The translations under genes and the position numbers were made by a program. Source: Stenoxybacter acetivorans DSM 19021 (lineage in GTDB: Bacteria; Pseudomonadota; Gammaproteobacteria; Burkholderiales; Neisseriaceae). Taken from it: a DNA stretch of 64,000 nucleotides. Below the pieces are notes generated by a model, which was not told the DNA's origin, ran no database searches, and was given only the letters and a program-made list of their open reading frames with translations. The stretch spans positions 1 to 64,000 of the forward strand of contig NZ_JQKE01000011.1 in assembly GCF_000745895.1 (NCBI RefSeq), read 5' to 3'. Position 1 is the stretch's first letter; each line of letters begins with the position of its first letter. Below are positions 1-64,000 of the stretch, in pieces.

Positions 1-25
1 CCGTTCCCGGTTCAGATTATTTTTA

Positions 26-44
26 CTGTAAACGGGGTTTACAG
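26..44. repeat. 19-bp palindrome, copy 1
   Basis: Perfect inverted repeat with 8-bp arms around a GGG centre (CTGTAAACGGGGTTTACAG). It lies in the intergenic DNA downstream of the 61-aa gene. The same 19-mer recurs at 75-93, 1587-1605 and, as its complement, at 2233-2251. No T-run follows, so it does not look like a terminator. Function is unknown; a protein-binding site is one possibility. Confidence 0.85.
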
Positions 45-74
45 CCGGAACCGTGAACAGATGATTTTCTAAAA

Positions 75-93
75 CTGTAAACGGGGTTTACAG
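75..93. repeat. 19-bp palindrome, copy 2
   Basis: Identical to the copy at 26-44 and spaced 49 bp from it. The DNA before each copy is also loosely similar (a cagattat / cagatgat block), suggesting a small tandem duplication. Confidence 0.85.
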
Positions 94-115
94 CGGCTCA
101 CTTCGCCGAGTTGCA

Positions 116-301
116 TCACTTTTCCTCTTCATTGCGTTTTCTTTTATTAAAATCAGAAACGCTTTCATTCCCAAAAACAACTTCTTCTAAAAACTCATCG
201 GTGGTTTCCACCGCTTTAACGGTCTCTGTAACCACCGCACCCGTGATTTTGAACGGTGCTTTAACAATCTCAACCGCACCTTCAACTAACCAATTAAACA
301 T
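116..301 (-). CDS. small protein of unknown function (61 aa) in the integrative element
   Basis: I do not recognise a named family. The start is well supported: an AAGGAT ribosome binding site sits about 7 nt before the ATG at 301. The protein has a hydrophobic or amphipathic first half containing the run EIVKAPFKITGAVVTETVKA, then an acidic and basic tail. That composition resembles small phage or plasmid proteins that may touch the membrane. It is the last gene seen on this strand of the element, 90 bp beyond the PFL_4669-type gene, so it is probably co-transcribed with it. Two copies of the 19-bp palindrome lie just past its stop. Confidence 0.6.
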   Translation of the reverse strand: MFNWLVEGAVEIVKAPFKITGAVVTETVKAVETTDEFLEEVVFGNESVSDFNKRKRNEEEK

Positions 302-391
302 GATTTAATCCTTATTTAGTTATTGATGAAAATAAAAGAAGTTATTTAAAAATAGCTTCTTTTTGTTGCATTTAAACACTTATGGTTAAAA

Positions 392-1522
392 TTACATACC
401 TTCTTCATCTTTACCGACCAACTCACTCAATTCACCAGTAGCTCCATCGGTTTCAACCTCGTTCAATAAACCCGCTTGCCGCGCCTTATCTACCACCTGA
501 TTGACTTCTTCTTCTGTTAATTTGTTTGGCACATACAGTAATTCGGGTAATCTGTTGTAGCGCAGGATTTGTTCGTCTAAGCGCGGCAATGCACCTGCTT
601 TCACGGCTTTGCTTAATTTAAGCAGTAACCCCTCGTCTAACAGCTGTTTGCGGATAAATCGTTTTGGTAAACTGCGCATGGTAGTAACCGTTTGAAACAA
701 CTCAACCAATAAACCGCGCAGCATGTTGTCGCCTATGTGCTGTAAATTGCGAGTTTGTTTGTTATCGGTTAAACCTTTGGCTTGCCCGGTCATCAATGCC
801 CGAACATACAAGTCGTATTGCGTCAGCAAAGTCAGCAATTTAAAACCGTATAACCTTGTTTGAGATGCAGTAATCACCACCGGTTCTCGGTTTTCCAGCA
901 AACTTACTTGAATGCCATTGGTCGCCAGCTTATCCAGCTCACCATAAACTTGCTGAATCATGTTTTGATATTCAGCTGCCACTGCTTTCAATTGCTGCTC
1001 TACCTGTAACAAATAGCTAAGTGCGAACGGATTATCAAGACGGGCATTTCGGGTCAGTTCATCTATCAAAAATATGCCCATTCTCAAACCTATCCAGCGT
1101 TTTTTACTCGGGTCTGATTGTCCCTCCCACATACGCAAGGCTTGTTTAGTATGTATCACCAACTTGTCGGCAGTCTCTTCCACCAAATTACCGACAATAT
1201 CAAAGCGAGCGAAATCATCAGGCACGATGCGATATTCACCGCGAACGAATTCCAGACGTTTAAACGAGCGTTTTAAATGCTGGATTAACGCATTTTCATG
1301 TGCCAAATAAAGCTGTTTTGCCGCGTAATCGGGGTGGTCATCGGCTAATTCGATGTTGAGTTTTTCGCCCAGCTTCGCCTCTTCACGCGCCAAATCGTAT
1401 TGGTTATCAAATGGAGAAGTATCTGATTTTTCAAATACATAATCTGTATAATTGATTTTAGTAACCGACAGCATTTTCAGAGCAGCAGGCGGCACCACAA
1501 AGGTACGTTTCATTTCAATCAT
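392..1522 (-). CDS. integrating conjugative element protein, PFL_4669 type (TIGR03761-like)
   Basis: This 376-aa protein is likely a conserved accessory protein of integrative elements of the PFGI-1/SPI-7 class. The basis is gene order together with a central region around residues 120-170 (IHTKQALRMW, then GLRMGIFLIDELTRNARLDNPFA) that resembles the PFL_4669 family as I remember it. No catalytic motif is visible, and the molecular role of the family is unknown to me. The ATG at 1522 is preceded by AAGGAG at 7 nt. The gene lies 33 bp downstream of the 92-aa gene in the run that begins with parA. The name is a family assignment by memory and synteny, not by alignment. Confidence 0.6.
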   Translation of the reverse strand: MIEMKRTFVVPPAALKMLSVTKINYTDYVFEKSDTSPFDNQYDLAREEAKLGEKLNIELADDHPDYAAKQLYLAHENALIQHLKRSFKRLEFVRGEYRIVPDDFARFDIVGNLVEETADKLVIHTKQALRMWEGQSDPSKKRWIGLRMGIFLIDELTRNARLDNPFALSYLLQVEQQLKAVAAEYQNMIQQVYGELDKLATNGIQVSLLENREPVVITASQTRLYGFKLLTLLTQYDLYVRALMTGQAKGLTDNKQTRNLQHIGDNMLRGLLVELFQTVTTMRSLPKRFIRKQLLDEGLLLKLSKAVKAGALPRLDEQILRYNRLPELLYVPNKLTEEEVNQVVDKARQAGLLNEVETDGATGELSELVGKDEEGM

Positions 1523-1555
1523 TTAATATCTCCTTAATATCTTCTGAAAAGAGGT

Positions 1556-1834
1556 TTATGCGGGGTTATGTAATCGTTTGAGCTGTCTGTAAACGGGGTT
1601 TACAGGCGAAAAATCAGGCCGGTCTTTCAAAAAAAGGGTTTGAATTTCTTCCGGCAAAAATGTCCAATGAAACGGTCTATTCGCATTTTGGCAATGTTGT
1701 TTGAAATACAGTTTTCCGTCTTCAGCAGCATGCAGATAATCAATCAGCATTTTGTTTTCATAGGTAATTAGTACCGCTGTTTCAGCGGGCGGCAGCATTT
1801 CACGACTGCGGAACCAATGTATTTGTGCTTTCAT
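1556..1834 (-). CDS. small protein of unknown function (92 aa), possibly DUF551-like
   Basis: The start overlaps the stop of the preceding 574-aa gene by 4 nt, which supports translational coupling and real coding. The N-terminal half (a W, then LPP, then VLITYENKMLIDY) recalls the short DUF551-type phage and plasmid proteins, but the match is loose. The 19-bp palindrome at 1587-1605 lies inside the 3' part of the gene and is translated. No enzymatic motif is seen. Confidence 0.55.
   Translation of the reverse strand: MKAQIHWFRSREMLPPAETAVLITYENKMLIDYLHAAEDGKLYFKQHCQNANRPFHWTFLPEEIQTLFLKDRPDFSPVNPVYRQLKRLHNPA
1587..1605. repeat. 19-bp palindrome, copy 3
   Basis: Exact copy of the palindrome at 26-44. 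It is embedded in the coding sequence of the 92-aa gene. Confidence 0.85.
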
Positions 1835-3555
1835 GGCAGTACTCCGAGTGATTGTTTGCGTTCCAGCTTTTCAAGATTCCGTTTGAATTGTTGGTAATCC
1901 TCGTTTTCTTCCATGCTCTGCCGCTTCGTAGGCTCTTTCTGTTCGCGTTTTTCGCGTTCTGCAAGCATGACTTGATGTTGTTCAGCACGTTTTCGTGCCG
2001 CCAATACAGCAGGTGCATGTTCGGTAATCAATTCTCCACCGGCAGCGGCAGTTGCCAGCTTTTTGAAATAAGCAATCGGGTTGTGGATTGCTTTGTTGGC
2101 ACTTTGTCCCGCCATTTCGTCCAAAATCTCTTGCACCGCTGCTGTACCTGCCTGCGGGTAAACCTGCTGAATGATTTTCAAAATATTGGCTTGATACACT
2201 TTCAAAAAATCAGGAAAAATCAAATCTTGTTCCTGTAAACCCCGTTTACAGGCTGCCTGTAAACCGTTTTCTTGTAATGCTTGTTCAGAAAAAATTTCAT
2301 CAACTACCACCCCGAGCAGCTGATTAATGCTGAACTCAAATAATTCGCCGTTGCTGTGGTTGTAGTTAATAAATTTGTAGTTTTTAAAATCTATATAACA
2401 ATTTCGGCTTTGGTCATTTCTGAATTTCAGGTTTTGTGCTTTCTGTATTTCTGTTCTGGTTACTTCTGAATTTCGGCTTTGGTCATTTCTGTAAACCCGT
2501 GAACTGTCGCAGGGAATACCGTCTTGTTGCGGCAAATAAGAAATTTCTGAATTTTCTTCTTGTAAATCAATTTCCTGCCCTATGTTACCGATTGGTTCTG
2601 CCTTATGTAACAAATTGACAGAAGCCTGATAAACATTGGTGTTTAACGTTTTATTTACATTTTGAATCGGCAGCAGTCTGGCAACGGCAGTTAAGATGTT
2701 TTTGCCGCAAATCAGGGTAAAAATTCGGCGCGAAGCCTCGAAATGACGTTCGATGATGAACTTGAGCAGCTTCAGCTTATTGCGGCAAGTAAGCTGTCTT
2801 GAATAAGACACAAAAATACGGCGTTGCCATTGGCTGATTGTCAGTGCGGCAAAGGCATGGTGTTCTTGGCTGCCGCAACCGTGAACGGCTTGTTTAAGCA
2901 TGTAGGACAGCATAATTGCCGAATGAATACAACCGGTGATGCGGACAATATCGCGGTGATACACCAATCGTTTGGAAAAATACCGCCGAAAAAATAAAGA
3001 GGCGTTGTTATGCAATGCCGTTAAATTGAGGTCGTGTAAATCGTGATCAAGTATTTCAGTGCCTGCATTATCATTGTCTCCATCATAATCGGCTTCGGCA
3101 AAGCAATCGGCTTCGGCATATTGCTTATAGAAATTATTGTTGAACGTATGGTCTCCGTGCTGTTGTTGGGTAATCGCCTCTGCCAATACGTCCAAATTCA
3201 CACGCAGTGCCAGCTTTGCCCCCATGCCAACACGTTTACAGCTGATTAAGTTCAGTTCCTGTAGTTTTTTCTTTGCCGCTCCTTGTTCACGTTTGGACAA
3301 ACCTGTCTCTTCGGTGGTGGCGGATATACTTTTGAATACCCAACCGTCATTTTCTAAAACCCGTGTACCCACCCGTGTCCAATACAACAGCTGCGACAAA
3401 TACACAGCAGTTTTCAGGGAGCCTGTGATGTGAATCAAGCACTCATACACGGCAATTTTGCTGCCGCCGTTGAGTGCCTGCCAGCATTCTGCCAATTGCC
3501 GATTGTATAGCGGCGGCTTAGGCAGCAAGCTATTGTGGGTGGTGAAGACATTCAT
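1831..3555 (-). CDS. replication-type helix-turn-helix protein of the integrative element (STY4528-like)
   Basis: This 574-aa protein is probably a replication or partition accessory factor. Residues about 40-130 read like the N-terminal winged-helix region of plasmid and island replication proteins: AVYLSQLLYW, a GWVFKS stretch, TGLSKREQGAAKKKLQELNLI and then a basic strand. The middle (about residues 250-420) is rich in N and Q and low in complexity. The C-terminal 150 residues are charged, with KRAEQHQVMLAEREKREQ. Position between the DUF2857-type and PFL_4669-type genes matches the place of STY4528 in this element class. The last 4 nt overlap the 92-aa gene. One 19-bp palindrome lies within it. 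Confidence 0.55.
   Translation of the reverse strand: MNVFTTHNSLLPKPPLYNRQLAECWQALNGGSKIAVYECLIHITGSLKTAVYLSQLLYWTRVGTRVLENDGWVFKSISATTEETGLSKREQGAAKKKLQELNLISCKRVGMGAKLALRVNLDVLAEAITQQQHGDHTFNNNFYKQYAEADCFAEADYDGDNDNAGTEILDHDLHDLNLTALHNNASLFFRRYFSKRLVYHRDIVRITGCIHSAIMLSYMLKQAVHGCGSQEHHAFAALTISQWQRRIFVSYSRQLTCRNKLKLLKFIIERHFEASRRIFTLICGKNILTAVARLLPIQNVNKTLNTNVYQASVNLLHKAEPIGNIGQEIDLQEENSEISYLPQQDGIPCDSSRVYRNDQSRNSEVTRTEIQKAQNLKFRNDQSRNCYIDFKNYKFINYNHSNGELFEFSINQLLGVVVDEIFSEQALQENGLQAACKRGLQEQDLIFPDFLKVYQANILKIIQQVYPQAGTAAVQEILDEMAGQSANKAIHNPIAYFKKLATAAAGGELITEHAPAVLAARKRAEQHQVMLAEREKREQKEPTKRQSMEENEDYQQFKRNLEKLERKQSLGVLP
2233..2251. repeat. 19-bp palindrome, copy 4 (complement orientation)
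   Basis: CTGTAAACCCCGTTTACAG, the reverse complement of the other three copies. It lies inside the 574-aa gene. Half-sites (CTGTAAACC) follow at about 2259 and 2497. Confidence 0.85.
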
Positions 3556-3570
3556 GATTGGCCGCTGCTG

Positions 3571-4395
3571 TTATAGGGCAAGGTTACAATGCCGCGCCGT
3601 TAATTGTGCCAAGCGTTTTAAAGACACGCGGCAGCGGCGAATTTGCGGGAAACCTTGATTTTTACTCTCAATCAGGCTTAACCCTTGCAAAGACACCTGT
3701 GCATTGTCTTGTTCCCTGCGGCTTAGATACGTTAATTCAAACACGCGGTTTTGCGGCATATCCACCCATACCGTCCAATCACCGCGCTGATGCAGCGGTA
3801 CAGCAGGTGTATCCGCTTGAACCGCGGCCAAAAACAACAGGTCATTCACATTTAAACCCAGAGAAAACAAGGTCTTGGCTTGTAATTTGTCCACTACTAA
3901 GGGTGGGTGATAAACATTGTTCACCGTGATTTCTGCGTTCTGCTTCAACAATTGTTCCAATTGAACTTCGTCCAAGCGAAACAAAGACCGAGCATCTTTA
4001 CCGCGTTTGTTTAACAATAAATCCTTAGCCATCAAATCTTCACGAACCTTGCGCCATTGTTTGGGTGTTAATCCCGTTTCCGCTTGGATTTTATGGTCAT
4101 TCAATGGCAGCCATTGGTATGGAGCCGCTACGCCGATAAACCAACTTAAAAAATAAGCTTGATTCACATCGCCAACAGCGGCAGCGTAGTGCGGAATATA
4201 GCTCAAAGGTTCGTCCCATAAAGCTGCCAGCGGTGAAGTGATTTCAGACGGTGTTTCCACATCAAAGGCGTAATCCAATTGCGCGGTTTTTTGCCATTGT
4301 TTGACTAAGCCGTTCAGCGATTTTTGTAACGAAGCAGAATTCGATGCAGGGCCTTGTAAAATCGCACCGAATACATCGGCGGTTAAACTGTTCAT
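3571..4395 (-). CDS. putative DNA-binding protein of the integrative element (274 aa)
   Basis: I cannot name the family. Residues about 105-160 look like a winged-helix unit of the kind seen in replication initiators: YFLSWFIGV, then DHKIQAETGLTPKQWRKVREDLMAKDLL, then a basic KRGKDARSLFRL. This resembles the N-terminal pattern of the neighbouring 574-aa protein, so the two may be related replication-module proteins. It lies 15 bp before the 574-aa gene and 3 bp after the DUF2857-type gene, so it is part of the same operon. Confidence 0.5.
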   Translation of the reverse strand: MNSLTADVFGAILQGPASNSASLQKSLNGLVKQWQKTAQLDYAFDVETPSEITSPLAALWDEPLSYIPHYAAAVGDVNQAYFLSWFIGVAAPYQWLPLNDHKIQAETGLTPKQWRKVREDLMAKDLLLNKRGKDARSLFRLDEVQLEQLLKQNAEITVNNVYHPPLVVDKLQAKTLFSLGLNVNDLLFLAAVQADTPAVPLHQRGDWTVWVDMPQNRVFELTYLSRREQDNAQVSLQGLSLIESKNQGFPQIRRCRVSLKRLAQLTARHCNLAL

Positions 4396-4398
4396 TTG

Positions 4399-5061
4399 CT
4401 ATTCCTTTTCTTTTTCAGCTTGCGTAATCACCATATGCAGCTGTCCCAGTTCGTACTGCGGATACAGCTGTGCCAATACTTGGTAACGTTGATACAAATT
4501 GGGGTGGTCTTGGGTTAAGATTTGCCATGCGTGTTGAATATTCAGGCAATCATTCGGTACGGGTTGCTTTAGCCGCCCTTTATAAACAGGCAAACCCATT
4601 TCCAGCCGCAACTGCTTAATTTCACCGTCCAACAAGCGCGGACACAGCAGTAAAATCAATTGATTACTGGCTTTGTGTTGAATCAGCCATTTCACTTGCT
4701 CTACTTGTTGCTTAAATAAGCCGTCTTCGCGTTGCCATTGCCGAAGACGTTTCAATAACAGCGGTAAATTGACACCTACTTCCACAACATCTCCACAGTG
4801 TTTCACCAGCTCATTTACCTGCTCAGCAGTTAAATCGTGCAGTTCTTGCAGCATTTGCCGATACTCTCTTATCAGTAAAGTATTAAATGCAGTTTCCCTG
4901 GTATTGCGTTTACCATCAGCCAAGCGGCTGATGGCGGCGTGAATAAAACGAGGGTCATAGCCGCTGAATCGGTAATATTTGGCTTCGGTGAGTGGACGTG
5001 TACCGGTGATTATGGTGTTATTTGATGGCGGCAGCTGACTCGCTGTTACAGACATTTCCAT
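4399..5061 (-). CDS. DUF2857-type protein of the integrative element (220 aa)
   Basis: Mostly helical 220-aa protein placed directly after parB, which is the usual position of the DUF2857 family in PFGI-1-class elements. The N-terminal segment (FSGYDPRFIHAAISRLADGK) and the central helix (LLKRLRQWQREDGLFKQQ) fit that family as I recall it. No catalytic residues are apparent. It starts 13 bp downstream of parB. The family call relies partly on synteny. Confidence 0.55.
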   Translation of the reverse strand: MEMSVTASQLPPSNNTIITGTRPLTEAKYYRFSGYDPRFIHAAISRLADGKRNTRETAFNTLLIREYRQMLQELHDLTAEQVNELVKHCGDVVEVGVNLPLLLKRLRQWQREDGLFKQQVEQVKWLIQHKASNQLILLLCPRLLDGEIKQLRLEMGLPVYKGRLKQPVPNDCLNIQHAWQILTQDHPNLYQRYQVLAQLYPQYELGQLHMVITQAEKEKE

Positions 5062-5074
5062 GTGCTTCCCCTCA

Positions 5075-6550
5075 TTAAGCTACCGGTGGCTGATTTAAAA
5101 TTCTGAGATAGAATAAAATTTGGGTCAGATGCTTACCGAAAGGGTGTCCGGTACTTTGCCAATGCAACACACAGTCAATCAAATGCTCACGCTGCCCAAT
5201 ACCCACATCTTGGTACTCAATAAACTTGTCTTCATTTTGATACGCGATTTTGAGCATGGAATCGTCGGGTAAACTGAGAATGGCGGCGGCCGTTTTGGTC
5301 AGCCCCTCCAAAATCGCTTCCTGTCCGCTGATTTTTGCCAACAAACAAAACACATTGCCGGCATCAGCGTGTAATGCGTCAATTAAAAAGGGGCAGTTTG
5401 CTTTTTCCGGCAAGTGATGAAAATTCGGATATTCCAGATAAAACCCATACTGAAAACCGCTGTTTGCCTTGAAACAATCCAGTAAGTTCACTTCTTTGAG
5501 CCATGCACGAATGTGCTTGTGCAGCTCTTTGATGGCATTTTCAGCAGAAAATAGTGCGTTGTGGTCTGAAACGATTTCGTTTGCTGATGATGAACGAGGG
5601 TTCCCCACCGCCTGCGGTTCGACCACAGACGGTGGGGTGGTGGTGCGGCGGGATACACTGCTACCATCTGAAGTAGGTGAGTGATTATCAGTAGTTACCG
5701 GTTCTGTTGTTACCGCGCCGTATTCTTGAGTAAAAGCCGCCCACACAAAAGCTTCCAGTACATCGGTATCCAATTCACTTTTTTCTGCTTGTGAGCGAGC
5801 GTAATCGCTTAAAACCTGTTGCCAAAATACCGTGCAATCCTCGCGTAAATTCAAAGATTTAAACTTTTCTTTCAGCAATTGAAACAGTTTGCGAATATCT
5901 TTTGCTTTCTGATTGCTCAAGCTGCCTGAAAACCGTTCAGCGATTGCTTGCAAGTGTTCAGCGGCAAACAAAAACAGACTTAACGCGGAATGAGAAACGC
6001 TCAGACCATGTTCGGCAAACAACGTTTCTAGTTCACGCAATCCAATTGAATTGCCATTGCTCAGCAGATCGCGAATAGCAACATACGCCTGAGCCTTATC
6101 CCAAAACGACATCTCCACCCGTTGCTCATTCTCAATCACATGTGCAATTTTTAAATCAGATTCGGAAGTGTAAGCCGTGTACAAACAGGGCATAAGGCGG
6201 TATTTATCATCACCTGTTTCTGCGTATAACTCGCGTAAAATTTTTAGACGGGTATTACCACCTTTGGCCAAGATATAACGATTACCGTCGGGTCGGCGGG
6301 TAATATGTACCGGCTGTTGTATTCCCACTGCTTGAATTGAAGTTTTAATTTGTGCGTATTGTTCAGCCTGATAAGCCGTGCGCGGATTACCATCAAAATA
6401 ATCAATTTCATTGGCCGGAACGTTTAAAAACACACTGCTTATTGGTTCGTTTGAATTTGGAGCGTCAATTAACAACGAGGATTGCTTTGGTGTACCCAAT
6501 AGCAAACTGCCTCGTGTCAAAGATGGATTTAATTTGGCGGCAGTCATCAT
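5075..6550 (-). CDS. parB: ParB family protein of PFGI-1-class integrative element
   Basis: This 491-aa protein carries a ParB/Srx-type nucleotide-binding domain at about residues 40-140. It has DGNPRTAYQAEQYAQIKTSI, then VGIQQPVHITRRPDG, a KGGNTRLKIL box and the strongly ParB-like HVIENEQRVEMSFWDKAQAY. A helix-turn-helix region follows around residues 160-210. The C-terminal 200 residues are specific to the element type. The start overlaps the end of parA by 4 nt, so the two are coupled. With ParA it should stabilise or segregate the excised element. In the element class I know, a DnaB-like helicase gene often sits between parA and parB; here they are directly adjacent. Confidence 0.8.
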   Translation of the reverse strand: MMTAAKLNPSLTRGSLLLGTPKQSSLLIDAPNSNEPISSVFLNVPANEIDYFDGNPRTAYQAEQYAQIKTSIQAVGIQQPVHITRRPDGNRYILAKGGNTRLKILRELYAETGDDKYRLMPCLYTAYTSESDLKIAHVIENEQRVEMSFWDKAQAYVAIRDLLSNGNSIGLRELETLFAEHGLSVSHSALSLFLFAAEHLQAIAERFSGSLSNQKAKDIRKLFQLLKEKFKSLNLREDCTVFWQQVLSDYARSQAEKSELDTDVLEAFVWAAFTQEYGAVTTEPVTTDNHSPTSDGSSVSRRTTTPPSVVEPQAVGNPRSSSANEIVSDHNALFSAENAIKELHKHIRAWLKEVNLLDCFKANSGFQYGFYLEYPNFHHLPEKANCPFLIDALHADAGNVFCLLAKISGQEAILEGLTKTAAAILSLPDDSMLKIAYQNEDKFIEYQDVGIGQREHLIDCVLHWQSTGHPFGKHLTQILFYLRILNQPPVA

Positions 6551-7449
6551 GCCACCCCTGCCGCAAAATCTTCTTCAGGCAACAAGTCTTTCATACCACC
6601 AAAGCAATTTCCTTGTAACCCTTGTTCTTTTAAGCCGGGCAGCAGTTCATACACCACCTCGTGCATGATTTTGTAAGCCGAATCCGCCTTGCCTGAATGC
6701 TGCTGTTCATGGCAATGTACAGGTAAACGTAACGTTGCGGCTTCGGTATAAGCCTTGGCTTGCGGTACCACAACGTCCAGCAATTGCTGTTTACCGTCTA
6801 AATAATGCTGGTGAAAATAGGTCTTGATTTCTTCGGCAACGAAACGAGCATCTTTAGTACGATTTTGCGCGTAAATCAGTGCGCGCATCTTGGGTACAGA
6901 TAAGCCCATGTTGACTCCATGCTGCAATCGTATTAATGCCTCTTGCGTACCGGAAACAAACTCCCGCGCACTCAGTACTTCAGGCATAATCGGCGTAATC
7001 AGATATTCAGACGCAAATGCTGCCGTATCCTGTAACACACCCACCGCACCTTGTGTATCAATTAGGATAACATCATAATTTTTCTGAACAAAAGGTAAAA
7101 GTAATTTGGTTTTGAGCAGAAATGCCCGGTCATGACGATTTTGAACCTTAGTTTCAATATCGGCGGAGATGTTGTTTGATAGTATAATATCCAAATTCGG
7201 ATACACCGTTTTGGACACACAAGAAGCGGCTAAAGCCTCCGAATTATCCCCGAGCAACAGCTCTACTACCCCATGCGGGGCTGAGTAGTGTAAGGGATAG
7301 TATTTTGATAATGACGGCTGAACATCAGCGTCAATCATCAACACACGACAGCCAATATCAGCCAAAATCGCCGACACATTAGCTGTTAACGTGGTTTTAC
7401 CCACACCGCCTTTGGTGGCAACGGTGGCGAATACTATGGGCGCAGACAT
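6547..7449 (-). CDS. parA: ParA/Soj family partition ATPase of integrative element
   Basis: A 300-aa Walker-type ATPase. The deviant Walker A motif KGGVGKTTLTANVSAIL lies at about residues 13-29, and the Walker A' segment (VLMIDADVQPSLSKYY) and Walker B (DVILIDTQGAVG) follow. The ATG at 7449 is preceded by AAGGAA at 6 nt. It is the first gene of the leftward operon and probably marks the edge of the element, because the next gene outward is the chromosomal rpsB. A 10-bp inverted repeat lies about 65 bp upstream. Confidence 0.85.
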   Translation of the reverse strand: MSAPIVFATVATKGGVGKTTLTANVSAILADIGCRVLMIDADVQPSLSKYYPLHYSAPHGVVELLLGDNSEALAASCVSKTVYPNLDIILSNNISADIETKVQNRHDRAFLLKTKLLLPFVQKNYDVILIDTQGAVGVLQDTAAFASEYLITPIMPEVLSAREFVSGTQEALIRLQHGVNMGLSVPKMRALIYAQNRTKDARFVAEEIKTYFHQHYLDGKQQLLDVVVPQAKAYTEAATLRLPVHCHEQQHSGKADSAYKIMHEVVYELLPGLKEQGLQGNCFGGMKDLLPEEDFAAGVA

Positions 7450-7512
7450 AATATTTCCTTAATATGAAGTCAGAATAAACGACTTGATTAAGGATTGTAA
7501 AATGCCTAACAC

Positions 7513-7550
7513 AAACCCTTTTCCAAGTCAATAACCATGAAAAAGGGTTT
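7513..7550. repeat. 10-bp inverted repeat upstream of parA
   Basis: AAACCCTTTT at 7513-7522 is matched by AAAAGGGTTT at 7541-7550, with an 18-nt spacer. It lies in the parA upstream region near the edge of the element. It could be an operator or a weak terminator for incoming transcription. No tRNA or clear attachment core is visible next to it. Confidence 0.5.
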
Positions 7551-7702
7551 TAAAATAATAAGTTAATAAAAATTACTGCCTTGCGTTAACACCCTTTTAC
7601 ATTAGGGCAATATATAAGGCAGCCTGTTTGCTTCATCGGATGTAATTAAACCACCGTTTTGCCCAATTTAAATGAAATCTCAAGCTTGAAATGTGTAAGA
7701 AG

Positions 7703-7900
7703 TTAAAGAGATTGAATGTATTGGCAAAAGCGAACATCGGGAGTTAAAGATCCGTATGTTGGTGTTGGTTATGCACTTGCTGAAATGGCACAAGCCGCTC
7801 GCTTTGCAAAGCAATGGTCGGCGGCGTACTATTGTTGAGCAAAGAGCGCAAATCCCTTAATATCCTAAAAGATTTGCCCTGCTTAAAAGCGAATTTACAG
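7703..7900 (+). pseudogene. fragment of a DUF29 family gene, frameshifted
   Basis: Read on the plus strand this gives IECIGKSEHRELKIRMLVLV and continues as a close match to the middle of the intact DUF29 protein encoded at 32270-32719. One base is inserted after the codons for AQIP, giving a TAA, and the match resumes in another frame (the intact copy reads PYILKDSPSLKA here). Both the start and the end of the gene are missing. It lies between the edge of the integrative element and rpsB. It is probably a relic of a second DUF29 locus cut by rearrangement. Confidence 0.75.
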
Positions 7901-7967
7901 CCAAACCATTTTCTTTTTCATCACGCACTAAATTTTCTAAAACATTACCTCCCTCCCCAATTGCTGT

Positions 7968-7996
7968 TTGATTATCAAACCAATTTACTGTATCAT
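7968..7996 (+). promoter_or_regulatory. probable rpsB promoter
   Basis: TTGATT, a 17-bp spacer and TATCAT form a good sigma-70 match. Transcription would begin near 8003 and leave a leader of about 125 nt before rpsB. This is the only strong match I noticed between the element and rpsB. Confidence 0.5.
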
Positions 7997-8046
7997 CACA
8001 AAGTTTTTTGCAATTTCTGCGAGAAACTTTTTTGTTCTTAACGCTC

Positions 8047-8100
8047 ACATCGGTTGCCGTAAAGGGTGCTTGTTTTAAACAGGTTCTGTGCTGCCGATGT
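8047..8100 (+). promoter_or_regulatory. structured rpsB leader, candidate S2 autoregulatory element
   Basis: ACATCGG at 8047-8053 pairs perfectly with CCGATGT at 8094-8100. The loop holds a second self-complementary segment, TGTTTTAAACA. The structure ends 27 nt before the rpsB start codon. In other proteobacteria S2 represses its own mRNA through a leader; whether this one does so is inference. Confidence 0.35.
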
Positions 8101-8127
8101 CAGGCTTAACCCTTTGTAAGGAATAGT

Positions 8128-8877
8128 ATGTCTCAAGTTACCATGCGCCAAATGCTGGAAGCAGGCGTTCACTTTGGTCACCAAACCCGTTACTGGAATC
8201 CGAAAATGGCGCAATACATTTTCGGTGCACGCAACAAAATCCACATCGTTAATCTGGAAAAAACCCTGCCCATGTTTTTGGAAGCCCAAGACATGGTGCG
8301 CCGCTTGGCTGCCAATAAAGGCACGGTATTGTTTGTCGGCACAAAACGTCAAGCGCGTGAAATCATTCGCGAAGAAGCCGTGCGCGCCGGTTCGCCTTAT
8401 GTGGATCATCGCTGGCTGGGCGGTATGCTCACCAACTACAAAACGGTGAAACAATCCATTAAACGCTTGGAAGAAAAATCCGCCGCTTTGGAAAACGCTG
8501 CTGAATCCGGTTACAGCAAAAAAGAAATTTTGGATATGCAGCGCGAAGTGGCAAAACTGGATCGTTCTTTGGGCGGCATCAAAAACATGAAAGGTCTGCC
8601 CGACGCCATTTTTGTGATTGACACCGGCTACCAACACGGTACTTTGGTCGAAGCTGAAAAATTGGGTATTCCCGTGATTGGTGTGGTTGATACCAACAAT
8701 AATCCCGACGGTGTGAAATACATCATTCCGGGTAATGATGATTCTGCCAAAGCCATTCGCTTATACTGCCGCGGTATGGCAGACGCAGTATTGGAAGGCA
8801 AAGCACAATCACTGCAAGAAGTGGTGCAAGCTGTGCAAGCGGCAGAAGCCGCCGAAGCCGCAGCGGCCGCCAAATAA
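8128..8877 (+). CDS. rpsB: 30S ribosomal protein S2
   Basis: This 249-aa protein is full length and begins [20 protein letters not shown], the typical S2 N-terminus. Other family segments are [24 protein letters not shown], the [11 protein letters not shown] box and the C-terminal [17 protein letters not shown]2 binds late to the 30S subunit near S1. AAGGA lies just upstream of the ATG. The C-terminus is a run of A and E residues ([13 protein letters not shown]). It heads the conserved rpsB-tsf pair, with an intrinsic hairpin between the two genes. Confidence 0.98.
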
Positions 8878-8893
8878 GTTGCTTTTGGTAACC

Positions 8894-8918
8894 AAAGGGG
8901 CGCATTGCCCCTTTTTTT
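8894..8918 (+). terminator. intrinsic terminator or attenuator between rpsB and tsf
   Basis: AAAGGGGC and GCCCCTTT form an 8-bp stem around GCATT, followed by a T-run. It probably reduces read-through from rpsB into tsf. An exact uptake sequence (8929-8940) follows. Confidence 0.85.
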
Positions 8919-8984
8919 GAATATATTTTTCAGGCAGCCTGCATCGCCTGAATTGATGTTTGCTAAAAATTAAAGGATTTAAAA

Positions 8985-9857
8985 ATGGCTGAAATTACCG
9001 CAAAAATGGTTGCTGATTTACGTGCCGCCACCGGTTTGGGCATGATGGAATGCAAAAAAGCCTTGGTGGAAGCCGAAGGCAATATGGAAAAAGCCGAAGA
9101 AATTTTACGCATTAAATCCGGTGCAAAAGCCGGAAAATTGGCAGGGCGCACCGCCGCCGAAGGCATTATTGCCTATGCCATTGACGGCAATATCGGCGCG
9201 CTGGTTGAAATCAACTGCGAAACGGATTTTGTGGCAAAAGACACCAGTTTCATTGACTTTGCCAATCAAGTCGCCAAAGCTGTGGTTATCGGCAACCCTG
9301 CCGATGTTGCTGCGCTGGCAGACATCAAAACCGACAGCGGTGCAACGGTGGAAGAATTGCGCAAAGCCGTGATTGCCAAATTGGGCGAAAACATCAGTGT
9401 ACGCCGCTTTGAACGGTACGAAACCGACGGCAGTTTGGTAACCTATATGCACGGTGCAAAAATCGGCGTTATGGTGGAACACAAAGGCGGCGATGAACAA
9501 GCCGTGCGCCAAGTTGCCATGCACATTGCCGCGTCCAAACCGCAATGCGTGTCTGCCGATCAAGTTGATCCGGCACTTATTGAAAAAGAGCGTCATATTT
9601 ACTCCGAACAAGCCAAAGAATCCGGAAAACCTGCTGAAATCGTTGAAAAAATGGTGGAAGGCCGTGTGAAAAAATTCTTGGCTGAAGTAACCTTATTGGG
9701 GCAAGCCTTTGTTATTAACCCCGATGTTACTGTGGAAAAATTCTTGAAAGACAACAACGCAGCCGTTATCCGTTTCGCCGCATTCCATGTGGGCGAAGGC
9801 ATTGAGAAAAAAGAAGTGGATTACGCCGCCGAAGTGGCTGCCGCTGCGAAAGTATAA
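8985..9857 (+). CDS. tsf: elongation factor Ts
   Basis: EF-Ts (290 aa) exchanges GDP for GTP on EF-Tu. The N-terminal UBA-like domain holds [22 protein letters not shown], followed by the signature [12 protein letters not shown]. The core continues with GEN(I)SVRRFERYE and [13 protein letters not shown] precedes the ATG at a normal distance. The 3' end carries an A-rich tail ([10 protein letters not shown]). A strong terminator follows, so the rpsB-tsf unit ends here. Confidence 0.98.
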
Positions 9858-9883
9858 ATCGGCAAGGATTACGCCATGAAAAC

Positions 9884-9928
9884 AAAGCACTCAAGATTCA
9901 ATCGTTGAATCAAGGGTGCTTTTTTTTA
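9884..9928 (+). terminator. intrinsic terminator after tsf
   Basis: AAAGCAC (9884-9890) pairs with GTGCTTT (9916-9922). An inner stem GATTCAA-TCG-TTGAATC lies between, and eight T residues end it. This is a two-part hairpin of the intrinsic type. Confidence 0.85.
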
Positions 9929-10135
9929 AACTTTTATGATGAATTTTTGTTCTGTTGTTGTTTTTAGGCTGCCTGAAAAATAAAATAGACGGCCGTCCAT
10001 GCAGCACGCCGCCATTTTGAATACACAATCAATTAAAAAACCATTTACTGTGTTACACACCGCCGCACGTGATTATGTGCATTGGTAAACCCCTATTTTA
10101 ACAGCGATATTCCGTACCCCCAAGAAAGAATGATG

Positions 10136-10855
10136 ATGAGTAAACAACCTAAATACCGCCGCGTGTTATTAAAATTATCCGGCGAATCCCTGATGGGCGA
10201 CGATGCTTTCGGCATCAACCGCGACACCATTATGCAGATTACCGAACAAGTTAAAGAAATCGTTGAAATGGGTGTGGAAGTGGCTGTGGTTATCGGCGGC
10301 GGCAATATTTTTCGCGGCATGGCACAATCGTCCAAAGGCATGGACCGCGCCACTGCCGACTACATGGGCATGCTGGCAACCGTGATGAATGCGTTAGCCC
10401 TCAAAGAAGCCTTTGCCAGCCACGGCGTAAAAGCACGGGTACAATCGGCATTGAGTATGCAGCAAATCACCGAAACCTATGCCCGCCCCAAAGCGATTCA
10501 ATATTTGGAAGAAGGCAAAGTGGTGATTTTTGCCGCCGGCACCGGCAACCCGTTTTTCACCACCGATACCGCCGCTGCCCTGCGCGGTGCGGAAATGAAC
10601 TGCGACATCATGCTGAAGGCCACCAATGTGGACGGCGTTTACACCGCCGACCCCAAGCAAGACCACGCCGCCACCCGCTACCACACCATTACTTTTGACG
10701 AAGCCATCAGCAAAAACCTGAAAGTCATGGACGCCACCGCATTTGCCTTGTGCCGCGAACAAAAGCTCAATATCGTGGTGTTCGGTATTTTCAAAGACGG
10801 CGCACTCAAACGGGTGATTATGGGCGAAGACGAAGGCACACTGGTGCATGTGTAA
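10136..10855 (+). CDS. pyrH: UMP kinase
   Basis: This enzyme phosphorylates UMP to UDP with ATP as a hexameric, GTP-activated member of the amino acid kinase fold. Segments seen are [13 protein letters not shown] near the N-terminus, [11 protein letters not shown], the [15 protein letters not shown] helix, [19 protein letters not shown] and [13 protein letters not shown]. Three ATG codons lie in a row at 10130, 10133 and 10136. I chose the last because the AAGAAAG site then has normal spacing and the product starts like its homologues ([17 protein letters not shown]). The product is 239 aa. A terminator separates it from tsf. Confidence 0.96.
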
Positions 10856-10892
10856 ATCAAACCAATAAAAATCAAACAATGAAAGCAACAAC

Positions 10893-11936
10893 ATGAACCG
10901 CATCAAAATCGGCATTGTCGGTGCCACAGGCTACACCGGCGTTGAATTACTGCGTTTATTGGCAAGCCATGAACACGCCGAAGTCATCAGCGTAACCAGC
11001 CGAGGCGAAGCCGGCACGGCATTGGCAGACTATTTCCCCAGTCTGCGCGGCGTTTATCATGATTTGCACTTCCAAGCACCCGAATCCGCAAACTTAGCGG
11101 CGTGTGATGTGGTGTTTTTTGCCACGCCCAACGGCATTGCCATGAAAGAAGCACCTTCCTTGCTCAATCAGGGTGTGAAAGTGATTGATTTATCTGCCGA
11201 CTACCGTTTACGTGATTTAAACGTATGGTCAAAGTGGTACGGCATGACGCATGAAAGCCCCGAATGGGCAGAAAAAGCCGTTTACGGCTTGAGTGAGTTA
11301 AACCGCAAAGCCATTCAAACCGCACAACTCGTTGCCAACCCCGGCTGTTATCCCACTTGTGTGTCTTTACCGCTGATTCCTTTGTTGCAAGCTGGCTGCC
11401 TGAAAGCATCAAGCCCGCTGATTGCCGATTGTAAATCGGGCGTATCGGGTGCAGGGCGCAAAGCGGCAGTAGGCAGTTTATTTGCGGAAGCAAGCGATAA
11501 TTTCAAAGCCTACGGCATTCTCGGACATCGGCATTTGCCCGAAATCAAACAAACCATTGCCAATTTACAAAACAATGCCGCCGAACAATTTGTATTTGTG
11601 CCACACTTAACCCCCTTGATTCGCGGCATGCATGCCACCATTTATTTGCAACTACAGCCAAATACCAACCCGCACACCCTGCTTACCGATTATTATTCAG
11701 GCAGCCCTTTTATTGACATCATGCCGCAGGGCAGTACACCGGAAACCCGCTCCGTGCGCGGCGCGAATGGCTGCCGCATCAGCATACAACAAGCACCGCA
11801 AAGCGACACATGGATTGTGTTGTCGGTGATTGATAACTTGGTTAAAGGTGCGGCGGGACAAGCGGTGCAAAACATGAACATTATGTTTGGCTGCAATGAA
11901 ACGGCGGGTTTGAAGATGATGCCGCTCTTGCCCTGA
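10893..11936 (+). CDS. argC: N-acetyl-gamma-glutamyl-phosphate reductase
   Basis: ArgC makes N-acetylglutamate semialdehyde in arginine synthesis (NADPH-dependent). The NAD-binding start ([18 protein letters not shown]) is followed by the catalytic-cysteine motif [10 protein letters not shown] at about residues 145-154. [10 protein letters not shown] and [14 protein letters not shown] come later. The 347-aa length is normal. It follows pyrH by 37 bp and precedes erpA, so the group may be co-transcribed. Confidence 0.97.
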
Positions 11937-11984
11937 AAATCAGTGAAATAAAGATTCTTAAATCATTTAAAAAAGGATTGCGAT

Positions 11985-12332
11985 ATGTCTGAAATCTTAG
12001 AAGAAAGCCCGATTGTTTTCACCGAAAGCTGCTGTATTAAGGTGAAAGATTTGATCGCCGAAGAAAACAATCCCGATTTAAAATTGCGCGTATTTGTCAA
12101 CGGCGGCGGCTGTTCCGGTTTTCAATACGGTTTTACTTTCGATGAAATCGTGAACGATGACGACTTCCAAATCGGAAAAGACGGTTTAACTTTTTTGATA
12201 GACCCGATGAGTTATCAATATCTTGTCGGCGCGGAAATTGACTATACCGAAAGCCTGCACGGCTCGCAATTTGTGATTCGCAACCCCAACGCCACCACCA
12301 CTTGCGGCTGTGGTTCATCGTTTTCGGTTTGA
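11985..12332 (+). CDS. erpA: iron-sulfur cluster insertion protein ErpA
   Basis: A-type iron-sulfur carrier of 115 aa. The three cluster-binding cysteines are visible: [12 protein letters not shown] in the middle and the [10 protein letters not shown]-terminus. It would pass [2Fe-2S] or [4Fe-4S] clusters to apoproteins. AAAAGGA precedes the ATG. A paired uptake sequence follows the stop. Confidence 0.95.
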
Positions 12333-12355
12333 TTTTTCGGGTACTTTCCCCACAC

Positions 12356-12382
12356 AGGCTGCCTGAAACTTTTCAGGTAGCC
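12356..12382 (+). terminator. inverted uptake-sequence pair after erpA
   Basis: An exact AGGCTGCCTGAA is followed three bases later by TTCAGGTAGCC, a one-base variant in inverse orientation. The pair forms a stem of about 11 bp. Inverted uptake sequences often serve as terminators in Neisseriaceae; the T-run here is weak. Confidence 0.5.
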
Positions 12383-12402
12383 CATTGTCGTTTATAAAAA
12401 GC

Positions 12403-15400
12403 ATGATGACTCCAGCAGAACAATTCCCGCTCCCCAAGATCGCACAAAAAGCCGTGTGGTCTGACTTATCCGCCGGCAGTTTGCCCTTATTGCTCAGCGA
12501 AAACCTGCCAAAAAAAGCACTGAAAGTGGTTTTAACCGCCGACACCGAACAAGCCTTGCGTTTACAAGCGGCATGGCAGTTTTTTGACGCGGCGGCGAAT
12601 GTGGTGTTTTTTCCCGATTGGGAAACCCTGCCTTATGAGCATTTTTCACCGCATCAGGATTTGGTGTCGGAACGCTTATCGGTGTTGTGGCAATTAAAAA
12701 ACGGGCAGGTGGACGTATTACTCACACCCGTATCCACTGCCATGCAGCGTTTGTCGCCGCTGTCATTTATGCTCGGGCGCACGTTTTGGCTGAAAACAGG
12801 GCAGAAACTGGACGCAGAAGCCTTGAAGCGCAATCTGGCAGACGCGGGTTATCAGCATGTTACCCACGTGGTGGCGGCAGGTGAATTTGCCATGCGCGGC
12901 GGCTTGCTTGATATTTTCCCCATGGGCAGCGACACGCCGTTTCGTTTGGATTTGTTTGACAACGAAATCGACAGCATCAAAACCTTTGACACCGACAGCC
13001 AGCGCAGTTTACAGCCCGTATCCGAAATTCGCCTGCTGCCGGCACATGAGTTTCCCACCGACGGTGATGCACAAAAAATATTCCGCAGCCGTTTCCGTGA
13101 AGAAATTGCCGCCAACGAAAAAGTGGCAACCGTTTATCAAGCGGTGTCCGACGGGCGTTTCGGCGCAGGGGTTGAATATTATTTGCCGCTGTTCTTTGAA
13201 GAAGCCTGCGTTACTTTATTTGATTACATCGGCACTGAAGCCTTATTGGTGCGCGTGGGCGATACCGATGCGGAAGCGGCGCGCTTCTGGCGCGATGTCA
13301 AAAATCGATACAGCATGGCAGCAGGCGATGCCGCCTACCCGCCGCTGCCGCCAAATGCCTTGTTTTTGAGTGAAGATGAATTCAATGCGCACGTTAAACC
13401 CTATCCGCAAGTGTATCCGCAGTGGCAAAGCAGCAGCGAACACAACTTACCTGATGTTGCGGTAAACCGCCATGCCGATGCACCGCTGGCGGCTTTAAGC
13501 CATTTTCAGGCAGCCTTTAACGGGCGCGTGCTGCTGTGTGCCGAAAGTTTGGGCAGACGAGAAACCATGCTCGGCTTTATGCGCCAGCACGGTTTAACAC
13601 CCGCTGTATTGGACAATTGGCACACATTTTTACACGACACCGCGCCACTGGCATTGGCGGTTGCCCCTTTATCGTATGGTTTCAGGCTGCCTGAAAGACA
13701 CATTGCCGTTGTTACCGAAGCCGATTTGTATCAATACATTGCCCGCAGCCACACCCGCCGTACCCGCCGAAAACACGCCGCCGTATCCGACGGCATGCTG
13801 CGCGACTTGGCTGAAATCAACCTCGGTGATCCCGTTGTCCACGAAGAACACGGCATTGGCCGCTACATGGGTTTGGTAACATTGGATTTGGGCGAAGGCA
13901 GCAACGAAATGATGCTGCTGGAATACGCCGAACACGCGCAATTGTATGTTCCCGTATCGCAATTGCATGTTATCAGCCGCTATGCGGGCGCGGCTCAGGA
14001 AAACGTGCATTTGCATAAATTGGGTCATGGCGCGTGGAACAAAGCCAAGCGCAAAGCCGCCGAAAAAGCACACGACACCGCCGCCGAGCTACTCAATCTT
14101 TATGCTCAGCGCGCCGCACAGGCAGGGCATCATTTTGCCTTGGACGAAACCGAATACCGCGCCTTTGCCGACGGCTTCGGCTATGAAGAAACCGAAGACC
14201 AAGCCGCTGCCATTGCCGCCGTGCTGAAAGATTTAACACAAGAAAAATCAATGGATCGCTTGGTGTGCGGCGATGTGGGCTTCGGCAAAACCGAAGTTGC
14301 TTTGCGCGCCGCATTTGTGGCGGCAATGGCGGGCAAACAAGTGGCATTGCTTGCGCCCACCACATTGCTGGTGGAACAACATGCGCAAAATTTTGCAGAC
14401 CGTTTTGCTGATTTTCCGATAAAAGTAGCGCAGCTGTCGCGTTTTAACAGCAGTAAAGAAACCCGCGCCGTGTTGGACGGCATGGCAAACGGCACAGTGG
14501 ATATTGTGATTGGCACGCACAAATTGGTGCAGCCCGGCATTGTGTTTCAGCGTTTGGGTTTGGTTATTATTGATGAAGAACATCGTTTCGGTGTGCGCCA
14601 AAAAGAACAACTCAAACGCCTGCGCGCCAATGTTGATGTGCTGGCACTCACCGCCACCCCAATTCCGCGCACACTGAGCATGGCTTTAGAGGGTTTGCGC
14701 GATTTTTCGCTCATTACGACCGCCCCCAGCCGCCGCTTGGCAGTGAAAACCTTTGTCAAACCATTCACTGAAGCAGGCATTCGCGAAGCCGCTCTGCGCG
14801 AACTCAAACGCGGCGGGCAAATATTTTTTCTGCACAACGAAGTTGATACCATTGAAAACATGTACGAACGCTTAAGCCAATTGCTGCCTGAAGCGCGCAT
14901 CGGCATTGCGCACGGACAATTGCGCGAACGCGAACTGGAACAAGTGATGCGCGACTTTTTGCAGCAGCGGTACAATATTTTGCTGTGTTCCACCATTATT
15001 GAAACCGGCATCGACATACCCAATGCCAATACCATCATCATCAACCGCGCCGACAAGTTCGGCTTGGCGCAATTGCATCAGCTGCGCGGGCGCGTTGGCC
15101 GCTCGCACCACCAAGCCTATGCGTATTTACTGACCCCCGAATACATCACCAAAGACGCAGAAAAACGCCTTGATGCCATTGCCGTTGCCGATGAATTGGG
15201 CGCGGGTTTCACCTTGGCGATGCAAGACTTGGAAATTCGCGGCGCGGGTGAAATTTTGGGAGAAGGACAATCCGGCGAAATTTTACACGTGGGTTTCACG
15301 CTATATACCGAAATGCTCAAACAAGCAGTTCGCGACCTTAAAAAAGGGCGTGTTCCCGATTTAGATGCGCCTTTGGGTGTTGCCACCGACATTAAATTAC

Positions 15401-15819
15401 ACAGCCCCGCCCTCTTGCCTGAAGATTACTGCCCCGATATTCACGAACGCTTGGTGCTGTACAAACGCTTGGCAACCTGCGAAACCGAGCCGCAAATCGA
15501 CACAGTTCATGAAGAACTCATCGACCGTTTCGGCTTACCGCCCGCGCCCGCACAAACCCTTATCGCCAGCCATCGGCTGCGCTTGAAAGCCAAACAACTG
15601 GGTTTGAGCGCAATTGATGCCACCGCAGAAGCCATTACCCTGAGTTTTGGCAAACACCACCAAATTGATCCCGCCCTCATTGTGCGCCTCATTCAAACCA
15701 ATCGTGATTACCGCTTTATCAGCGCAGATAAATTGCGGGTAACAGTAGCAACGGAAACCGCAGTACAACGAGTAGAAGCAATCAACGCCGTATTGGGGCA
15801 ATTGCAAAAGAAAACATAA
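12403..15819 (+). CDS. mfd: transcription-repair coupling factor
   Basis: Mfd removes RNA polymerase stalled at DNA lesions and recruits UvrA. The N-terminal UvrB-like module contains FFPDWETLPYEHFSPH and FAMRGGLLDIFPMG. The RNA polymerase-interaction region holds DPVVHEEHGIGRYMG. The RecG-like helicase follows with Walker A CGDVGFGKTEVALRAAF, IIDEEHRFGV, LTATPIPRTL and the HQLRGRVGRS motif VI. The C-terminal domain starts near LHSPALLPEDY. I chose the paired ATG codons at 12403/12406 rather than an upstream TTG. The product is about 1138 aa, a normal length. Three exact or near-exact uptake sequences lie inside. Confidence 0.97.
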   Translation: MMTPAEQFPLPKIAQKAVWSDLSAGSLPLLLSENLPKKALKVVLTADTEQALRLQAAWQFFDAAANVVFFPDWETLPYEHFSPHQDLVSERLSVLWQLKNGQVDVLLTPVSTAMQRLSPLSFMLGRTFWLKTGQKLDAEALKRNLADAGYQHVTHVVAAGEFAMRGGLLDIFPMGSDTPFRLDLFDNEIDSIKTFDTDSQRSLQPVSEIRLLPAHEFPTDGDAQKIFRSRFREEIAANEKVATVYQAVSDGRFGAGVEYYLPLFFEEACVTLFDYIGTEALLVRVGDTDAEAARFWRDVKNRYSMAAGDAAYPPLPPNALFLSEDEFNAHVKPYPQVYPQWQSSSEHNLPDVAVNRHADAPLAALSHFQAAFNGRVLLCAESLGRRETMLGFMRQHGLTPAVLDNWHTFLHDTAPLALAVAPLSYGFRLPERHIAVVTEADLYQYIARSHTRRTRRKHAAVSDGMLRDLAEINLGDPVVHEEHGIGRYMGLVTLDLGEGSNEMMLLEYAEHAQLYVPVSQLHVISRYAGAAQENVHLHKLGHGAWNKAKRKAAEKAHDTAAELLNLYAQRAAQAGHHFALDETEYRAFADGFGYEETEDQAAAIAAVLKDLTQEKSMDRLVCGDVGFGKTEVALRAAFVAAMAGKQVALLAPTTLLVEQHAQNFADRFADFPIKVAQLSRFNSSKETRAVLDGMANGTVDIVIGTHKLVQPGIVFQRLGLVIIDEEHRFGVRQKEQLKRLRANVDVLALTATPIPRTLSMALEGLRDFSLITTAPSRRLAVKTFVKPFTEAGIREAALRELKRGGQIFFLHNEVDTIENMYERLSQLLPEARIGIAHGQLRERELEQVMRDFLQQRYNILLCSTIIETGIDIPNANTIIINRADKFGLAQLHQLRGRVGRSHHQAYAYLLTPEYITKDAEKRLDAIAVADELGAGFTLAMQDLEIRGAGEILGEGQSGEILHVGFTLYTEMLKQAVRDLKKGRVPDLDAPLGVATDIKLHSPALLPEDYCPDIHERLVLYKRLATCETEPQIDTVHEELIDRFGLPPAPAQTLIASHRLRLKAKQLGLSAIDATAEAITLSFGKHHQIDPALIVRLIQTNRDYRFISADKLRVTVATETAVQRVEAINAVLGQLQKKT

Positions 15820-15962
15820 ATCCAATGGTGTAATAATTACCCCATTAAGCATTAAATAAAGGAACTTATCTTTGCTTGCCTCTTAGTCAAATCACTATTT
15901 CGCGTGTCGCGAAGCTCCGCGATTATTGCGGTTTCATCGTCTGGTGTTTCTCCCGGTTACAA

Positions 15963-18900
15963 TTACAGCGTTTCCATTACAGTGAGCAGGCTTTGGTAGC
16001 TGTCCACATCGTGGTACTTCACGCCGGTTGTGGAAATCTCGTTAAACAGCTTCTTGGCGCAGGCTATTTTTGCCTGCTCAATCGGGCGCAGTTCGAGACT
16101 GTCCATCGTGCCTTTGGTCTCGGCGATGAAGAAGATGTGCTTTACAGCGCCCTTCTTGAATGAAATCGCCCAGTCCGGGGAATAATTGCCAACAGGCGTC
16201 GGGATATAAAAGCCGCGCAGTCCCCTCGGCAGTTTGGCGTAGACAATCACTTCATCGGCTACGTCCAAGTCAGCCACAAAGCAACGCTCAATGCTGTCGG
16301 CGGCAGAGCCGTCGGTAAATACATAATCCTGAATGGCGCGTTTCGCCTTGAAAGCCTTTGCGTATTCATCGGAGGCACGGCTCATATTGAAAATGTCCTG
16401 CGAGTATGGTTCTTCCGCGCTTGGGGCGTAGGTGATATGTTCCACGACCACGGAGGCTTTCTGCCTGTTGATGATAACGATGACCTTGGCGATGAATTCT
16501 TCCGGGTTCTCGCGGAACAGCCAGAGCTTTTCCCTCTTGATGCCATCGAGGATTGCCGTAACCGTTCGGCGGGTAAGACTTGTGCCTTCGGCAATCTTGC
16601 CGATGATGTCGTAAGCCGCAAGACCGCCGTGTGCGCGGTCGAGCCTCTTTGTTTCGGTGCACTCCACATTGAAGTCCATGCCTTCCTGCGACCCTTTTGT
16701 GAGGGTGTATGACAAGCGGGCAACGTTCAATTCCGCGTCAATGGCGGCTATTGCCTTGCTTTTCAGCTCATCGCCATTGAATTCCACGGTGTAGGCATAT
16801 CGCTTGTTTATCCGTTCCCACAAGTCCTTGAACGCCGCCCAGTTTTCGTTCAGCGGGTTGTCCTTAATTTTTGTGTCGTGACCGTTGCCCGCCATATCAC
16901 TTAGAATAGACGGATTAAATATAGCTTGAACTAATTTATGGATGTTCTCGGCAAGCGGAGCGAGTTCATCATCAAATGGTTCAAGATTGCCATTTGCGGC
17001 TGCATTCCGATATGTGTCTGTAACTTCGCCCGCTTTCGTAACATAATTATTAGAGCGGAGATACACGAATATTTCCTGTGCTTCTGTCTTCGAAATTGTA
17101 CTCAATTGACCGTTCGCCAATATGACCGGCCTGCCACTGAAATAATCCACGCTCGCCTTGGTCGGGCGCTCGTAAAGGTCGGACTTTATCTCTTTCTGCA
17201 AGCCGGCGACGAAGTCCGAGTAGCTTTCGCTTGCGACAACCGTCAGCATATTGATGCTCTGCACGAGCGTCTCTCCACAGACCTCCAAATCCTGACGAAC
17301 GCCATCACTGTTCACGCACAGACGCAAACCGCGCCCCACTTCCTGACGTTTCGCCGTGGCGTTGTCCGAGTGCTTCAACGTGCAAATCTGGAACACGTTG
17401 GGGTTGTCCCAGCCCTCACGCAAAGCGGAGTGGGAGAAGATAAAGCGCGTCGGTTCCTCAAACGACAGCAAAACTTCTTTCCGTTTAAGGATTAGGTCGT
17501 AAGCCGAAATGTCATCGGATTCATCAGAACCGCGCTTAACCGCGCTGTTTACGGCGCGGCCTTTTTTGTCTATGGAGAAATAGCCTCTGTGTGTTTCGGC
17601 GGTGTCGATGCCGCGCAGATAGGCTTGATATGCCGTTGGGAATAGCGTGAGCCGCTCGTTCAGGGCGGCGTTGTATTCTTCTTCAAAGATACGTCCATAC
17701 TCGCCGAGGATTTCCTCTCCGTCGTCACCATACTGGCGGTACTTCGCCACCTCGTTGATAAAGAACAGCGACAGGCATTTTATGCCCTGCTCGAACAGCT
17801 TCTCTTCTTTATCAAAATGGGAGTTGATGGTCTCGCGGATTTGGATTCGGCGAATATCATCCTCATTCACGTTGCCGCTGGCTTCGCCCGTCGTCAGTGT
17901 GTCGCCGTTGCTGAATGTGATGGTCGCCCGTATCGGGTCGATGTCGGCAACGGAGATGCCTTTGTATTCCTCTAAACCCTTGGAGGCGGTATAGAGGCTG
18001 TCGCCCACTTCAAGCAGGTGTGTTTCGCGTTTCGGCGAACCCGTCTTGCGGCTGACCTCAAATTCCAGTCGGGCGCGGGGCGGTTTCTTAGGGGCAATAA
18101 CCACGGCGGCAAGATACATATAGCGGTTCGTGCCGCCGAGATTTTTCAGCTCAAAACCCTTGACCTCAATCTTTTTGACCAGCTTCTTTTTGAAAGCGTC
18201 AAGCGCATCAAGGACATAGACAAGGTTGTGGCTTGTTCTGTGCGTTGCCGAATAATTCAGGGAGAACAGTGGCGCGAAGTTCTTTTTAAGAGCGTTTTGC
18301 GTAGCCGTGCCGCCCATTTTTTGCGGCTCGTCGAGTATGATAATCGGGCGGTTCGCCTTGATAACATCAATCGGGCGGCGGCTGCCAAACTCGTCGCGTT
18401 CGGTGTAGATGATACGTGCCGCCTCGTTGCCGCTTCTGCCCGCAACATTCTTGCCCTCGTTCATCGTGGTGTTGAACGCCTGCGTATTGATAATCATCAC
18501 GTTGATTCCGCTGTTCTGCGAAAACTCGTCTAATTGGTGCAAATTCGAGGAGTTGTAGATAAAGTGCCGCGCTTTCAATCCGTAAATCTGCATAAAATGG
18601 TCTTCGAGCATTTCAAACGATTTCTTCACACCCTCGCGGATGGCGATGCTCGGCACGACCACGATAAACTTGCCCCATCCGTAAACCTTGTGAAGTTCAA
18701 ACATCGTTTTGATGTAGACGTATGTCTTGCCGGTGCCTGTTTCCATCTCAACGTCAAGCGACACCGCGCCAAGCCCGTCGGACAATCCGTCGGAATACTT
18801 GATGTTATTTGCTGTCTGTACTGCACGAATATTCGTGAGAAGCTGTTCTTTTGACAGCGCTACATCGGCGTTGCGGTAGGCGGTTTCAAATTCAGAGTCG

Positions 18901-19058
18901 TCTGTCGGGTCGAACAGCGAAATTGGCATATCTTTGATTATCACGCCCACATCGCGGCGGTACTTGGATTCGCCGACGTTCGGCTGACCCGCAAACACAC
19001 GCACGACGCTTTCGGCGGCTTCGGTTTGAAACGCTTGTATCTTGAACTGAAACTTCAC
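15963..19058 (-). CDS. type III restriction endonuclease subunit Res (helicase-nuclease)
   Basis: This 1031-aa protein is the ATP-dependent cutting subunit of a type III restriction system. Walker A (ETGTGKT) is at residues 106-112, the DEPQ Walker B-like motif at about 243-246, and SATHRT soon after. The later helicase motif has EVGRGLRL. Near the C-terminus SPDWAI followed by IFFIAETKG fits a PD-(D/E)xK nuclease core at about residues 960-983. It starts with GTG, overlapping the RhuM stop in a GTGA junction, with GGAGG about 8 nt upstream. It should act with Mod on unmethylated sites in inverse orientation. It is the last gene of the defence operon and converges with mfd. Confidence 0.92.
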   Translation of the reverse strand: MKFQFKIQAFQTEAAESVVRVFAGQPNVGESKYRRDVGVIIKDMPISLFDPTDDSEFETAYRNADVALSKEQLLTNIRAVQTANNIKYSDGLSDGLGAVSLDVEMETGTGKTYVYIKTMFELHKVYGWGKFIVVVPSIAIREGVKKSFEMLEDHFMQIYGLKARHFIYNSSNLHQLDEFSQNSGINVMIINTQAFNTTMNEGKNVAGRSGNEAARIIYTERDEFGSRRPIDVIKANRPIIILDEPQKMGGTATQNALKKNFAPLFSLNYSATHRTSHNLVYVLDALDAFKKKLVKKIEVKGFELKNLGGTNRYMYLAAVVIAPKKPPRARLEFEVSRKTGSPKRETHLLEVGDSLYTASKGLEEYKGISVADIDPIRATITFSNGDTLTTGEASGNVNEDDIRRIQIRETINSHFDKEEKLFEQGIKCLSLFFINEVAKYRQYGDDGEEILGEYGRIFEEEYNAALNERLTLFPTAYQAYLRGIDTAETHRGYFSIDKKGRAVNSAVKRGSDESDDISAYDLILKRKEVLLSFEEPTRFIFSHSALREGWDNPNVFQICTLKHSDNATAKRQEVGRGLRLCVNSDGVRQDLEVCGETLVQSINMLTVVASESYSDFVAGLQKEIKSDLYERPTKASVDYFSGRPVILANGQLSTISKTEAQEIFVYLRSNNYVTKAGEVTDTYRNAAANGNLEPFDDELAPLAENIHKLVQAIFNPSILSDMAGNGHDTKIKDNPLNENWAAFKDLWERINKRYAYTVEFNGDELKSKAIAAIDAELNVARLSYTLTKGSQEGMDFNVECTETKRLDRAHGGLAAYDIIGKIAEGTSLTRRTVTAILDGIKREKLWLFRENPEEFIAKVIVIINRQKASVVVEHITYAPSAEEPYSQDIFNMSRASDEYAKAFKAKRAIQDYVFTDGSAADSIERCFVADLDVADEVIVYAKLPRGLRGFYIPTPVGNYSPDWAISFKKGAVKHIFFIAETKGTMDSLELRPIEQAKIACAKKLFNEISTTGVKYHDVDSYQSLLTVMETL

Positions 19059-20149
19059 GATTTCTCACCTCCGCTTATCTGTTCGGCAGAAATTATCTGC
19101 CGAATTTGCTCTGCGTTTTGCTCAAGCCCGACAAAGCGGTCAAAGTCGCTTTCAAACAGGCGGTCTTGGATAATGCGGTACTTTTCAAATTCGGTCAGCG
19201 CGTGCAACTTGGCAATCTCCGCCGACACTTTACCCGCGTCTTTCAGCAGACCGTACTCGAACATTTCAATAAAGCGGTTCAGACGCGTTTCCCAATCCGC
19301 CATAGTCATCGGAATGTTACGAAGCGCCATACTTTCGCCGAAGTCGATATACGCCGACACCATACGTTCCATCTGTTCAAGTTCAAACTCGGAGAGGTAA
19401 TTTTTGGCGATAATAACATCCGCCTTGTGGATTTTCCCGCTTGGCGCGTCCTCCCAAGTAGCCAAGCCCATATGCGGCTTTTCGGCACTAGCGCGGAGAA
19501 CAATCACCTCAGCCGCCGTCTGACCGTGAATGGCGAAGTGCATTTTATTCTGCACCGTGGCGAAGAACCGCCGCGTTGCCGCCGCCGTTTTGTCGTAGTC
19601 CAGCGCGGTGGCGTACAGGTCGGTTATTTTTTGATAGAATTTCCGCTCCGACATCCGTATCTCACGGATTTTTTCAAGTTGCCGCTCAAAATATTCTTTC
19701 GTCAGAACCGAACCGCCGCTTTTCAGGCGCGGGACGTCCATAACCCACCCTTGAATCGTGTAGTCCTTGACGATTGCGTTCGCCCATTTCCTAAACTGCA
19801 CGGCGCGTTCGTTGTTCACCTTAAACCCGACCCCGATAATCATTTGCAGATTATAATGTTCGATCTCACGGGAAACCTCGCGCCCGCCCTCGTTTTGAAC
19901 GATAAAGTATTTCTTTATAGTTGCCTCGCGGGCAAGTTCGCTGTCGGCAAAAATTTTCTTGATATGCTGTCCGATATTCTGCACGGTAACGTCATACAGA
20001 GTCGCCATCATCTTCTGCGTCAGCCAGATATTCTCGTCCTGATAGCGCATTTCCACGCTTTCCGCATCGTCGCCCGTCGCCGCGATAAACGTCAGATACT
20101 CCGCCGCAGAAGAGCGAATTGTGATTTCGTCCTTTCTCTTCTTCGCCAT
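19055..20149 (-). CDS. RhuM family protein
   Basis: This 364-aa protein is recognised as RhuM by ENIWLTQKMMATLYDV, then IGQHIKKIF, YFIVQNEGGREVSREIEHYN and NERAVQFRKWANAIVKDY. RhuM was first noted in a Salmonella pathogenicity island; its biochemical role is not known to me. Homologues occur inside restriction loci. Its ATG overlaps the Mod stop (TAATG) and its stop overlaps the Res start, so it is wired into the operon rather than inserted by chance. The first 130 residues look like a DNA-binding module; the rest is helical. Confidence 0.85.
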   Translation of the reverse strand: MAKKRKDEITIRSSAAEYLTFIAATGDDAESVEMRYQDENIWLTQKMMATLYDVTVQNIGQHIKKIFADSELAREATIKKYFIVQNEGGREVSREIEHYNLQMIIGVGFKVNNERAVQFRKWANAIVKDYTIQGWVMDVPRLKSGGSVLTKEYFERQLEKIREIRMSERKFYQKITDLYATALDYDKTAAATRRFFATVQNKMHFAIHGQTAAEVIVLRASAEKPHMGLATWEDAPSGKIHKADVIIAKNYLSEFELEQMERMVSAYIDFGESMALRNIPMTMADWETRLNRFIEMFEYGLLKDAGKVSAEIAKLHALTEFEKYRIIQDRLFESDFDRFVGLEQNAEQIRQIISAEQISGGEKS

Positions 20150-22059
20150 TACAGCACCTTCCTGATCGTGTTTGGGCTGTAGGTGTTGAACACCTGCTCG
20201 AAATTGACCAGCGCTGAGTCGGAGACAAAACTGCTGTCGCGGAAAACGGCGTAGTAGGGCTTCTGCTTGGCAATTTCCGTAATCAGATTGGTATCAACCC
20301 GCTTGAAGCAGGCGATAAGGTAGTTGTCGTTGACGTAGTAAACATCGCCGTCTTGCGTGATTTTCGCCGACAGCGGTATACCGAGGTCAAGCATCACTTG
20401 AAACAGTAAATCTTCGCCTGTGCGGTCTTCCTTGATGTTGTCCGCCAAGCCGTCAAAGCTGAAGTTAATCTGCGCGTATTCATCGGGCGTGTAGTACACG
20501 TCTTTCATGTTCGTGCTGTCAAGTTTTAGGACGCGGAAGCCCGTATCTAACCGCGAACCACACGAAAAGCGCGAAAAAGAATCCGATTCATCTTTTTTCG
20601 CGTTTTTCGCGGTTAATTCCCCAAGGATTTTCGCCCCGGCGCGGCGTATACGCTCTTTGCCGATTTCGCAAATGTTTTTATATCCTGCTTTTGCCGCTTC
20701 GGATTTTTCGTCACAGACTTCGGGCAATTGCACCATAATAAACTTGCGCTTACTGCCGTCCTCGGCGTTGAGCTGCATCACCGCGTGCGCGGTTGTGGCA
20801 GAACCAGAGAAGAAGTCGAGGATTATGTCGCCAGATTTAGTTGCAATTTCAAGCATTCGCTTTAACAAAAGTACAGGTTTTGGCGTGTCAAAAACTTTTG
20901 AAGTGAAAAGTTCTTTAACTTCCCTATTCGCATCATCTGTATTGCCTGCGAACTCATAATCCCAAAAATTTATAGGCGTCATTCCTTCGCGTGCTTCAGA
21001 CAGAAAACGCTTTATGCTGGGAACGGTTGCATTCCCTTCTTTTCCCCACCATACAACATCATCCCTGACATATTGCTCAAAAACCTCCTTTGAACTTCGC
21101 CACGCTTTTTGTTTTGGTGTAATTACTTCCCCAGTAAAAGGGTTCGTAATTTCGTAGCACAAGTTAGGTCTTTGTTGCGGACTTGCTTGACTTGAAAAAG
21201 GCATTGCTTTCCAAGCACCACGAGAGTCATTATCTGGGTTCGAGTATCTTGCATCTGCTTCTTCAGTTCGCGCCATTAGATTTGGCATAAATTCATTTTT
21301 TGAATACACAATTATATGTTCTGTGACATTTGTAAACCCATCTGTGTTATTGCTTCTCGTGTATCTTTTTTGCCATTCAATGCAAGTAACAAAATTCCCG
21401 CTCCCAAACACCTCATTGCAAACTTTCTTCAAGTTTTCTACTTCATTGTCGTCAATGCTGATAAATATCACGCCATCCTCCGTCAGCAAATCCCGCGCAA
21501 CGCGCAGACGCGGGTAAATCATATTCAGCCAGTCGGTGTGGAAACGCCCGTTGCTGTCGAGGTTTTTCACAAGGCGGTTTCCCTGTTCGTCATAGTCGCC
21601 GCTCCGCTCGGCATATTCGGCGGCACTCTCCGAAAAATCGTCCTCATACACAAAATCGTTGCCCGTGTTATACGGCGGATCGATGTATATCATTTTCACG
21701 CGGTTCAAGTACGTTTCGCGCAGCAGTTTCAGCACGTCAAGGTTGTCCCCTTCTATGTAGAGGTTCTCGGTATTGCCGAAGTCCACGCTCTCCTCACGGC
21801 ACGGGCGCAAAGCGGCGGCAATCGGCGCGTTGGCAAGCAGCACGCTCTTGCGCTTGTCCGGCCAAGTGAACTGGTAGCGTTCTTCGCGTCCCTCAATGAC
21901 GTGGACGTTGATTTCCTGCGTTAGCACGTCTTTGTCGATGGCACGGACGACCGCGCCGTTTTCGTCAATCGTCTCGGTTACAGCGTTCGGGAACAAGGCG
22001 GCAAGCGCGGCGAAGTTCGCCTCCGTGAGGGACGGGGTGTGCATTTTCAATTTATCCAT
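20149..22059 (-). CDS. type III DNA adenine methyltransferase Mod
   Basis: A 636-aa N6-adenine methyltransferase. The catalytic DPPY is at residues 127-130 and the AdoMet-binding DFFSGS at 415-420. That order marks the beta class typical of type III Mod subunits. The region between (about residues 220-400) is the target recognition domain. The ATG at 22059 has GGAGG 8 nt upstream and overlaps the end of the TIR gene by 8 nt. Mod alone would protect host DNA; with Res it restricts. No simple repeat that would make it phase variable is seen in the gene. Confidence 0.93.
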   Translation of the reverse strand: MDKLKMHTPSLTEANFAALAALFPNAVTETIDENGAVVRAIDKDVLTQEINVHVIEGREERYQFTWPDKRKSVLLANAPIAAALRPCREESVDFGNTENLYIEGDNLDVLKLLRETYLNRVKMIYIDPPYNTGNDFVYEDDFSESAAEYAERSGDYDEQGNRLVKNLDSNGRFHTDWLNMIYPRLRVARDLLTEDGVIFISIDDNEVENLKKVCNEVFGSGNFVTCIEWQKRYTRSNNTDGFTNVTEHIIVYSKNEFMPNLMARTEEADARYSNPDNDSRGAWKAMPFSSQASPQQRPNLCYEITNPFTGEVITPKQKAWRSSKEVFEQYVRDDVVWWGKEGNATVPSIKRFLSEAREGMTPINFWDYEFAGNTDDANREVKELFTSKVFDTPKPVLLLKRMLEIATKSGDIILDFFSGSATTAHAVMQLNAEDGSKRKFIMVQLPEVCDEKSEAAKAGYKNICEIGKERIRRAGAKILGELTAKNAKKDESDSFSRFSCGSRLDTGFRVLKLDSTNMKDVYYTPDEYAQINFSFDGLADNIKEDRTGEDLLFQVMLDLGIPLSAKITQDGDVYYVNDNYLIACFKRVDTNLITEIAKQKPYYAVFRDSSFVSDSALVNFEQVFNTYSPNTIRKVL

Positions 22060-22951
22060 TTGTGGTCTCCTCCAATTCTTCCGTTGCTTCTTCAATCTCA
22101 ACGGGAGGTAATAAGCTAATCAATTCGATAGCAATTTCCTCAGCTGAAAGCGTCGCTGTGTTTAGGGCTTTGCGACCCGCCAAAGGTGGACTGAAAGTCT
22201 GAACCTCGTCCTTTGTTATCTTGTGCCATATCGGAAGTATAGTCTTGCCTCCCGTCATTTCTCGCTGAAACAAGCCATCAAGTTCATACTGTGTCCAGCC
22301 TTTTCGTATGAAGTCATTTGACAGAATGACTATCCCGAACCTTGACTTCCGTAAGCCTTCATCTATTTTAGAGCGGAGACTGTCGCCCCACTTTATACTC
22401 ATCGCATCATACCAAACCTTAACGCCACGCGAGTCAAGTTCCTGATACAGATCATCAACGAAACTCTCTTTGTCCTCGGAAGCGTGGGAGATGAAAACAT
22501 CATATTCTTCTTCGGCTGTTGCCGCATAAAGATGTTGTTGCAGTTGAGTGACTGCTTGTGCTTGAATTTGCCCAGTCAACTCGTCAATCCGTTGTTCATA
22601 ATTTTGTTGCAGGACAACTTGGGCTTTATCGTTCTTTTTGCGCTCTGCCACTTCTTCCTTTTGAAGTTTAACTTGCGCTTCTGCTCGTTTTTTACGCTTG
22701 TCTGCAATTTTCTTGTCTATGTCTGCTCTTGCGTTCACGGCTCTAATTGCATCGGTGTTGAATTTCTCAATCCGGGATTGCTTTGACTTGATAGTTGCCA
22801 ATGAAGCATTCTTTGGAGTGCCTTTTGCCACGCGCGCCGCACTGCTCCGAGCCATCGCTTCTTTTTTTGAATAATCGGCAGACTTCTTCTCAAGTAACAC
22901 AATATCCTTATCAAGCTGATTTATCGTTTTGCGTGTTTGTTCAGCACTCAT
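22052..22951 (-). CDS. coiled-coil TIR domain protein (candidate NADase effector)
   Basis: This is a 299-aa protein. Residues 1-140 are strongly charged and predicted coiled coil (long K/E/R/A runs with Q). Residues about 149-280 form a TIR domain: EYDVFISHASEDKESFVDDL, then VKVWYDAMSIKWGDSL, then FGIVILSNDFIRKGWTQYELDGL. Glu223 in YELDGL sits where catalytic TIR domains have their NADase glutamate. The start (TAATG) overlaps the DUF4391 stop and has GGAGGAAT upstream. Known bacterial TIR effectors deplete NAD+ on phage sensing; that this one does so, triggered by its neighbours, is inference. A scaffold role is the alternative. Confidence 0.88.
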   Translation of the reverse strand: MSAEQTRKTINQLDKDIVLLEKKSADYSKKEAMARSSAARVAKGTPKNASLATIKSKQSRIEKFNTDAIRAVNARADIDKKIADKRKKRAEAQVKLQKEEVAERKKNDKAQVVLQQNYEQRIDELTGQIQAQAVTQLQQHLYAATAEEEYDVFISHASEDKESFVDDLYQELDSRGVKVWYDAMSIKWGDSLRSKIDEGLRKSRFGIVILSNDFIRKGWTQYELDGLFQREMTGGKTILPIWHKITKDEVQTFSPPLAGRKALNTATLSAEEIAIELISLLPPVEIEEATEELEETTNG

Positions 22952-23559
22952 TATAATTCCTCCAATTCGGCTTTCAGCCGTTTGATTTCTTCGGCAAGCT
23001 CCCACTTCTTGCGGGGCTGGCGTTCGGTCATTGCTTGCTTTTCAAGGGCGGCTATCTGCTTTTGCAGTTTCTCTCGGCGGTCGTTCTCGGCAATGGTTGC
23101 GTCGAGGTCTTTTCCGCCTGTAAGGTCGATACCGCCTATCTGGGCAACGAGGTTCGCCCACACCGCTCCGAGGTCAAGCCCGCTGAGGTTCAGATTCCAG
23201 CTCGTGAGCGGCTTGCTCTCGGAAACCAGTACTTTGTCCGCTCGGTAAACAGCGAGCCTTGCAGTTTCGCCTGATTGAAGCACAAACAACATACGCTGGG
23301 CAATCAGCTTCGACAAGAGTGCGATGTTCTTCTTGTCGCACTGGTTGGTTTTCAACATCACCAGAACGACATACACCGCCGAAACGTCCGCGCTTGCCTT
23401 TATTGATACTGTTTGCGGCGAAATTTCCGCGACGATTGACATTCGGTTTATCTGCTCGTCAAAAAGCCTGCGGTCGCCGGGTGATGGCTTAAACCTGTCG
23501 AATATCGCCTTCTTGGGCAAGGCTTTGGATAGCTCGGTCGTCTTGGGCAGTCCTAACAT
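22951..23559 (-). CDS. DUF4391 family protein
   Basis: This 202-aa protein of unknown function matches DUF4391 as I recall it (LPKTTELSKALPKKAIFDRF at the N-terminus, then FDEQINRMSIVAEIS). The C-terminal 60 residues are a coiled coil (NDRREKLQKQIAALEKQ and after). I chose the ATG at 23559 because the AAGG site then has workable spacing; GTG 23571 and ATG 23568 are also in frame. It follows the helicase gene by 13 bp and ends inside the TIR start codon. DUF4391 genes are, in my memory, commonly found beside SNF2-type helicases and type III Mod genes. Confidence 0.8.
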   Translation of the reverse strand: MLGLPKTTELSKALPKKAIFDRFKPSPGDRRLFDEQINRMSIVAEISPQTVSIKASADVSAVYVVLVMLKTNQCDKKNIALLSKLIAQRMLFVLQSGETARLAVYRADKVLVSESKPLTSWNLNLSGLDLGAVWANLVAQIGGIDLTGGKDLDATIAENDRREKLQKQIAALEKQAMTERQPRKKWELAEEIKRLKAELEEL

Positions 23560-23572
23560 AATAAGCATCACC

Positions 23573-26500
23573 TTACTTTACGGTCACGAAGCAGATCAGT
23601 TCAAAATCATCCAAACCGTCAATCGTATTCGCGGCAAGAGAAATCTGCTTGCCCGAGAGGAAACTATCGATGGAGTCGTCCTCGTTCAAATCCACGATGG
23701 AATTCACGGCAAAGCAGAGCAGGTCGGAGTAATGCCGCATTTTCTTTCCATCTTTTGTCTCGGCGTTAAACTGCCTGCACAGTTCGTCAAGCGGCTTGTC
23801 CTTGCCTTTACAAAGCTGCCTGAGAGAATCGAGCAGTTTCTTGGGTTGTAGGTGGTCAATGTAAACTGTCGGTTCTTCGCCTGAGCTTTCGTCGCTGAGA
23901 TACACCATATAGAACGGGTGCAGTTGGTTCTGGTTTTGGACGTTTATTTTGGTGTTGCGGTTTTTCAGTATGAATATCGTGCCACGTGGTGAGTCTTCAT
24001 TGCCATCGGCCACCGCGTGAAGCCCAAATGGTATGCCGTCCAGTTCTCCGTGGTGCTTGACGTATTCAAGCAGGTCGAGCCGAAACTCATTCAGCCCCAA
24101 GTCCATAATGGAAACGCCTGACTGCATTTCCTCTATGTCCACGACTTCGTCTTGCAGCTTCTCAAGTTGTGCTTTGCGGTATTCAAGGTCGCCTTGTTCT
24201 TCGGGGGCAATGGGGTTGTCGTCACCCGTAGCGGTCATAACGGAAGCCTTCATTCGGGTTTCTACGCGCCCTTTGAGTTCAAGGTATTTGTCAAGGTCAA
24301 TGTTCGGCCAGAAATTAACAAGTTGAATCTTGTCATTATGGCTGCCGATACGGTCAATACGCCCGAACCGTTGGATAATCCGCACGGGATTCCAATGTAT
24401 GTCGTAGTTCACGCAATAATCGCAATCTTGCAGGTTCTGTCCCTCCGAGATGCAGTCCGTGGCAATCAGGATGTCAATTTCGGCGGGGTTGTCCGGCATC
24501 AGCAGTTCCTTGTCTTTGGAGCGCGGCGAGAACAGCGTCAGGATTGTGTTCATATCGGCGCGTTTCAGCTTGACGGTCGTCCTGCCGTCGGTGGTGCCGG
24601 TTATCATTGCCGCGTCAACACCGAACCGACCCGCGAGATTGACGTAGAGATAATCCACCGTATCAGAGAACGCAGAGAAAACAAGCACTTTTTTGTTGTA
24701 ATCATTGATTGGCTCATGGATTTTATTGTCAATCAGCGTTATAAGCTCTTGCAGCTTGGTGTCGTGTTCGGGCGTGATGTCCTCAATCAGCACGGATAAT
24801 AGCTCGAGGATTTCGGAGTCCTCGGTGAGTTTTTCTCGCCACGATACATAGTCCATATCCGCAAGGTCAATGTCGAGCTTCTTGCCCATGTTTTCAAAGT
24901 AATCGGTGTTTTGGTCATCGCCGTCAAAATCGTCTTCCGAAAACTCCTGCGTATTGATTATCCGCTGTGTACCGTTCACATAAGCGTTGATGTCGCTAAT
25001 TGTGCCGTTTATCAAAGCCCTCACGCGCTCCAGTGTGATGCGGAACGAATAAACCGAACTTTCAAGCCGTTTCAAGAGATTGATGCACATCAGGCGGCGG
25101 ATGCCGCTTTCGCGCCCAGCTCGGTCTATGTTCTTGCTTGGATCTACATACTTCGCACGGCGGCTCTCCAAAAGAAAATCGGTCGGGGTATAGATTCCAA
25201 GATTCAGCTTCATTAACCGGTCATAAATATCGTCGTAGTCAATCGCCGATTCAAGGTTGGTCATCCTCGGACGGAGGGTAATGGGTTTCAGCCGTTCAGG
25301 GAATTTGCCAATCTCGGCGGTGTTGTAATACTTTTCAATGTGCTTGTGGGAGCGGGCTATCGTTACGCTGTCGAGCATCGTAAAGAAGTCGAAGTCGAGA
25401 GAGCGGAGCAAATTCTCGGTCGTGCGCTCTTCCTGCTCACACTTGCTCCACCTGTTGAAAGCAGTTTGGGCGTTGCGGAAGATAACGTCAATCGACTTCG
25501 TTGTATCAAGTTTGTCGTTTATCAGCGTTGGGTTACCCTCGTAGGCAAGTTCAAGCTGATGCCGCAGGTCTGAAAACCCATTGTTCACGGGCGTAGCTGA
25601 AAGCATAAGAACTTTGGTCTTTACACCTTTGCGGATAACCTTGTTCAGCAGTTGGAGGTAGCGATTCTCGCGCTTATCGTCGCCGCGCCTCGAATAGTCG
25701 CCGCCGTTGCGGAAGTTATGGCTTTCATCGATAACAACAAGGTCGTAGTTACCCCAGTTCAGCTTTGCAAGGTCAATTGCACCGGACGAACCGTATTCCC
25801 TCGACAAATCGGTATGGTAAAGCACGTCATACCGCAGGCGGTCAGCCGCTATCGGGTTGTTCAGGTAGTTTTCCTTAAAGGTGTGCCAGTTGTCACCCAG
25901 TTTTTTCGGGCAAAGCACAAGAACCATTCGATTGCGGAGCTCGTAATACTTAATAACCGACAACGCGGTGAAAGTTTTGCCTAACCCAACGCTGTCGGCG
26001 AGTATGCAACCGTTGAATTTTTCGAGTTTATTGATAATCGCAAGCGTGGCATCTTTTTGGAAGTCGTACAGCTTGTTCCATATCTTGGTTTCCTTAAAGC
26101 CCGTCGCCTCGTTCGGCAATACATCCTCGGAGATGCTCTCCAAGAACTCGTTGAAGATATTGTACAGAGCAACGAAATACATGAACTCAGGCGAGTTCTC
26201 ATTATAGGCGGCGGTGATGCCGTTGATGACCTGCTCGGTTACATCGGAAAGAATGGTCTTGTCGCCCCACACCATATTGAAACTGTCAAGGAACTGACGG
26301 CTTTCGGAATGGGCAAACTTAATCGTTTGGACGGCGATATTGTTCCCTCGTTCACAACCGAGGTCGGCGGTGGTAAAACCGTTCATTGGCGTGTATGAGT
26401 AGCCCCCGCCCTCTTGTTGTATATCAAGGAACGTGTTTATTACGCCATTGGTGAAATTGGAGCGGAAACGCACCTTTTTGCGGATCCATTCGGCACACTC

Positions 26501-26806
26501 GTGGGCAATCGCCTTTTGGGTCAACTCGTTACGAAGTTTAACTTCAAACTCCGTGCCGTAAAGGGAACGCTCGCGATTAAGACGCGGTATGTAGAACTCC
26601 CGTCTTTCTTTCGGGGCTTTTTCTTGCAGAAATGTCGGTGAAGTGAAAATAAAGCGCAGCTCGGCAACTCCGTCAAGCTGATTCTTGAGGGTTTGATAGG
26701 CATAGATAGAGAAACACGCCGCCGCGATTGACAGCTTGTCGCCTTTTGCGATTGTAGCCGCAAGGTCATCCCTTACAGTCTTATTTACATTGTCGAATAC
26801 CTGCAT
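23573..26806 (-). CDS. SNF2-type helicase with N-terminal phospholipase D-like region
   Basis: This 1077-aa protein has a SNF2/RapA-type motor: Walker A DSVGLGKT (271-278), DESH (360-363), SATPVNN (403-409) and, further on, CISEGQNLQDCDYCVNYD and QRFGRIDRIGS. Residues about 1-190 resemble the PLD-like N-terminal region of defence helicases (LSIAAACFSIYAYQTL, AELRFIFTSP), though I cannot point to an intact HKD motif, so nuclease activity is uncertain. A C-terminal segment after residue 900 is specific to the family. It is the first intact gene of the operon, 31 bp after the broken HTH gene. It may translocate on or inspect foreign DNA together with DUF4391. Confidence 0.85.
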   Translation of the reverse strand: MQVFDNVNKTVRDDLAATIAKGDKLSIAAACFSIYAYQTLKNQLDGVAELRFIFTSPTFLQEKAPKERREFYIPRLNRERSLYGTEFEVKLRNELTQKAIAHECAEWIRKKVRFRSNFTNGVINTFLDIQQEGGGYSYTPMNGFTTADLGCERGNNIAVQTIKFAHSESRQFLDSFNMVWGDKTILSDVTEQVINGITAAYNENSPEFMYFVALYNIFNEFLESISEDVLPNEATGFKETKIWNKLYDFQKDATLAIINKLEKFNGCILADSVGLGKTFTALSVIKYYELRNRMVLVLCPKKLGDNWHTFKENYLNNPIAADRLRYDVLYHTDLSREYGSSGAIDLAKLNWGNYDLVVIDESHNFRNGGDYSRRGDDKRENRYLQLLNKVIRKGVKTKVLMLSATPVNNGFSDLRHQLELAYEGNPTLINDKLDTTKSIDVIFRNAQTAFNRWSKCEQEERTTENLLRSLDFDFFTMLDSVTIARSHKHIEKYYNTAEIGKFPERLKPITLRPRMTNLESAIDYDDIYDRLMKLNLGIYTPTDFLLESRRAKYVDPSKNIDRAGRESGIRRLMCINLLKRLESSVYSFRITLERVRALINGTISDINAYVNGTQRIINTQEFSEDDFDGDDQNTDYFENMGKKLDIDLADMDYVSWREKLTEDSEILELLSVLIEDITPEHDTKLQELITLIDNKIHEPINDYNKKVLVFSAFSDTVDYLYVNLAGRFGVDAAMITGTTDGRTTVKLKRADMNTILTLFSPRSKDKELLMPDNPAEIDILIATDCISEGQNLQDCDYCVNYDIHWNPVRIIQRFGRIDRIGSHNDKIQLVNFWPNIDLDKYLELKGRVETRMKASVMTATGDDNPIAPEEQGDLEYRKAQLEKLQDEVVDIEEMQSGVSIMDLGLNEFRLDLLEYVKHHGELDGIPFGLHAVADGNEDSPRGTIFILKNRNTKINVQNQNQLHPFYMVYLSDESSGEEPTVYIDHLQPKKLLDSLRQLCKGKDKPLDELCRQFNAETKDGKKMRHYSDLLCFAVNSIVDLNEDDSIDSFLSGKQISLAANTIDGLDDFELICFVTVK

Positions 26807-26837
26807 GTCCTCACTCCATGTGCGTATAACGCGTTAA

Positions 26838-27038
26838 TCAAAACTTTTGTTGACGTCGGCACTTCTGCCGCTCCCGAACCCACTCATCAACCTCAGACAC
26901 CTTGAAGCACCATAACTTCCCGATTTTGTGGGCGGGGATTTCGCCTTTCCTAATCCATATCCGAATAGTATCTTTGTGTACCTGAGTGCACTCCGCGATT
27001 TCTTCTAGTCTTGATCATTTTTCGTTTTCCGTTGTCAT
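26838..27038 (-). pseudogene. excisionase-type HTH regulator with an in-frame stop
   Basis: Reading from the ATG at 27038 gives MTTENEK, then TGA at 27015-27017, then an unbroken excisionase/AlpA-like helix-turn-helix of 58 residues (RLEEIAECTQVHKDTIRIW, then RKGEIPAHKIGKLWCFKVSE). Homologues usually have tryptophan where the stop stands, so one TGG-to-TGA change explains it. GAGGG lies about 11 nt before the ATG. Such small HTH genes often head defence operons. It lies 31 bp before the helicase gene. Loss of the regulator could leave the operon constitutive. Stop read-through or a sequencing error are alternatives. Confidence 0.75.
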
Positions 27039-27081
27039 AGGCATTAAGCCCTCTTTCTCATATAGAAGGGCATAATTTTAT

Positions 27082-27189
27082 ATGAAAGTTAAGCCTTATA
27101 TATGGTTTGGTGTACCGGAGTGCGATGAGCGCAAAACCGAGAATCCTGTGGACATTATTTGCCTGTTCAAAAAATACAATTCAGCATAA
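27082..27189 (+). other. possible small ORF (35 aa) between defence operon and accA
   Basis: The ORF begins MKVKPYIWFGVPECDERKTE and ends at a TAA. AGAAGGG lies 11 nt before its ATG. It could be the N-terminal stub of a larger gene cut when the island inserted, or a chance ORF. I know no homologue. Confidence 0.25.
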
Positions 27190-27208
27190 ATAAAATTGAA
27201 AAGCTACC

Positions 27209-27238
27209 TTGATAAAACGGCTCTTTCGTTTATATGAT
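27209..27238 (+). promoter_or_regulatory. probable accA promoter
   Basis: TTGATA, an 18-bp spacer and TATGAT precede accA and give a leader of about 50 nt. Confidence 0.5.
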
Positions 27239-27294
27239 GCAGAATATCCTTTTTCGGCGTATCATTCGTCAAATTTCTGAAGAGAATGCAACAG

Positions 27295-28254
27295 ATGAAA
27301 CAAATTTTTTTGGACTTTGAACAACCGATTGCGGAATTGGTGCAGAAAATCGAAGAACTGCGTTTCGTACAAGATGACTCGGTGGTGGATATTTCCGAAG
27401 AAATCAATCGCTTACAGAAAAAAAGTGATGATTTAACTCGTTCCATTTACAGCAAATTAACGCCGGTTCAGGTTTCACAAGTTGCCCGTCATGCACAGCG
27501 TCCTTATACGCAAGACTATATTGATGCTGTTTTTACCGATTTTGAAGAGCTGCACGGCGATCGTGCGTTTGCCGACGATGAAGCCATTATCGGCGGCTTG
27601 GCACGTTTTAACGGCGAAAGTGTGATGGTTATCGGGCATCAAAAAGGACGAGATACCAAGGAAAAAATCCGCCGTAACTTCGGTATGCCTCGCCCTGAAG
27701 GCTACCGAAAAGCCTTGCGCCTGATGAAAACCGCTGAAAAATTCCACATTCCGGTAATGACATTTGTGGACACACCGGGCGCTTATCCGGGCATTGGCGC
27801 GGAAGAACGTGGACAATCCGAAGCCATTGGCCGCAATTTGTATGAATTGGCGCGCCTTCGGGTGCCGGTAATTTGTACCATTATCGGCGAAGGCGGTTCC
27901 GGCGGTGCGCTGGCAATTGCGGTGGGTGATTACGTGAATATGCTGCAATATTCTACTTATTCGGTGATTTCTCCTGAAGGCTGTGCTTCTATCTTGTGGA
28001 AAACAGCGGCAAAAGCACCGGAAGCCGCAGCGGCGTTGGGCATTACCGCCAAGCGTTTGCTGGAATTAAAGCTGATTGACAGCATCATTGAAGAGCCTTT
28101 GGGCGGAGCGCAGCGCAATTACCCTGAAATCATGGCTCGGATCAAAAACACCTTGGAACAGCAATTTCAGAAAACCCAATCCATGCCTTTATCTGATTTG
28201 CTCACCCGCCGTTTTGACAGGCTCATGGCTTATGGGCAATACCAAGAAAAATAA
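27295..28254 (+). CDS. accA: acetyl-CoA carboxylase carboxyltransferase subunit alpha
   Basis: The alpha subunit of the carboxyltransferase moves CO2 from carboxybiotin to acetyl-CoA, the first step of fatty acid synthesis. Family segments are [64 protein letters not shown] and [12 protein letters not shown] prefer the ATG at 27295, which gives [11 protein letters not shown] like Neisseria homologues and good spacing to GAAGAG. An ATG at 27286 is also in frame. The product is 319 aa. The stop lies 23 bp inside tilS. Confidence 0.97.
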
Positions 28255-29566
28255 CTCGTCCCGTGATTTGGCAGACCAAATCAAACAGCAATGGTCAGCC
28301 TTTTTGGCTGACCATTCTGTTTTGACGGTGGGCTTATCCGGCGGCTTGGATTCTGTGGTGCTGCTGCATATCCTGTGCCGTTTGCGTGATGAAATACCGT
28401 TTCAATTGCAAGCCGTGCATATTCATCACGGCTTGAGTTTTTATGCCGATGATTGGCAGCTGTTTTGTTCCCAAATCTGCCGCCAATGGCAAATTCCGTT
28501 TCATGCCGAACGCGTTCAAGTCAGCGCAAAAGGGCTGGGCATTGAAGCGGCTGCCCGCGTAGCACGTTATGCGGTTTACGCGCAAACCAATGCCGATGTT
28601 GTTGCACTGGCACACCACCGAGATGATCAAGTAGAAACCTTTATGTTGGCGGCTTTGCGCGGCGGCGGTTTGCGTGCACTCTCTGCCATGCCCGCTTTAA
28701 GACCGCTGTCTGAAAAAATCATGCTGTGGCGACCGTTGTTGCCGTTTTCCCGACAACAATTAACCGATTACTCGCAAACACATCAATTACCCTATATTGA
28801 CGACGACAGCAACCGCGACACCACTCTGCTGCGCAATTGGCTGCGTTTACAAGGTTTGCCCGCATGGCGTGCGCGTGTACCGAATCTAGACCGCCACATT
28901 GAAGCCGCCGCCGCTCTTTTGCAAGATGAATTGGCGGTTTTAAATGAAATCCGCGATGCCGATTGGGCGCAATTGAGCCAAAACGGCTGCCTAAATATCA
29001 CTGAATGGCGGCAATTGAGTGCGGCACGGCAACATCAGCAGCTGGTTTATTTCGCTCAAAAGCACGTTTTAGGCACACCAACTGCCGCATCGGTTTATGC
29101 TTTTGCCCGTCAATTGCGTTCAGGCAGCCACACTGCCGAATGGTCATTGCCCCAAGGCAAGGCTGTTTTATACGGCAATCAACTGTGGTTTCAGCAAAAA
29201 GGCGCAGCACAACAATGGCACTGGCTGGCTGAATTGCCGAAATCGGTGCAATTGAATCATACCCCCCATTCTTTTTTAAGCTGGCAGCAACAGCCTTTCG
29301 GGCTGCCTGAAAAATATTGCTCAGGCGTGTTGCGTACAGCACAACCCAATGACAGCCTGCGTTTTCAATACGGGCGAAAATCGGTTAAAAAAATACTGCA
29401 AGAATACAAAATTCCGCCTTTTTTGCGGCGGGTGTGGCCAATATTGGTGAATGAACACAATGAATGTATTGCCGTGTGTAATCTATTTACTGCCGCAAAC
29501 GTGTCGGCAAAAAATGGTTTTTTACCCGTCATTACCGATTTACCCTTGCCAATCAAATCAAAGTAA
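28232..29566 (+). CDS. tilS: tRNA(Ile)-lysidine synthetase
   Basis: TilS converts C34 of the minor tRNA-Ile(CAU) to lysidine with ATP, which makes it read AUA. The PP-loop [11 protein letters not shown] is at about residues 34-44, followed by [13 protein letters not shown] and the [15 protein letters not shown] box. The C-terminal domain is near [16 protein letters not shown]. The start is the ATG at 28232, which overlaps the end of accA by 23 bp; the open frame extends further upstream without a better start. The product is 444 aa. Confidence 0.93.
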
Positions 29567-29608
29567 AATAACATCACAAAATATTGTTATTAAATTAAGG
29601 GTAATGTC

Positions 29609-29966
29609 ATGCAAAATGATTATGTTGAATTAACCGCCGAATTGAACACAAAATTAGCGGATTTGCGCAAAGAAGCGGCGGAAACCATGAAAGGTTTCAG
29701 CCAAATGGCAAAAAGTGTGCACGCCGACGGCGCATTGAGCCAAAAACAAAAAGAATTGATTGCCATGGCGATAGGTATTGCCAACCGCTGTTCGGGTTTG
29801 CTTGGGCTTTCATGCCAAAGCCTTGGTATTATTGGGTGCAACCCGCGCCGAATTCATCGAAATGCTGGAAATTGCCATGTATATGGGCGGCGGTCCGTCA
29901 GTAATGACTGCCGCCGAAGCCTTGCAGGCATATGAACAGTTTGGCGGTGAACGCGCGGCGGCATAA
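29609..29966 (+). pseudogene. AhpD-like carboxymuconolactone decarboxylase family gene, frameshifted
   Basis: The first frame encodes MQNDYVELTAELNTKLADLR and continues to the Cys of the catalytic CxxC motif. After that the correct sequence continues one frame over as CLGFHAKALVLLGATRAEF and on to the end. An extra T in the run at 29797-29799 explains the shift: removing it restores CSGCLGFH, the CxxCxxxH active site of this peroxidase-like family. The intact product would be about 118 aa. The shift removes the second catalytic cysteine. A homopolymer sequencing error cannot be excluded. Confidence 0.8.
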
Positions 29967-29988
29967 TCGGCTGCGCAACAGATGCTTG

Positions 29989-30016
29989 AGGCTGCCTGAA
30001 AACTTTCAGGCAGCCT
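29989..30016 (+). terminator. inverted uptake-sequence terminator
   Basis: Two exact uptake sequences (29989-30000 and 30005-30016) face each other across four bases and form a 12-bp stem. TTTATT follows. This is the classical Neisseriaceae arrangement downstream of a gene. Confidence 0.75.
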
Positions 30017-30103
30017 TTATTGATTGGATTTGAAGCCGTTAATATTCCGCCGGAAATACGGTAAAATACACATCTTTATCGAAAACCACGGAAGCACAAG
30101 GTC

Positions 30104-31003
30104 ATGCTGACTTTTCAAGAAATTGTTTTTACCCTGCAAAACTTCTGGGCAAAGCGCGGTTGTGTGGTGTTGCAGCCGTTTGACATGGAAGTGGGCGCGG
30201 GTACAAGCCACCCCGCCACGTGTTTGCGTGCCTTGGGACCTGAGCCGTGGTTTGCCGCCTATGTACAGCCGTCGCGCCGTCCCAAAGACGGGCGTTACGG
30301 CGACAATCCAAACCGTTTGCAACACTATTATCAGTTTCAGGTAGCCTTAAAACCTGCGCCCGACAATATTCAAGAATTGTATTTGGATTCGTTGCGTGAA
30401 CTGGGAATTGATCCCACTGTGCATGATATTCGCTTTGTTGAAGACGATTGGGAAAACCCAACTTTAGGCGCATGGGGCTTGGGCTGGGAAGTGTGGCTCA
30501 ACGGCATGGAAGTTACCCAGTTCACTTATTTTCAACAGGTGGGCGGCATTGACTGCACACCGGTTTTGGGTGAAATCACCTACGGAATTGAACGTTTGGC
30601 AATGTATTTGCAAGGTGTGGAAAATGTGTTTGATTTGGTGTGGGCGCATACTATGGACGGACAAACCATTACCTACGGCGATGTGTTTCATCAAAACGAA
30701 GTTGAACAATCCACCTACAACTTTGAATACAGCAACGCCGCATGGCTTTTGACACAATTTGACCACTACGAAGCAGAAGCACGGCGTTTATTGGAAACCG
30801 ATAACGCCTCTTTAACCTTACCCGCTTATGAACTGGTGTTAAAAGCAGGACATACTTTCAACTTACTTGATGCCCGCGGTGCCATTTCGGTAACAGAACG
30901 CGCCGCTTATATCGGACGTGTACGCACTTTAAGCCGTTTAGTGGCACAGAAATACGTGGAGAGCCGTGAAAAACTGGGTTTTCCGCTGATGAAATCGGTT
31001 TAA
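30104..31003 (+). CDS. glyQ: glycyl-tRNA synthetase subunit alpha
   Basis: Alpha subunit (299 aa) of the tetrameric bacterial GlyRS; it forms the catalytic core that makes glycyl-adenylate. Family segments are [57 protein letters not shown] and [14 protein letters not shown] hairpin terminator follows directly. The partner gene glyS, which usually follows glyQ, is not in the adjacent DNA; a toxin-antitoxin pair and the capsule operon come instead. Confidence 0.97.
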
Positions 31004-31020
31004 TTGTTTATACTTTTCTA

Positions 31021-31054
31021 AAGGCTGCGCTGAGTAATCAGGGCAGCCTTTTTT
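31021..31054 (+). terminator. intrinsic terminator after glyQ
   Basis: AAGGCTGC at 31021-31028 pairs with GCAGCCTT at 31043-31050, followed by T residues. From here to 31328 the DNA is AT-rich and I see no gene in it. Confidence 0.8.
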
Positions 31055-31328
31055 ATTCATTCACATTTCAAACTGCTTTTCTATCTTGATATAATCTATA
31101 CTAAATTATTGATATATATAGATAAACTATTAAATTTTTCAAAACAACTTGCCGGGAAAATTACGGCTAATTGTCTAAAATCTGCTGATAGACTATGTTT
31201 GCTTATTTTGAAAATAATAATATAGCTATACTTTGCTTAGGTGTTATTGAACATAGATTCTAAGCCCACGCCGAAGCCGAAGCCGTCGCTAAAACAGGAG
31301 TGAACCTGTCCGTAATTTCACAATCGGT

Positions 31329-31697
31329 TCAAACCAACAGATCTAAATCAACCTTCATGGCAACAGCAATAGTTTTCATGACGCGTAACGAACCATCTTT
31401 TTTACCGGTTTCGATATCGGACAGATATGACAGAGATATGCCAACACGGTGCGCCAGATCTGCCGCCGTCATGCCGCGCCATTTGCGAAATACTTTAACG
31501 GGATTTTCTTCGGATAAAATAAGGCGATTGATTACATCAGCAGGAATGGTTTCTTCGCCCGCATTGATGCGTTCTCGCACAGCAGCAGCAGCGGTGATGT
31601 CGGCGTTGGTTTCGTGCTTGCCCAACAATACGTCAAATTCTGCCTTTGGCAAGATGATGTATTGACTGTTGTTGAGTTCTATGGTTTGAATATTCAT
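31329..31697 (-). CDS. HTH-type antitoxin of a toxin-antitoxin pair
   Basis: A 122-aa protein. The C-terminal half is a Cro/C1-type helix-turn-helix: FRKWRGMTAADLAHRVGISL, then YLSDIETGKKDGS. The N-terminal half probably wraps the toxin. The ATG at 31697 has AGGAG at a normal distance. It lies 10 bp downstream of the toxin gene, the HigBA-like order (toxin first). It should neutralise the toxin and, with it, repress the promoter at 31970-31997. Confidence 0.85.
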   Translation of the reverse strand: MNIQTIELNNSQYIILPKAEFDVLLGKHETNADITAAAAVRERINAGEETIPADVINRLILSEENPVKVFRKWRGMTAADLAHRVGISLSYLSDIETGKKDGSLRVMKTIAVAMKVDLDLLV

Positions 31698-31707
31698 TTT
31701 TATACTC

Positions 31708-31962
31708 CTAATTTTTGTAGATTTCACCACGCGAAGCAATTTTCAGGATGGTGAGTATATTGCCTTCGTCGTCAAAAATAATGCGCCAATCACCCACGCG
31801 CAAACGGTAGTAGGGGCTGCCGCTCATTTGGATAACATTGTTCGCTTGCGACTGAGGATCAACAGCGTATTCGTTGATTTTAGAAACGATTTTTTGGGCT
31901 GTGTTTCTGGGTAAGCCCTTCAGGATTTTAGCGGCTTGCTTGCTGTAGTAAATGGTTTTCAT
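31708..31962 (-). CDS. RelE/ParE superfamily toxin
   Basis: Small basic protein of 84 aa with the RelE/ParE pattern: YYSKQAAKILKGLPRNTAQK, then PYYRLRVGDWRIIFDDEG and a final ILKIASRG strand. Whether it cleaves ribosome-bound mRNA (RelE/HigB) or inhibits gyrase (ParE) cannot be told from sequence. No ribosome binding site precedes the ATG; the -10 box ends 7 nt before it, so the mRNA is probably leaderless. Confidence 0.85.
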   Translation of the reverse strand: MKTIYYSKQAAKILKGLPRNTAQKIVSKINEYAVDPQSQANNVIQMSGSPYYRLRVGDWRIIFDDEGNILTILKIASRGEIYKN

Positions 31963-31969
31963 GCTTACT

Positions 31970-31997
31970 ATTATAGCAAATAGCGTACTTATTTCAA
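31970..31997 (-). promoter_or_regulatory. strong promoter of the toxin-antitoxin operon
   Basis: On the minus strand TTGAAA (31992-31997), a 16-bp spacer and a perfect TATAAT (31970-31975) lie just before the toxin ATG at 31962. Transcription would start at or next to the start codon. Confidence 0.7.
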
Positions 31998-32015
31998 TGA
32001 ATAAATACGCTATTT
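31978..32015. promoter_or_regulatory. palindromic operator candidate of the toxin-antitoxin operon
   Basis: AAATAGCGTA at 31978-31987 is the reverse complement of TACGCTATTT at 32006-32015, with further pairing inside. It covers the -35 box and most of the spacer, the usual place for toxin-antitoxin autorepression. Confidence 0.6.
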
Positions 32016-32105
32016 GAGATTTTTAACCAATAAACGGATAAGTATGGTGTTTTAGCCAATTTTGTCGGCGGCAAGGTACTTAATAACCGTTTCTCCAATG
32101 CAGTG

Positions 32106-32196
32106 TGTAAGAATTACCAGCGTTGCTTACGGTATTTATAGGAAATATTTTCTGAAAATCAACAGTATCTTTTTCATAACTCTGCTAATTCTTACA
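32106..32196. mobile_element. 91-bp MITE-like element with IS481-type ends
   Basis: Bounded by perfect 11-bp terminal inverted repeats (TGTAAGAATTA at 32106-32116 and its complement at 32186-32196). Its left end continues ACC-GCGTTG-TTAC in the same pattern as the end of the IS481-family element at 63195. It holds no ORF. It is probably a non-autonomous derivative that the IS transposase can move. It lies in the gene-poor stretch 31963-32269 with the operator and a palindrome at 32214. Confidence 0.65.
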
Positions 32197-32213
32197 GCTA
32201 GGGTTTTAAACGA

Positions 32214-32228
32214 TTCAGGCTACCTGAA
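32214..32228. repeat. palindrome TTCAGGCTACCTGAA
   Basis: A near-palindromic 15-mer containing AGGCTACCTGAA, a one-base variant of the main uptake sequence (like the Eikenella dialect). The same 15-mer is at 63171-63185, again close to an IS481-type end. Confidence 0.55.
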
Positions 32229-32269
32229 ACATCTGTTCTGTTCTTTTATTTGCTTTTACGGTTCAGGAT

Positions 32270-32719
32270 TCAGGGCTCAGGATAGAAGTCATCATCAAGA
32301 ATTTGCGCTGCCGTCCAGATTGGGTTTTCAGGAAAAGCTGTTTTCGGTATGCCTGTTTCTTTTGATGCAGCGGTTACAGCGGTATTCCATACGTCTTGCA
32401 GCCATTCTGCGGCATTTAAATTTGCTTTTAAGCTGGGCGAATCTTTTAGGATATAGGGAATTTGCGCTCTTTGCTCAACAATAGTGCGCCGCCAGCTGTT
32501 GCTTTGTAGAGTGGGCTGCTTGTGCCATTTCAGCAAGTGCATAACCAACACCAACATGCGGCTCTTTAACTCCCGATGTTCGCTTTTGCCCATACATTCA
32601 ATCTCTTCAACCAAATTTTCAATATCAGCTTCCTGCCACCGCCCTGCTTTCAGCAATGCGGCTTGGTGCTTTGCCCATGCGGCAAAGTCTTGACTGTATC
32701 CGGTTTGTACAGTTGCCAT
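32270..32719 (-). CDS. DUF29 family protein
   Basis: A 149-aa protein of unknown function with the DUF29 pattern: GYSQDFAAWAKHQAALLKAG, then ENLVEEIECMGKSEHRELKS, then RMLVLVMHLLKWHKQP. I chose the ATG at 32719, with AAAGG about 9 nt upstream. Members are common in cyanobacteria and some proteobacteria, often in many copies and near mobile DNA; their role is unknown to me. A broken copy is at 7703-7900. Confidence 0.85.
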   Translation of the reverse strand: MATVQTGYSQDFAAWAKHQAALLKAGRWQEADIENLVEEIECMGKSEHRELKSRMLVLVMHLLKWHKQPTLQSNSWRRTIVEQRAQIPYILKDSPSLKANLNAAEWLQDVWNTAVTAASKETGIPKTAFPENPIWTAAQILDDDFYPEP

Positions 32720-32909
32720 ATTGCACACCTTTTAAACGATATTTTAATTATTGCTATCATACAATAAAGTTTTTGTCAAAACAATCACAAAAAAACAGAC
32801 TGAATTCAAAATTGAATGGAACAGTGTCCTATAAAATTCCACAGAATTTTTTGAAAATAAATTATAACAATGATTTTGATAGTTTTTTATCTCTATTCCT
32901 TACCAGTCT

Positions 32910-32938
32910 AAAACCTCGCCCTTCAGGGCGGGGTTTTA
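32910..32938 (-). terminator. terminator of the capsule operon
   Basis: AAAACCTCGCCC and GGGCGGGGTTTT form a stem around TTCA, flanked by A and T runs on both sides. It can work in both directions and lies 66 bp past the last capsule gene. Confidence 0.8.
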
Positions 32939-33003
32939 ATCAGCGTGTGGTTAGAGAAAGGTGAATACCTCTTCTTAACACCGAGTACATTTCTGCTTAT
33001 TTT

Positions 33004-35251
33004 TTATCCAAATCGCTCTTTTAAATAGATTAATGTTGTTTCCGGTACAATTTCAGCGATTTCATCAAACTGTTTCTTTTCCAATAATGCACGAACGCGA
33101 GAAGCAGAAATCACCGCACCGCCGCTTTCTTTTCGCACGATTACCTCAAATTCAATACCATGCTGCGGCAGAATGCGGCGCATGGCATTGTTGTATTGGC
33201 GGGTAACATTATCCAGCGGTTCTTCGCCCGCGAAACGGCGAGTAATGCCCAAAGTCGGAGCGATGTGGGTAGCAAAGATTTCCACGTCATCTGATGGATC
33301 GATGATCTCATCTTGTAACTCGGCTTTGCTGGAATAAGCCGCAAAGGTAAGACTGGAAATAATAAACCTGCCGCTGGGGATTACCGTAATGTTCGGAAAT
33401 TCCGCTACACCTTTTTTCACCAATTCAAAGCGGTCTGTAAACGGGAAAAAACTTTTGTCTTCTTCCACCACAAACAAATACAAATAATCCACTTTTGATG
33501 CGGCATAGCTAATCAGGTGTTTATGCCCCATAGTAAAGGGATTGCAGTTCACCACGATTGAACCGATTTTACCCGTACAATCGGCTTTGTGTTCACGCAA
33601 TAATGCTTTGTATTTTTCCAGGTTTTCATATTCGGATACGGGTATCAGCATCTTTTCTTTTGATCTATTAGTCTCCTGGTTTTCCAATAACTCCAGATCC
33701 TTTTTGAATGCAAACAAATTGTCTTTCAGCATTTTTTCATAAATATGCTGGGCAATCACTTCATTGCCGATTTTATTTGGATGCGATTTGTCTATAAAAA
33801 TTTCACCCAAATCGTGTGGTCTGTCAAAAATACTCCGGTTATCCAGTAGTTTAATATTTTTTGTTTCAGGAAAAGATGAATAAATATCCAAGTGTGATAT
33901 CCATAAAATAATATCGCCTTGTTTGAATTTAAATTCTTTTATAAAATTAATACCTAAATCATACTGATGTGCAGAAAAATTAGCATAATTCATGACTAAA
34001 TATTTTTTATTATTTAAATTGATAATTCTTTGTAAATAGCTGCTTATAGTATCAGCATCTTCTGAGCCAATACCATAAGCAACTGAAGAACCGAATATAT
34101 ATATAGTATGGTCGTATTTTTCAGGTTGGTCAGTGGTTAAACGTGCATGATTGACAACATTGACATATTGAGAACTTCGATTGTGTAAATAATGAACACC
34201 TTGTTTAACCGAACCAATCCAAATATCAGTAACCGCACATATATAATCATAATCCACGCCAAAACGAGCCAGTGCAGGAATAGAAAAATTTTTATCTTTC
34301 TCCAATAAAGATCTGATCGTAGAGATGGAAGCTAAATTTTGTTCATGTTCTGTTCTATTTTTAATGTCTAAATGCCAAGGCTGCATGCAGATTAAAATAG
34401 GAACATTAAATGTGTTACTGATTTTATTTAGTTGATTGATAACAATACTCTTTACAAAAACTTCCTTCAAAATAGTATCAATATCAACAATATTTTCCAC
34501 ACCCAAATCAGATAATTTTTTCTGAGCATCCGAAAAGTTTGATGTATGAACATTCAAAAAATAAGAATTCTTATTTTTTGATTCAATATTTTTGATAGAA
34601 GTTAAACGGATACTGCCCAATGAACCCGTTTTAAGAAAAAGTATCCATTCATAATCTAAACTATAGTATTGTTTAATATCAAAACAAGAGTATTTACTGT
34701 CAATTAAAATACTCTCCAATAATCTGCGATCATGCCAATTACCAACAACATAAACTTCCTCAATTTTTCGCTCTTGAAAATAGTTAAAAATACTGCCGCC
34801 CCATAGGTTGATGGCTTGTATTTTCTGCAGTAATGACTGTTCTAACAAGGTTTGTGGAAATAATTCTGTTGCGCATGCCTCATATAGTGTGTAAATTTTT
34901 GGAAAATGGCGTACACTATTTGGGTTTATTTTTTGAAAAATACGCAGTGCTTCTTGATAATTACTACGTAATAAATAAGCCTTAATCAAATCACAATAGT
35001 TTTTTAAATAAACCTCATCACCTAGTTTTTTTCGGCTTTCATTATTATCAATCAATGCTAATTTTTCTTTAAACCATTTTTCACTAATCAATTCGCCTGA
35101 TAAAGATAAATTGTTGATTGTTGATTGTTGATTGTTGATTGTTGATTGTTGATTGTTGATTGTTGATTGTTGATGATAATTGGTCTATTTTATCTTGTAA
35201 CTGATTAATACCTAATTTAATTTTCAATATATCAAATATAGGTTTTTTCAT
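33004..35251 (-). CDS. SGNH-hydrolase-like / citrate lyase ligase-like fusion protein, phase variable (OFF)
   Basis: The natural start is the ATG at 35251 (AAGGA 9 nt upstream), giving MKKPIFDILKIKLGINQL and a short coiled coil. Nine copies of ATCAACA then shift the frame and a stop follows soon after. From 35091 the second frame is open for 695 codons. Its residues 333-340 (FGSSVAYG) and 434-443 (DKSHPNKIGN) fit an SGNH-type Ser and Asp-His. Residues about 508-695 resemble citrate lyase ligase (CNPFTMGHKH, VVEEDKSFFPF), a nucleotidyltransferase fold. With 8 or 11 repeats the protein would be continuous (746 aa for 8). As the last capsule gene it may modify the polymer; the reaction is unknown. 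Confidence 0.8.
35112..35174 (-). repeat. heptanucleotide tandem repeat (ATCAACA)9
   Basis: Nine perfect 7-nt units inside the 5' coding part of the preceding feature. Three units encode one STINNQQ heptad. Unit gain or loss by slipped-strand mispairing changes the frame, since 7 is not a multiple of 3. Confidence 0.95.
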
Positions 35252-35317
35252 TTTTAAATTTCCTTTCTGTATTTATAAAAATATTAATCTAAACCAGAGT
35301 CATATTATTAGAAATGA

Positions 35318-36298
35318 TTATTTATTATAATATTCCAATGATAAAACAAGCCCGCACTGGGAAAAAAAATCAAAATCTTGTTTTAAAAGCGCATTAATGC
35401 ATACAAAATTTATTGAATTTGGTACCAGACGTTCATAAAAATATTTTTTATTTTCAACAACAAATTCACTTGCCAAATCAAATATCCTTTTTTGTTCTTC
35501 AATAGTATAAAATTTAAATTCACGTAAATAAATCAATAAATCGTGATTAGCAAAAAATGCTATTTGGTAGACTTTACGCAGTTCAGGCAAGTATTGCCAT
35601 AATCGGAGAATGGCATCCATTCTCCCTTCAAAGTTGGTAACAGTCTTACTTTGAGTAATGGATTGTCCAATAGGAGCGACTTTCCACAGATAAACTTCTT
35701 CGTGAATTAAGCCAATTTTATCAATGCTTGAATATAATTTAGCCGTAAATAATTTATCTTCGTACAAACCCTCTTCAAACAAAATATTTTGCTGCAAGAG
35801 CATGTCTTTTTTATACAATTTATTAGTTGATAAGGTATCACTGTATAAAGCATTTCTTTGTTTTAACTCATCAACAGTATCTTGCTTATAAATATCGGGA
35901 AACCATTGTTCACGCCTACCGTTTTCTAACAAATGGCGAACAGTTATGCCTGAAACCACAGTCAGCTGCTTACTTTCGGCAAAACTAACCAAACGGGTTA
36001 AACCATTCAGAAAAATTTCATCATCGGCATCTAAAAAAAACACATATTTGCCGAGTGCTTGTCGGATACCAAAATTTCTGGTTAGCCCCAAACCTTCATT
36101 TTTTTTACGAAATAAGCGAATTTTATTATTTTTGTATGAGGCCACTACATCATCTACCGGCTCATCAGAACCATCATCAACAATAACAACTTCATAATTT
36201 TTGTATTTATTTCTTTGTATTGATTCAATGACTTTAGGTAAAGTAACTTTGGAGTTATAACACGGTATCACAATGGATACCAAAGGAGTGATGTTCAT
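35318..36298 (-). CDS. family 2 glycosyltransferase of the capsule locus
   Basis: GT-A type enzyme of 326 aa. It begins PLVSIVIPCYNSKVTLPKVI, continues with VVIVDDGSDEPVDD and LTRNFGIRQALGKYVFFLDADDEIF; the DADDE holds the metal-binding DXD. I chose the ATG at 36298, which has AGGAAT upstream and places the GT2 start correctly. It would add one sugar to the repeat unit or to a side chain; the sugar cannot be told. It is AT-rich like its neighbours and lies 97 bp after the polymerase. Confidence 0.88.
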   Translation of the reverse strand: MNITPLVSIVIPCYNSKVTLPKVIESIQRNKYKNYEVVIVDDGSDEPVDDVVASYKNNKIRLFRKKNEGLGLTRNFGIRQALGKYVFFLDADDEIFLNGLTRLVSFAESKQLTVVSGITVRHLLENGRREQWFPDIYKQDTVDELKQRNALYSDTLSTNKLYKKDMLLQQNILFEEGLYEDKLFTAKLYSSIDKIGLIHEEVYLWKVAPIGQSITQSKTVTNFEGRMDAILRLWQYLPELRKVYQIAFFANHDLLIYLREFKFYTIEEQKRIFDLASEFVVENKKYFYERLVPNSINFVCINALLKQDFDFFSQCGLVLSLEYYNK

Positions 36299-36394
36299 AA
36301 AAATTATTCCTAATTTTGTAATGGCATTTAATATGTTATTGTAGCCAGCTTTCAATCATGCTTGCTACAATAGAATCAACACACTGCGTTATTG

Positions 36395-39277
36395 TTAAAG
36401 TTCAGTAAATAAGCTGTTCCATTTTGCAAATACACGTTCATTAGAAAACTCTTGATATTTAGCTCTAATATCGTTTTCAGATAATTGATTTAATTTTAAA
36501 ATATTTTGTGCAAATGTTTCATAATCACCAAATTCAACCAAATAACCTGATTGTTGATGCGCTACTACTTCTGAAGCGGCGGTATAGCTGTTAAATACCA
36601 CTACAGGGCGGTTATGGGCATAGGACTCCAGTACCACCAATGAGAAACCCTCAGATTGTGATAATAAAATTAATCCTGAAACTTGTGAGAAAATTTTACT
36701 TTTGTCGGCTTCGTAACCATGAAAAATAATATGATTTTGTAGTTTATGCTTCTCAACCAATTTTAACAACTCGGGGTATTTGGGACCATCGCCATAAACG
36801 TGGACAACAATTTCAGGGTATTTTTCTGAAACAACGTTAGCAAGTTCAATCAACCCAAAGATATTTTTATCTTCATCAAGCCGCCCGATGTAGGCAACAT
36901 GATAATTATTTGTTCTGGGTAGCGCATGATAGGCTTCGGTAATAGAATTTGGAATAAAAGTAATTTTTTCTTGTATTTCTTCATTCACATGTTTGCTGAT
37001 TAAATCGGCATTTTTCTTGGTTAATAAAATAAATTTGTCATAGTTAAACAGCTCGCCGCTATTCAACCAATTTAAATGTGGACCATATAGGTTTCGACTG
37101 ACTATATCTTTAGTATCGCCGTGAAACATTAAAACCACTTTTGCATCCTGTAAAAATTTTTGGAAATGTAAATGTGCTGAAAACTGCAATGAAATCACAA
37201 TACCATCAGTATTCTGTAAAATATTTTGACAAGCACCAACTAAAAATTCAGCAGAAATCATTACATCAAAAAATTTATTGTCTAATTTGTAAAAATTTTG
37301 GTTGGTGTGAGAAAATTCTTTAATGGCAATCACATGTACTCTGGCATTGTATTGCTCTTTATAATATTTTGCCATATTTGTCATAAATGTATGAATACCA
37401 CCGATTTGATTTAAATCGTTTACCAAAAAAATAATGTCTTTTATTTTTCTGGGTGTGGCATCAAAACAGAAATAATCAATAACTTTCTGAGTAGAATTGC
37501 CTTGCTCTAGCGGATAAAAAGTTTGTTTCAGTTGTTGGTTATCACTTTGCAAAGGCTTGGTAAAAACTTCATATAATTTATTTTCGTTATAAATAATTTG
37601 TTCAGCAGGCAGATATTCCTTAAAATCAAAATACACACCCCTGTTATTTAAATAATCAAAAAAATCATATTGAAATAAAATAATTGGTTTATTGAGTAGA
37701 GCATAATCAAAAATCAAAGATGAGTAATCACTTAACAATATGTCTGAGCAATTCATTAAACCATAGAGATTACTGTTATTGCTAAAATCATATACGCCAT
37801 TTATTTTATCTGCTTCATCTAACTGATTTAAATAATGTAATTTAACCAGTAAAACATATTCATTGTTCAAGGAATTCAGTAACCGTTGAGCATCAAATGG
37901 CAATTTGGCGTCTCCTGTTTCTCGATAAGTAGGTGCATAAAGAATCACTTTCTTTTCGGTTGGAATTCCGTAATACATTTTGAAATAATCAGTAACAGGT
38001 TTGGTTCTTTTGTTGGGTTTCTGTGTTAAGATATCACCAATATCTACTTCGTTAACACTGCTGATACCATTTTCATCACAAATTAATTTTCGATATACTG
38101 CTTTATTTTCTATCTGATTGGCTTTATAAAAATAACTTAAAAATATCGGTGTGGAAGTTGCGTTAAATTTTTCAATTAATTCTATGTTGGCATTAAACAC
38201 ATAATCTGCTGCTGCAATATAATTCCATAACAGAGAGTCATCAGTAATCAATTGAATATTTTTACTCTCTTCCAAAAGGGTTCGAATAAAATCACTTAAT
38301 TTATCTGACTTTGCATGGCTGACATCAATCGCTATTTCTGCTTCATTAAAATCAGTCAAAACGGTGCGAATATGACCGACGGCGGCTTCAGTATTATTGA
38401 AGTTTTGTATGTCAAAATTTAAATACAATAGTTTATTTTGTCCTTCATTACAAAACACTTTGGGTGGATTAAGCAATAAATCAATTTTAGCACTACCCAA
38501 TTGTGCAATATCCCCATGAAACAACAGGGATTTTTTTATCCATTGGGTATAGTAATCAGACATGGAGACCATACTTTGGTATGCACGTGCATAGCGTACG
38601 GCTGTGTTCATATTTGTAACATCAAAATCAACAAACATTTTTTTATACGGAATACCGTGCCATACAGATGCCCAATAATTTTTATCAGATATTTTATAGA
38701 AAAAATCCAGAGAACCTGCGTCAATCACATATTCTGCAGTAAATTTCAGATAATCCGCATAGCTGGTACCGTTATTGACCACGGTATATCTACCGTAATC
38801 AATAATCGGCGAGGGTTGTTCTTTTAAAATAATATAAATGTCAAATTGTTGGTAATAGGTATCAATAAACGGCAAAATATCAACCAATACTCGCTCATTA
38901 TAGGCAGATGGAACCAGTAGTAATTTTTTCTTCAAATAAATATCAATATTTTTTTTGATACTCGTTCTTCTGGGGGCAGATTTATGAATACCAACACTTT
39001 GTTTGCCTTTTTTCTTAATGGCTTGTTGTAGTTGCTTATTCCATGATGTGCGGGCTGGATTAATTTCAATGGCTTTGCTGATAAATTCTTCTGCTTTAAC
39101 CGCTTCACCTGTTTTTAATAATAAAACTCCGTATTTAAAATTGGCTTCTGCCAACAAAGGGAATTGCTGTATGGATTTTTCAAAAAACAGCTTGGCTTTA
39201 TCCCATTCATCTTTCTGATAATGCAAAACCCCTCGATAATAATTGACATATGCCTGAGCTTTTTTAATTGAATTCAT
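36395..39277 (-). CDS. bifunctional capsule polymerase: TPR, TagF-like glycerophosphotransferase and GT4 domains
   Basis: This is a 960-aa cytoplasmic enzyme. Residues about 10-85 are TPR-like. Residues about 110-620 match CDP-glycerol glycerophosphotransferases: VWHGIPYKKMF near 205 and LLSDYSSLIFDYALLNKPII near 520. Residues about 640-955 are a GT4 glycosyltransferase with IGRLDEDKNIFGLIEL, HVYGDGPKYPELL and the EGFSLVVLE donor-binding motif. Polymerases that join a TagF-like and a GT module make capsules of alternating sugar and glycerol phosphate in Neisseria meningitidis and Actinobacillus. The linked TagD gene supports this. The exact sugar and linkage are unknown. Confidence 0.87.
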   Translation of the reverse strand: MNSIKKAQAYVNYYRGVLHYQKDEWDKAKLFFEKSIQQFPLLAEANFKYGVLLLKTGEAVKAEEFISKAIEINPARTSWNKQLQQAIKKKGKQSVGIHKSAPRRTSIKKNIDIYLKKKLLLVPSAYNERVLVDILPFIDTYYQQFDIYIILKEQPSPIIDYGRYTVVNNGTSYADYLKFTAEYVIDAGSLDFFYKISDKNYWASVWHGIPYKKMFVDFDVTNMNTAVRYARAYQSMVSMSDYYTQWIKKSLLFHGDIAQLGSAKIDLLLNPPKVFCNEGQNKLLYLNFDIQNFNNTEAAVGHIRTVLTDFNEAEIAIDVSHAKSDKLSDFIRTLLEESKNIQLITDDSLLWNYIAAADYVFNANIELIEKFNATSTPIFLSYFYKANQIENKAVYRKLICDENGISSVNEVDIGDILTQKPNKRTKPVTDYFKMYYGIPTEKKVILYAPTYRETGDAKLPFDAQRLLNSLNNEYVLLVKLHYLNQLDEADKINGVYDFSNNSNLYGLMNCSDILLSDYSSLIFDYALLNKPIILFQYDFFDYLNNRGVYFDFKEYLPAEQIIYNENKLYEVFTKPLQSDNQQLKQTFYPLEQGNSTQKVIDYFCFDATPRKIKDIIFLVNDLNQIGGIHTFMTNMAKYYKEQYNARVHVIAIKEFSHTNQNFYKLDNKFFDVMISAEFLVGACQNILQNTDGIVISLQFSAHLHFQKFLQDAKVVLMFHGDTKDIVSRNLYGPHLNWLNSGELFNYDKFILLTKKNADLISKHVNEEIQEKITFIPNSITEAYHALPRTNNYHVAYIGRLDEDKNIFGLIELANVVSEKYPEIVVHVYGDGPKYPELLKLVEKHKLQNHIIFHGYEADKSKIFSQVSGLILLSQSEGFSLVVLESYAHNRPVVVFNSYTAASEVVAHQQSGYLVEFGDYETFAQNILKLNQLSENDIRAKYQEFSNERVFAKWNSLFTEL

Positions 39278-39342
39278 TTTAAAAACCTTGAGTATTAAAA
39301 AATAATTTATTTTGATTTTAGAAGTATTATATCATTTTGTTA

Positions 39343-40629
39343 CTAATGTGTTATTTTTTCCAGTTCTTCAATCAGTTGTCGATAACGCATAATCTGCTTC
39401 CTACAATATTCATCTTGCTTACCGCATAATATCAATTTAAACAGTGTTTTATAAGAAAAAATCAGCATTTCTTTTTGATTAAAGATTTCCAAATTCGGAG
39501 TATCCAATTTGGAATCGAATTGGGTTTGTGGTATTTGCCAATCTTTGCCGTAGTTTTCTATCAAATAACGTTCGGGATTGGCGGGAATTAGAAAATCTTT
39601 ACCTAAGAAGCGGTGCGGGCGTAATTCAAACGGACTATTGAACCATTTGAGTTTGGACGAGCCGGCGTGCCAGACACGGTTTTGTTGTTTGATGTGGTAA
39701 AATACATCAATGTATACGCCGTTTACATGCTTTAAGCGAATGCGTTCTGGTACACAAGCTGGCAAAATATCAAAGTAACCACTGTGGGAGACGGCACGAT
39801 ATAGGGCTTTGTGATTTACCTCTTCCCATACGCCCACATCTAAATCATTGTCGTGCGGCAAGATTTCTCCGTTTCGGATACAGCCAAGTAAGGTGCCGCT
39901 GACCAAGAAAAATGGGATTTGGGTGTGAGTGAGAACGGTATGCAAATCCAATAAAGCACGTTCGGCAGCTTTTGGATTAAAGGCTTTTTTGCTGTTGGGT
40001 TGCTGCCAACCGTGTTGCTGTAAAAGAACTAAACCGTGCTGCCACATGGCCTTGGCTTCCTTATAGGCTTCGGCACGCAGGGCGGCTTCGGAGTAGTAGT
40101 CCAAATACACCAAAGCAGATGGTTCATTTATCGGCAAGCAGTATTGCTGAAAATATTGTTCAAATTGGTGAAAATCGGCTTTAGTGCATACCAAACTCGC
40201 CAGATACAGCCAAGTTTTTTTACGTTTTGGGTTAGTAACTAAGGCTGCATACAGCAGTTGTTGTGCAGCAGCGATGTCTCCCAAGGCATGTAAGCATTTA
40301 CTTTTTAAATAAATCAATTCCATATGGGCAGGAAACCGTGCCAGAATTGTGTTAATAAAAATAATTGACCTGCGGTATTTCCCTTTTAAATACAAACATT
40401 TTGCCGAAAAATAATATGCAACACATGGATTGATTGGCTTGCTTTGTTTGGCAAGTGTGAGTAAGGATTGATTCACACCTTGTTGTATACGGTACTCAAA
40501 CTGGATAATCAGATACAATATTTTCAGTGAACGATTGTTGCGCAACAACATTCTGTAGTCGCGATACATAGCAGAAAGCTGTTGTTTATTCAACAACAGC
40601 GAGATTAACTGACTTTGACTTGTCTGCAT
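39343..40629 (-). CDS. LicD-like nucleotidyltransferase-fold protein with TPR-like N-terminal region
   Basis: The 428-aa product has helical repeats of TPR type in the first 220 residues (CVAYYFSAKCLYLKGKYRRS; LYAALVTNPKRKKTWLYLAS). A LicD/fukutin-type domain follows with IPFFLVSGTLLGCIRNGEIL and PHDNDLDVGVWEE, the metal-binding acidic motif. LicD proteins transfer phosphocholine or other phospho-alcohols to sugars. I chose the ATG at 40629 because it lies 4 bp after tagD; the frame stays open upstream through tagD. It probably decorates the capsule or starts the chain. Confidence 0.75.
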   Translation of the reverse strand: MQTSQSQLISLLLNKQQLSAMYRDYRMLLRNNRSLKILYLIIQFEYRIQQGVNQSLLTLAKQSKPINPCVAYYFSAKCLYLKGKYRRSIIFINTILARFPAHMELIYLKSKCLHALGDIAAAQQLLYAALVTNPKRKKTWLYLASLVCTKADFHQFEQYFQQYCLPINEPSALVYLDYYSEAALRAEAYKEAKAMWQHGLVLLQQHGWQQPNSKKAFNPKAAERALLDLHTVLTHTQIPFFLVSGTLLGCIRNGEILPHDNDLDVGVWEEVNHKALYRAVSHSGYFDILPACVPERIRLKHVNGVYIDVFYHIKQQNRVWHAGSSKLKWFNSPFELRPHRFLGKDFLIPANPERYLIENYGKDWQIPQTQFDSKLDTPNLEIFNQKEMLIFSYKTLFKLILCGKQDEYCRKQIMRYRQLIEELEKITH

Positions 40630-40633
40630 AATT

Positions 40634-41050
40634 TTAAATTCTACCGTACATGGTGCCGGGAGTAGTGTGAATGTGTCGTTTGATTTCTGAAGAAGAAATA
40701 GCTTCGGTACGCGGTAGATAGCATACTTCACAATAGGGAGATAAAAAATCAAATTTCCCCATCCAATCATGCCCCATTACAAAAGTATCAATCTTAAATT
40801 CTTGTACGTCACTGATTTTTTGTTCCCAATTATTTTCAGGAATAACCAAATCAACACAGCGTAATGCCTCTAAAATTTGCTTGCGATCTTCATAACAAAT
40901 GACGGTCTGCTTATTTTTTTCAGCTAAATTAAATTCATCAGAAGACAATCCCACAATCAAGTAATCACCCAATGATTTTGATCGCTTTAATAAATTTAAA
41001 TGCCCAATATGAAATAAGTCAAAAGTCCCATATGTTATAATTTTTTTCAT
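40634..41050 (-). CDS. tagD: glycerol-3-phosphate cytidylyltransferase
   Basis: The enzyme makes CDP-glycerol from CTP and glycerol 3-phosphate, the donor for the TagF-like polymerase. The 138-aa protein starts MKKIITYGTFDLFHIGHLNLL with the HxGH motif and ends with the second signature (EAISSSEIKRHIH). AGGCG lies upstream of the ATG at 41050. TagD enzymes are best known from Gram-positive wall teichoic acid, and also occur in Neisseria and Pasteurellaceae capsule loci. CtrE-type names are avoided because the locus type is not proven. Confidence 0.92.
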   Translation of the reverse strand: MKKIITYGTFDLFHIGHLNLLKRSKSLGDYLIVGLSSDEFNLAEKNKQTVICYEDRKQILEALRCVDLVIPENNWEQKISDVQEFKIDTFVMGHDWMGKFDFLSPYCEVCYLPRTEAISSSEIKRHIHTTPGTMYGRI

Positions 41051-41124
41051 AATTTCGCCTAAAATATTTTTATAAATACTTAATTTTTGCAACTGTTCGT
41101 CATTAATCGCTTGACAATACTCTA

Positions 41125-42315
41125 TCAATAAAAAGTAGCATTCAGCTGCGTTCTTTGTAACTGATAGCAATAAAATCCATGAAACACGGCATAATTCAAT
41201 GGCTTGCTGTTCTGCCAAAAATCAGCCAAATCTTGCCTGTCAACCAAGCCGTCAATGTCATAATTGGCTTTGCCCAACATCTTAACGGGCAAGTGATGAA
41301 TCATGGCTGAAATTGCGCTGGTGCTGTTTACCACAACCATGCCGCGCGCTCGGCGCAAGAAAATGGGCAGGGGAATATTGTAAACATAATAAATTCTGTC
41401 TTGTAATTGATAATGTTTTGTTAGTTTTTTTATCAATTTGCCGTAATCCACAAAACCAATATCCATCGGGTGGTGTTTGATAACCAGTTTGGTATTTATC
41501 GGTGCATTCTGAGCAAATGATTTTACGATACACTGGATAAATGCCGCCACCGATTTAAATGGGCTGTGTACTTTTATTTGGCTGTCGTTGTGTACTTGCA
41601 GCGGAACAATAAAAAAATTGCCCAGCTGCCCATGTTCAACCTGCTTTGCCAAGTGGTTTTCTTTGGCTTTTACTTTTAATCTTACCAATCCGCTTTCGCC
41701 CCATGCTTTTATATACCATAAAAGACGGGTACTTCGATGATGCTGGTAATGCGGATAATCATGCCGCTGCCGATACATTTGCCAATAATATTGACTCGCC
41801 AATTTTGCCAATGGGCGAAATCCGGGGGCAACGGGTTTGGGCGGCCGCGGTTCACTCAATAAATAGGTTTGCTGCTGATAAAACTCGGCATCGCGCGGCT
41901 CGGTGGAATAGTCATTCACACCGCTACGCTCAAATGTAATGTAATGCGGACGGAAATAACCTTCTTCAAACACCCAAAAGCTCACGGCTGTCTGAAAATC
42001 GTTGCATACTTGTTTGGCAATGCGGTGATAAATTCGATTGTCTCCAAAGCAAACCACGGCATCAATGTGGTTTTGGCGGATAAAGTCAATCAAAAAATCT
42101 TGGAATTCACTCGGGCTACCTGAAAATGAAACGGTTTTCGGCGTGGTTTCGGGATAAAAATAACGATCACCGCCGTTAAAATTAATTTTAAAAACAACTT
42201 TGCTGTGTTCTTTGGTTAATTGTTCACCCAAATTGAAAAAATAACCACCCACAGGACCTTGTAAAAACAAAATTCGGGAAGATTGGGTTAAAAAATCATC
42301 AAAATGGGATTGCAT
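41125..42315 (-). CDS. kpsS: capsule polysaccharide Kdo transferase KpsS (LipB-type)
   Basis: KpsS adds the first beta-Kdo to lyso-phosphatidylglycerol, starting the linker that anchors group 2 capsules. The 396-aa protein starts with ILFLQGPVGGYFFNLGEQL and has VVCFGDNRIYH, FEEGYFRPHYITFE and the C-terminal HHPMDIGF and VVNSTSAISAM, all typical of KpsS/LipB. It lies 151 bp downstream of kpsC. In Neisseria the homologue is called LipB. Confidence 0.92.
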   Translation of the reverse strand: MQSHFDDFLTQSSRILFLQGPVGGYFFNLGEQLTKEHSKVVFKINFNGGDRYFYPETTPKTVSFSGSPSEFQDFLIDFIRQNHIDAVVCFGDNRIYHRIAKQVCNDFQTAVSFWVFEEGYFRPHYITFERSGVNDYSTEPRDAEFYQQQTYLLSEPRPPKPVAPGFRPLAKLASQYYWQMYRQRHDYPHYQHHRSTRLLWYIKAWGESGLVRLKVKAKENHLAKQVEHGQLGNFFIVPLQVHNDSQIKVHSPFKSVAAFIQCIVKSFAQNAPINTKLVIKHHPMDIGFVDYGKLIKKLTKHYQLQDRIYYVYNIPLPIFLRRARGMVVVNSTSAISAMIHHLPVKMLGKANYDIDGLVDRQDLADFWQNSKPLNYAVFHGFYCYQLQRTQLNATFY

Positions 42316-42466
42316 TTATCTATCTGTCTTATTGTTTTAAGCCATGTGGTAATAAATTTTTAGAAAACCGTATTACCGCGAGCCATACGAACAACCACTA
42401 TGCTTTTTTAAATTTATTTTTATAAACAATGGATTGCACACTTGTGTTAATAGACAACACGCAAAC

Positions 42467-44536
42467 CTAATGCTGTAAATATTTAAGCAATAGCTGCGCC
42501 AAGTAATTCAGCTGTGTATATTTGCGGGAAAACCAATTGCTTTTAATGCGGATATTGGCTTGCTTGGCTTGTTTCAGCCACAATAAACCATCTGCCGCGC
42601 TCATGCTCTGCCGTGTCTGCGGGTGAACATACATGGGATAGAGCAGCAAGGCTGCCGCTGTTAATTCAGGCAGCCTCAGCCGCCGCTTGCGCCGCAAACA
42701 GGCATCACCCAAATCCTCGGTTAAACCCCAACCCGCATAAAATGGTGTTCCGTAACACACTATTTTTTTGTTTCTGATTAGTCCTTCAAATCCTGCCAGT
42801 GATGTCATGGTATGCACTTCGTCCACTGCATTGATGCACACTGAAATACTGGTTTGTACTATTTGTAAATTGGCATATTTTAACACAATTTCATGTGAAA
42901 CTTGTCCAACGCGATTGCCGCTCAATACATCGGGATGCGGCTTATACACAATAAAAGCATCAGGATTGCGCGCACGCACGGCTTGCAGCAATGCCAAGTT
43001 GGTCTTCACTGCACCCGAACCGAACCGAATGGAAGCATCATCTTCCACTTGCCCTGGCACCAAAATGCTGCGCTGCGCTACCGGTATGGCAATGGTTTCG
43101 TATTCATCGCCCACATTGTACTTATTGATGTGGTGTTCAATCATGAGCTGGGTTAGCGTTTCGGCTTCACACAAGGTTCGCTCATCAAATACGGTTTCGT
43201 TCAACAAGATTTCCAAGCGCGAGGCTTGCTGCGGGTTGAAATAAATACCTTGATCGTCGAAAGACAAGGATAAAGGCGGCGTGAGATTTGAACCCAAACC
43301 TGCTGAGCGCAAAAAACCATCTTCCACACGCATCAGCGGAATATTTCGATCTTGCGCCCATTGCGCAACATTGGGGTGTTTCATGCCCCACAGCAATACG
43401 GTAAACGGTGTTTTCGTATCCGCCAAATGGCGTAGTCTTTTGATTGATGAGGTGAAGGTGATGGGTACGCGCAAGCTGTGTAAAAATTCACGGAACAATA
43501 ACCGCCGCCACAGCGAAAAATCAAAGCCTACAAGATTAACATTCAGCAAAGCATAATCACTTTTTTGCTTGTGCAGATAAGCAATGGTGGTCAAAATATC
43601 ACTGATTTCCCCGCTGTTGGGGTTTACATACACGCAATATTGCAGATATGCGGCGGCAAAAAGCTGAATCAAAGTGCGCGGCAGACGCCGAGCGGCTGCC
43701 TGAAGAGCGGGAATATCAGAATGACGGTCATCGCTCAAGCCCCAGCCTGCATACCACGGAATGCCGAAAGTAACCACCTGTTTGCCTGCCAGCAAGGCTT
43801 CAAAACCCATTTGTGATGACACGGTATAAACTTTGTTCATTGCCGACAACAATACATACGGATTGATATTTTCCGACAATAAATAGGTGTTTTCAGGCAG
43901 CCTGTCTGCCGAGAAGTGTCCGTTTTTTTTACCTGCCAATACATCGGGATGGACTTTAATCCAAATTCGTGCGTTCGGATTTTCTAAACGTGCCGCCGCC
44001 AGCATTTGCACAAAGGTTTCTTGTTCAGCGCGTGCGCCGGCAATGGAGACATCGCCGTTGGTTTGGTCAATCACCAAAACATTATCGTGGCTGCCTGAAA
44101 GATTTTCAGGCAGCCTGTCGTTATAGCGATTGTATTTACACAATTGGTATTGGCGCACTTCGCTTATTGCGATGTGCGCGGTGTGCCATTCATTTTTGGA
44201 AAATTGGTTTTTTAAAATCAACTGTTCCAAATCAGAAGGCTGATGAGAATCGTAGTAGATGCCGGTTTTGTCGATAATCAAAGACAAAGGCGGCGCACCG
44301 TTTACCCCCAAGTCAAATGATCGCAAAAAACCGTCTTCTAAGCGATAGTAAGGCAATTGATGCTGTGCCGCATAGGCTTGCGCACGGCGGGTATTGGCTT
44401 TATTGCCCCAGCCGCAAACGGCATCAGCATCTGATGCACTGTTTGACAGGGTCGCCAAGCACACTTTGGCTTGCAAAAATGCTTCAATGTGGGGAATCTT
44501 GGCAATGCCCCGCGAAAAAGTAACAAATTGCCGCAT
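42467..44536 (-). CDS. kpsC: capsule polysaccharide beta-Kdo transferase KpsC (LipA-type)
   Basis: KpsC extends the poly-Kdo linker with alternating bonds. The protein is a tandem of two related transferase modules. Each has the EDGFLRS motif (residues about 65 and 420), a PPLSL-(D)-GIYY strand and a C-terminal box (YTVSSQMGFEALL; HTMTSLAGFEGLI) followed by FGxPWYAGWGL or YGTPFYAGWGL. The product is 689 aa from the ATG at 44536; a TTG at 44542 would add two residues. Two uptake-sequence copies are translated within it (43892-43903; a facing pair at 44092-44116). Confidence 0.93.
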   Translation of the reverse strand: MRQFVTFSRGIAKIPHIEAFLQAKVCLATLSNSASDADAVCGWGNKANTRRAQAYAAQHQLPYYRLEDGFLRSFDLGVNGAPPLSLIIDKTGIYYDSHQPSDLEQLILKNQFSKNEWHTAHIAISEVRQYQLCKYNRYNDRLPENLSGSHDNVLVIDQTNGDVSIAGARAEQETFVQMLAAARLENPNARIWIKVHPDVLAGKKNGHFSADRLPENTYLLSENINPYVLLSAMNKVYTVSSQMGFEALLAGKQVVTFGIPWYAGWGLSDDRHSDIPALQAAARRLPRTLIQLFAAAYLQYCVYVNPNSGEISDILTTIAYLHKQKSDYALLNVNLVGFDFSLWRRLLFREFLHSLRVPITFTSSIKRLRHLADTKTPFTVLLWGMKHPNVAQWAQDRNIPLMRVEDGFLRSAGLGSNLTPPLSLSFDDQGIYFNPQQASRLEILLNETVFDERTLCEAETLTQLMIEHHINKYNVGDEYETIAIPVAQRSILVPGQVEDDASIRFGSGAVKTNLALLQAVRARNPDAFIVYKPHPDVLSGNRVGQVSHEIVLKYANLQIVQTSISVCINAVDEVHTMTSLAGFEGLIRNKKIVCYGTPFYAGWGLTEDLGDACLRRKRRLRLPELTAAALLLYPMYVHPQTRQSMSAADGLLWLKQAKQANIRIKSNWFSRKYTQLNYLAQLLLKYLQH

Positions 44537-44601
44537 GAACAATCACTTTGTCAGCCTATCGGCGATTAAACAAACACACAAAACCGATACGCAAAATAAA
44601 G

Positions 44602-44628
44602 CCATTCCCGCGATTGAGGCGGGAATGA
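44602..44628. repeat. dRS3-like inverted repeat between kpsD and kpsC
   Basis: ATTCCCGC and GCGGGAAT face each other across 7 bases. Neisserial dRS3 elements have ATTCCC and GGGAAT arms with 8 bases between; here 11 lie between those arms. It might also act as a weak hairpin between the export genes and kpsC. Confidence 0.45.
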
Positions 44629-44640
44629 CGAAATAAAGCA

Positions 44641-46338
44641 TTACAAACCGAACACCACTTTTGCCGCCACGGCAATTTGATACAAGATTTGCGTGATGCC
44701 GCGGGTTACTTCCAGATTTTTGGTTTTCACCTCAGTTAAAACCATAATCTCATCACCCGGGTTTAAACGGGTGCTGCCTGAAGCCGCCAGCGATTCGCCG
44801 TTTTGGCGTATCACGATGATGTTCGATTTGCCTTTGGTTTGCGATAAGCCGCCGACTTTTTCCAGATAGTCGTCCACATCTAAACCTTTTTCCCAGCCCA
44901 CGGCATTGGGAAACATCACTGCACCGTGTACACTGACCAACGAGGTTTTTTCGGGAATAACAATCACATCGCCGTCTTCCAGCAGGGTGGTTTTCAGGGT
45001 ATTTTTATTTAATACCACTTGTCCTTTGGGTTGAATCTCAGAGGCTCTTTTCACAAACTCCTGCACCATTTCCGCTTCTTTTGCCCGCAGCGATGCTTCG
45101 TCTGATGTGGAAGAAGGCGTGGTTAAGGTAGCCTGTTGTAATTTTTGCAGTTCCAAATTCAGCATTTCTTTTTGGCGTTTTGCCACGCTGGGGCGGAACA
45201 GCTGAATGGCATCAATTTGCGACATGGAATTGGCACGGATATTTTCCAACACCGCTTCCATGGTTGAACCATAGGGCAATACCATGGCGTGTTCGCCCGA
45301 ATGTGCGCCTTCAATGCGCACTTGAATGGTGCCGTCATAGCGGTCGGTGGTAACCGTTAAATTATCACCGTCTTCCAATTCAATATTGCGCGCTTCGCTG
45401 ATTGGATAATATTCAGAACGTTTTTCCGAGCCTTGACGGCGCACGATGCTGACGTGTGATGCCCCCGGCTTAGGTTTGGCGTAGCGCAGTGCGGTAACAA
45501 GCGGAATTGTGGCTTGGTTGAATTCAAAATCATAAGGATTATAAACATCGCCGTTGATGGCAAACGTGTGTTTGCGCTGGGTAACCATAATGACATCGCC
45601 ATCGCGCAAATCTTGGTTTTTAATATCACCGGACAATAAAAAATCGTACAAATTCAATCGGTTGATGATATGACCATTGCGTTTGATTTCAATATCAATA
45701 TAGCTGCCGCGGTTAGGATCAACGCCGCCGGCTTTATCCAAATAAGAAATGGCAGAATCGCCGGCAGTGCCGCCGTATAACCCGGGCTGTAAGACGAAAC
45801 CGGTAACAAACACTTTTATCGGTTGGGCATTTGCCAAGGCGGCATAGACTTCCACATTGGCACGGTAAATGCGGGCAATGGCACTTTTAATGGTGCTGTT
45901 TAAATTGCCGTTTGCCACGCCGGCTACGCGCACCGGTCCGACATTGGGGATAAAGATATTGCCTTGCGGGTCCACCACCAATTGCCCGTCAAACAAATAT
46001 CCGCCCCACATACGCAAGACGATTTGGTCGCCTTCTTTGATTTGATAGCCGACATTCATGCCGCTGTTGATATTGTTGCGGAACATGCCGCTGAACAATT
46101 GCGCACCATACATACGGCTGGGGCTGCCCAGCACACCGCCGTAACCGTTTGCCGACGGCAAAGGCGGCTGCTGTACGGCACTGCCGGCTGCTGTTTGCAG
46201 CTGTGCTTGATTCACGGTGGCATTTTGTTTTGCCTGTTGGTCGATACTGCCGTCAATTTGATTGAAAATAACAGCATCTGCATGTGCCACGGTCAATAGG
46301 GAGGTCAAAGCCGCCGCGATGAGTAATTTTTTCAGCAT
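44641..46338 (-). CDS. kpsD: capsule polysaccharide export protein KpsD (Wza/CtrA family)
   Basis: This periplasmic/outer-membrane export protein links the ABC transporter to the cell surface. A signal peptide (about residues 1-20, ending AHADA) precedes a poly-export domain with YQIKEGDQIVLRMWGGYLFD and NIFIPNVGPVRVAGV. SLBB-type domains follow with VFVTGFVLQPGLYGGTAGDS, INGDVYNPYDFEF and SVHGAVMFPNAVGW. At 565 aa it is KpsD-sized rather than CtrA-sized (about 390 aa). It follows kpsE by 2 bp. Confidence 0.9.
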   Translation of the reverse strand: MLKKLLIAAALTSLLTVAHADAVIFNQIDGSIDQQAKQNATVNQAQLQTAAGSAVQQPPLPSANGYGGVLGSPSRMYGAQLFSGMFRNNINSGMNVGYQIKEGDQIVLRMWGGYLFDGQLVVDPQGNIFIPNVGPVRVAGVANGNLNSTIKSAIARIYRANVEVYAALANAQPIKVFVTGFVLQPGLYGGTAGDSAISYLDKAGGVDPNRGSYIDIEIKRNGHIINRLNLYDFLLSGDIKNQDLRDGDVIMVTQRKHTFAINGDVYNPYDFEFNQATIPLVTALRYAKPKPGASHVSIVRRQGSEKRSEYYPISEARNIELEDGDNLTVTTDRYDGTIQVRIEGAHSGEHAMVLPYGSTMEAVLENIRANSMSQIDAIQLFRPSVAKRQKEMLNLELQKLQQATLTTPSSTSDEASLRAKEAEMVQEFVKRASEIQPKGQVVLNKNTLKTTLLEDGDVIVIPEKTSLVSVHGAVMFPNAVGWEKGLDVDDYLEKVGGLSQTKGKSNIIVIRQNGESLAASGSTRLNPGDEIMVLTEVKTKNLEVTRGITQILYQIAVAAKVVFGL

Positions 46339-46340
46339 AA

Positions 46341-47525
46341 TTACATTCTGTGATCACGAATAATAGAAACAACAACCTTCACTAAGCCATAAACCAATAG
46401 GCTAATCAGAAGAATGGTTGCCAAAGAATAAATTTTACGCGGGTAAAAGGCTTCATCTGCCATCACCGGCTGACTCACCACCGCTAAAATCCGCGATTTT
46501 CGGGTAACTTCATTTTTACTTTTCTCCAAAGCACCCAGAGCCAATTTATACAAATCAGCGGCAAAGCTGACTTTGCCTTTTAATTCGGTAAATTGCAACA
46601 TTTTTTCATTCAAACGATTGTTGTCGCCTGAAGTTAATTGTGCCTGCTCTTTGCGGATTTGGGCGTTAATGGCGTTAATGGCGCTTTGTGCCGCCCGAAT
46701 TTGCGGAGTGTTGTCGTTCAGATAAGTACTCAAGTTATTTTTATCGGTTTCCAGCTGGGCTTTTTTGGCTTCCAATTCAGCAATCAAGCGGCTGGTTGAT
46801 TCGATTTGAATTTGCGGATCAATCAATTTGTTTTTATTTTGAAATTGCAGCAGCGATGTTTCGGCATTCTGCAACTCGGCATAAGTGCGATGAACGGCAT
46901 CTTGTGCTTCGGTGATTTGGTTGCGGGTAATGGTGTTGGACAATTCGTTTAAAAATGCTTCGCTCTCTTGCAATAAAACGCGGTTGAACTGGCGGGCAAA
47001 CGTGGGGGTAAAACCTTGCGTAGCAATGGTTAATACGCCGGTTTTTTCATCAAACAACACTGAAATTTTGGATAAATAATAGGCAAAATTTTCTTCAAAA
47101 ATTGTATCTTGAGGGTAACGCTGAAATAAATCGGCACCGGATTTTTTAAAGGCTTCCTGAAAATTCAATTTTTCATCGAGTTTCTTAAACATGTCGGGCG
47201 ACAAAATATAACGCTCCAGCAATAAAGCGTCTTCTTTAACGGTGGCATTGCCGCCGCCCACCAGCATAGATAAGGTTAAATCCATGCCGCCTGAATCATC
47301 GGCGCGCTTCACCAAGACCAGTGAATCACTCACATAGCGGTCTTTGGCAAAAATCACAAAATAAACGGTGCTGAGTAAAAATGGAATCAACACCAGCCAC
47401 AAGAAAAGTTTATCTTTGCGAACCCACCGCCACAGCGATGCTTGTCTTTTTTTTGCCCATTTCGTTGATGTCCGCACATTGGCGGGAACATTAAACTTTG
47501 GTTTCGGTAAATTTAATTTAGCCAT
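46341..47525 (-). CDS. kpsE: capsule export inner-membrane protein KpsE (CtrB family)
   Basis: A polysaccharide co-polymerase-type protein of 394 aa that spans the periplasm between KpsMT and KpsD. It has one membrane helix near residues 43-61 (LFLWLVLIPFLLSTVYFVIF), a long coiled-coil periplasmic part (LQFQNKNKLIDPQIQIES; LETDKNNLSTYL) and a second helix near the C-terminus (IYSLATILLISLLVYGLVKV). It starts 9 bp after kpsT. Confidence 0.92.
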   Translation of the reverse strand: MAKLNLPKPKFNVPANVRTSTKWAKKRQASLWRWVRKDKLFLWLVLIPFLLSTVYFVIFAKDRYVSDSLVLVKRADDSGGMDLTLSMLVGGGNATVKEDALLLERYILSPDMFKKLDEKLNFQEAFKKSGADLFQRYPQDTIFEENFAYYLSKISVLFDEKTGVLTIATQGFTPTFARQFNRVLLQESEAFLNELSNTITRNQITEAQDAVHRTYAELQNAETSLLQFQNKNKLIDPQIQIESTSRLIAELEAKKAQLETDKNNLSTYLNDNTPQIRAAQSAINAINAQIRKEQAQLTSGDNNRLNEKMLQFTELKGKVSFAADLYKLALGALEKSKNEVTRKSRILAVVSQPVMADEAFYPRKIYSLATILLISLLVYGLVKVVVSIIRDHRM

Positions 47526-47534
47526 TCAAGCCAC

Positions 47535-48191
47535 TCAACATTGTTTTTGGTATGCCGCGATGCCTTCGTCCACATCGTCATAGACTTGTACACCGTCTTT
47601 GGATAAAAGCAAAGCCATATCACAAAATTTCTTAATGTCGCCCATGCCGTGCGACACCATTAAAAATTGGCTGGTTTCTTTGCGTTTTAAAATCAAATCA
47701 CTGCTTTTTTTACGGAAAGACGCATCACCGACAGCGGTAATTTCATCAATCAGGTAGTAGTCAAAATCAAACGCCAGCGAAGTGCCGAAGCCCAAACGCG
47801 AGCGCATCCCCGAGGAATAGGTTTTTACCGGCATGTCGAAATACTTGCCAATTTCGGCAAACTCTTCCACGAAGCGGATTTTATCAGCAAATTCTTCGGG
47901 TTTTGCATACAAACGGCAGAGAAATTTTACATTATCGCGGCCGGTCATGCTGCCTTGGAATCCTGAAGCCAAACCCACCGGCCAAGAAATGCGCTGATCA
48001 GAAATCACTTGCCCTGAATCGGCGCGGTCTATGCCGCCGATGATGCGCAGCAAGGTGGATTTCCCCGCTCCGTTGCGCCCGAGCAAGCCAACGCTTTTAC
48101 CGCCGGGAATATGCACATTCAAGTCTTTGAATAAATAGTGCCGTCCACTCGGTGTTTTATATGATTTGGTTAAATGGCTCAATTCAATCAT
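47535..48191 (-). CDS. kpsT: capsule ABC transporter ATP-binding protein KpsT (CtrD family)
   Basis: The ATPase of the capsule exporter has 218 aa. Walker A GLLGRNGAGKSTLLRII, the signature TYSSGMRSRLGFG and Walker B YYLIDEITAVGD are all present. The start overlaps kpsM by 4 nt. Confidence 0.95.
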   Translation of the reverse strand: MIELSHLTKSYKTPSGRHYLFKDLNVHIPGGKSVGLLGRNGAGKSTLLRIIGGIDRADSGQVISDQRISWPVGLASGFQGSMTGRDNVKFLCRLYAKPEEFADKIRFVEEFAEIGKYFDMPVKTYSSGMRSRLGFGTSLAFDFDYYLIDEITAVGDASFRKKSSDLILKRKETSQFLMVSHGMGDIKKFCDMALLLSKDGVQVYDDVDEGIAAYQKQC

Positions 48192-48970
48192 GATGTCATC
48201 ATGGCAGGTTCTCTGCCTTTATACACAAGCAAACCCACTGACAATACCACTACGGAGGAAATAACCAAATAAGTCAAACTGATTTCCGGTATTAACTGAT
48301 AGCTGGGTACTTCGTAATGGCGCAGCAACTCAAACGCATGAATCAGCGGATTCCATATAATTGCCCAACGGTATTCTTGCGGCACAATGGACGGGGAATA
48401 CATAATGCCGCTCATAAAATACAACGGGCGCAACAAAATGGGAATCAATTTTTGGCTCTCAGGCATGGCATTGCCCACCACCATAAAAATACAGCCAAGA
48501 CCAAATGAAAATAAAATAACCAAAATAAATATCATCGCCACTTCCAAGAAGCGCACCAATGTAAATATTTCGCCCATCCAATGCAAAAAAATCATTGTAA
48601 TGGCGTAGGTAACCAGAATAATCAGGCTTTCCAAAAAGGTGCGCGACAATAGGGTATCAATCGGGCGTACCGGGCGGTAGCTGAGCAAGCCTTGGTTGGC
48701 TTCAATGGCGGTAACGGAGCGGGCGGCAATATCCGAAAACAACATAAACGGAAAAATACCGTTGGCGAGAAACACGATAAAGGAAATTTCCGGCATCAGA
48801 CGGTGCATAATGAAGCCGAAAATCAGATAGAAAAAGCCGATTTGTGCCAGCGGGTCAATCAATGCCCACAAATAGCCCAAACGAAATTTACCGAAACGGG
48901 TTTTCAGCTCACGCAAAAACAGTGACCAAATCACCCGTTTTTGTACCAGCCAACCATCAAGCAAAACCAT
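48188..48970 (-). CDS. kpsM: capsule ABC transporter permease KpsM (CtrC family)
   Basis: The permease is a 260-aa protein with six expected membrane segments. The first part, RVIWSLFLRELKTRFGKFRLG, is the family N-terminus, and LGYLWALIDPLAQIGFFYL follows. Later come GIFPFMLFSDIAARSVTAIE and YFMSGIMYSPSIVPQEYRW. AGAGGAAG precedes the ATG. It is the first gene of a minus-strand run of eleven that ends at 33004. Confidence 0.95.
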   Translation of the reverse strand: MVLLDGWLVQKRVIWSLFLRELKTRFGKFRLGYLWALIDPLAQIGFFYLIFGFIMHRLMPEISFIVFLANGIFPFMLFSDIAARSVTAIEANQGLLSYRPVRPIDTLLSRTFLESLIILVTYAITMIFLHWMGEIFTLVRFLEVAMIFILVILFSFGLGCIFMVVGNAMPESQKLIPILLRPLYFMSGIMYSPSIVPQEYRWAIIWNPLIHAFELLRHYEVPSYQLIPEISLTYLVISSVVVLSVGLLVYKGREPAMMTS

Positions 48971-48996
48971 ACCGCTTCCTCTGAAATAATCGCGGT

Positions 48997-49005
48997 ATCA
49001 TACCA
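48997..49005 (-). promoter_or_regulatory. possible extended -10 promoter of the capsule operon
   Basis: TGGTATGAT on the minus strand, 27 nt before the kpsM start codon. No good -35 box is seen. The 248-bp gap between kpsM and ftsZ also holds an exact uptake sequence (49109-49120). Confidence 0.35.
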
Positions 49006-49218
49006 AAAATACCGAGCTTTAAATATTGATATGCAATAAAACAAGTACACATCAACAAAAAATTCTTGTCATTCGTAAAAAACAAGCCACTGCATTGAAC
49101 AATATCTTTTCAGGCAGCCTGTGCAACAAAAAGGGCTGTCCGTTACAAAATGGATTCAGCCCCCTGATTATTTACCAATAAAAACAATCGTTTAATGGTC
49201 TATTTATTAGAACAGGCT

Positions 49219-50385
49219 TCAATCAGCCTGACGGCGCATCACTGCCGGAATTTCAAAGTCATCGAGCACCGATTGATTGGCAAAGTCTGCTGCCGTTAAA
49301 TTCATATTGCGCGCACTGCGACCAGAACGAATCACGCTGCCAATGTCGGGCAAGCCGTCGGTTCCTGTGGCTTGCACCGCTTTAACCATACGCAAATTAC
49401 CGGATTGCGTCGCTTTGTTTTCGTGTAAACCGGTGGCGATAATGGTAACGCGGATTTCACTTTCTTCCATGGTTTCGTCTTCTGCCGTGCCGTATTTCAA
49501 TTCGGCATCGGGGTGCGCATACTCGCCGATCATACGCATGATTTCATTGTATTCCGACATTTTCAGGCAACCCGGAGCTGTGGAGATATTCACCAACACG
49601 CCGCGCGCGCCATCCAGGCTGACATTATCAAGCAGCGGACTGGAAATGGCTTGCTCAGTAGCAAGACGGGCGCGGTCAATGCCGTGTGCTTGCCCTGAGC
49701 CCATCATTGCCATGCCGGTGATGCCCATGACATTGCGCACATCGGCAAAGTCTAAGTTGATGATGCCGGGGCTGGTGATGACTTCGGAAATGCCTGCCAC
49801 TGCGTTGCGCAGCACATTGTCTGCGGCAAGAAAAGCATCACGCACAGTAACATCTTCACCCAAAGCACTCATGAGTTTATCATTGGGAATAACAATCAGT
49901 GAATCGACACTTTTTTTCAAGGCTTCCAAGCCGTCTTTGGCGATTTGAATGCGTTTACCTTCATGCTCAAACGGGCGGGTAACCACCGCTACGGTAAGAA
50001 TACCCATTTCTTTTGCCAATTCTGCGACGACCGGTGCTGCGCCTGTGCCTGTGCCGCCGCCCATGCCTGTGGTGATAAACAGCATATTGGCATCACGAAT
50101 GGCATCGGCGATTGATTCGCGGTCTTCCATCGCGGCATTGCGTCCGATTTCGGGGTTGGCACCCGCACCCAAGCCTTTGGTGAGATTAGTACCCAGCTGC
50201 ACGCGTTTGGGTGCACGATTGTTTTGCAAAGACTGTGCATCGGTATTGGCACTGATGAATTCTACGCCTTGTACGGCATTCACAATCATATTGTTGATGG
50301 CATTACAACCGCCGCCGCCAATACCGATTACTTTAATCAATGCCGGACCGGTGGCTGTGTCAACCACATCATAGACCAATTGCAT
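49219..50385 (-). CDS. ftsZ: cell division GTPase FtsZ
   Basis: Tubulin-like GTPase of 388 aa that forms the Z ring. The start MQLVYDVVDTATGPALIKVI leads to GIGGGGCNAINNMI; the tubulin signature GGGTGTGAAPVVAE, NLDFADVRNVM and the T7-type region are present. The C-terminal peptide (DDFEIPAVMRRQAD) is the FtsA/ZipA-binding tail. The linker before it is short. It lies 181 bp downstream of ftsA. Confidence 0.98.
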   Translation of the reverse strand: MQLVYDVVDTATGPALIKVIGIGGGGCNAINNMIVNAVQGVEFISANTDAQSLQNNRAPKRVQLGTNLTKGLGAGANPEIGRNAAMEDRESIADAIRDANMLFITTGMGGGTGTGAAPVVAELAKEMGILTVAVVTRPFEHEGKRIQIAKDGLEALKKSVDSLIVIPNDKLMSALGEDVTVRDAFLAADNVLRNAVAGISEVITSPGIINLDFADVRNVMGITGMAMMGSGQAHGIDRARLATEQAISSPLLDNVSLDGARGVLVNISTAPGCLKMSEYNEIMRMIGEYAHPDAELKYGTAEDETMEESEIRVTIIATGLHENKATQSGNLRMVKAVQATGTDGLPDIGSVIRSGRSARNMNLTAADFANQSVLDDFEIPAVMRRQAD

Positions 50386-50473
50386 GAGCGCATCCCCTCG
50401 GACATGTTGTTTGCAGAAAACGAGTTATTAAAATTTGATGAATAAATTTCGATTCATTATAACGATACTTCGG

Positions 50474-50517
50474 TAAATCCTGCAAAAGCATTTATTAAAT
50501 CCTGCAAAAGTATTTAT
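50474..50517. repeat. 22-bp tandem duplication between ftsA and ftsZ
   Basis: TAAATCCTGCAAAAG followed by C/T-ATTTAT occurs twice head to tail (50474-50495, 50496-50517) with one base difference. It lies in the upstream region of ftsZ. Confidence 0.8.
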
Positions 50518-50566
50518 AAAGTATTTGTTTTGTTTCGTGAGATATATTCTGTGATTTAGCATCAAT

Positions 50567-51802
50567 TTAATAAAATGTATTTTTAAGCCAATCACGCAAT
50601 TTCACAAAAAACGATCCTGTTTCATCATTGTGTTTCGACATACTGCCCCAGTAGTGAAAATCACCGCTGGCTGCCTGAAGCAAACCGACGGCTGTGGCGA
50701 AACGCGGATTACGCACCCGTTCAGATACACCACCCAATTCAGACGGCACACCAATGCGTACAGGCAAGTTAAATACATCTTCTGCCAAATCAACCATGCC
50801 GGGCAATAAAGATGCACCGCCGGTTAATACGATGCCGGAAGTCAATACCTCTTCCGGAAAACCGGCACGGCGCAGTTCATTGCGGGTTACTTCCAAAATT
50901 TCTTCTACGCGCGGACCGATCACGCTTGCCAAAGTGCGGCGTGAAATTTGGCGCGGGCGATGATCGGCAACACTCGGCACTTCAATCATTTCATCTAAGC
51001 CGTCCATGTTGCCGAGTACCACGCCGTGATGAATTTTGATCTCTTCCGCGTCTTTATACGGTGTACGCAAAGCCTGAGTCAAATCTTTGGTGATGGAATC
51101 GCCTGCGACCGGAATCACGGCAGTATGGCGAATGGCACCATTGGTGTAAACCGCGATGTCTGTGGTGCCGTGTCCGATGTCTATCACGCACACGCCCAAT
51201 TCTTTTTCGTCTTCGGTTAAAACGGCTTGCGCGCTGGCAAGCGGCTGCAGAATCACGGAATCAATGTGCAAGCCGCAGCGGTTGATGCACTTTTGCACAT
51301 TTTGCATTGCGGTTACTGCGCCTGTGATGATGTGGATACGCGTATCCAAACGCACACCGCTCATGCCGATTGGGTCTTTTACACCGGGCTGGTTGTCAAT
51401 GATGAATTCCTGCACCACCGTGTGCAAAATTTCATGTTCTGCCGGAATATTGACGGCTTTGGCGGTTTCAACGGCACGGTCAATGTCGGCTTGGGTTACT
51501 TCACCGTCTTTGATTTTCACCACGCCTTGTGAGTTTAAACTGCGGATATGATTCCCGGCAATACCGGTGGTTACAAATTCCATATGCGCATCAGCCATGG
51601 TGCGTGCTTCTTCCATCGCTTGCCTGATGGCGGCGGCAGTGGTTTCAATATTGGTAACCATGCCCGCTTTCAAGCCATGCGATTTCGCCTCCCCGATACC
51701 GACAACGTGGATTTCATTATTGGCTTGTATTTCACCGATTAAAGCCACGACTTTAGATGTGCCGATGTCCAGGGCGCAAACGTGCTTTTTTCCTTTAACC
51801 AT
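50567..51802 (-). CDS. ftsA: cell division protein FtsA
   Basis: Actin-like protein (411 aa) that tethers FtsZ to the membrane. ATPase segments are CALDIGTSKVVALIGEI, VCVIDIGHGTTDIAVY and IVLTGGASLLPG. The 1C subdomain and a C-terminal amphipathic helix (VKLRDWLKNTFY) are present. It follows ftsQ by 47 bp. Confidence 0.97.
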   Translation of the reverse strand: MVKGKKHVCALDIGTSKVVALIGEIQANNEIHVVGIGEAKSHGLKAGMVTNIETTAAAIRQAMEEARTMADAHMEFVTTGIAGNHIRSLNSQGVVKIKDGEVTQADIDRAVETAKAVNIPAEHEILHTVVQEFIIDNQPGVKDPIGMSGVRLDTRIHIITGAVTAMQNVQKCINRCGLHIDSVILQPLASAQAVLTEDEKELGVCVIDIGHGTTDIAVYTNGAIRHTAVIPVAGDSITKDLTQALRTPYKDAEEIKIHHGVVLGNMDGLDEMIEVPSVADHRPRQISRRTLASVIGPRVEEILEVTRNELRRAGFPEEVLTSGIVLTGGASLLPGMVDLAEDVFNLPVRIGVPSELGGVSERVRNPRFATAVGLLQAASGDFHYWGSMSKHNDETGSFFVKLRDWLKNTFY

Positions 51803-51849
51803 AAATCTCTAATCCGTTTTGATATGAGTTGTTTCTCGGCGACTCTTGT

Positions 51850-52596
51850 TTATCGAACCATTGCAGCTGTTTTTGCAATATGGGCGTTGTTTTCTTTATA
51901 GCGTACCGCAAATCCGTCGCGGTAACGCAAATCAACATAACGAACAGCAGCTGCATTGTCTTTTAACACGCGATGCCACGCCAATATGAAGCGGCGTAAA
52001 CGCAGTTCCGCATCATCTTTACCCAGATGCAGGATTATGCCGTTATCCAGCACAATTTGCCACGCCAAACGATCACTGCAATGTAATTGGCTGATGTTCA
52101 AGCCTGTTGGTTCTAATATTTGCCTGAATACACTCAGTTGCGGCACCATGTTTTTGATTAAGTCTGTCCGATCAACCGAGAGCACAGGGAAAACCTCATC
52201 ACTTGGCGCAATGAATGAATTACCCTCTTTATCCACCAATTTCGGGCTGCCTGAAAGACGTGCCACCGGGACGCGTTCTTCAATGGTAATTTCAACCGCA
52301 TCCGGCCACAAGCGTTTTACTTGAACGTTTGCCACCCACGGCAATTTTGCCAAAGCCTTTTGCGTATCATTCACGTCTGCTTTGAAAATATTGCCGTGCA
52401 AATATTGCTTGGCAACAGCAGCCACATCATCGGCATTCACACGAACCAGCCTGCCCGCCACTTCAACGCGCTTAATGGGGAAGTACGGTGAATTTACTGC
52501 CCACACAGCAACGGATGCCAAAATACACACCAATCCGATTGCATACAAGCCACGATACAAGCGGCGCAGCGCAGCGGCGTTATCCCACAGCCGCAT
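51850..52596 (-). CDS. ftsQ: cell division protein FtsQ
   Basis: Bitopic divisome protein of 248 aa. It has a short cytoplasmic tail, one membrane helix at about residues 18-36 (LYAIGLVCILASVAVWAV), the POTRA domain (FPIKRVEVAGRLVRVNADDV) and the FtsQ domain (NVQVKRLWPDAVEITIEERVP). The start overlaps the end of ddlB by 17 bp. It recruits FtsB and FtsL. Confidence 0.95.
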   Translation of the reverse strand: MRLWDNAAALRRLYRGLYAIGLVCILASVAVWAVNSPYFPIKRVEVAGRLVRVNADDVAAVAKQYLHGNIFKADVNDTQKALAKLPWVANVQVKRLWPDAVEITIEERVPVARLSGSPKLVDKEGNSFIAPSDEVFPVLSVDRTDLIKNMVPQLSVFRQILEPTGLNISQLHCSDRLAWQIVLDNGIILHLGKDDAELRLRRFILAWHRVLKDNAAAVRYVDLRYRDGFAVRYKENNAHIAKTAAMVR

Positions 52597-53494
52597 GGTC
52601 TAAAATTTCAACACACAAATCCGCAAAACTCAAGCCTGCCGCACGGGCAGCTTGCGGTACTAAACTGTGTTGTGTCATGCCCGGCACGGTGTTGATTTCC
52701 AAAACATACCAATTGCTGCTGTCATCACGCAAAAAATCCACACGCCCCCAGCCGCGCCCGCCGACTGCTTCAAAGGCTTTGAGTGCCAAAGCGTTTACTT
52801 CGGCTTCTTCTGCTGCCGATAAATCAGACGGACACAAATAAACAGTGTCATCGCGCTGGTATTTGGCTTCGTAATCGTAAAACTCGTTGGCAGGAATAAT
52901 GCGAATACTTGGCAATGCGCGATTGCCCAATACCGAACACGCATATTCACCGCCCATGATGGCTTTTTCTGCCAAAACAGCACCATGATAGCGTTTTAAT
53001 TCAGGGTAAATCGCTGCCAATTGCCCCGCTTCCTTAATTTTGTGGACACCAACACTGCTGCCTTCTGCCGCCGGTTTGACAAATAAAGGCAAACCCAAAC
53101 GCTGTTCAGCTACGGTAAAATTGGTGTTGTCGTGTAAAACCTCATAAGGCACATTCGGCAAGCCGCAGCCGGCAAACAACAAACGGCTGCGCAGTTTATC
53201 CATACCAATGGCACTGGCAGCCACGCCGCAGCCGGTGTAGGGCATGCCCAAAAATTCCAGCACACCTTGCACCACGCCGTCCTCGCCGAAAGTGCCGTGT
53301 AAAATATTAAACGCACGATTGTAGCCGTCAGACACCAAATCAAACAATGATTTTTCTTGCGGGTCGAAAGGGTGTGCATCCACGCCTTTGCTTTGCAAGG
53401 CTGCCACAATTGCCCGTCCGCTGTTGAGCGACACTTCCCGTTCACTGGAAAAACCGCCCATTAACACCGCTACTTTACCAAAATTCTGCGCCAT
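52580..53494 (-). CDS. ddlB: D-alanine--D-alanine ligase
   Basis: ATP-grasp enzyme of 304 aa that makes D-Ala-D-Ala for peptidoglycan. The N-terminus is VAVLMGGFSSEREVSLNSG, the ATP-grasp core has LFVKPAAEGSSVGVHKI and EYACSVLG, and the metal-binding end is GWGRVDFLRDD and YVLEINTVPGMTQHS. It heads the ddlB-ftsQ-ftsA-ftsZ unit. In related genomes murC usually precedes ddlB; here a tRNA gene does. Confidence 0.96.
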   Translation of the reverse strand: MAQNFGKVAVLMGGFSSEREVSLNSGRAIVAALQSKGVDAHPFDPQEKSLFDLVSDGYNRAFNILHGTFGEDGVVQGVLEFLGMPYTGCGVAASAIGMDKLRSRLLFAGCGLPNVPYEVLHDNTNFTVAEQRLGLPLFVKPAAEGSSVGVHKIKEAGQLAAIYPELKRYHGAVLAEKAIMGGEYACSVLGNRALPSIRIIPANEFYDYEAKYQRDDTVYLCPSDLSAAEEAEVNALALKAFEAVGGRGWGRVDFLRDDSSNWYVLEINTVPGMTQHSLVPQAARAAGLSFADLCVEILDHAAVG

Positions 53495-53612
53495 TTTTTA
53501 TTCCGCTGCTGTTTTGTCAGTTCACAAAAATATTCTGCAAGTACTTCTTTTAAAGATGGCATCATACAACGATACCAAATCAGATTGATACTCTAAATGG
53601 TTAAAAAGCAAT

Positions 53613-53645
53613 AAAAAAGCCGACTTGCACAGCAAGCCGACTTTT
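53613..53645 (-). terminator. terminator of the tRNA-Met gene
   Basis: On the minus strand AAAAGTCGGCTTGC and GCAAGTCGGCTTTT form a stem with two G-U pairs around TGT, followed by a T-run. Confidence 0.75.
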
Positions 53646-53653
53646 AAAATAAA

Positions 53654-53730
53654 TGGTGGCGAATCAGGGATTCGAACCCCGGACACAAGGATTATGATTC
53701 CTCTGCTCTAACCGACTGAGCTAATTCGCC
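53654..53730 (-). tRNA. tRNA-Met (anticodon CAU), elongator type
   Basis: 77 nt with CCA encoded. The acceptor arms GGCGAAT and ATTCGCC pair. The anticodon stem GAGGA/TCCTT carries the loop ATCATAA with anticodon CAT, and GGTTCGAATCC forms the T loop. A minor tRNA-Ile(CAU) has the same anticodon; the G-G start and body fit an elongator tRNA-Met better, but lysidine targets cannot be excluded by eye. Confidence 0.93.
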
Positions 53731-53770
53731 GTATTTTTTAAACAAATCCGTTAAAAAATATTATTCGATT

Positions 53771-53800
53771 ATTTTAATCAAGCTGACTGCGGATTGTCAA
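53771..53800 (-). promoter_or_regulatory. promoter of the tRNA-Met gene
   Basis: Perfect TTGACA at 53795-53800, 18-bp spacer, TAAAAT at 53771-53776 on the minus strand. Transcription would start about 34 nt before the mature 5' end. Confidence 0.7.
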
Positions 53801-53848
53801 GCAAAAACGAATTGCTTTATGGCTTAAGTTAATTGCCGCAAAAGCAAT

Positions 53849-54658
53849 TTACATGCGGTGTAAAATAATTTCCAGCACAAACTTGCTACCAATATACGCC
53901 AGCATCAAACAAATAAATGCCACAATCACCCACCACGCCGCTTTTTTACCGCGCCATGCCTGAAAATAGTGTTTTAATAAAATGCCGGCATAAATCAGCC
54001 ACGACAGCACGCCGAATACGGTTTTGTGGGTAAACGCGGCAGGTGCGCCGAACACGGCTTCAGCAAATACCGTACCGCTGATAACAGCAATGGTTAATAA
54101 GATAAAGCCCGCCCAAATGCCTTGAAACATCAGCTTTTCAATACTCAACAGCGGCGGCAGGGCTTGCAGCATCGGCGACATGGCGCGGCGGTGTAATTGG
54201 CGGTTCAGAACCAATAATAATATTGCCAGTAACGCGGTGATGCCGAATAAACCATATGCCAGCAACGCAGAGCTGATGTGCAGCATAAACGGCAGATTTT
54301 GCAGATGATAAGCAGCCTGTCCGCCCGGCAGGAATGCCGCCAGCAGCATGGATACCGCCGCGCATGGATACAGAAGCAATTGTAAACCTTTGAGCGGATA
54401 GAAAAAATTGCCGCACCAATACAACAGCACCATCAACCACGCCACCAAACTCAATGCGTGTCCAAAACCGATAATCAATTGGCGGTCATGCAAAAGCGGC
54501 AGCCAAATCACGCTGGTGTGCAGCAATAACACCAAGGCCAGCACGGCTAATTCCGTGTGTATGGGATAGGACGCACCGCTTTGCCGCAGCCAAAACCGCC
54601 ACACAAATACGGATAAGCCGATATAGAGCAAAGCCAAGGCCAGCAGCAGTAAATTCAT
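53849..54658 (-). CDS. CcsA/CcmC-like cytochrome c assembly membrane protein (YpjD-type)
   Basis: This 269-aa protein has about eight hydrophobic helices. The region HISSALLAYGLFGITALLAI and the later TAAFTHKTVFGVLSWLIYAG stretch contain the conserved histidines of the CcsA-like fold. Homologues often lie next to ffh, as here (divergent, ffh 224 bp away). The YpjD/CorE-type members have been linked to divalent cation resistance in some species, while true CcsA handles heme. Which applies is not clear from the sequence; a tryptophan-rich WWD loop is not obvious. Confidence 0.8.
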   Translation of the reverse strand: MNLLLLALALLYIGLSVFVWRFWLRQSGASYPIHTELAVLALVLLLHTSVIWLPLLHDRQLIIGFGHALSLVAWLMVLLYWCGNFFYPLKGLQLLLYPCAAVSMLLAAFLPGGQAAYHLQNLPFMLHISSALLAYGLFGITALLAILLLVLNRQLHRRAMSPMLQALPPLLSIEKLMFQGIWAGFILLTIAVISGTVFAEAVFGAPAAFTHKTVFGVLSWLIYAGILLKHYFQAWRGKKAAWWVIVAFICLMLAYIGSKFVLEIILHRM

Positions 54659-54882
54659 ATTTTAAAACTTTCCGAAATCCCGAAACTTCCCGCCGGCGGC
54701 GGCAAGGTGGTGTAAAATACCCGCCATTTTGCGGTGTTTCCGCTGATGGCACACACGCCATGTTTTCAGGCAGCCTGAAAACAAATTGGTTTCCACCGCA
54801 CTTAATTTATTTGTGCGAATAAAAACCATTTGGATTTTTCATTGTAACAAAAAGCCGCCGCTTATGGCGGACGGGGATATTT

Positions 54883-56241
54883 ATGTTAGACAACTTATCC
54901 GGTCGTTTAGGGCAAATCAGTAAAAACCTGCGCGGTATGGCGCGCTTGAGTGAAGACAATATCAAAGATGCACTGCGCGATGTGCGCATGGCACTTTTGG
55001 AAGCCGATGTGGCTTTGCCGGTGGTGAAACAATTTATTGCTGATGTAAAAGAAAAAGCCGTCGGACAAGAAGTAGTGGGCAGCTTAACGCCCGGTCAAGC
55101 CTTTATCGGTGTGGTCAATCAAGCCCTCACAAACCTCATGGGCAAAGAAAACAGCAGCCTGAATTTGGCGGCTGTGCCGCCTGCTGTGGTGCTGATGGCG
55201 GGTTTGCAGGGCGCGGGTAAAACCACCACAACGGGCAAGCTGGCACGATTACTTAAAACCGAACACAAGAAAAAAATATTGGTCGTGTCTGCCGACGTGT
55301 ACCGCCCTGCCGCCATTGAGCAATTGCGTTTGCTCGCTGATCAAGTGGGTGTGGATTTTTTCCCGTCAGAAGCCGATCAGCAGCCGGTGGTGATTGTACA
55401 AACCGCTTTGGACTACGCCAAAAAACATTTTTATGATGTTTTACTGGTGGATACAGCGGGCCGATTGGCGATTGACGAAGTGATGATGAATGAAATCAAA
55501 GCCATTCATGCTGCGATTAATCCCGTGGAAACGCTGTTTGTGGTGGACGCGATGCAGGGTCAAGACGCGGTGAACACAGCGCAAGCCTTCAACGAAGCCT
55601 TGGCACTCACCGGTGTGATCCTCACCAAGATGGACGGCGATGCCCGCGGCGGTGCGGCATTGTCGGTGCGCCACGTAACCGGTAAACCGATTAAATTTAT
55701 CGGCGTGGGTGAAAAAATTACCGGTTTAGAGCCGTTTTACCCTGACCGCTTGGCGGGCAGAATTCTGGGTATGGGCGATGTCTTGTCTTTAATTGAAGAC
55801 GTGCAAAAAGGCATTGATGAAAAAACCGCTCAGGAAATGGCAAAAAAACTGCACAAGGGCAAAGGATTTGATTTAAACGACTTTAAAGCACAAATCCAAC
55901 AAATGCGCAAAATGGGCGGTATTGAATCGATTATGTCGAAACTGCCGGGCGAAATGGGGCAGCTGGCACAAAAAGTACCCGAAGGCACGGCAGAAACCGC
56001 CATTCGCCGCACAGAAGCCATTATCAATTCCATGACCGCGAAAGAACGCACTCACCCCGCGCTCATCAAAGCCAGCCGCAAGCGCCGCATTGCTTTGGGT
56101 GCGGGTGTTTCGGTGCAGGAAGTCAATCAAATGCTCAAACAATTTGAACAATCACAGAAAATGATGAAATCGTTCACCAAAGGCGGTATGGGTAAATTGT
56201 TGAAAATGGCACAGGGCATGAAAGGAATTCTGCCGCAGTAA
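54883..56241 (+). CDS. ffh: signal recognition particle protein
   Basis: SRP GTPase Ffh of 452 aa binds signal sequences and 4.5S RNA. The NG domain has VVLMAGLQGAGKTTTTGKLA, VDTAGRLAIDEVMM and LTKMDGDARGGAALSV. The methionine-rich M domain includes QIQQMRKMGGIESIMSKLPG and the tail KMMKSFTKGGMGKLLKMAQG. An exact uptake sequence lies upstream (54765-54776). Confidence 0.97.
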   Translation: MLDNLSGRLGQISKNLRGMARLSEDNIKDALRDVRMALLEADVALPVVKQFIADVKEKAVGQEVVGSLTPGQAFIGVVNQALTNLMGKENSSLNLAAVPPAVVLMAGLQGAGKTTTTGKLARLLKTEHKKKILVVSADVYRPAAIEQLRLLADQVGVDFFPSEADQQPVVIVQTALDYAKKHFYDVLLVDTAGRLAIDEVMMNEIKAIHAAINPVETLFVVDAMQGQDAVNTAQAFNEALALTGVILTKMDGDARGGAALSVRHVTGKPIKFIGVGEKITGLEPFYPDRLAGRILGMGDVLSLIEDVQKGIDEKTAQEMAKKLHKGKGFDLNDFKAQIQQMRKMGGIESIMSKLPGEMGQLAQKVPEGTAETAIRRTEAIINSMTAKERTHPALIKASRKRRIALGAGVSVQEVNQMLKQFEQSQKMMKSFTKGGMGKLLKMAQGMKGILPQ

Positions 56242-56343
56242 GGTATTTTCAGGCAACCTGAAATAGATAAACCGATATTCTTAAACAAAAGTAATTGTTA
56301 TTTCTTAAAAACACCATTCTGAGACAACGGTAATCAAACCAAT

Positions 56344-58092
56344 ATGCTCACTTACACGCCGCCCAGCAATGTTTCAAGTACTTCAAACCACCGCAAACCT
56401 TATTTGTTGTGGTTGCTGGTGTTTGTGTGGCTGTGGCCGGGTGTATTTGCGCATGATTTGTGGTCAATAGACGAAGCGCATCTTTTTACGGTTATTGAGC
56501 AATGGCAAGCCGATCGCTGGGCGATACCCACGTTTTTCGGGCAAGCGGATTGGACAAGCTCGCCGTTGTATGTTTGGCTCGGGGTATTGAGCCAATCCGT
56601 ACTGACCCCTTGGCTGAAAGATGCTTTTGCGGCAGTTCGCATGGTGAATGTGTTATTAACGGTCTTATCGCTGGCATGTATCGGCGGCGCAGCGCGATCA
56701 TTTATCGGCCGCGGCTCGGGGCGGTTTGCGGTATTGATTTTAATCGGCTGCCCGGGTTTACTAACGCCGGCTCATTTTATGAGCACTCTGCCGCCGCTGC
56801 TTGCCGGTTGCGCAATGTGTTTATACGGCTTATCGCTGGCACGCACCCGCGTGATGATGGCGTGTTTAATGCTGGGCGGCGGCTGGGTGGTGCTGTCGGT
56901 TTCAGGCAGCCTGCTTTTGCCTTTGTTGATGATGTTGTCGGTGGGCTTGCTGTGGTTTCACCCGTTTTGGCGTTACCGCCGTTTTGGCTTGGTTTTGGGC
57001 ATTGCTTTGTTTTTAACGCCTTTGTCCGAAACGGTGTATCACCGCCGTTTGGGCTTGGTTTTCGGCATTGCTTTGTTGTGGTCGGTGCCGTTGATGCTGA
57101 TTTGGCCGCTGGCTTTGTGGCAAACCGATGCGGCTTTATTTCATCAATGGCTGCGTTTTCATTTATTTGAGCCGTTTGGCGGTTTGGGTGAGTGGCAAAT
57201 GCGTTTCAGTTTGGGCTATTACCTCAAAAATTTACTGTGGTTTGCTTTTCCGGCATGGCCGTTGGCGATATGGACGGCATGGCGTTTGCCGTTGATGCGC
57301 TGTGATTGGGGCGTGTTTTGCGTGTATTGGCTTGCCTTGTTTGGGGTGTTTTTTGCCTTATTGCCGCTGCAATTTCAGGATTTATTGGTATTGCTGCTAC
57401 CGCCCTTGGCATTAATTGGTGCCGCCAAACTTGATGCGCTACGGCGCGGCGCGGCGGCTTTTTTAAATTGGTTCGGCGTGATGACATTCAGCTTGCTGGC
57501 GGTGTTTTTGTGGCTGGGCTTTTTTGCGATGAACTACGGTTGGCCGACAAAATTAGCGGAACGTTCCGCTTATTTCAGCCCATATTATCGGGTGGATATT
57601 GATTATTTTCCGCTGTTGGTTGCGTTGGCCGGCATGATACTGTGGCTGTGGGCAATGACGCGTAAACACATTCGTGCGCGTCAAGCCGTTACGAACTGGG
57701 CGGCAGGGATAACTTTGGTTTGGACTTTACTGCTCACTTTATTTTTGCCGTGGCTTGATGCCGCAAAAAGCCAGCGGCCGGTGGTGCAGCACATTCAGCA
57801 AGTTTTCAATTCCGATGAAGTGGCTTTGCTGCAACAAGGCAGCGAATGCGTTAGCATAAACCGCACGGACTACCCCATTCGTATTGCTTGGCGGCAATAC
57901 GGCTGGCTGAAATTAGATACAGACAACACCTATTGCAACTATCGTTTGGTCAACCGCAGCCCAAACCAAACCGCCGATTCGGGCTGGCGTGAAATCATTG
58001 CGGGTGCGCGCCCGCGGGAAAAACAACACATTTGGGCATTGTGGCAGCGTATTGATGCCGCACCCAATTTAACCACGGAGCAAAAACCATGA
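56344..58092 (+). CDS. PMT/ArnT-like membrane glycosyltransferase
   Basis: A 582-aa protein with a dozen or so hydrophobic segments. The N-terminal loop ([31 protein letters not shown]) carries the acidic residues that follow the first helix in PMT-family (GT39/ArnT-like) enzymes. It would transfer a sugar from a lipid carrier on the periplasmic side; the acceptor is unknown. Residues about 210-253 hold a tandem duplication: [13 protein letters not shown] is echoed 22 residues later by [13 protein letters not shown]. An exact uptake sequence (56901-56912) is translated within. The stop overlaps ubiG by 4 bp. Confidence 0.8.
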
Positions 58093-58820
58093 GTGGTATC
58101 GATCAAACCCAAATCAACGCCAATGTGGATCATGCGGAAATTGATAAATTCAGCGCGCTGGCACACAAGTGGTGGGACAAAGACAGTGAATTCAAACCGT
58201 TGCATGACATCAATCCGCTGCGTCTGTTTTTTATCAACCGCCACGCTTCGCTGAAAAACAAAACGGTGTTGGACGTGGGCTGCGGCGGCGGCATTCTCAC
58301 CGAAGCCATGGCGCACTACGGCACAAAACAGACAATGGGCATTGATATGGCGGAAAAGTCGCTGAAAATTGCCAAATTACATGCTTTAGAAACGCAAACA
58401 AACAATGTGAATTACCGCTTAATCAGCGTGGAGGACTTGGCGGCAGAAATGCCTGCCGCTTTTGATGTGCTGACTTGTATGGAAATGTTGGAACACGTTC
58501 CCGATCCCGCTACGGTTATCCGCGCCTGTGCCAAACTGGTTAAGCCCGGCGGCTGGGTGTTCTTATCCACCCTCAACCGCAACATCAAATCCTATTTACA
58601 AGCCATTGTTGCCGCTGAACACCTGCTCCGCCTTGTTCCCAAAGGCACGCATGACCACAAACGCTTCATTACACCCGCCGAATTGGCTCGCATGTGCCGC
58701 ACCGCCGGTTTAATCACGGCAGACAGCAAAGGTTTAACCTACAACCCCATTACCCGCCAATATCGTTTTACTGACCGTTTAGATGTGAACTACATGTTGG
58801 CTTGCCGTGTGGGTTGCTAG
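58089..58820 (+). CDS. ubiG: ubiquinone biosynthesis O-methyltransferase
   Basis: AdoMet-dependent methyltransferase of 243 aa for both O-methylations in ubiquinone synthesis. It has [20 protein letters not shown], the motif [29 protein letters not shown] and [14 protein letters not shown]. The ATG overlaps the upstream TGA (ATGA). A terminator shared with metE follows. Confidence 0.95.
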
Positions 58821-58837
58821 TATATTTGCTATAACCT

Positions 58838-58878
58838 AAAAAACCACTCGGCATGTTTCATGCTCAAGTGGTTTTTTT
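58838..58878. terminator. bidirectional terminator between ubiG and metE
   Basis: AAAAAACCACT pairs with AGTGGTTTTTT, and GCATG-TTT-CATGC forms the top of the stem. A and T runs on both sides fit termination of both converging genes. Confidence 0.85.
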
Positions 58879-58903
58879 ATCGCAATCAATGATGTACTGC
58901 GTG

Positions 58904-61177
58904 TTACGCGCTCAATTCGGTGCGTAATTTTTTCGTTACCGTCATCATGACTTCCAGAGCGGCAATGGTTTCCGGCCACGCACGCGTTTTTAAACCGCAG
59001 TCGGGGTTTACCCACAATCGGCGGGCAGGAATCACTTTTAAGGCTTTGCGCAGCAAATGTTCAATTTCTGCTTCGGTCGGTACGCGGGGGCTGTGAATGT
59101 CATACACACCCGGACCGATGTCATTCGGGTATTTGAATTGCACAAAGGCATCCAGCAATTCCATATCAGACCGTGATGTTTCAATGGTAATTACATCGGC
59201 ATCCATCGCGGCAATGGCGGGAAGAATGTCGTTGAATTCCGAATAACACATGTGGGTGTGAATTTGGGTGGTGTCTGCCGCATCGGTGGACGTGAGGCGG
59301 AAAGATTCACACGCCCATGCCAGATATTCTTCCCAGCCGGCGCGTTTCAGCGGCAAGCCTTCACGAATAGCAGGTTCGTCAATTTGAATCACTTTAATGC
59401 CGGCTTTTTCCAAATCCAACACTTCGTCATTCAATGCCAGCGCAATTTGTTTGCATACTTGGCTCAACGGAATATCATTGCGCACGAAACTCCATTTCAG
59501 CATGGTAACAGGACCGGTCAGCATGCCTTTCATCGGACGTTTGGTTAACGTTTGCGCATAAGACGACCACGCCACCGTCATCGGTGTCGGGCGGGCAACA
59601 TCACCGAAAATAATCGGCGGTTTTACGCAGCGTGAACCATAACTTTGCACCCAGCCAAATTGAGTAAAGCAATAGCCTTCCATTTGCTCGCCGAAATATT
59701 CCACCATGTCGTTGCGTTCGGCTTCGCCATGCACAGGAATATCAATGTCTAATTTTTCTTGAACGTCCACACAATAGGCGATTTCTTTTTTCATCGCGGC
59801 TTCATAATCGGCGGCACTCAATTCGCCCTTTTTAAAGGCAGCACGGGCTTGGCGGATTTCAGTGGTTTGCGGGAATGAGCCAATGGTGGTGGTGGGCAGC
59901 AAGGGTAATTTCAGCCAATCCAATTGTGCGGCAATGCGGGTTTCAAACGGACTTTTGCGTTGATCGGCATTGGGGCGCAAGTTGGCAAGGCGGTTTTTCA
60001 CTGCATCGCGGTGAATTAATTTGCTGGTTTTACGGGCGGCGGCGGCGGCATCAGAAGCGGCAACGGCATCGGCAACAGCCGCTTTGCCGTGTTCCAGTGC
60101 CTGCTTCACCACACCCAATTCAGTTAATTTTTGTGCAGCAAATGCCAGCCATGTTTTGATTTCGGGATTCAGTTTTTCTTCCACGCCCAGGTCTTGCGGG
60201 CTGTGCAGCAAAGAACAGCTCGGTGCCAGCCATAAATTATTGCCCAATTTAGCGGCAACGGAGGTGAGCGTGTTGATAACGGCGGTTAAATCAGCGCGCC
60301 ATACATTGCGCCCGTCAATTGCGCCGACAGACAAGATTTTATTTTCCGGCCATGCTTCGGCGAATACCGCCAATTGTTCGGGTGCGCGAACAGCGTCAAT
60401 ATGAACACCATGCACGGGTAAGCCTTTGAGCAGATTCACGTGTTCGGCAACAGAGGCAAAATAAGTGCCGAGAATAATGCGCGTTCCGGTGATTGCCAGC
60501 TCTTTATAAGTGGGTGCAAATGCGTTCAGCCATGCTTGTTCGGTATCCACTGCCAAAATCGGTTCGTCGATTTGAATCCAATCCACGCCTTCATTTGCCA
60601 ATTCACGCAATAATTTTTGATATTCAGGCAGCAATTTCGGTAGCAAATCCAAGCGGTTTAAACCCGCGTCTTTTTCTTTGCCCAGCCACAATAAGGTGAT
60701 GGGGCCAACCAAAGTCGGCTTGATGTCATAACCCAATGATTTGGCTTCACGGATTTGTGCAATCAGGTTTTGGCTGTTGGTTTTAAAACGGGTGTCCGTA
60801 TGCCATTCGGGAACGATATAGTGATAATTGGTATCAAACCATTTGGTCATTTCCATTGCCATTTGGGTGGCATTGCCGCGAGCCAATTGAAAGTATTCAG
60901 GCAGCGTGAGTTTGGCAGCATCAAAACCAAAACGTGCGGGGATTGCACCCAGTGCGCACAATGTGTCTAACACGTGGTCATAAAATGAAAAATCGCCCAC
61001 CGGCACCAGATCTGCTCCGGCTGCTTTTTGTGCCGCCCAATTGGCTTGGCGAATGGCAGAGGCGATTTGTTGCAGCTCTGCTTCGGCTTTTGTGCCTTTC
61101 CAAAACGCTTCAACAGCAAATTTCAGCTCACGTTTCGCGCCGATGCGCGGGTAGCCGGATAAGTGGAATGTGTGCAT
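58904..61177 (-). CDS. metE: cobalamin-independent methionine synthase
   Basis: MetE (757 aa) methylates homocysteine with 5-methyltetrahydropteroyl-triglutamate and zinc. The start [20 protein letters not shown] is followed by the catalytic domain with [19 protein letters not shown], the [20 protein letters not shown] zinc ligand region, [24 protein letters not shown] and the final [10 protein letters not shown] with its ligand Cys. Two 17-bp direct repeats lie 146 bp upstream. Confidence 0.97.
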
Positions 61178-61322
61178 AGAATACCTTTGTCAATGAGAAT
61201 ATCAAAAAAACCTGTATTCAAAATCCGAAGTCGGCAGATGTGAATACAGGTTTTAAACTGTCAATTAAAACCATGTAACGGCAATTATAACCCAAAAAAG
61301 CACAACCGCTTATAAGCAAACG

Positions 61323-61361
61323 TTATGAATAACAACCGAAAATATTATGAATAACAATCGA
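61323..61361. repeat. direct repeats upstream of metE
   Basis: TTATGAATAACAA-C/T-CGA occurs at 61323-61339 and 61345-61361, 22 bp apart (two helical turns). It may bind a regulator of metE; the usual MetR consensus (TGAA-N5-TTCA) is not seen. Confidence 0.45.
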
Positions 61362-61366
61362 TTATT

Positions 61367-61400
61367 TTCAGGCAGCCTAAACAGCAACAGGCTGCCTGAA
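61367..61400. terminator. inverted uptake-sequence terminator after aceF
   Basis: Exact uptake sequences at 61367-61378 and 61389-61400 face each other across ten bases, just 2 bp after the aceF stop. Likely terminates aceF. Confidence 0.7.
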
Positions 61401-61402
61401 AA

Positions 61403-63064
61403 TCACAGCAACACACGCCGAAAATCCGCCAGCAAATCTGCTAAATAGACCAAGAAACGCATACCAGATGCGCCGTCAATCACCCGATGATCAAATGACA
61501 ACGATAAAGGACACATCAAGCGCGGCGTAAACTCATTGCCGTTCCACACCGGTTTCATTTGCGATTGGCATACGCCCAAAATAGCCACTTCAGGCGCATT
61601 GATAATCGGAGAAAATCCTGTACCGCCGATGCCGCCCAAGCTGGAAACAGTGAAACACGCGCCTTGCATTTCCTGTGGCATCAATTTGCCTTCACGTGCT
61701 TTTTTGCTCAAATTGGTGAGCTCTTGAGTCATTTCTTTCAAGCCTTTTTTATCGGCATCTTTAATCACCGGCACCACCAAGCCATTGGGCGTATCGGCGG
61801 CAAAGCCGATGTGGCAATATTTTTTCAAAATTAAATTGTCGCCGTCAAGCGAAGCATTGAAATCGGGAAATTCCTGCAAGGCTTTGACACTCGCTTTGAT
61901 GATGAACGCCAAAGCAGAGATTTTCAGCCCGTCGCGCTCCCATTCTTTGTTCAGCTGCCGGCGGAAAGATTCCAAGTCGGTCATATCGGCTTCGGCTTGG
62001 TGGGTAACGTGCGGAATCATCACCCAATTGCGTGCCAGATTTTGCCCTGAGATTTTTTTGATGCGGCTTAACGGCTTGACTTCAATTTCGCCGAATTTGG
62101 CAAAATCCACTTTCGGCCACGGTAATAAATCCAAACCGCCGCCCAAACTTGACGGTGCAGATTCGCGTTGCTGCAATGCGTTTTTGACATAGTTTTTAAC
62201 ATCGTCTGCCACAACCCGCCCCTGCCGTGCACTGCCTTTAACCAAACGCAAATCCACGCCCAGCTCCCGCGCCAATTTACGCACAGCAGGACCTGCATGG
62301 GCTTGACCTTGCGGCACAGCAGGTACAACAGCGGCGGCAGAAGCTATTGTCGGTTTGGCAAGCACGGTACTTGCCGATTGCGGCAAAGCCGATACGACTG
62401 CGGACGGCGGAACGCTCTGTTCCGATTTAACATCTGATTTAGCAGCCGCTGCGCTACTGATTAATCTGACAATTACATTGCCTTCAATAACTTTATCGCC
62501 CGCTTTCACCAAAACTTCAGTGATTTTCCCGCCTTTATCTGCGGGCACGTCCATAGTGGCTTTTTCGCTCTCCAAAGTAATCAGGGTATCGTTCACCGCC
62601 ACCACATCACCGACTTTTACTGCCACATCAATCACATCAACCGCTTTTTCACCGCCGATGTCAGGCACTTTGATTTCAGCGAGCACACCAACGGCAGCAG
62701 CGGGCGGCGGCACGGCAACCTGTTTGGTGCTGGTGTCGTCTATTAAATTAAATGCGAATCGCTCATTGTCGGGCAAAACGGCGGCTTGTTTGGTGCTTGT
62801 GTTGGGTGTTGCTGCAATTTGCTCGGTGGTTTCCAATTTAACAATCACGCGCCCTTGCGCCACTTTATCACCCGCTTTCACCAAAATTTCGGTGATTTTT
62901 CCGCTTTTGTCCGACGGCACATCCATGGTGGCTTTTTCGCTCTCTAAGGTGATTAACGTGTCGTTTGCGGCAACCACGTCGCCCACTTTTACCGCCACAT
63001 CAATCACATCAACTTCATTATCTGAGCCGATGTCGGGTACTTTAATTTCTGCAATTTGACTCAT
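61403..63064 (-). CDS. aceF: pyruvate dehydrogenase E2 (dihydrolipoamide acetyltransferase) with two lipoyl domains
   Basis: This 553-aa E2 core passes acetyl groups from lipoyl lysine to CoA. Two lipoyl domains (residues about 3-77 and 125-200) each have LESEKATMDVP with the lipoylated lysine. The linker is rich in A, P, V and T; TSTKQ-A/V-AV occurs twice. The peripheral-subunit-binding segment is AGPAVRKLARELGVDLRLVKG. The catalytic end has FDHRVIDGASGMRFLVYL (HxxxDG). The ATG at 63064 has AAGGAC 9 nt upstream. In related genomes aceE precedes it; here an IS481-type element lies 130 bp upstream, so aceE may be beyond the IS or elsewhere. Confidence 0.95.
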   Translation of the reverse strand: MSQIAEIKVPDIGSDNEVDVIDVAVKVGDVVAANDTLITLESEKATMDVPSDKSGKITEILVKAGDKVAQGRVIVKLETTEQIAATPNTSTKQAAVLPDNERFAFNLIDDTSTKQVAVPPPAAAVGVLAEIKVPDIGGEKAVDVIDVAVKVGDVVAVNDTLITLESEKATMDVPADKGGKITEVLVKAGDKVIEGNVIVRLISSAAAAKSDVKSEQSVPPSAVVSALPQSASTVLAKPTIASAAAVVPAVPQGQAHAGPAVRKLARELGVDLRLVKGSARQGRVVADDVKNYVKNALQQRESAPSSLGGGLDLLPWPKVDFAKFGEIEVKPLSRIKKISGQNLARNWVMIPHVTHQAEADMTDLESFRRQLNKEWERDGLKISALAFIIKASVKALQEFPDFNASLDGDNLILKKYCHIGFAADTPNGLVVPVIKDADKKGLKEMTQELTNLSKKAREGKLMPQEMQGACFTVSSLGGIGGTGFSPIINAPEVAILGVCQSQMKPVWNGNEFTPRLMCPLSLSFDHRVIDGASGMRFLVYLADLLADFRRVLL

Positions 63065-63170
63065 TCGTTTTGTCCTTTTCACTGCGTGCACTGAGAACCG
63101 CCGCTTGGTTGTTCTCATCAAGCACATGGCTTAATGCCGGCACAGACTCAATATTCAGTAAATTCACTCT

Positions 63171-63185
63171 TTCAGGCTACCTGAA
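63171..63185. repeat. palindrome TTCAGGCTACCTGAA, second copy
   Basis: Same 15-mer as at 32214-32228, here 9 bp from the end of the IS481-type element and between it and aceF. Confidence 0.55.
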
Positions 63186-63194
63186 GAATTTAAC

Positions 63195-64000
63195 TGTAAG
63201 AATTACCCGTGTTGTTTACACTTTTCATCAAAATAAAAATATTTCTCTAGTACCTCGTATGGTGTCGCTCCGTTAAGTGATTTATGAGGCTTCACCGTAT
63301 TGTAGTAGTTGATGAAGCGATTTAGCTCCAGCTTTCGATGCTCACTGTTCTGAAAGCGTGTTTTATCGTGCCACATCTGCATCAACGTCCTGATAACCCG
63401 CTCTGCCTTACCATTGGTCTGTGGTCGGGCAACTCGGGTAAATTTTTGATTGATGCGATGTTCCGTACAGACCGCCCTGAAAGCGTGTTCCAACGTTCCC
63501 TTGTATTCTGTCCCGTTATCCGAGTATACGCAATCAATCTGATAAGGACATTGTTGCAACACATTGTTCTTTAAAAAATCTGCTGCACTGAATTGGCTTT
63601 TATCAGGATAAATGCCCGCATATAGTTCACGAGAAAAATCATCAATACTCACAAATAAATACTCATGGCGATTCGCTCGGGTTTGACCTGCCAATACGGG
63701 TAGCCGTTTGGTGTCCACATGCAGCATTTCACCGGGATAAGTCTTATTGTACCGCTGCGCCTGCGCTTTGAGTTTGTCTTGAATGGCTTTTTCTACTTTT
63801 GCCAAACGCTTCATGCCGTAACGAACTTGCTTGAAGCGGCGATTAGTGCTGTTTTTAGGCACGAATACCTGTAACCGCGCTTCTTTCAAGACTTTATAGA
63901 TGGTGGGTCTGCTGACGCAATAGGTAGCCGCCAAATCAGAAACGCGGACATTTTCTTCTGTATAAAGCCGCCAAATTTCTTGACGCTGATAGGGCAGTAA
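63195..64000 (-). mobile_element. IS481 family insertion sequence, one end, continuing past the window
   Basis: The element end is TGTAAGAATTA at 63195-63205, the same 11-mer that bounds the 91-bp element at 32106-32196. The transposase stop codon lies inside it. The other end is outside the window. Confidence 0.7.
63203..64000 (-). CDS. IS481 family transposase, 5' end beyond the window
   Basis: At least 265 residues are visible; the frame is open to base 64000, so the start is outside. An N-terminal HTH (VRVSDLAATYCVSRPTIYKV) is followed by the DDE catalytic domain: HVDTKRLPVLAG (D), VYSDNGTEYKG (D) and PQTNGKAERVIRTLMQMW (E). It ends YNTVKPHKSLNGATPYEVLE, typical of IS481-type enzymes. 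The product looks intact here. Confidence 0.9.
   Translation of the reverse strand, partial: LLPYQRQEIWRLYTEENVRVSDLAATYCVSRPTIYKVLKEARLQVFVPKNSTNRRFKQVRYGMKRLAKVEKAIQDKLKAQAQRYNKTYPGEMLHVDTKRLPVLAGQTRANRHEYLFVSIDDFSRELYAGIYPDKSQFSAADFLKNNVLQQCPYQIDCVYSDNGTEYKGTLEHAFRAVCTEHRINQKFTRVARPQTNGKAERVIRTLMQMWHDKTRFQNSEHRKLELNRFINYYNTVKPHKSLNGATPYEVLEKYFYFDEKCKQHG

Follow-up and report, generated by a model that had tools for sequence, protein, structure and literature searches.

The gene that appears to end a capsule locus in Stenoxybacter acetivorans DSM 19021 carries, close behind its start codon, a heptanucleotide tract whose number of units determines in computation whether the coding frame is open or closed. 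We interpret this gene as a simple-sequence-repeat (SSR) contingency locus in which a putative ON/OFF enzyme likely decorates the capsule, and we assign this reading as a whole a probability of roughly 77%. We infer that slippage of the tract in the living population is most likely, which makes this a candidate phase-variable locus.

In the window (the whole stretch of 64,000 nucleotides that was analyzed), the minus strand of the start region of this gene reads AGAAAGGAAATTTAAAAATG, with an ATG at 35251 that is preceded by AAAGGA. The tract begins 77 nt further on and consists of nine perfect ATCAACA units (35174 to 35112, minus strand). When the window was analyzed by TRF, this array (35110-35174, 9.3 copies, 100% match) had a score of 130, and the second-best array had a score of 81. 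Beyond the tract lies a long frame (33004-35091, minus strand) of 695 codons, counted from a TTG, that is stop-free despite the ∼30% GC content of the DNA. This frame is also open upstream across the tract (726 aa), and its first in-frame ATG after the tract is codon 241. Thus, the repeat, the supported start codon, and the 695-codon frame that an earlier note had described from the letters of this DNA are all present.

Frames were recomputed for tracts of 0-15 units. The ATG at 35251 was joined to the long frame when 2, 5, 8, 11, or 14 units were present, giving products of 732-760 aa (746 aa with 8 units and 753 aa with 11), and every remaining unit number led to a stop no more than 10 codons past the tract. 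With nine units, the consensus count in a draft assembly (143 contigs) of one genome of the species, reading from this ATG gives 55 aa (35084-35251, minus strand) and ends at a TAG at 35084-35086. These results agree with the early stop at nine units and with the ON states at 8 and 11 units that the earlier note had predicted. As 7 = 1 mod 3, the tract encodes the same cyclic, stop-free peptide, (STINNQQ)n, in each of its three frames, and ON variants would therefore differ by whole heptads; these heptads could possibly form a coiled coil. The array has the composition of an SSR switch, as it is a perfect repeat at the 5′ end of a coding sequence with a unit that is not a multiple of 3, and certain unit numbers give a full-length product when others give an early stop.

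The tract is the single ATCAACA array in the 2.6-Mb Stenoxybacter genome. At least three consecutive ATCAACA units were found in 2 of 83 genomes of the family, and among 398 sampled genomes of the phylum a three-unit array was found in one, the Stenoxybacter genome itself. Because the tract is this rare among the genomes of the family and the phylum, chance is not a sensible explanation for its origin on these counts. A gene from another genus of the family (genome G059) has three ATCAACA units directly after its start codon (L019:1497-1522); it encodes an autotransporter-like frame with a signal peptide, which is OFF with 3 units and predicted to be ON with 2, 5, or 8. A related array of about seven ATCGACA units (TGTCGAT on the other strand) was seen in genome G065 (L101:1506-1554), where it is apparently intergenic.

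The long frame encodes a fusion of an SGNH-like domain to a citrate-lyase-ligase-type (CitC-type) domain, as assigned from a match to PF08218, sequence motifs, AlphaFold2 models (mean pLDDT 87), and Foldseek searches. A helical, TPR-like N terminus (residues ∼1-85) and an α/β region (residues ∼86-290) precede the SGNH-like domain (residues ∼325-456), which contains the catalytic Ser-Asp-His residues of SGNH blocks I and V as S336, D434, and H437. The nucleotidyltransferase domain at residues 509-690 matches the entire PF08218 profile (positions 1-182 of 182, E 8.9e-61, 205 bits), and has the TxGH and ISxSxxR motifs of this domain (TMGH, 520-523; ISASRVR, 661-667). Against the CitC equivalog TIGR00124, the protein matched profile positions 114-328 with a score of 203.9 bits, which is below the cut-off of 262.1 bits. 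In Foldseek searches, the C-terminal domain grouped with phosphopantetheine adenylyltransferases. The best match of the middle part was CgnD (E 0.002, a weak match), and its top matches also included SGNH esterases and the acyltransferase SsfX3 at E values of ∼0.05 or weaker, which are not significant. The protein therefore resembles CitC (acetate:SH-citrate lyase ligase) in its C-terminal PF08218 domain and nucleotidyltransferase motifs, and differs from it in the subthreshold equivalog score, the SGNH-like fusion, and the setting in a capsule locus. Although the gene is OFF, both sets of motifs are intact and no second lesion is found in ∼700 codons, a state to be expected if the gene is read intermittently. 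We also observed that GC3 rises from 0.20-0.29 across residues 1-435 (33784-35091) to 0.41-0.46 across residues 436-695 (33004-33783), which suggests that the CitC-type part is of different origin from the remainder.

The neighbors of the tract gene, all on the minus strand, encode a GT2 glycosyltransferase directly upstream (35318-36355, PF00535), a TPR, TagF-like, and GT4 (GT-B) protein of a capsule polymerase type (36395-39277, PF04464 and PF00534), a LicD-family phosphotransferase (39343-40770, PF04991), a glycerol-3-phosphate cytidylyltransferase for CDP-glycerol supply (40634-41218; TIGR01518 at 40673-41041, 177 bits, over the cut-off), a KpsS-type protein (41125-42315, PF05159; NF050054 scored below its own cut-off), and a KpsC-type protein (42467-44542, three stretches of PF05159). 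Profile matches identified the capsule export genes (Poly_export protein, Wzz-like protein, ABC ATPase, and KpsM-like permease) at 44641-48970, also on the minus strand. By this content of export genes, KpsC and KpsS, a TagF-like and glycosyltransferase polymerase, and a CDP-glycerol enzyme, the locus is classified as a group-2 (ABC-transporter) capsule locus of the teichoic-acid type. The CitC-like domain was considered as a missing CDP-glycerol enzyme and ruled out; because the locus has its own true glycerol-3-phosphate cytidylyltransferase, the tract gene is not needed for this step. Downstream of the tract gene, a GC-rich hairpin with a T-rich 3′ arm (32908-32940, minus strand, fold z = −3.9) resembles a terminator, and is absent from the list produced by a consensus terminator scan. 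On the basis of this hairpin, the tract gene looks like the last of the unit, which is where the earlier note had placed it within the capsule locus. The capsule locus adjoins ftsZ, and genes for an HTH_3 protein (31329-31739, minus strand) and a DUF29 protein (32270-32728, minus strand) lie between it and glyQ.

The polymerase matches the described TagF-like/GT-B type (PMC5974469), which makes a glycosylglycerol-phosphate chain the probable polymer. The locus is similar to the Cps7D-type loci of Actinobacillus pleuropneumoniae in having a TPR, TagF-like, and GT-B polymerase together with CDP-glycerol supply, and it differs from them, as far as they are described in that paper, in its SGNH protein, since SGNH proteins are unmentioned there (PMC5974469). 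We found no description of an SGNH-CitC gene in a TagF-like/GT-B capsule locus, or of a capsule enzyme combining SGNH and citrate-lyase-ligase domains, in the literature searched. The G+C content falls to 29-33% across 34-39 kb of the window. Exact copies of the 12-mer simDUS-type uptake sequence number 15 in the window, and none lies in the 12.6-kb span (30017-42664) that holds the capsule synthesis genes. These uptake sequences were the basis for placing the genome in the Neisseriaceae (PMC3630211). Because of the low G+C content and the missing simDUS, the capsule synthesis cassette was probably imported.

The product of the long frame has distant relatives among gut bacteria of unrelated groups. 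A genome scan identified 78 loci with relatives (Campylobacteraceae, Selenomonadales, Clostridia, Treponema, and others), including three nearly full-length relatives (residues 85-695) in Campylobacteraceae metagenome-assembled genomes (MAGs). In an alignment of 45 members, TxGH, the A-V-R core of ISASxVR, and H437 are invariant, Ser or Cys occupies position 336, position 434 is Asp in 31 members, and Lipase_GDSL_2 is matched by 7. The Ser/His (Asp) residues and these GDSL-type matches are features shared with SGNH-type O-acetyltransferases and esterases of the capsule or cell surface. The family departs from these enzymes in that Cys replaces the SGNH Ser in most relatives, no membrane AT3 partner was recognized, and the donor would come from the fused CitC-type domain. 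The N-terminal parts differ among relatives (one, from Campylobacteraceae, has a hexapeptide-transferase motif). One Campylobacteraceae relative is directly downstream of a Capsule_synth gene and one relative is within an exopolysaccharide cluster. Many others are outside polysaccharide loci, and the copies in Selenomonadales are set apart, in some cases as several adjacent copies; the link to capsules is therefore not family-wide. In Selenomonadales loci (L032, L041, L048, L049, L053, and others), SGNH-CitC genes are sometimes in tandem, and some are near coaD and preceded by an unassigned ORF of ∼230-245 aa.

Among the 82 other genomes of the family, no orthologue was found, and the six other matches are frames of citrate-lyase-ligase size (344-352 aa). 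A DNA-level search found no homologue in Escherichia coli. The N-terminal part had no match in phages and one match in plasmids, on a Vibrio megaplasmid. For the N-terminal coiled-coil leader, the other genomes of the family gave weak matches of 26-32% identity, together with a heptanucleotide array in one genome.

The genes of relatives in Campylobacteraceae, Selenomonadales, and Clostridia are enriched in another kind of slippery tract. Runs of at least 8 G or C numbered 24 in the 128 kb of relatives' genes and their edges versus 26 in 1,126 kb of flanks, a density approximately eight times that of the flanking DNA (binomial p 1e-11, a value that is overstated as the loci are partly related, and the enrichment leans largely on related Selenomonadales MAGs). 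Sixteen of the 24 tracts, in 15 loci, fall within the linker that joins the SGNH-like domain to the CitC-type domain (query residues ∼460-490) and have lengths of 8-14. They comprise poly-G tracts in L020 (G14), L021, L024, and L037 (G9 each), and L063 (G11), and poly-C tracts in L032, L035, L043, and L041 (C9 each), L053 (C13), L048 (C14 and C10), L049 (C10), and L078, L087, and L096 (C8 each). In seven loci (L041, the second copy in L048, L049, L063, L078, L087, and L096), the reading frame shifts across the linker tract or next to it, and in all others the tract is read through. Such a mixture is the picture expected of a set of phase variants, some ON and some OFF. The Stenoxybacter gene has no poly-G/C run at its linker and has the 7-nt tract at its N terminus instead, so both the type and the position of the tracts differ between it and its relatives.

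Based on these results, we propose a mechanism in which 7-nt units are gained or lost when the strands of the ATCAACA tract slip and mispair. At a count of 8 units (or of 5, 11, or 14), the ATG at 35251 would be read through the tract to give a protein of ∼746 aa with a short N-terminal helix, the (STINNQQ)n spacer, the SGNH-like domain, and the CitC-type domain. With nine units, translation would end after 55 codons and the enzyme would be OFF or much reduced. Given its place in a teichoic-acid-like group-2 locus, the enzyme would most likely decorate the capsule, and capsule modification, the outcome proposed in the earlier note, is a reasonable guess from the gene's setting. The CitC-type domain may activate a small acyl group (as acetyl-AMP), which the SGNH-like domain could then pass to the polymer. 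Taken alone, this acyl chemistry is tentative and falls somewhat short of an even chance; capsule O-acylation is the best candidate for the function, and a weakly supported one.

Three other explanations for the tract were weighed. The assembly is a draft, and the true count may be 8 or 11 with the gene ON and the tract encoding structural coiled-coil heptads, since it encodes perfect heptads in any frame. However, 63 bp fits within a short read, and a structural repeat does not need identical 7-nt DNA units, the hypermutable configuration; we regard a sequencing or assembly artefact as the least probable explanation. It is scarcely more probable that the tract grew by chance in a decaying pseudogene that is permanently out of frame. 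The only state seen, in one genome, is indeed out of frame, and no orthologue was found in the 82 other genomes of the family, but decay fits poorly with the unbroken ∼700 codons with all key motifs intact, with a tract that lies right behind a good start, and with the recurrence of poly-G/C tracts in relatives.

An unlikely explanation, though one with better prospects than these two, is that the switch is leaky or selects between isoforms. Both wrong frames terminate beside the TTG at 35091 (TTGATTAG with 9 units and TTGA with 10), and this TTG (35089-35091, minus strand), with AGG 4 nt upstream, is a candidate reinitiation start suggested by the frame computation. Reinitiation there would give a 695-aa enzyme without the N-terminal helix and heptad spacer, and the tract would toggle the anchoring or the amount of the enzyme. 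The variable N-terminal module of the relatives is consistent with a core that may work alone. On the other hand, TTG is a poor start and the AGG a weak and close site, it is unremarkable for both wrong frames to stop within eight codons of the tract in DNA of ∼30% GC, where stops are frequent, and when the start of a phase-variable gene precedes the tract, the usual interpretation is an ON/OFF switch. Thus, the earlier note's OFF assignment for nine units stands as far as the frames are concerned, and the OFF state may be incomplete, as expression is possibly leaky. An ON/OFF contingency locus remains our preferred reading.

The Stenoxybacter genome contains other slippery tracts, which were sought by pattern. 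A C13 run near the start of dndC (C28:13562-13574; L125:7563-7575; PADLOC DndC, E 1e-116) closes the ATG frame after 20 codons (OFF), and 11 or 14 C would be read through. This gene is followed by DndD/PbeC-like and SspH/HerA-like genes, and the region is a candidate for phase-variable DNA phosphorothioation or defence, in which the tract could alter the epigenetic state or toggle phage defence. A G10 run that closely follows the lipobox in a gene for a peptide/solute-binding lipoprotein (C44:4138-4147; L115:1501-1510) is in frame (ON). From these tracts, Stenoxybacter appears to carry a set of repeat-switched genes. No CAACAAA tract of the pglE type was found in this genome.

The earlier note had considered tracts of 7-nt units less usual in Neisseriaceae than homopolymers and 4- or 5-nt units, a view to be corrected in that such tracts have a strong precedent within the family. 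In Neisseria meningitidis, pglE is switched by a CAACAAA heptanucleotide repeat and varies in phase in every clonal complex surveyed (PMC7371114, PMC7157529), and Haemophilus influenzae also has heptanucleotide tracts (PMC2651432). Both the Stenoxybacter gene and pglE, whose copy number of repeats controls its expression, combine a perfect 7-nt repeat with a surface-glycan gene in the same family. They differ in the repeat unit and in the protein, which is a pilin glycosyltransferase in the case of pglE and an unrelated SGNH-CitC protein from a capsule locus here, and pglE variation is documented in isolates, whereas the Stenoxybacter tract is known from one genome. As in meningococcal siaD (7C tract, as cited in PMC11868660), a repeat-length switch is present in a capsule-locus gene; the siaD homopolymer (poly-C) switches the whole capsule, whereas the 7-nt units in Stenoxybacter are in a terminal, probably accessory gene. 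The mechanism of switching is already known, and the literature searched gave no account of the SGNH-CitC family as its target.

We also considered whether SGNH-CitC proteins are self-contained glycan-acylating enzymes that have been put repeatedly under phase variation in unrelated phyla, an idea that we hold to be more doubtful than the acyl chemistry itself. If it is true, an acid and ATP would yield an acyl-AMP from which the same protein carries out O-acyl transfer, the linker poly-G/C tracts of Campylobacteraceae and Firmicutes would, in the OFF state, cause an SGNH-only protein to be released, and the Neisseriaceae version would use an N-terminal heptanucleotide, with both wrong frames perhaps allowing reinitiation.

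Where phase variation recurs, it is usually a sign of surface structures that are under fluctuating selection from a host or from phage. With the Stenoxybacter tract, switching by heptanucleotides would be extended to a gene of a capsule locus, in a member of the Neisseriaceae that has been little studied. The gene itself makes the case more than routine, as SGNH-CitC relatives show an excess of slippery tracts, in many cases at a fixed interdomain site. This pattern suggests that toggling of the family has been repeatedly favored. The recurrent tracts in relatives therefore point to an unrecognized, probably surface-related activity of SGNH-CitC proteins, which could be assayed directly.
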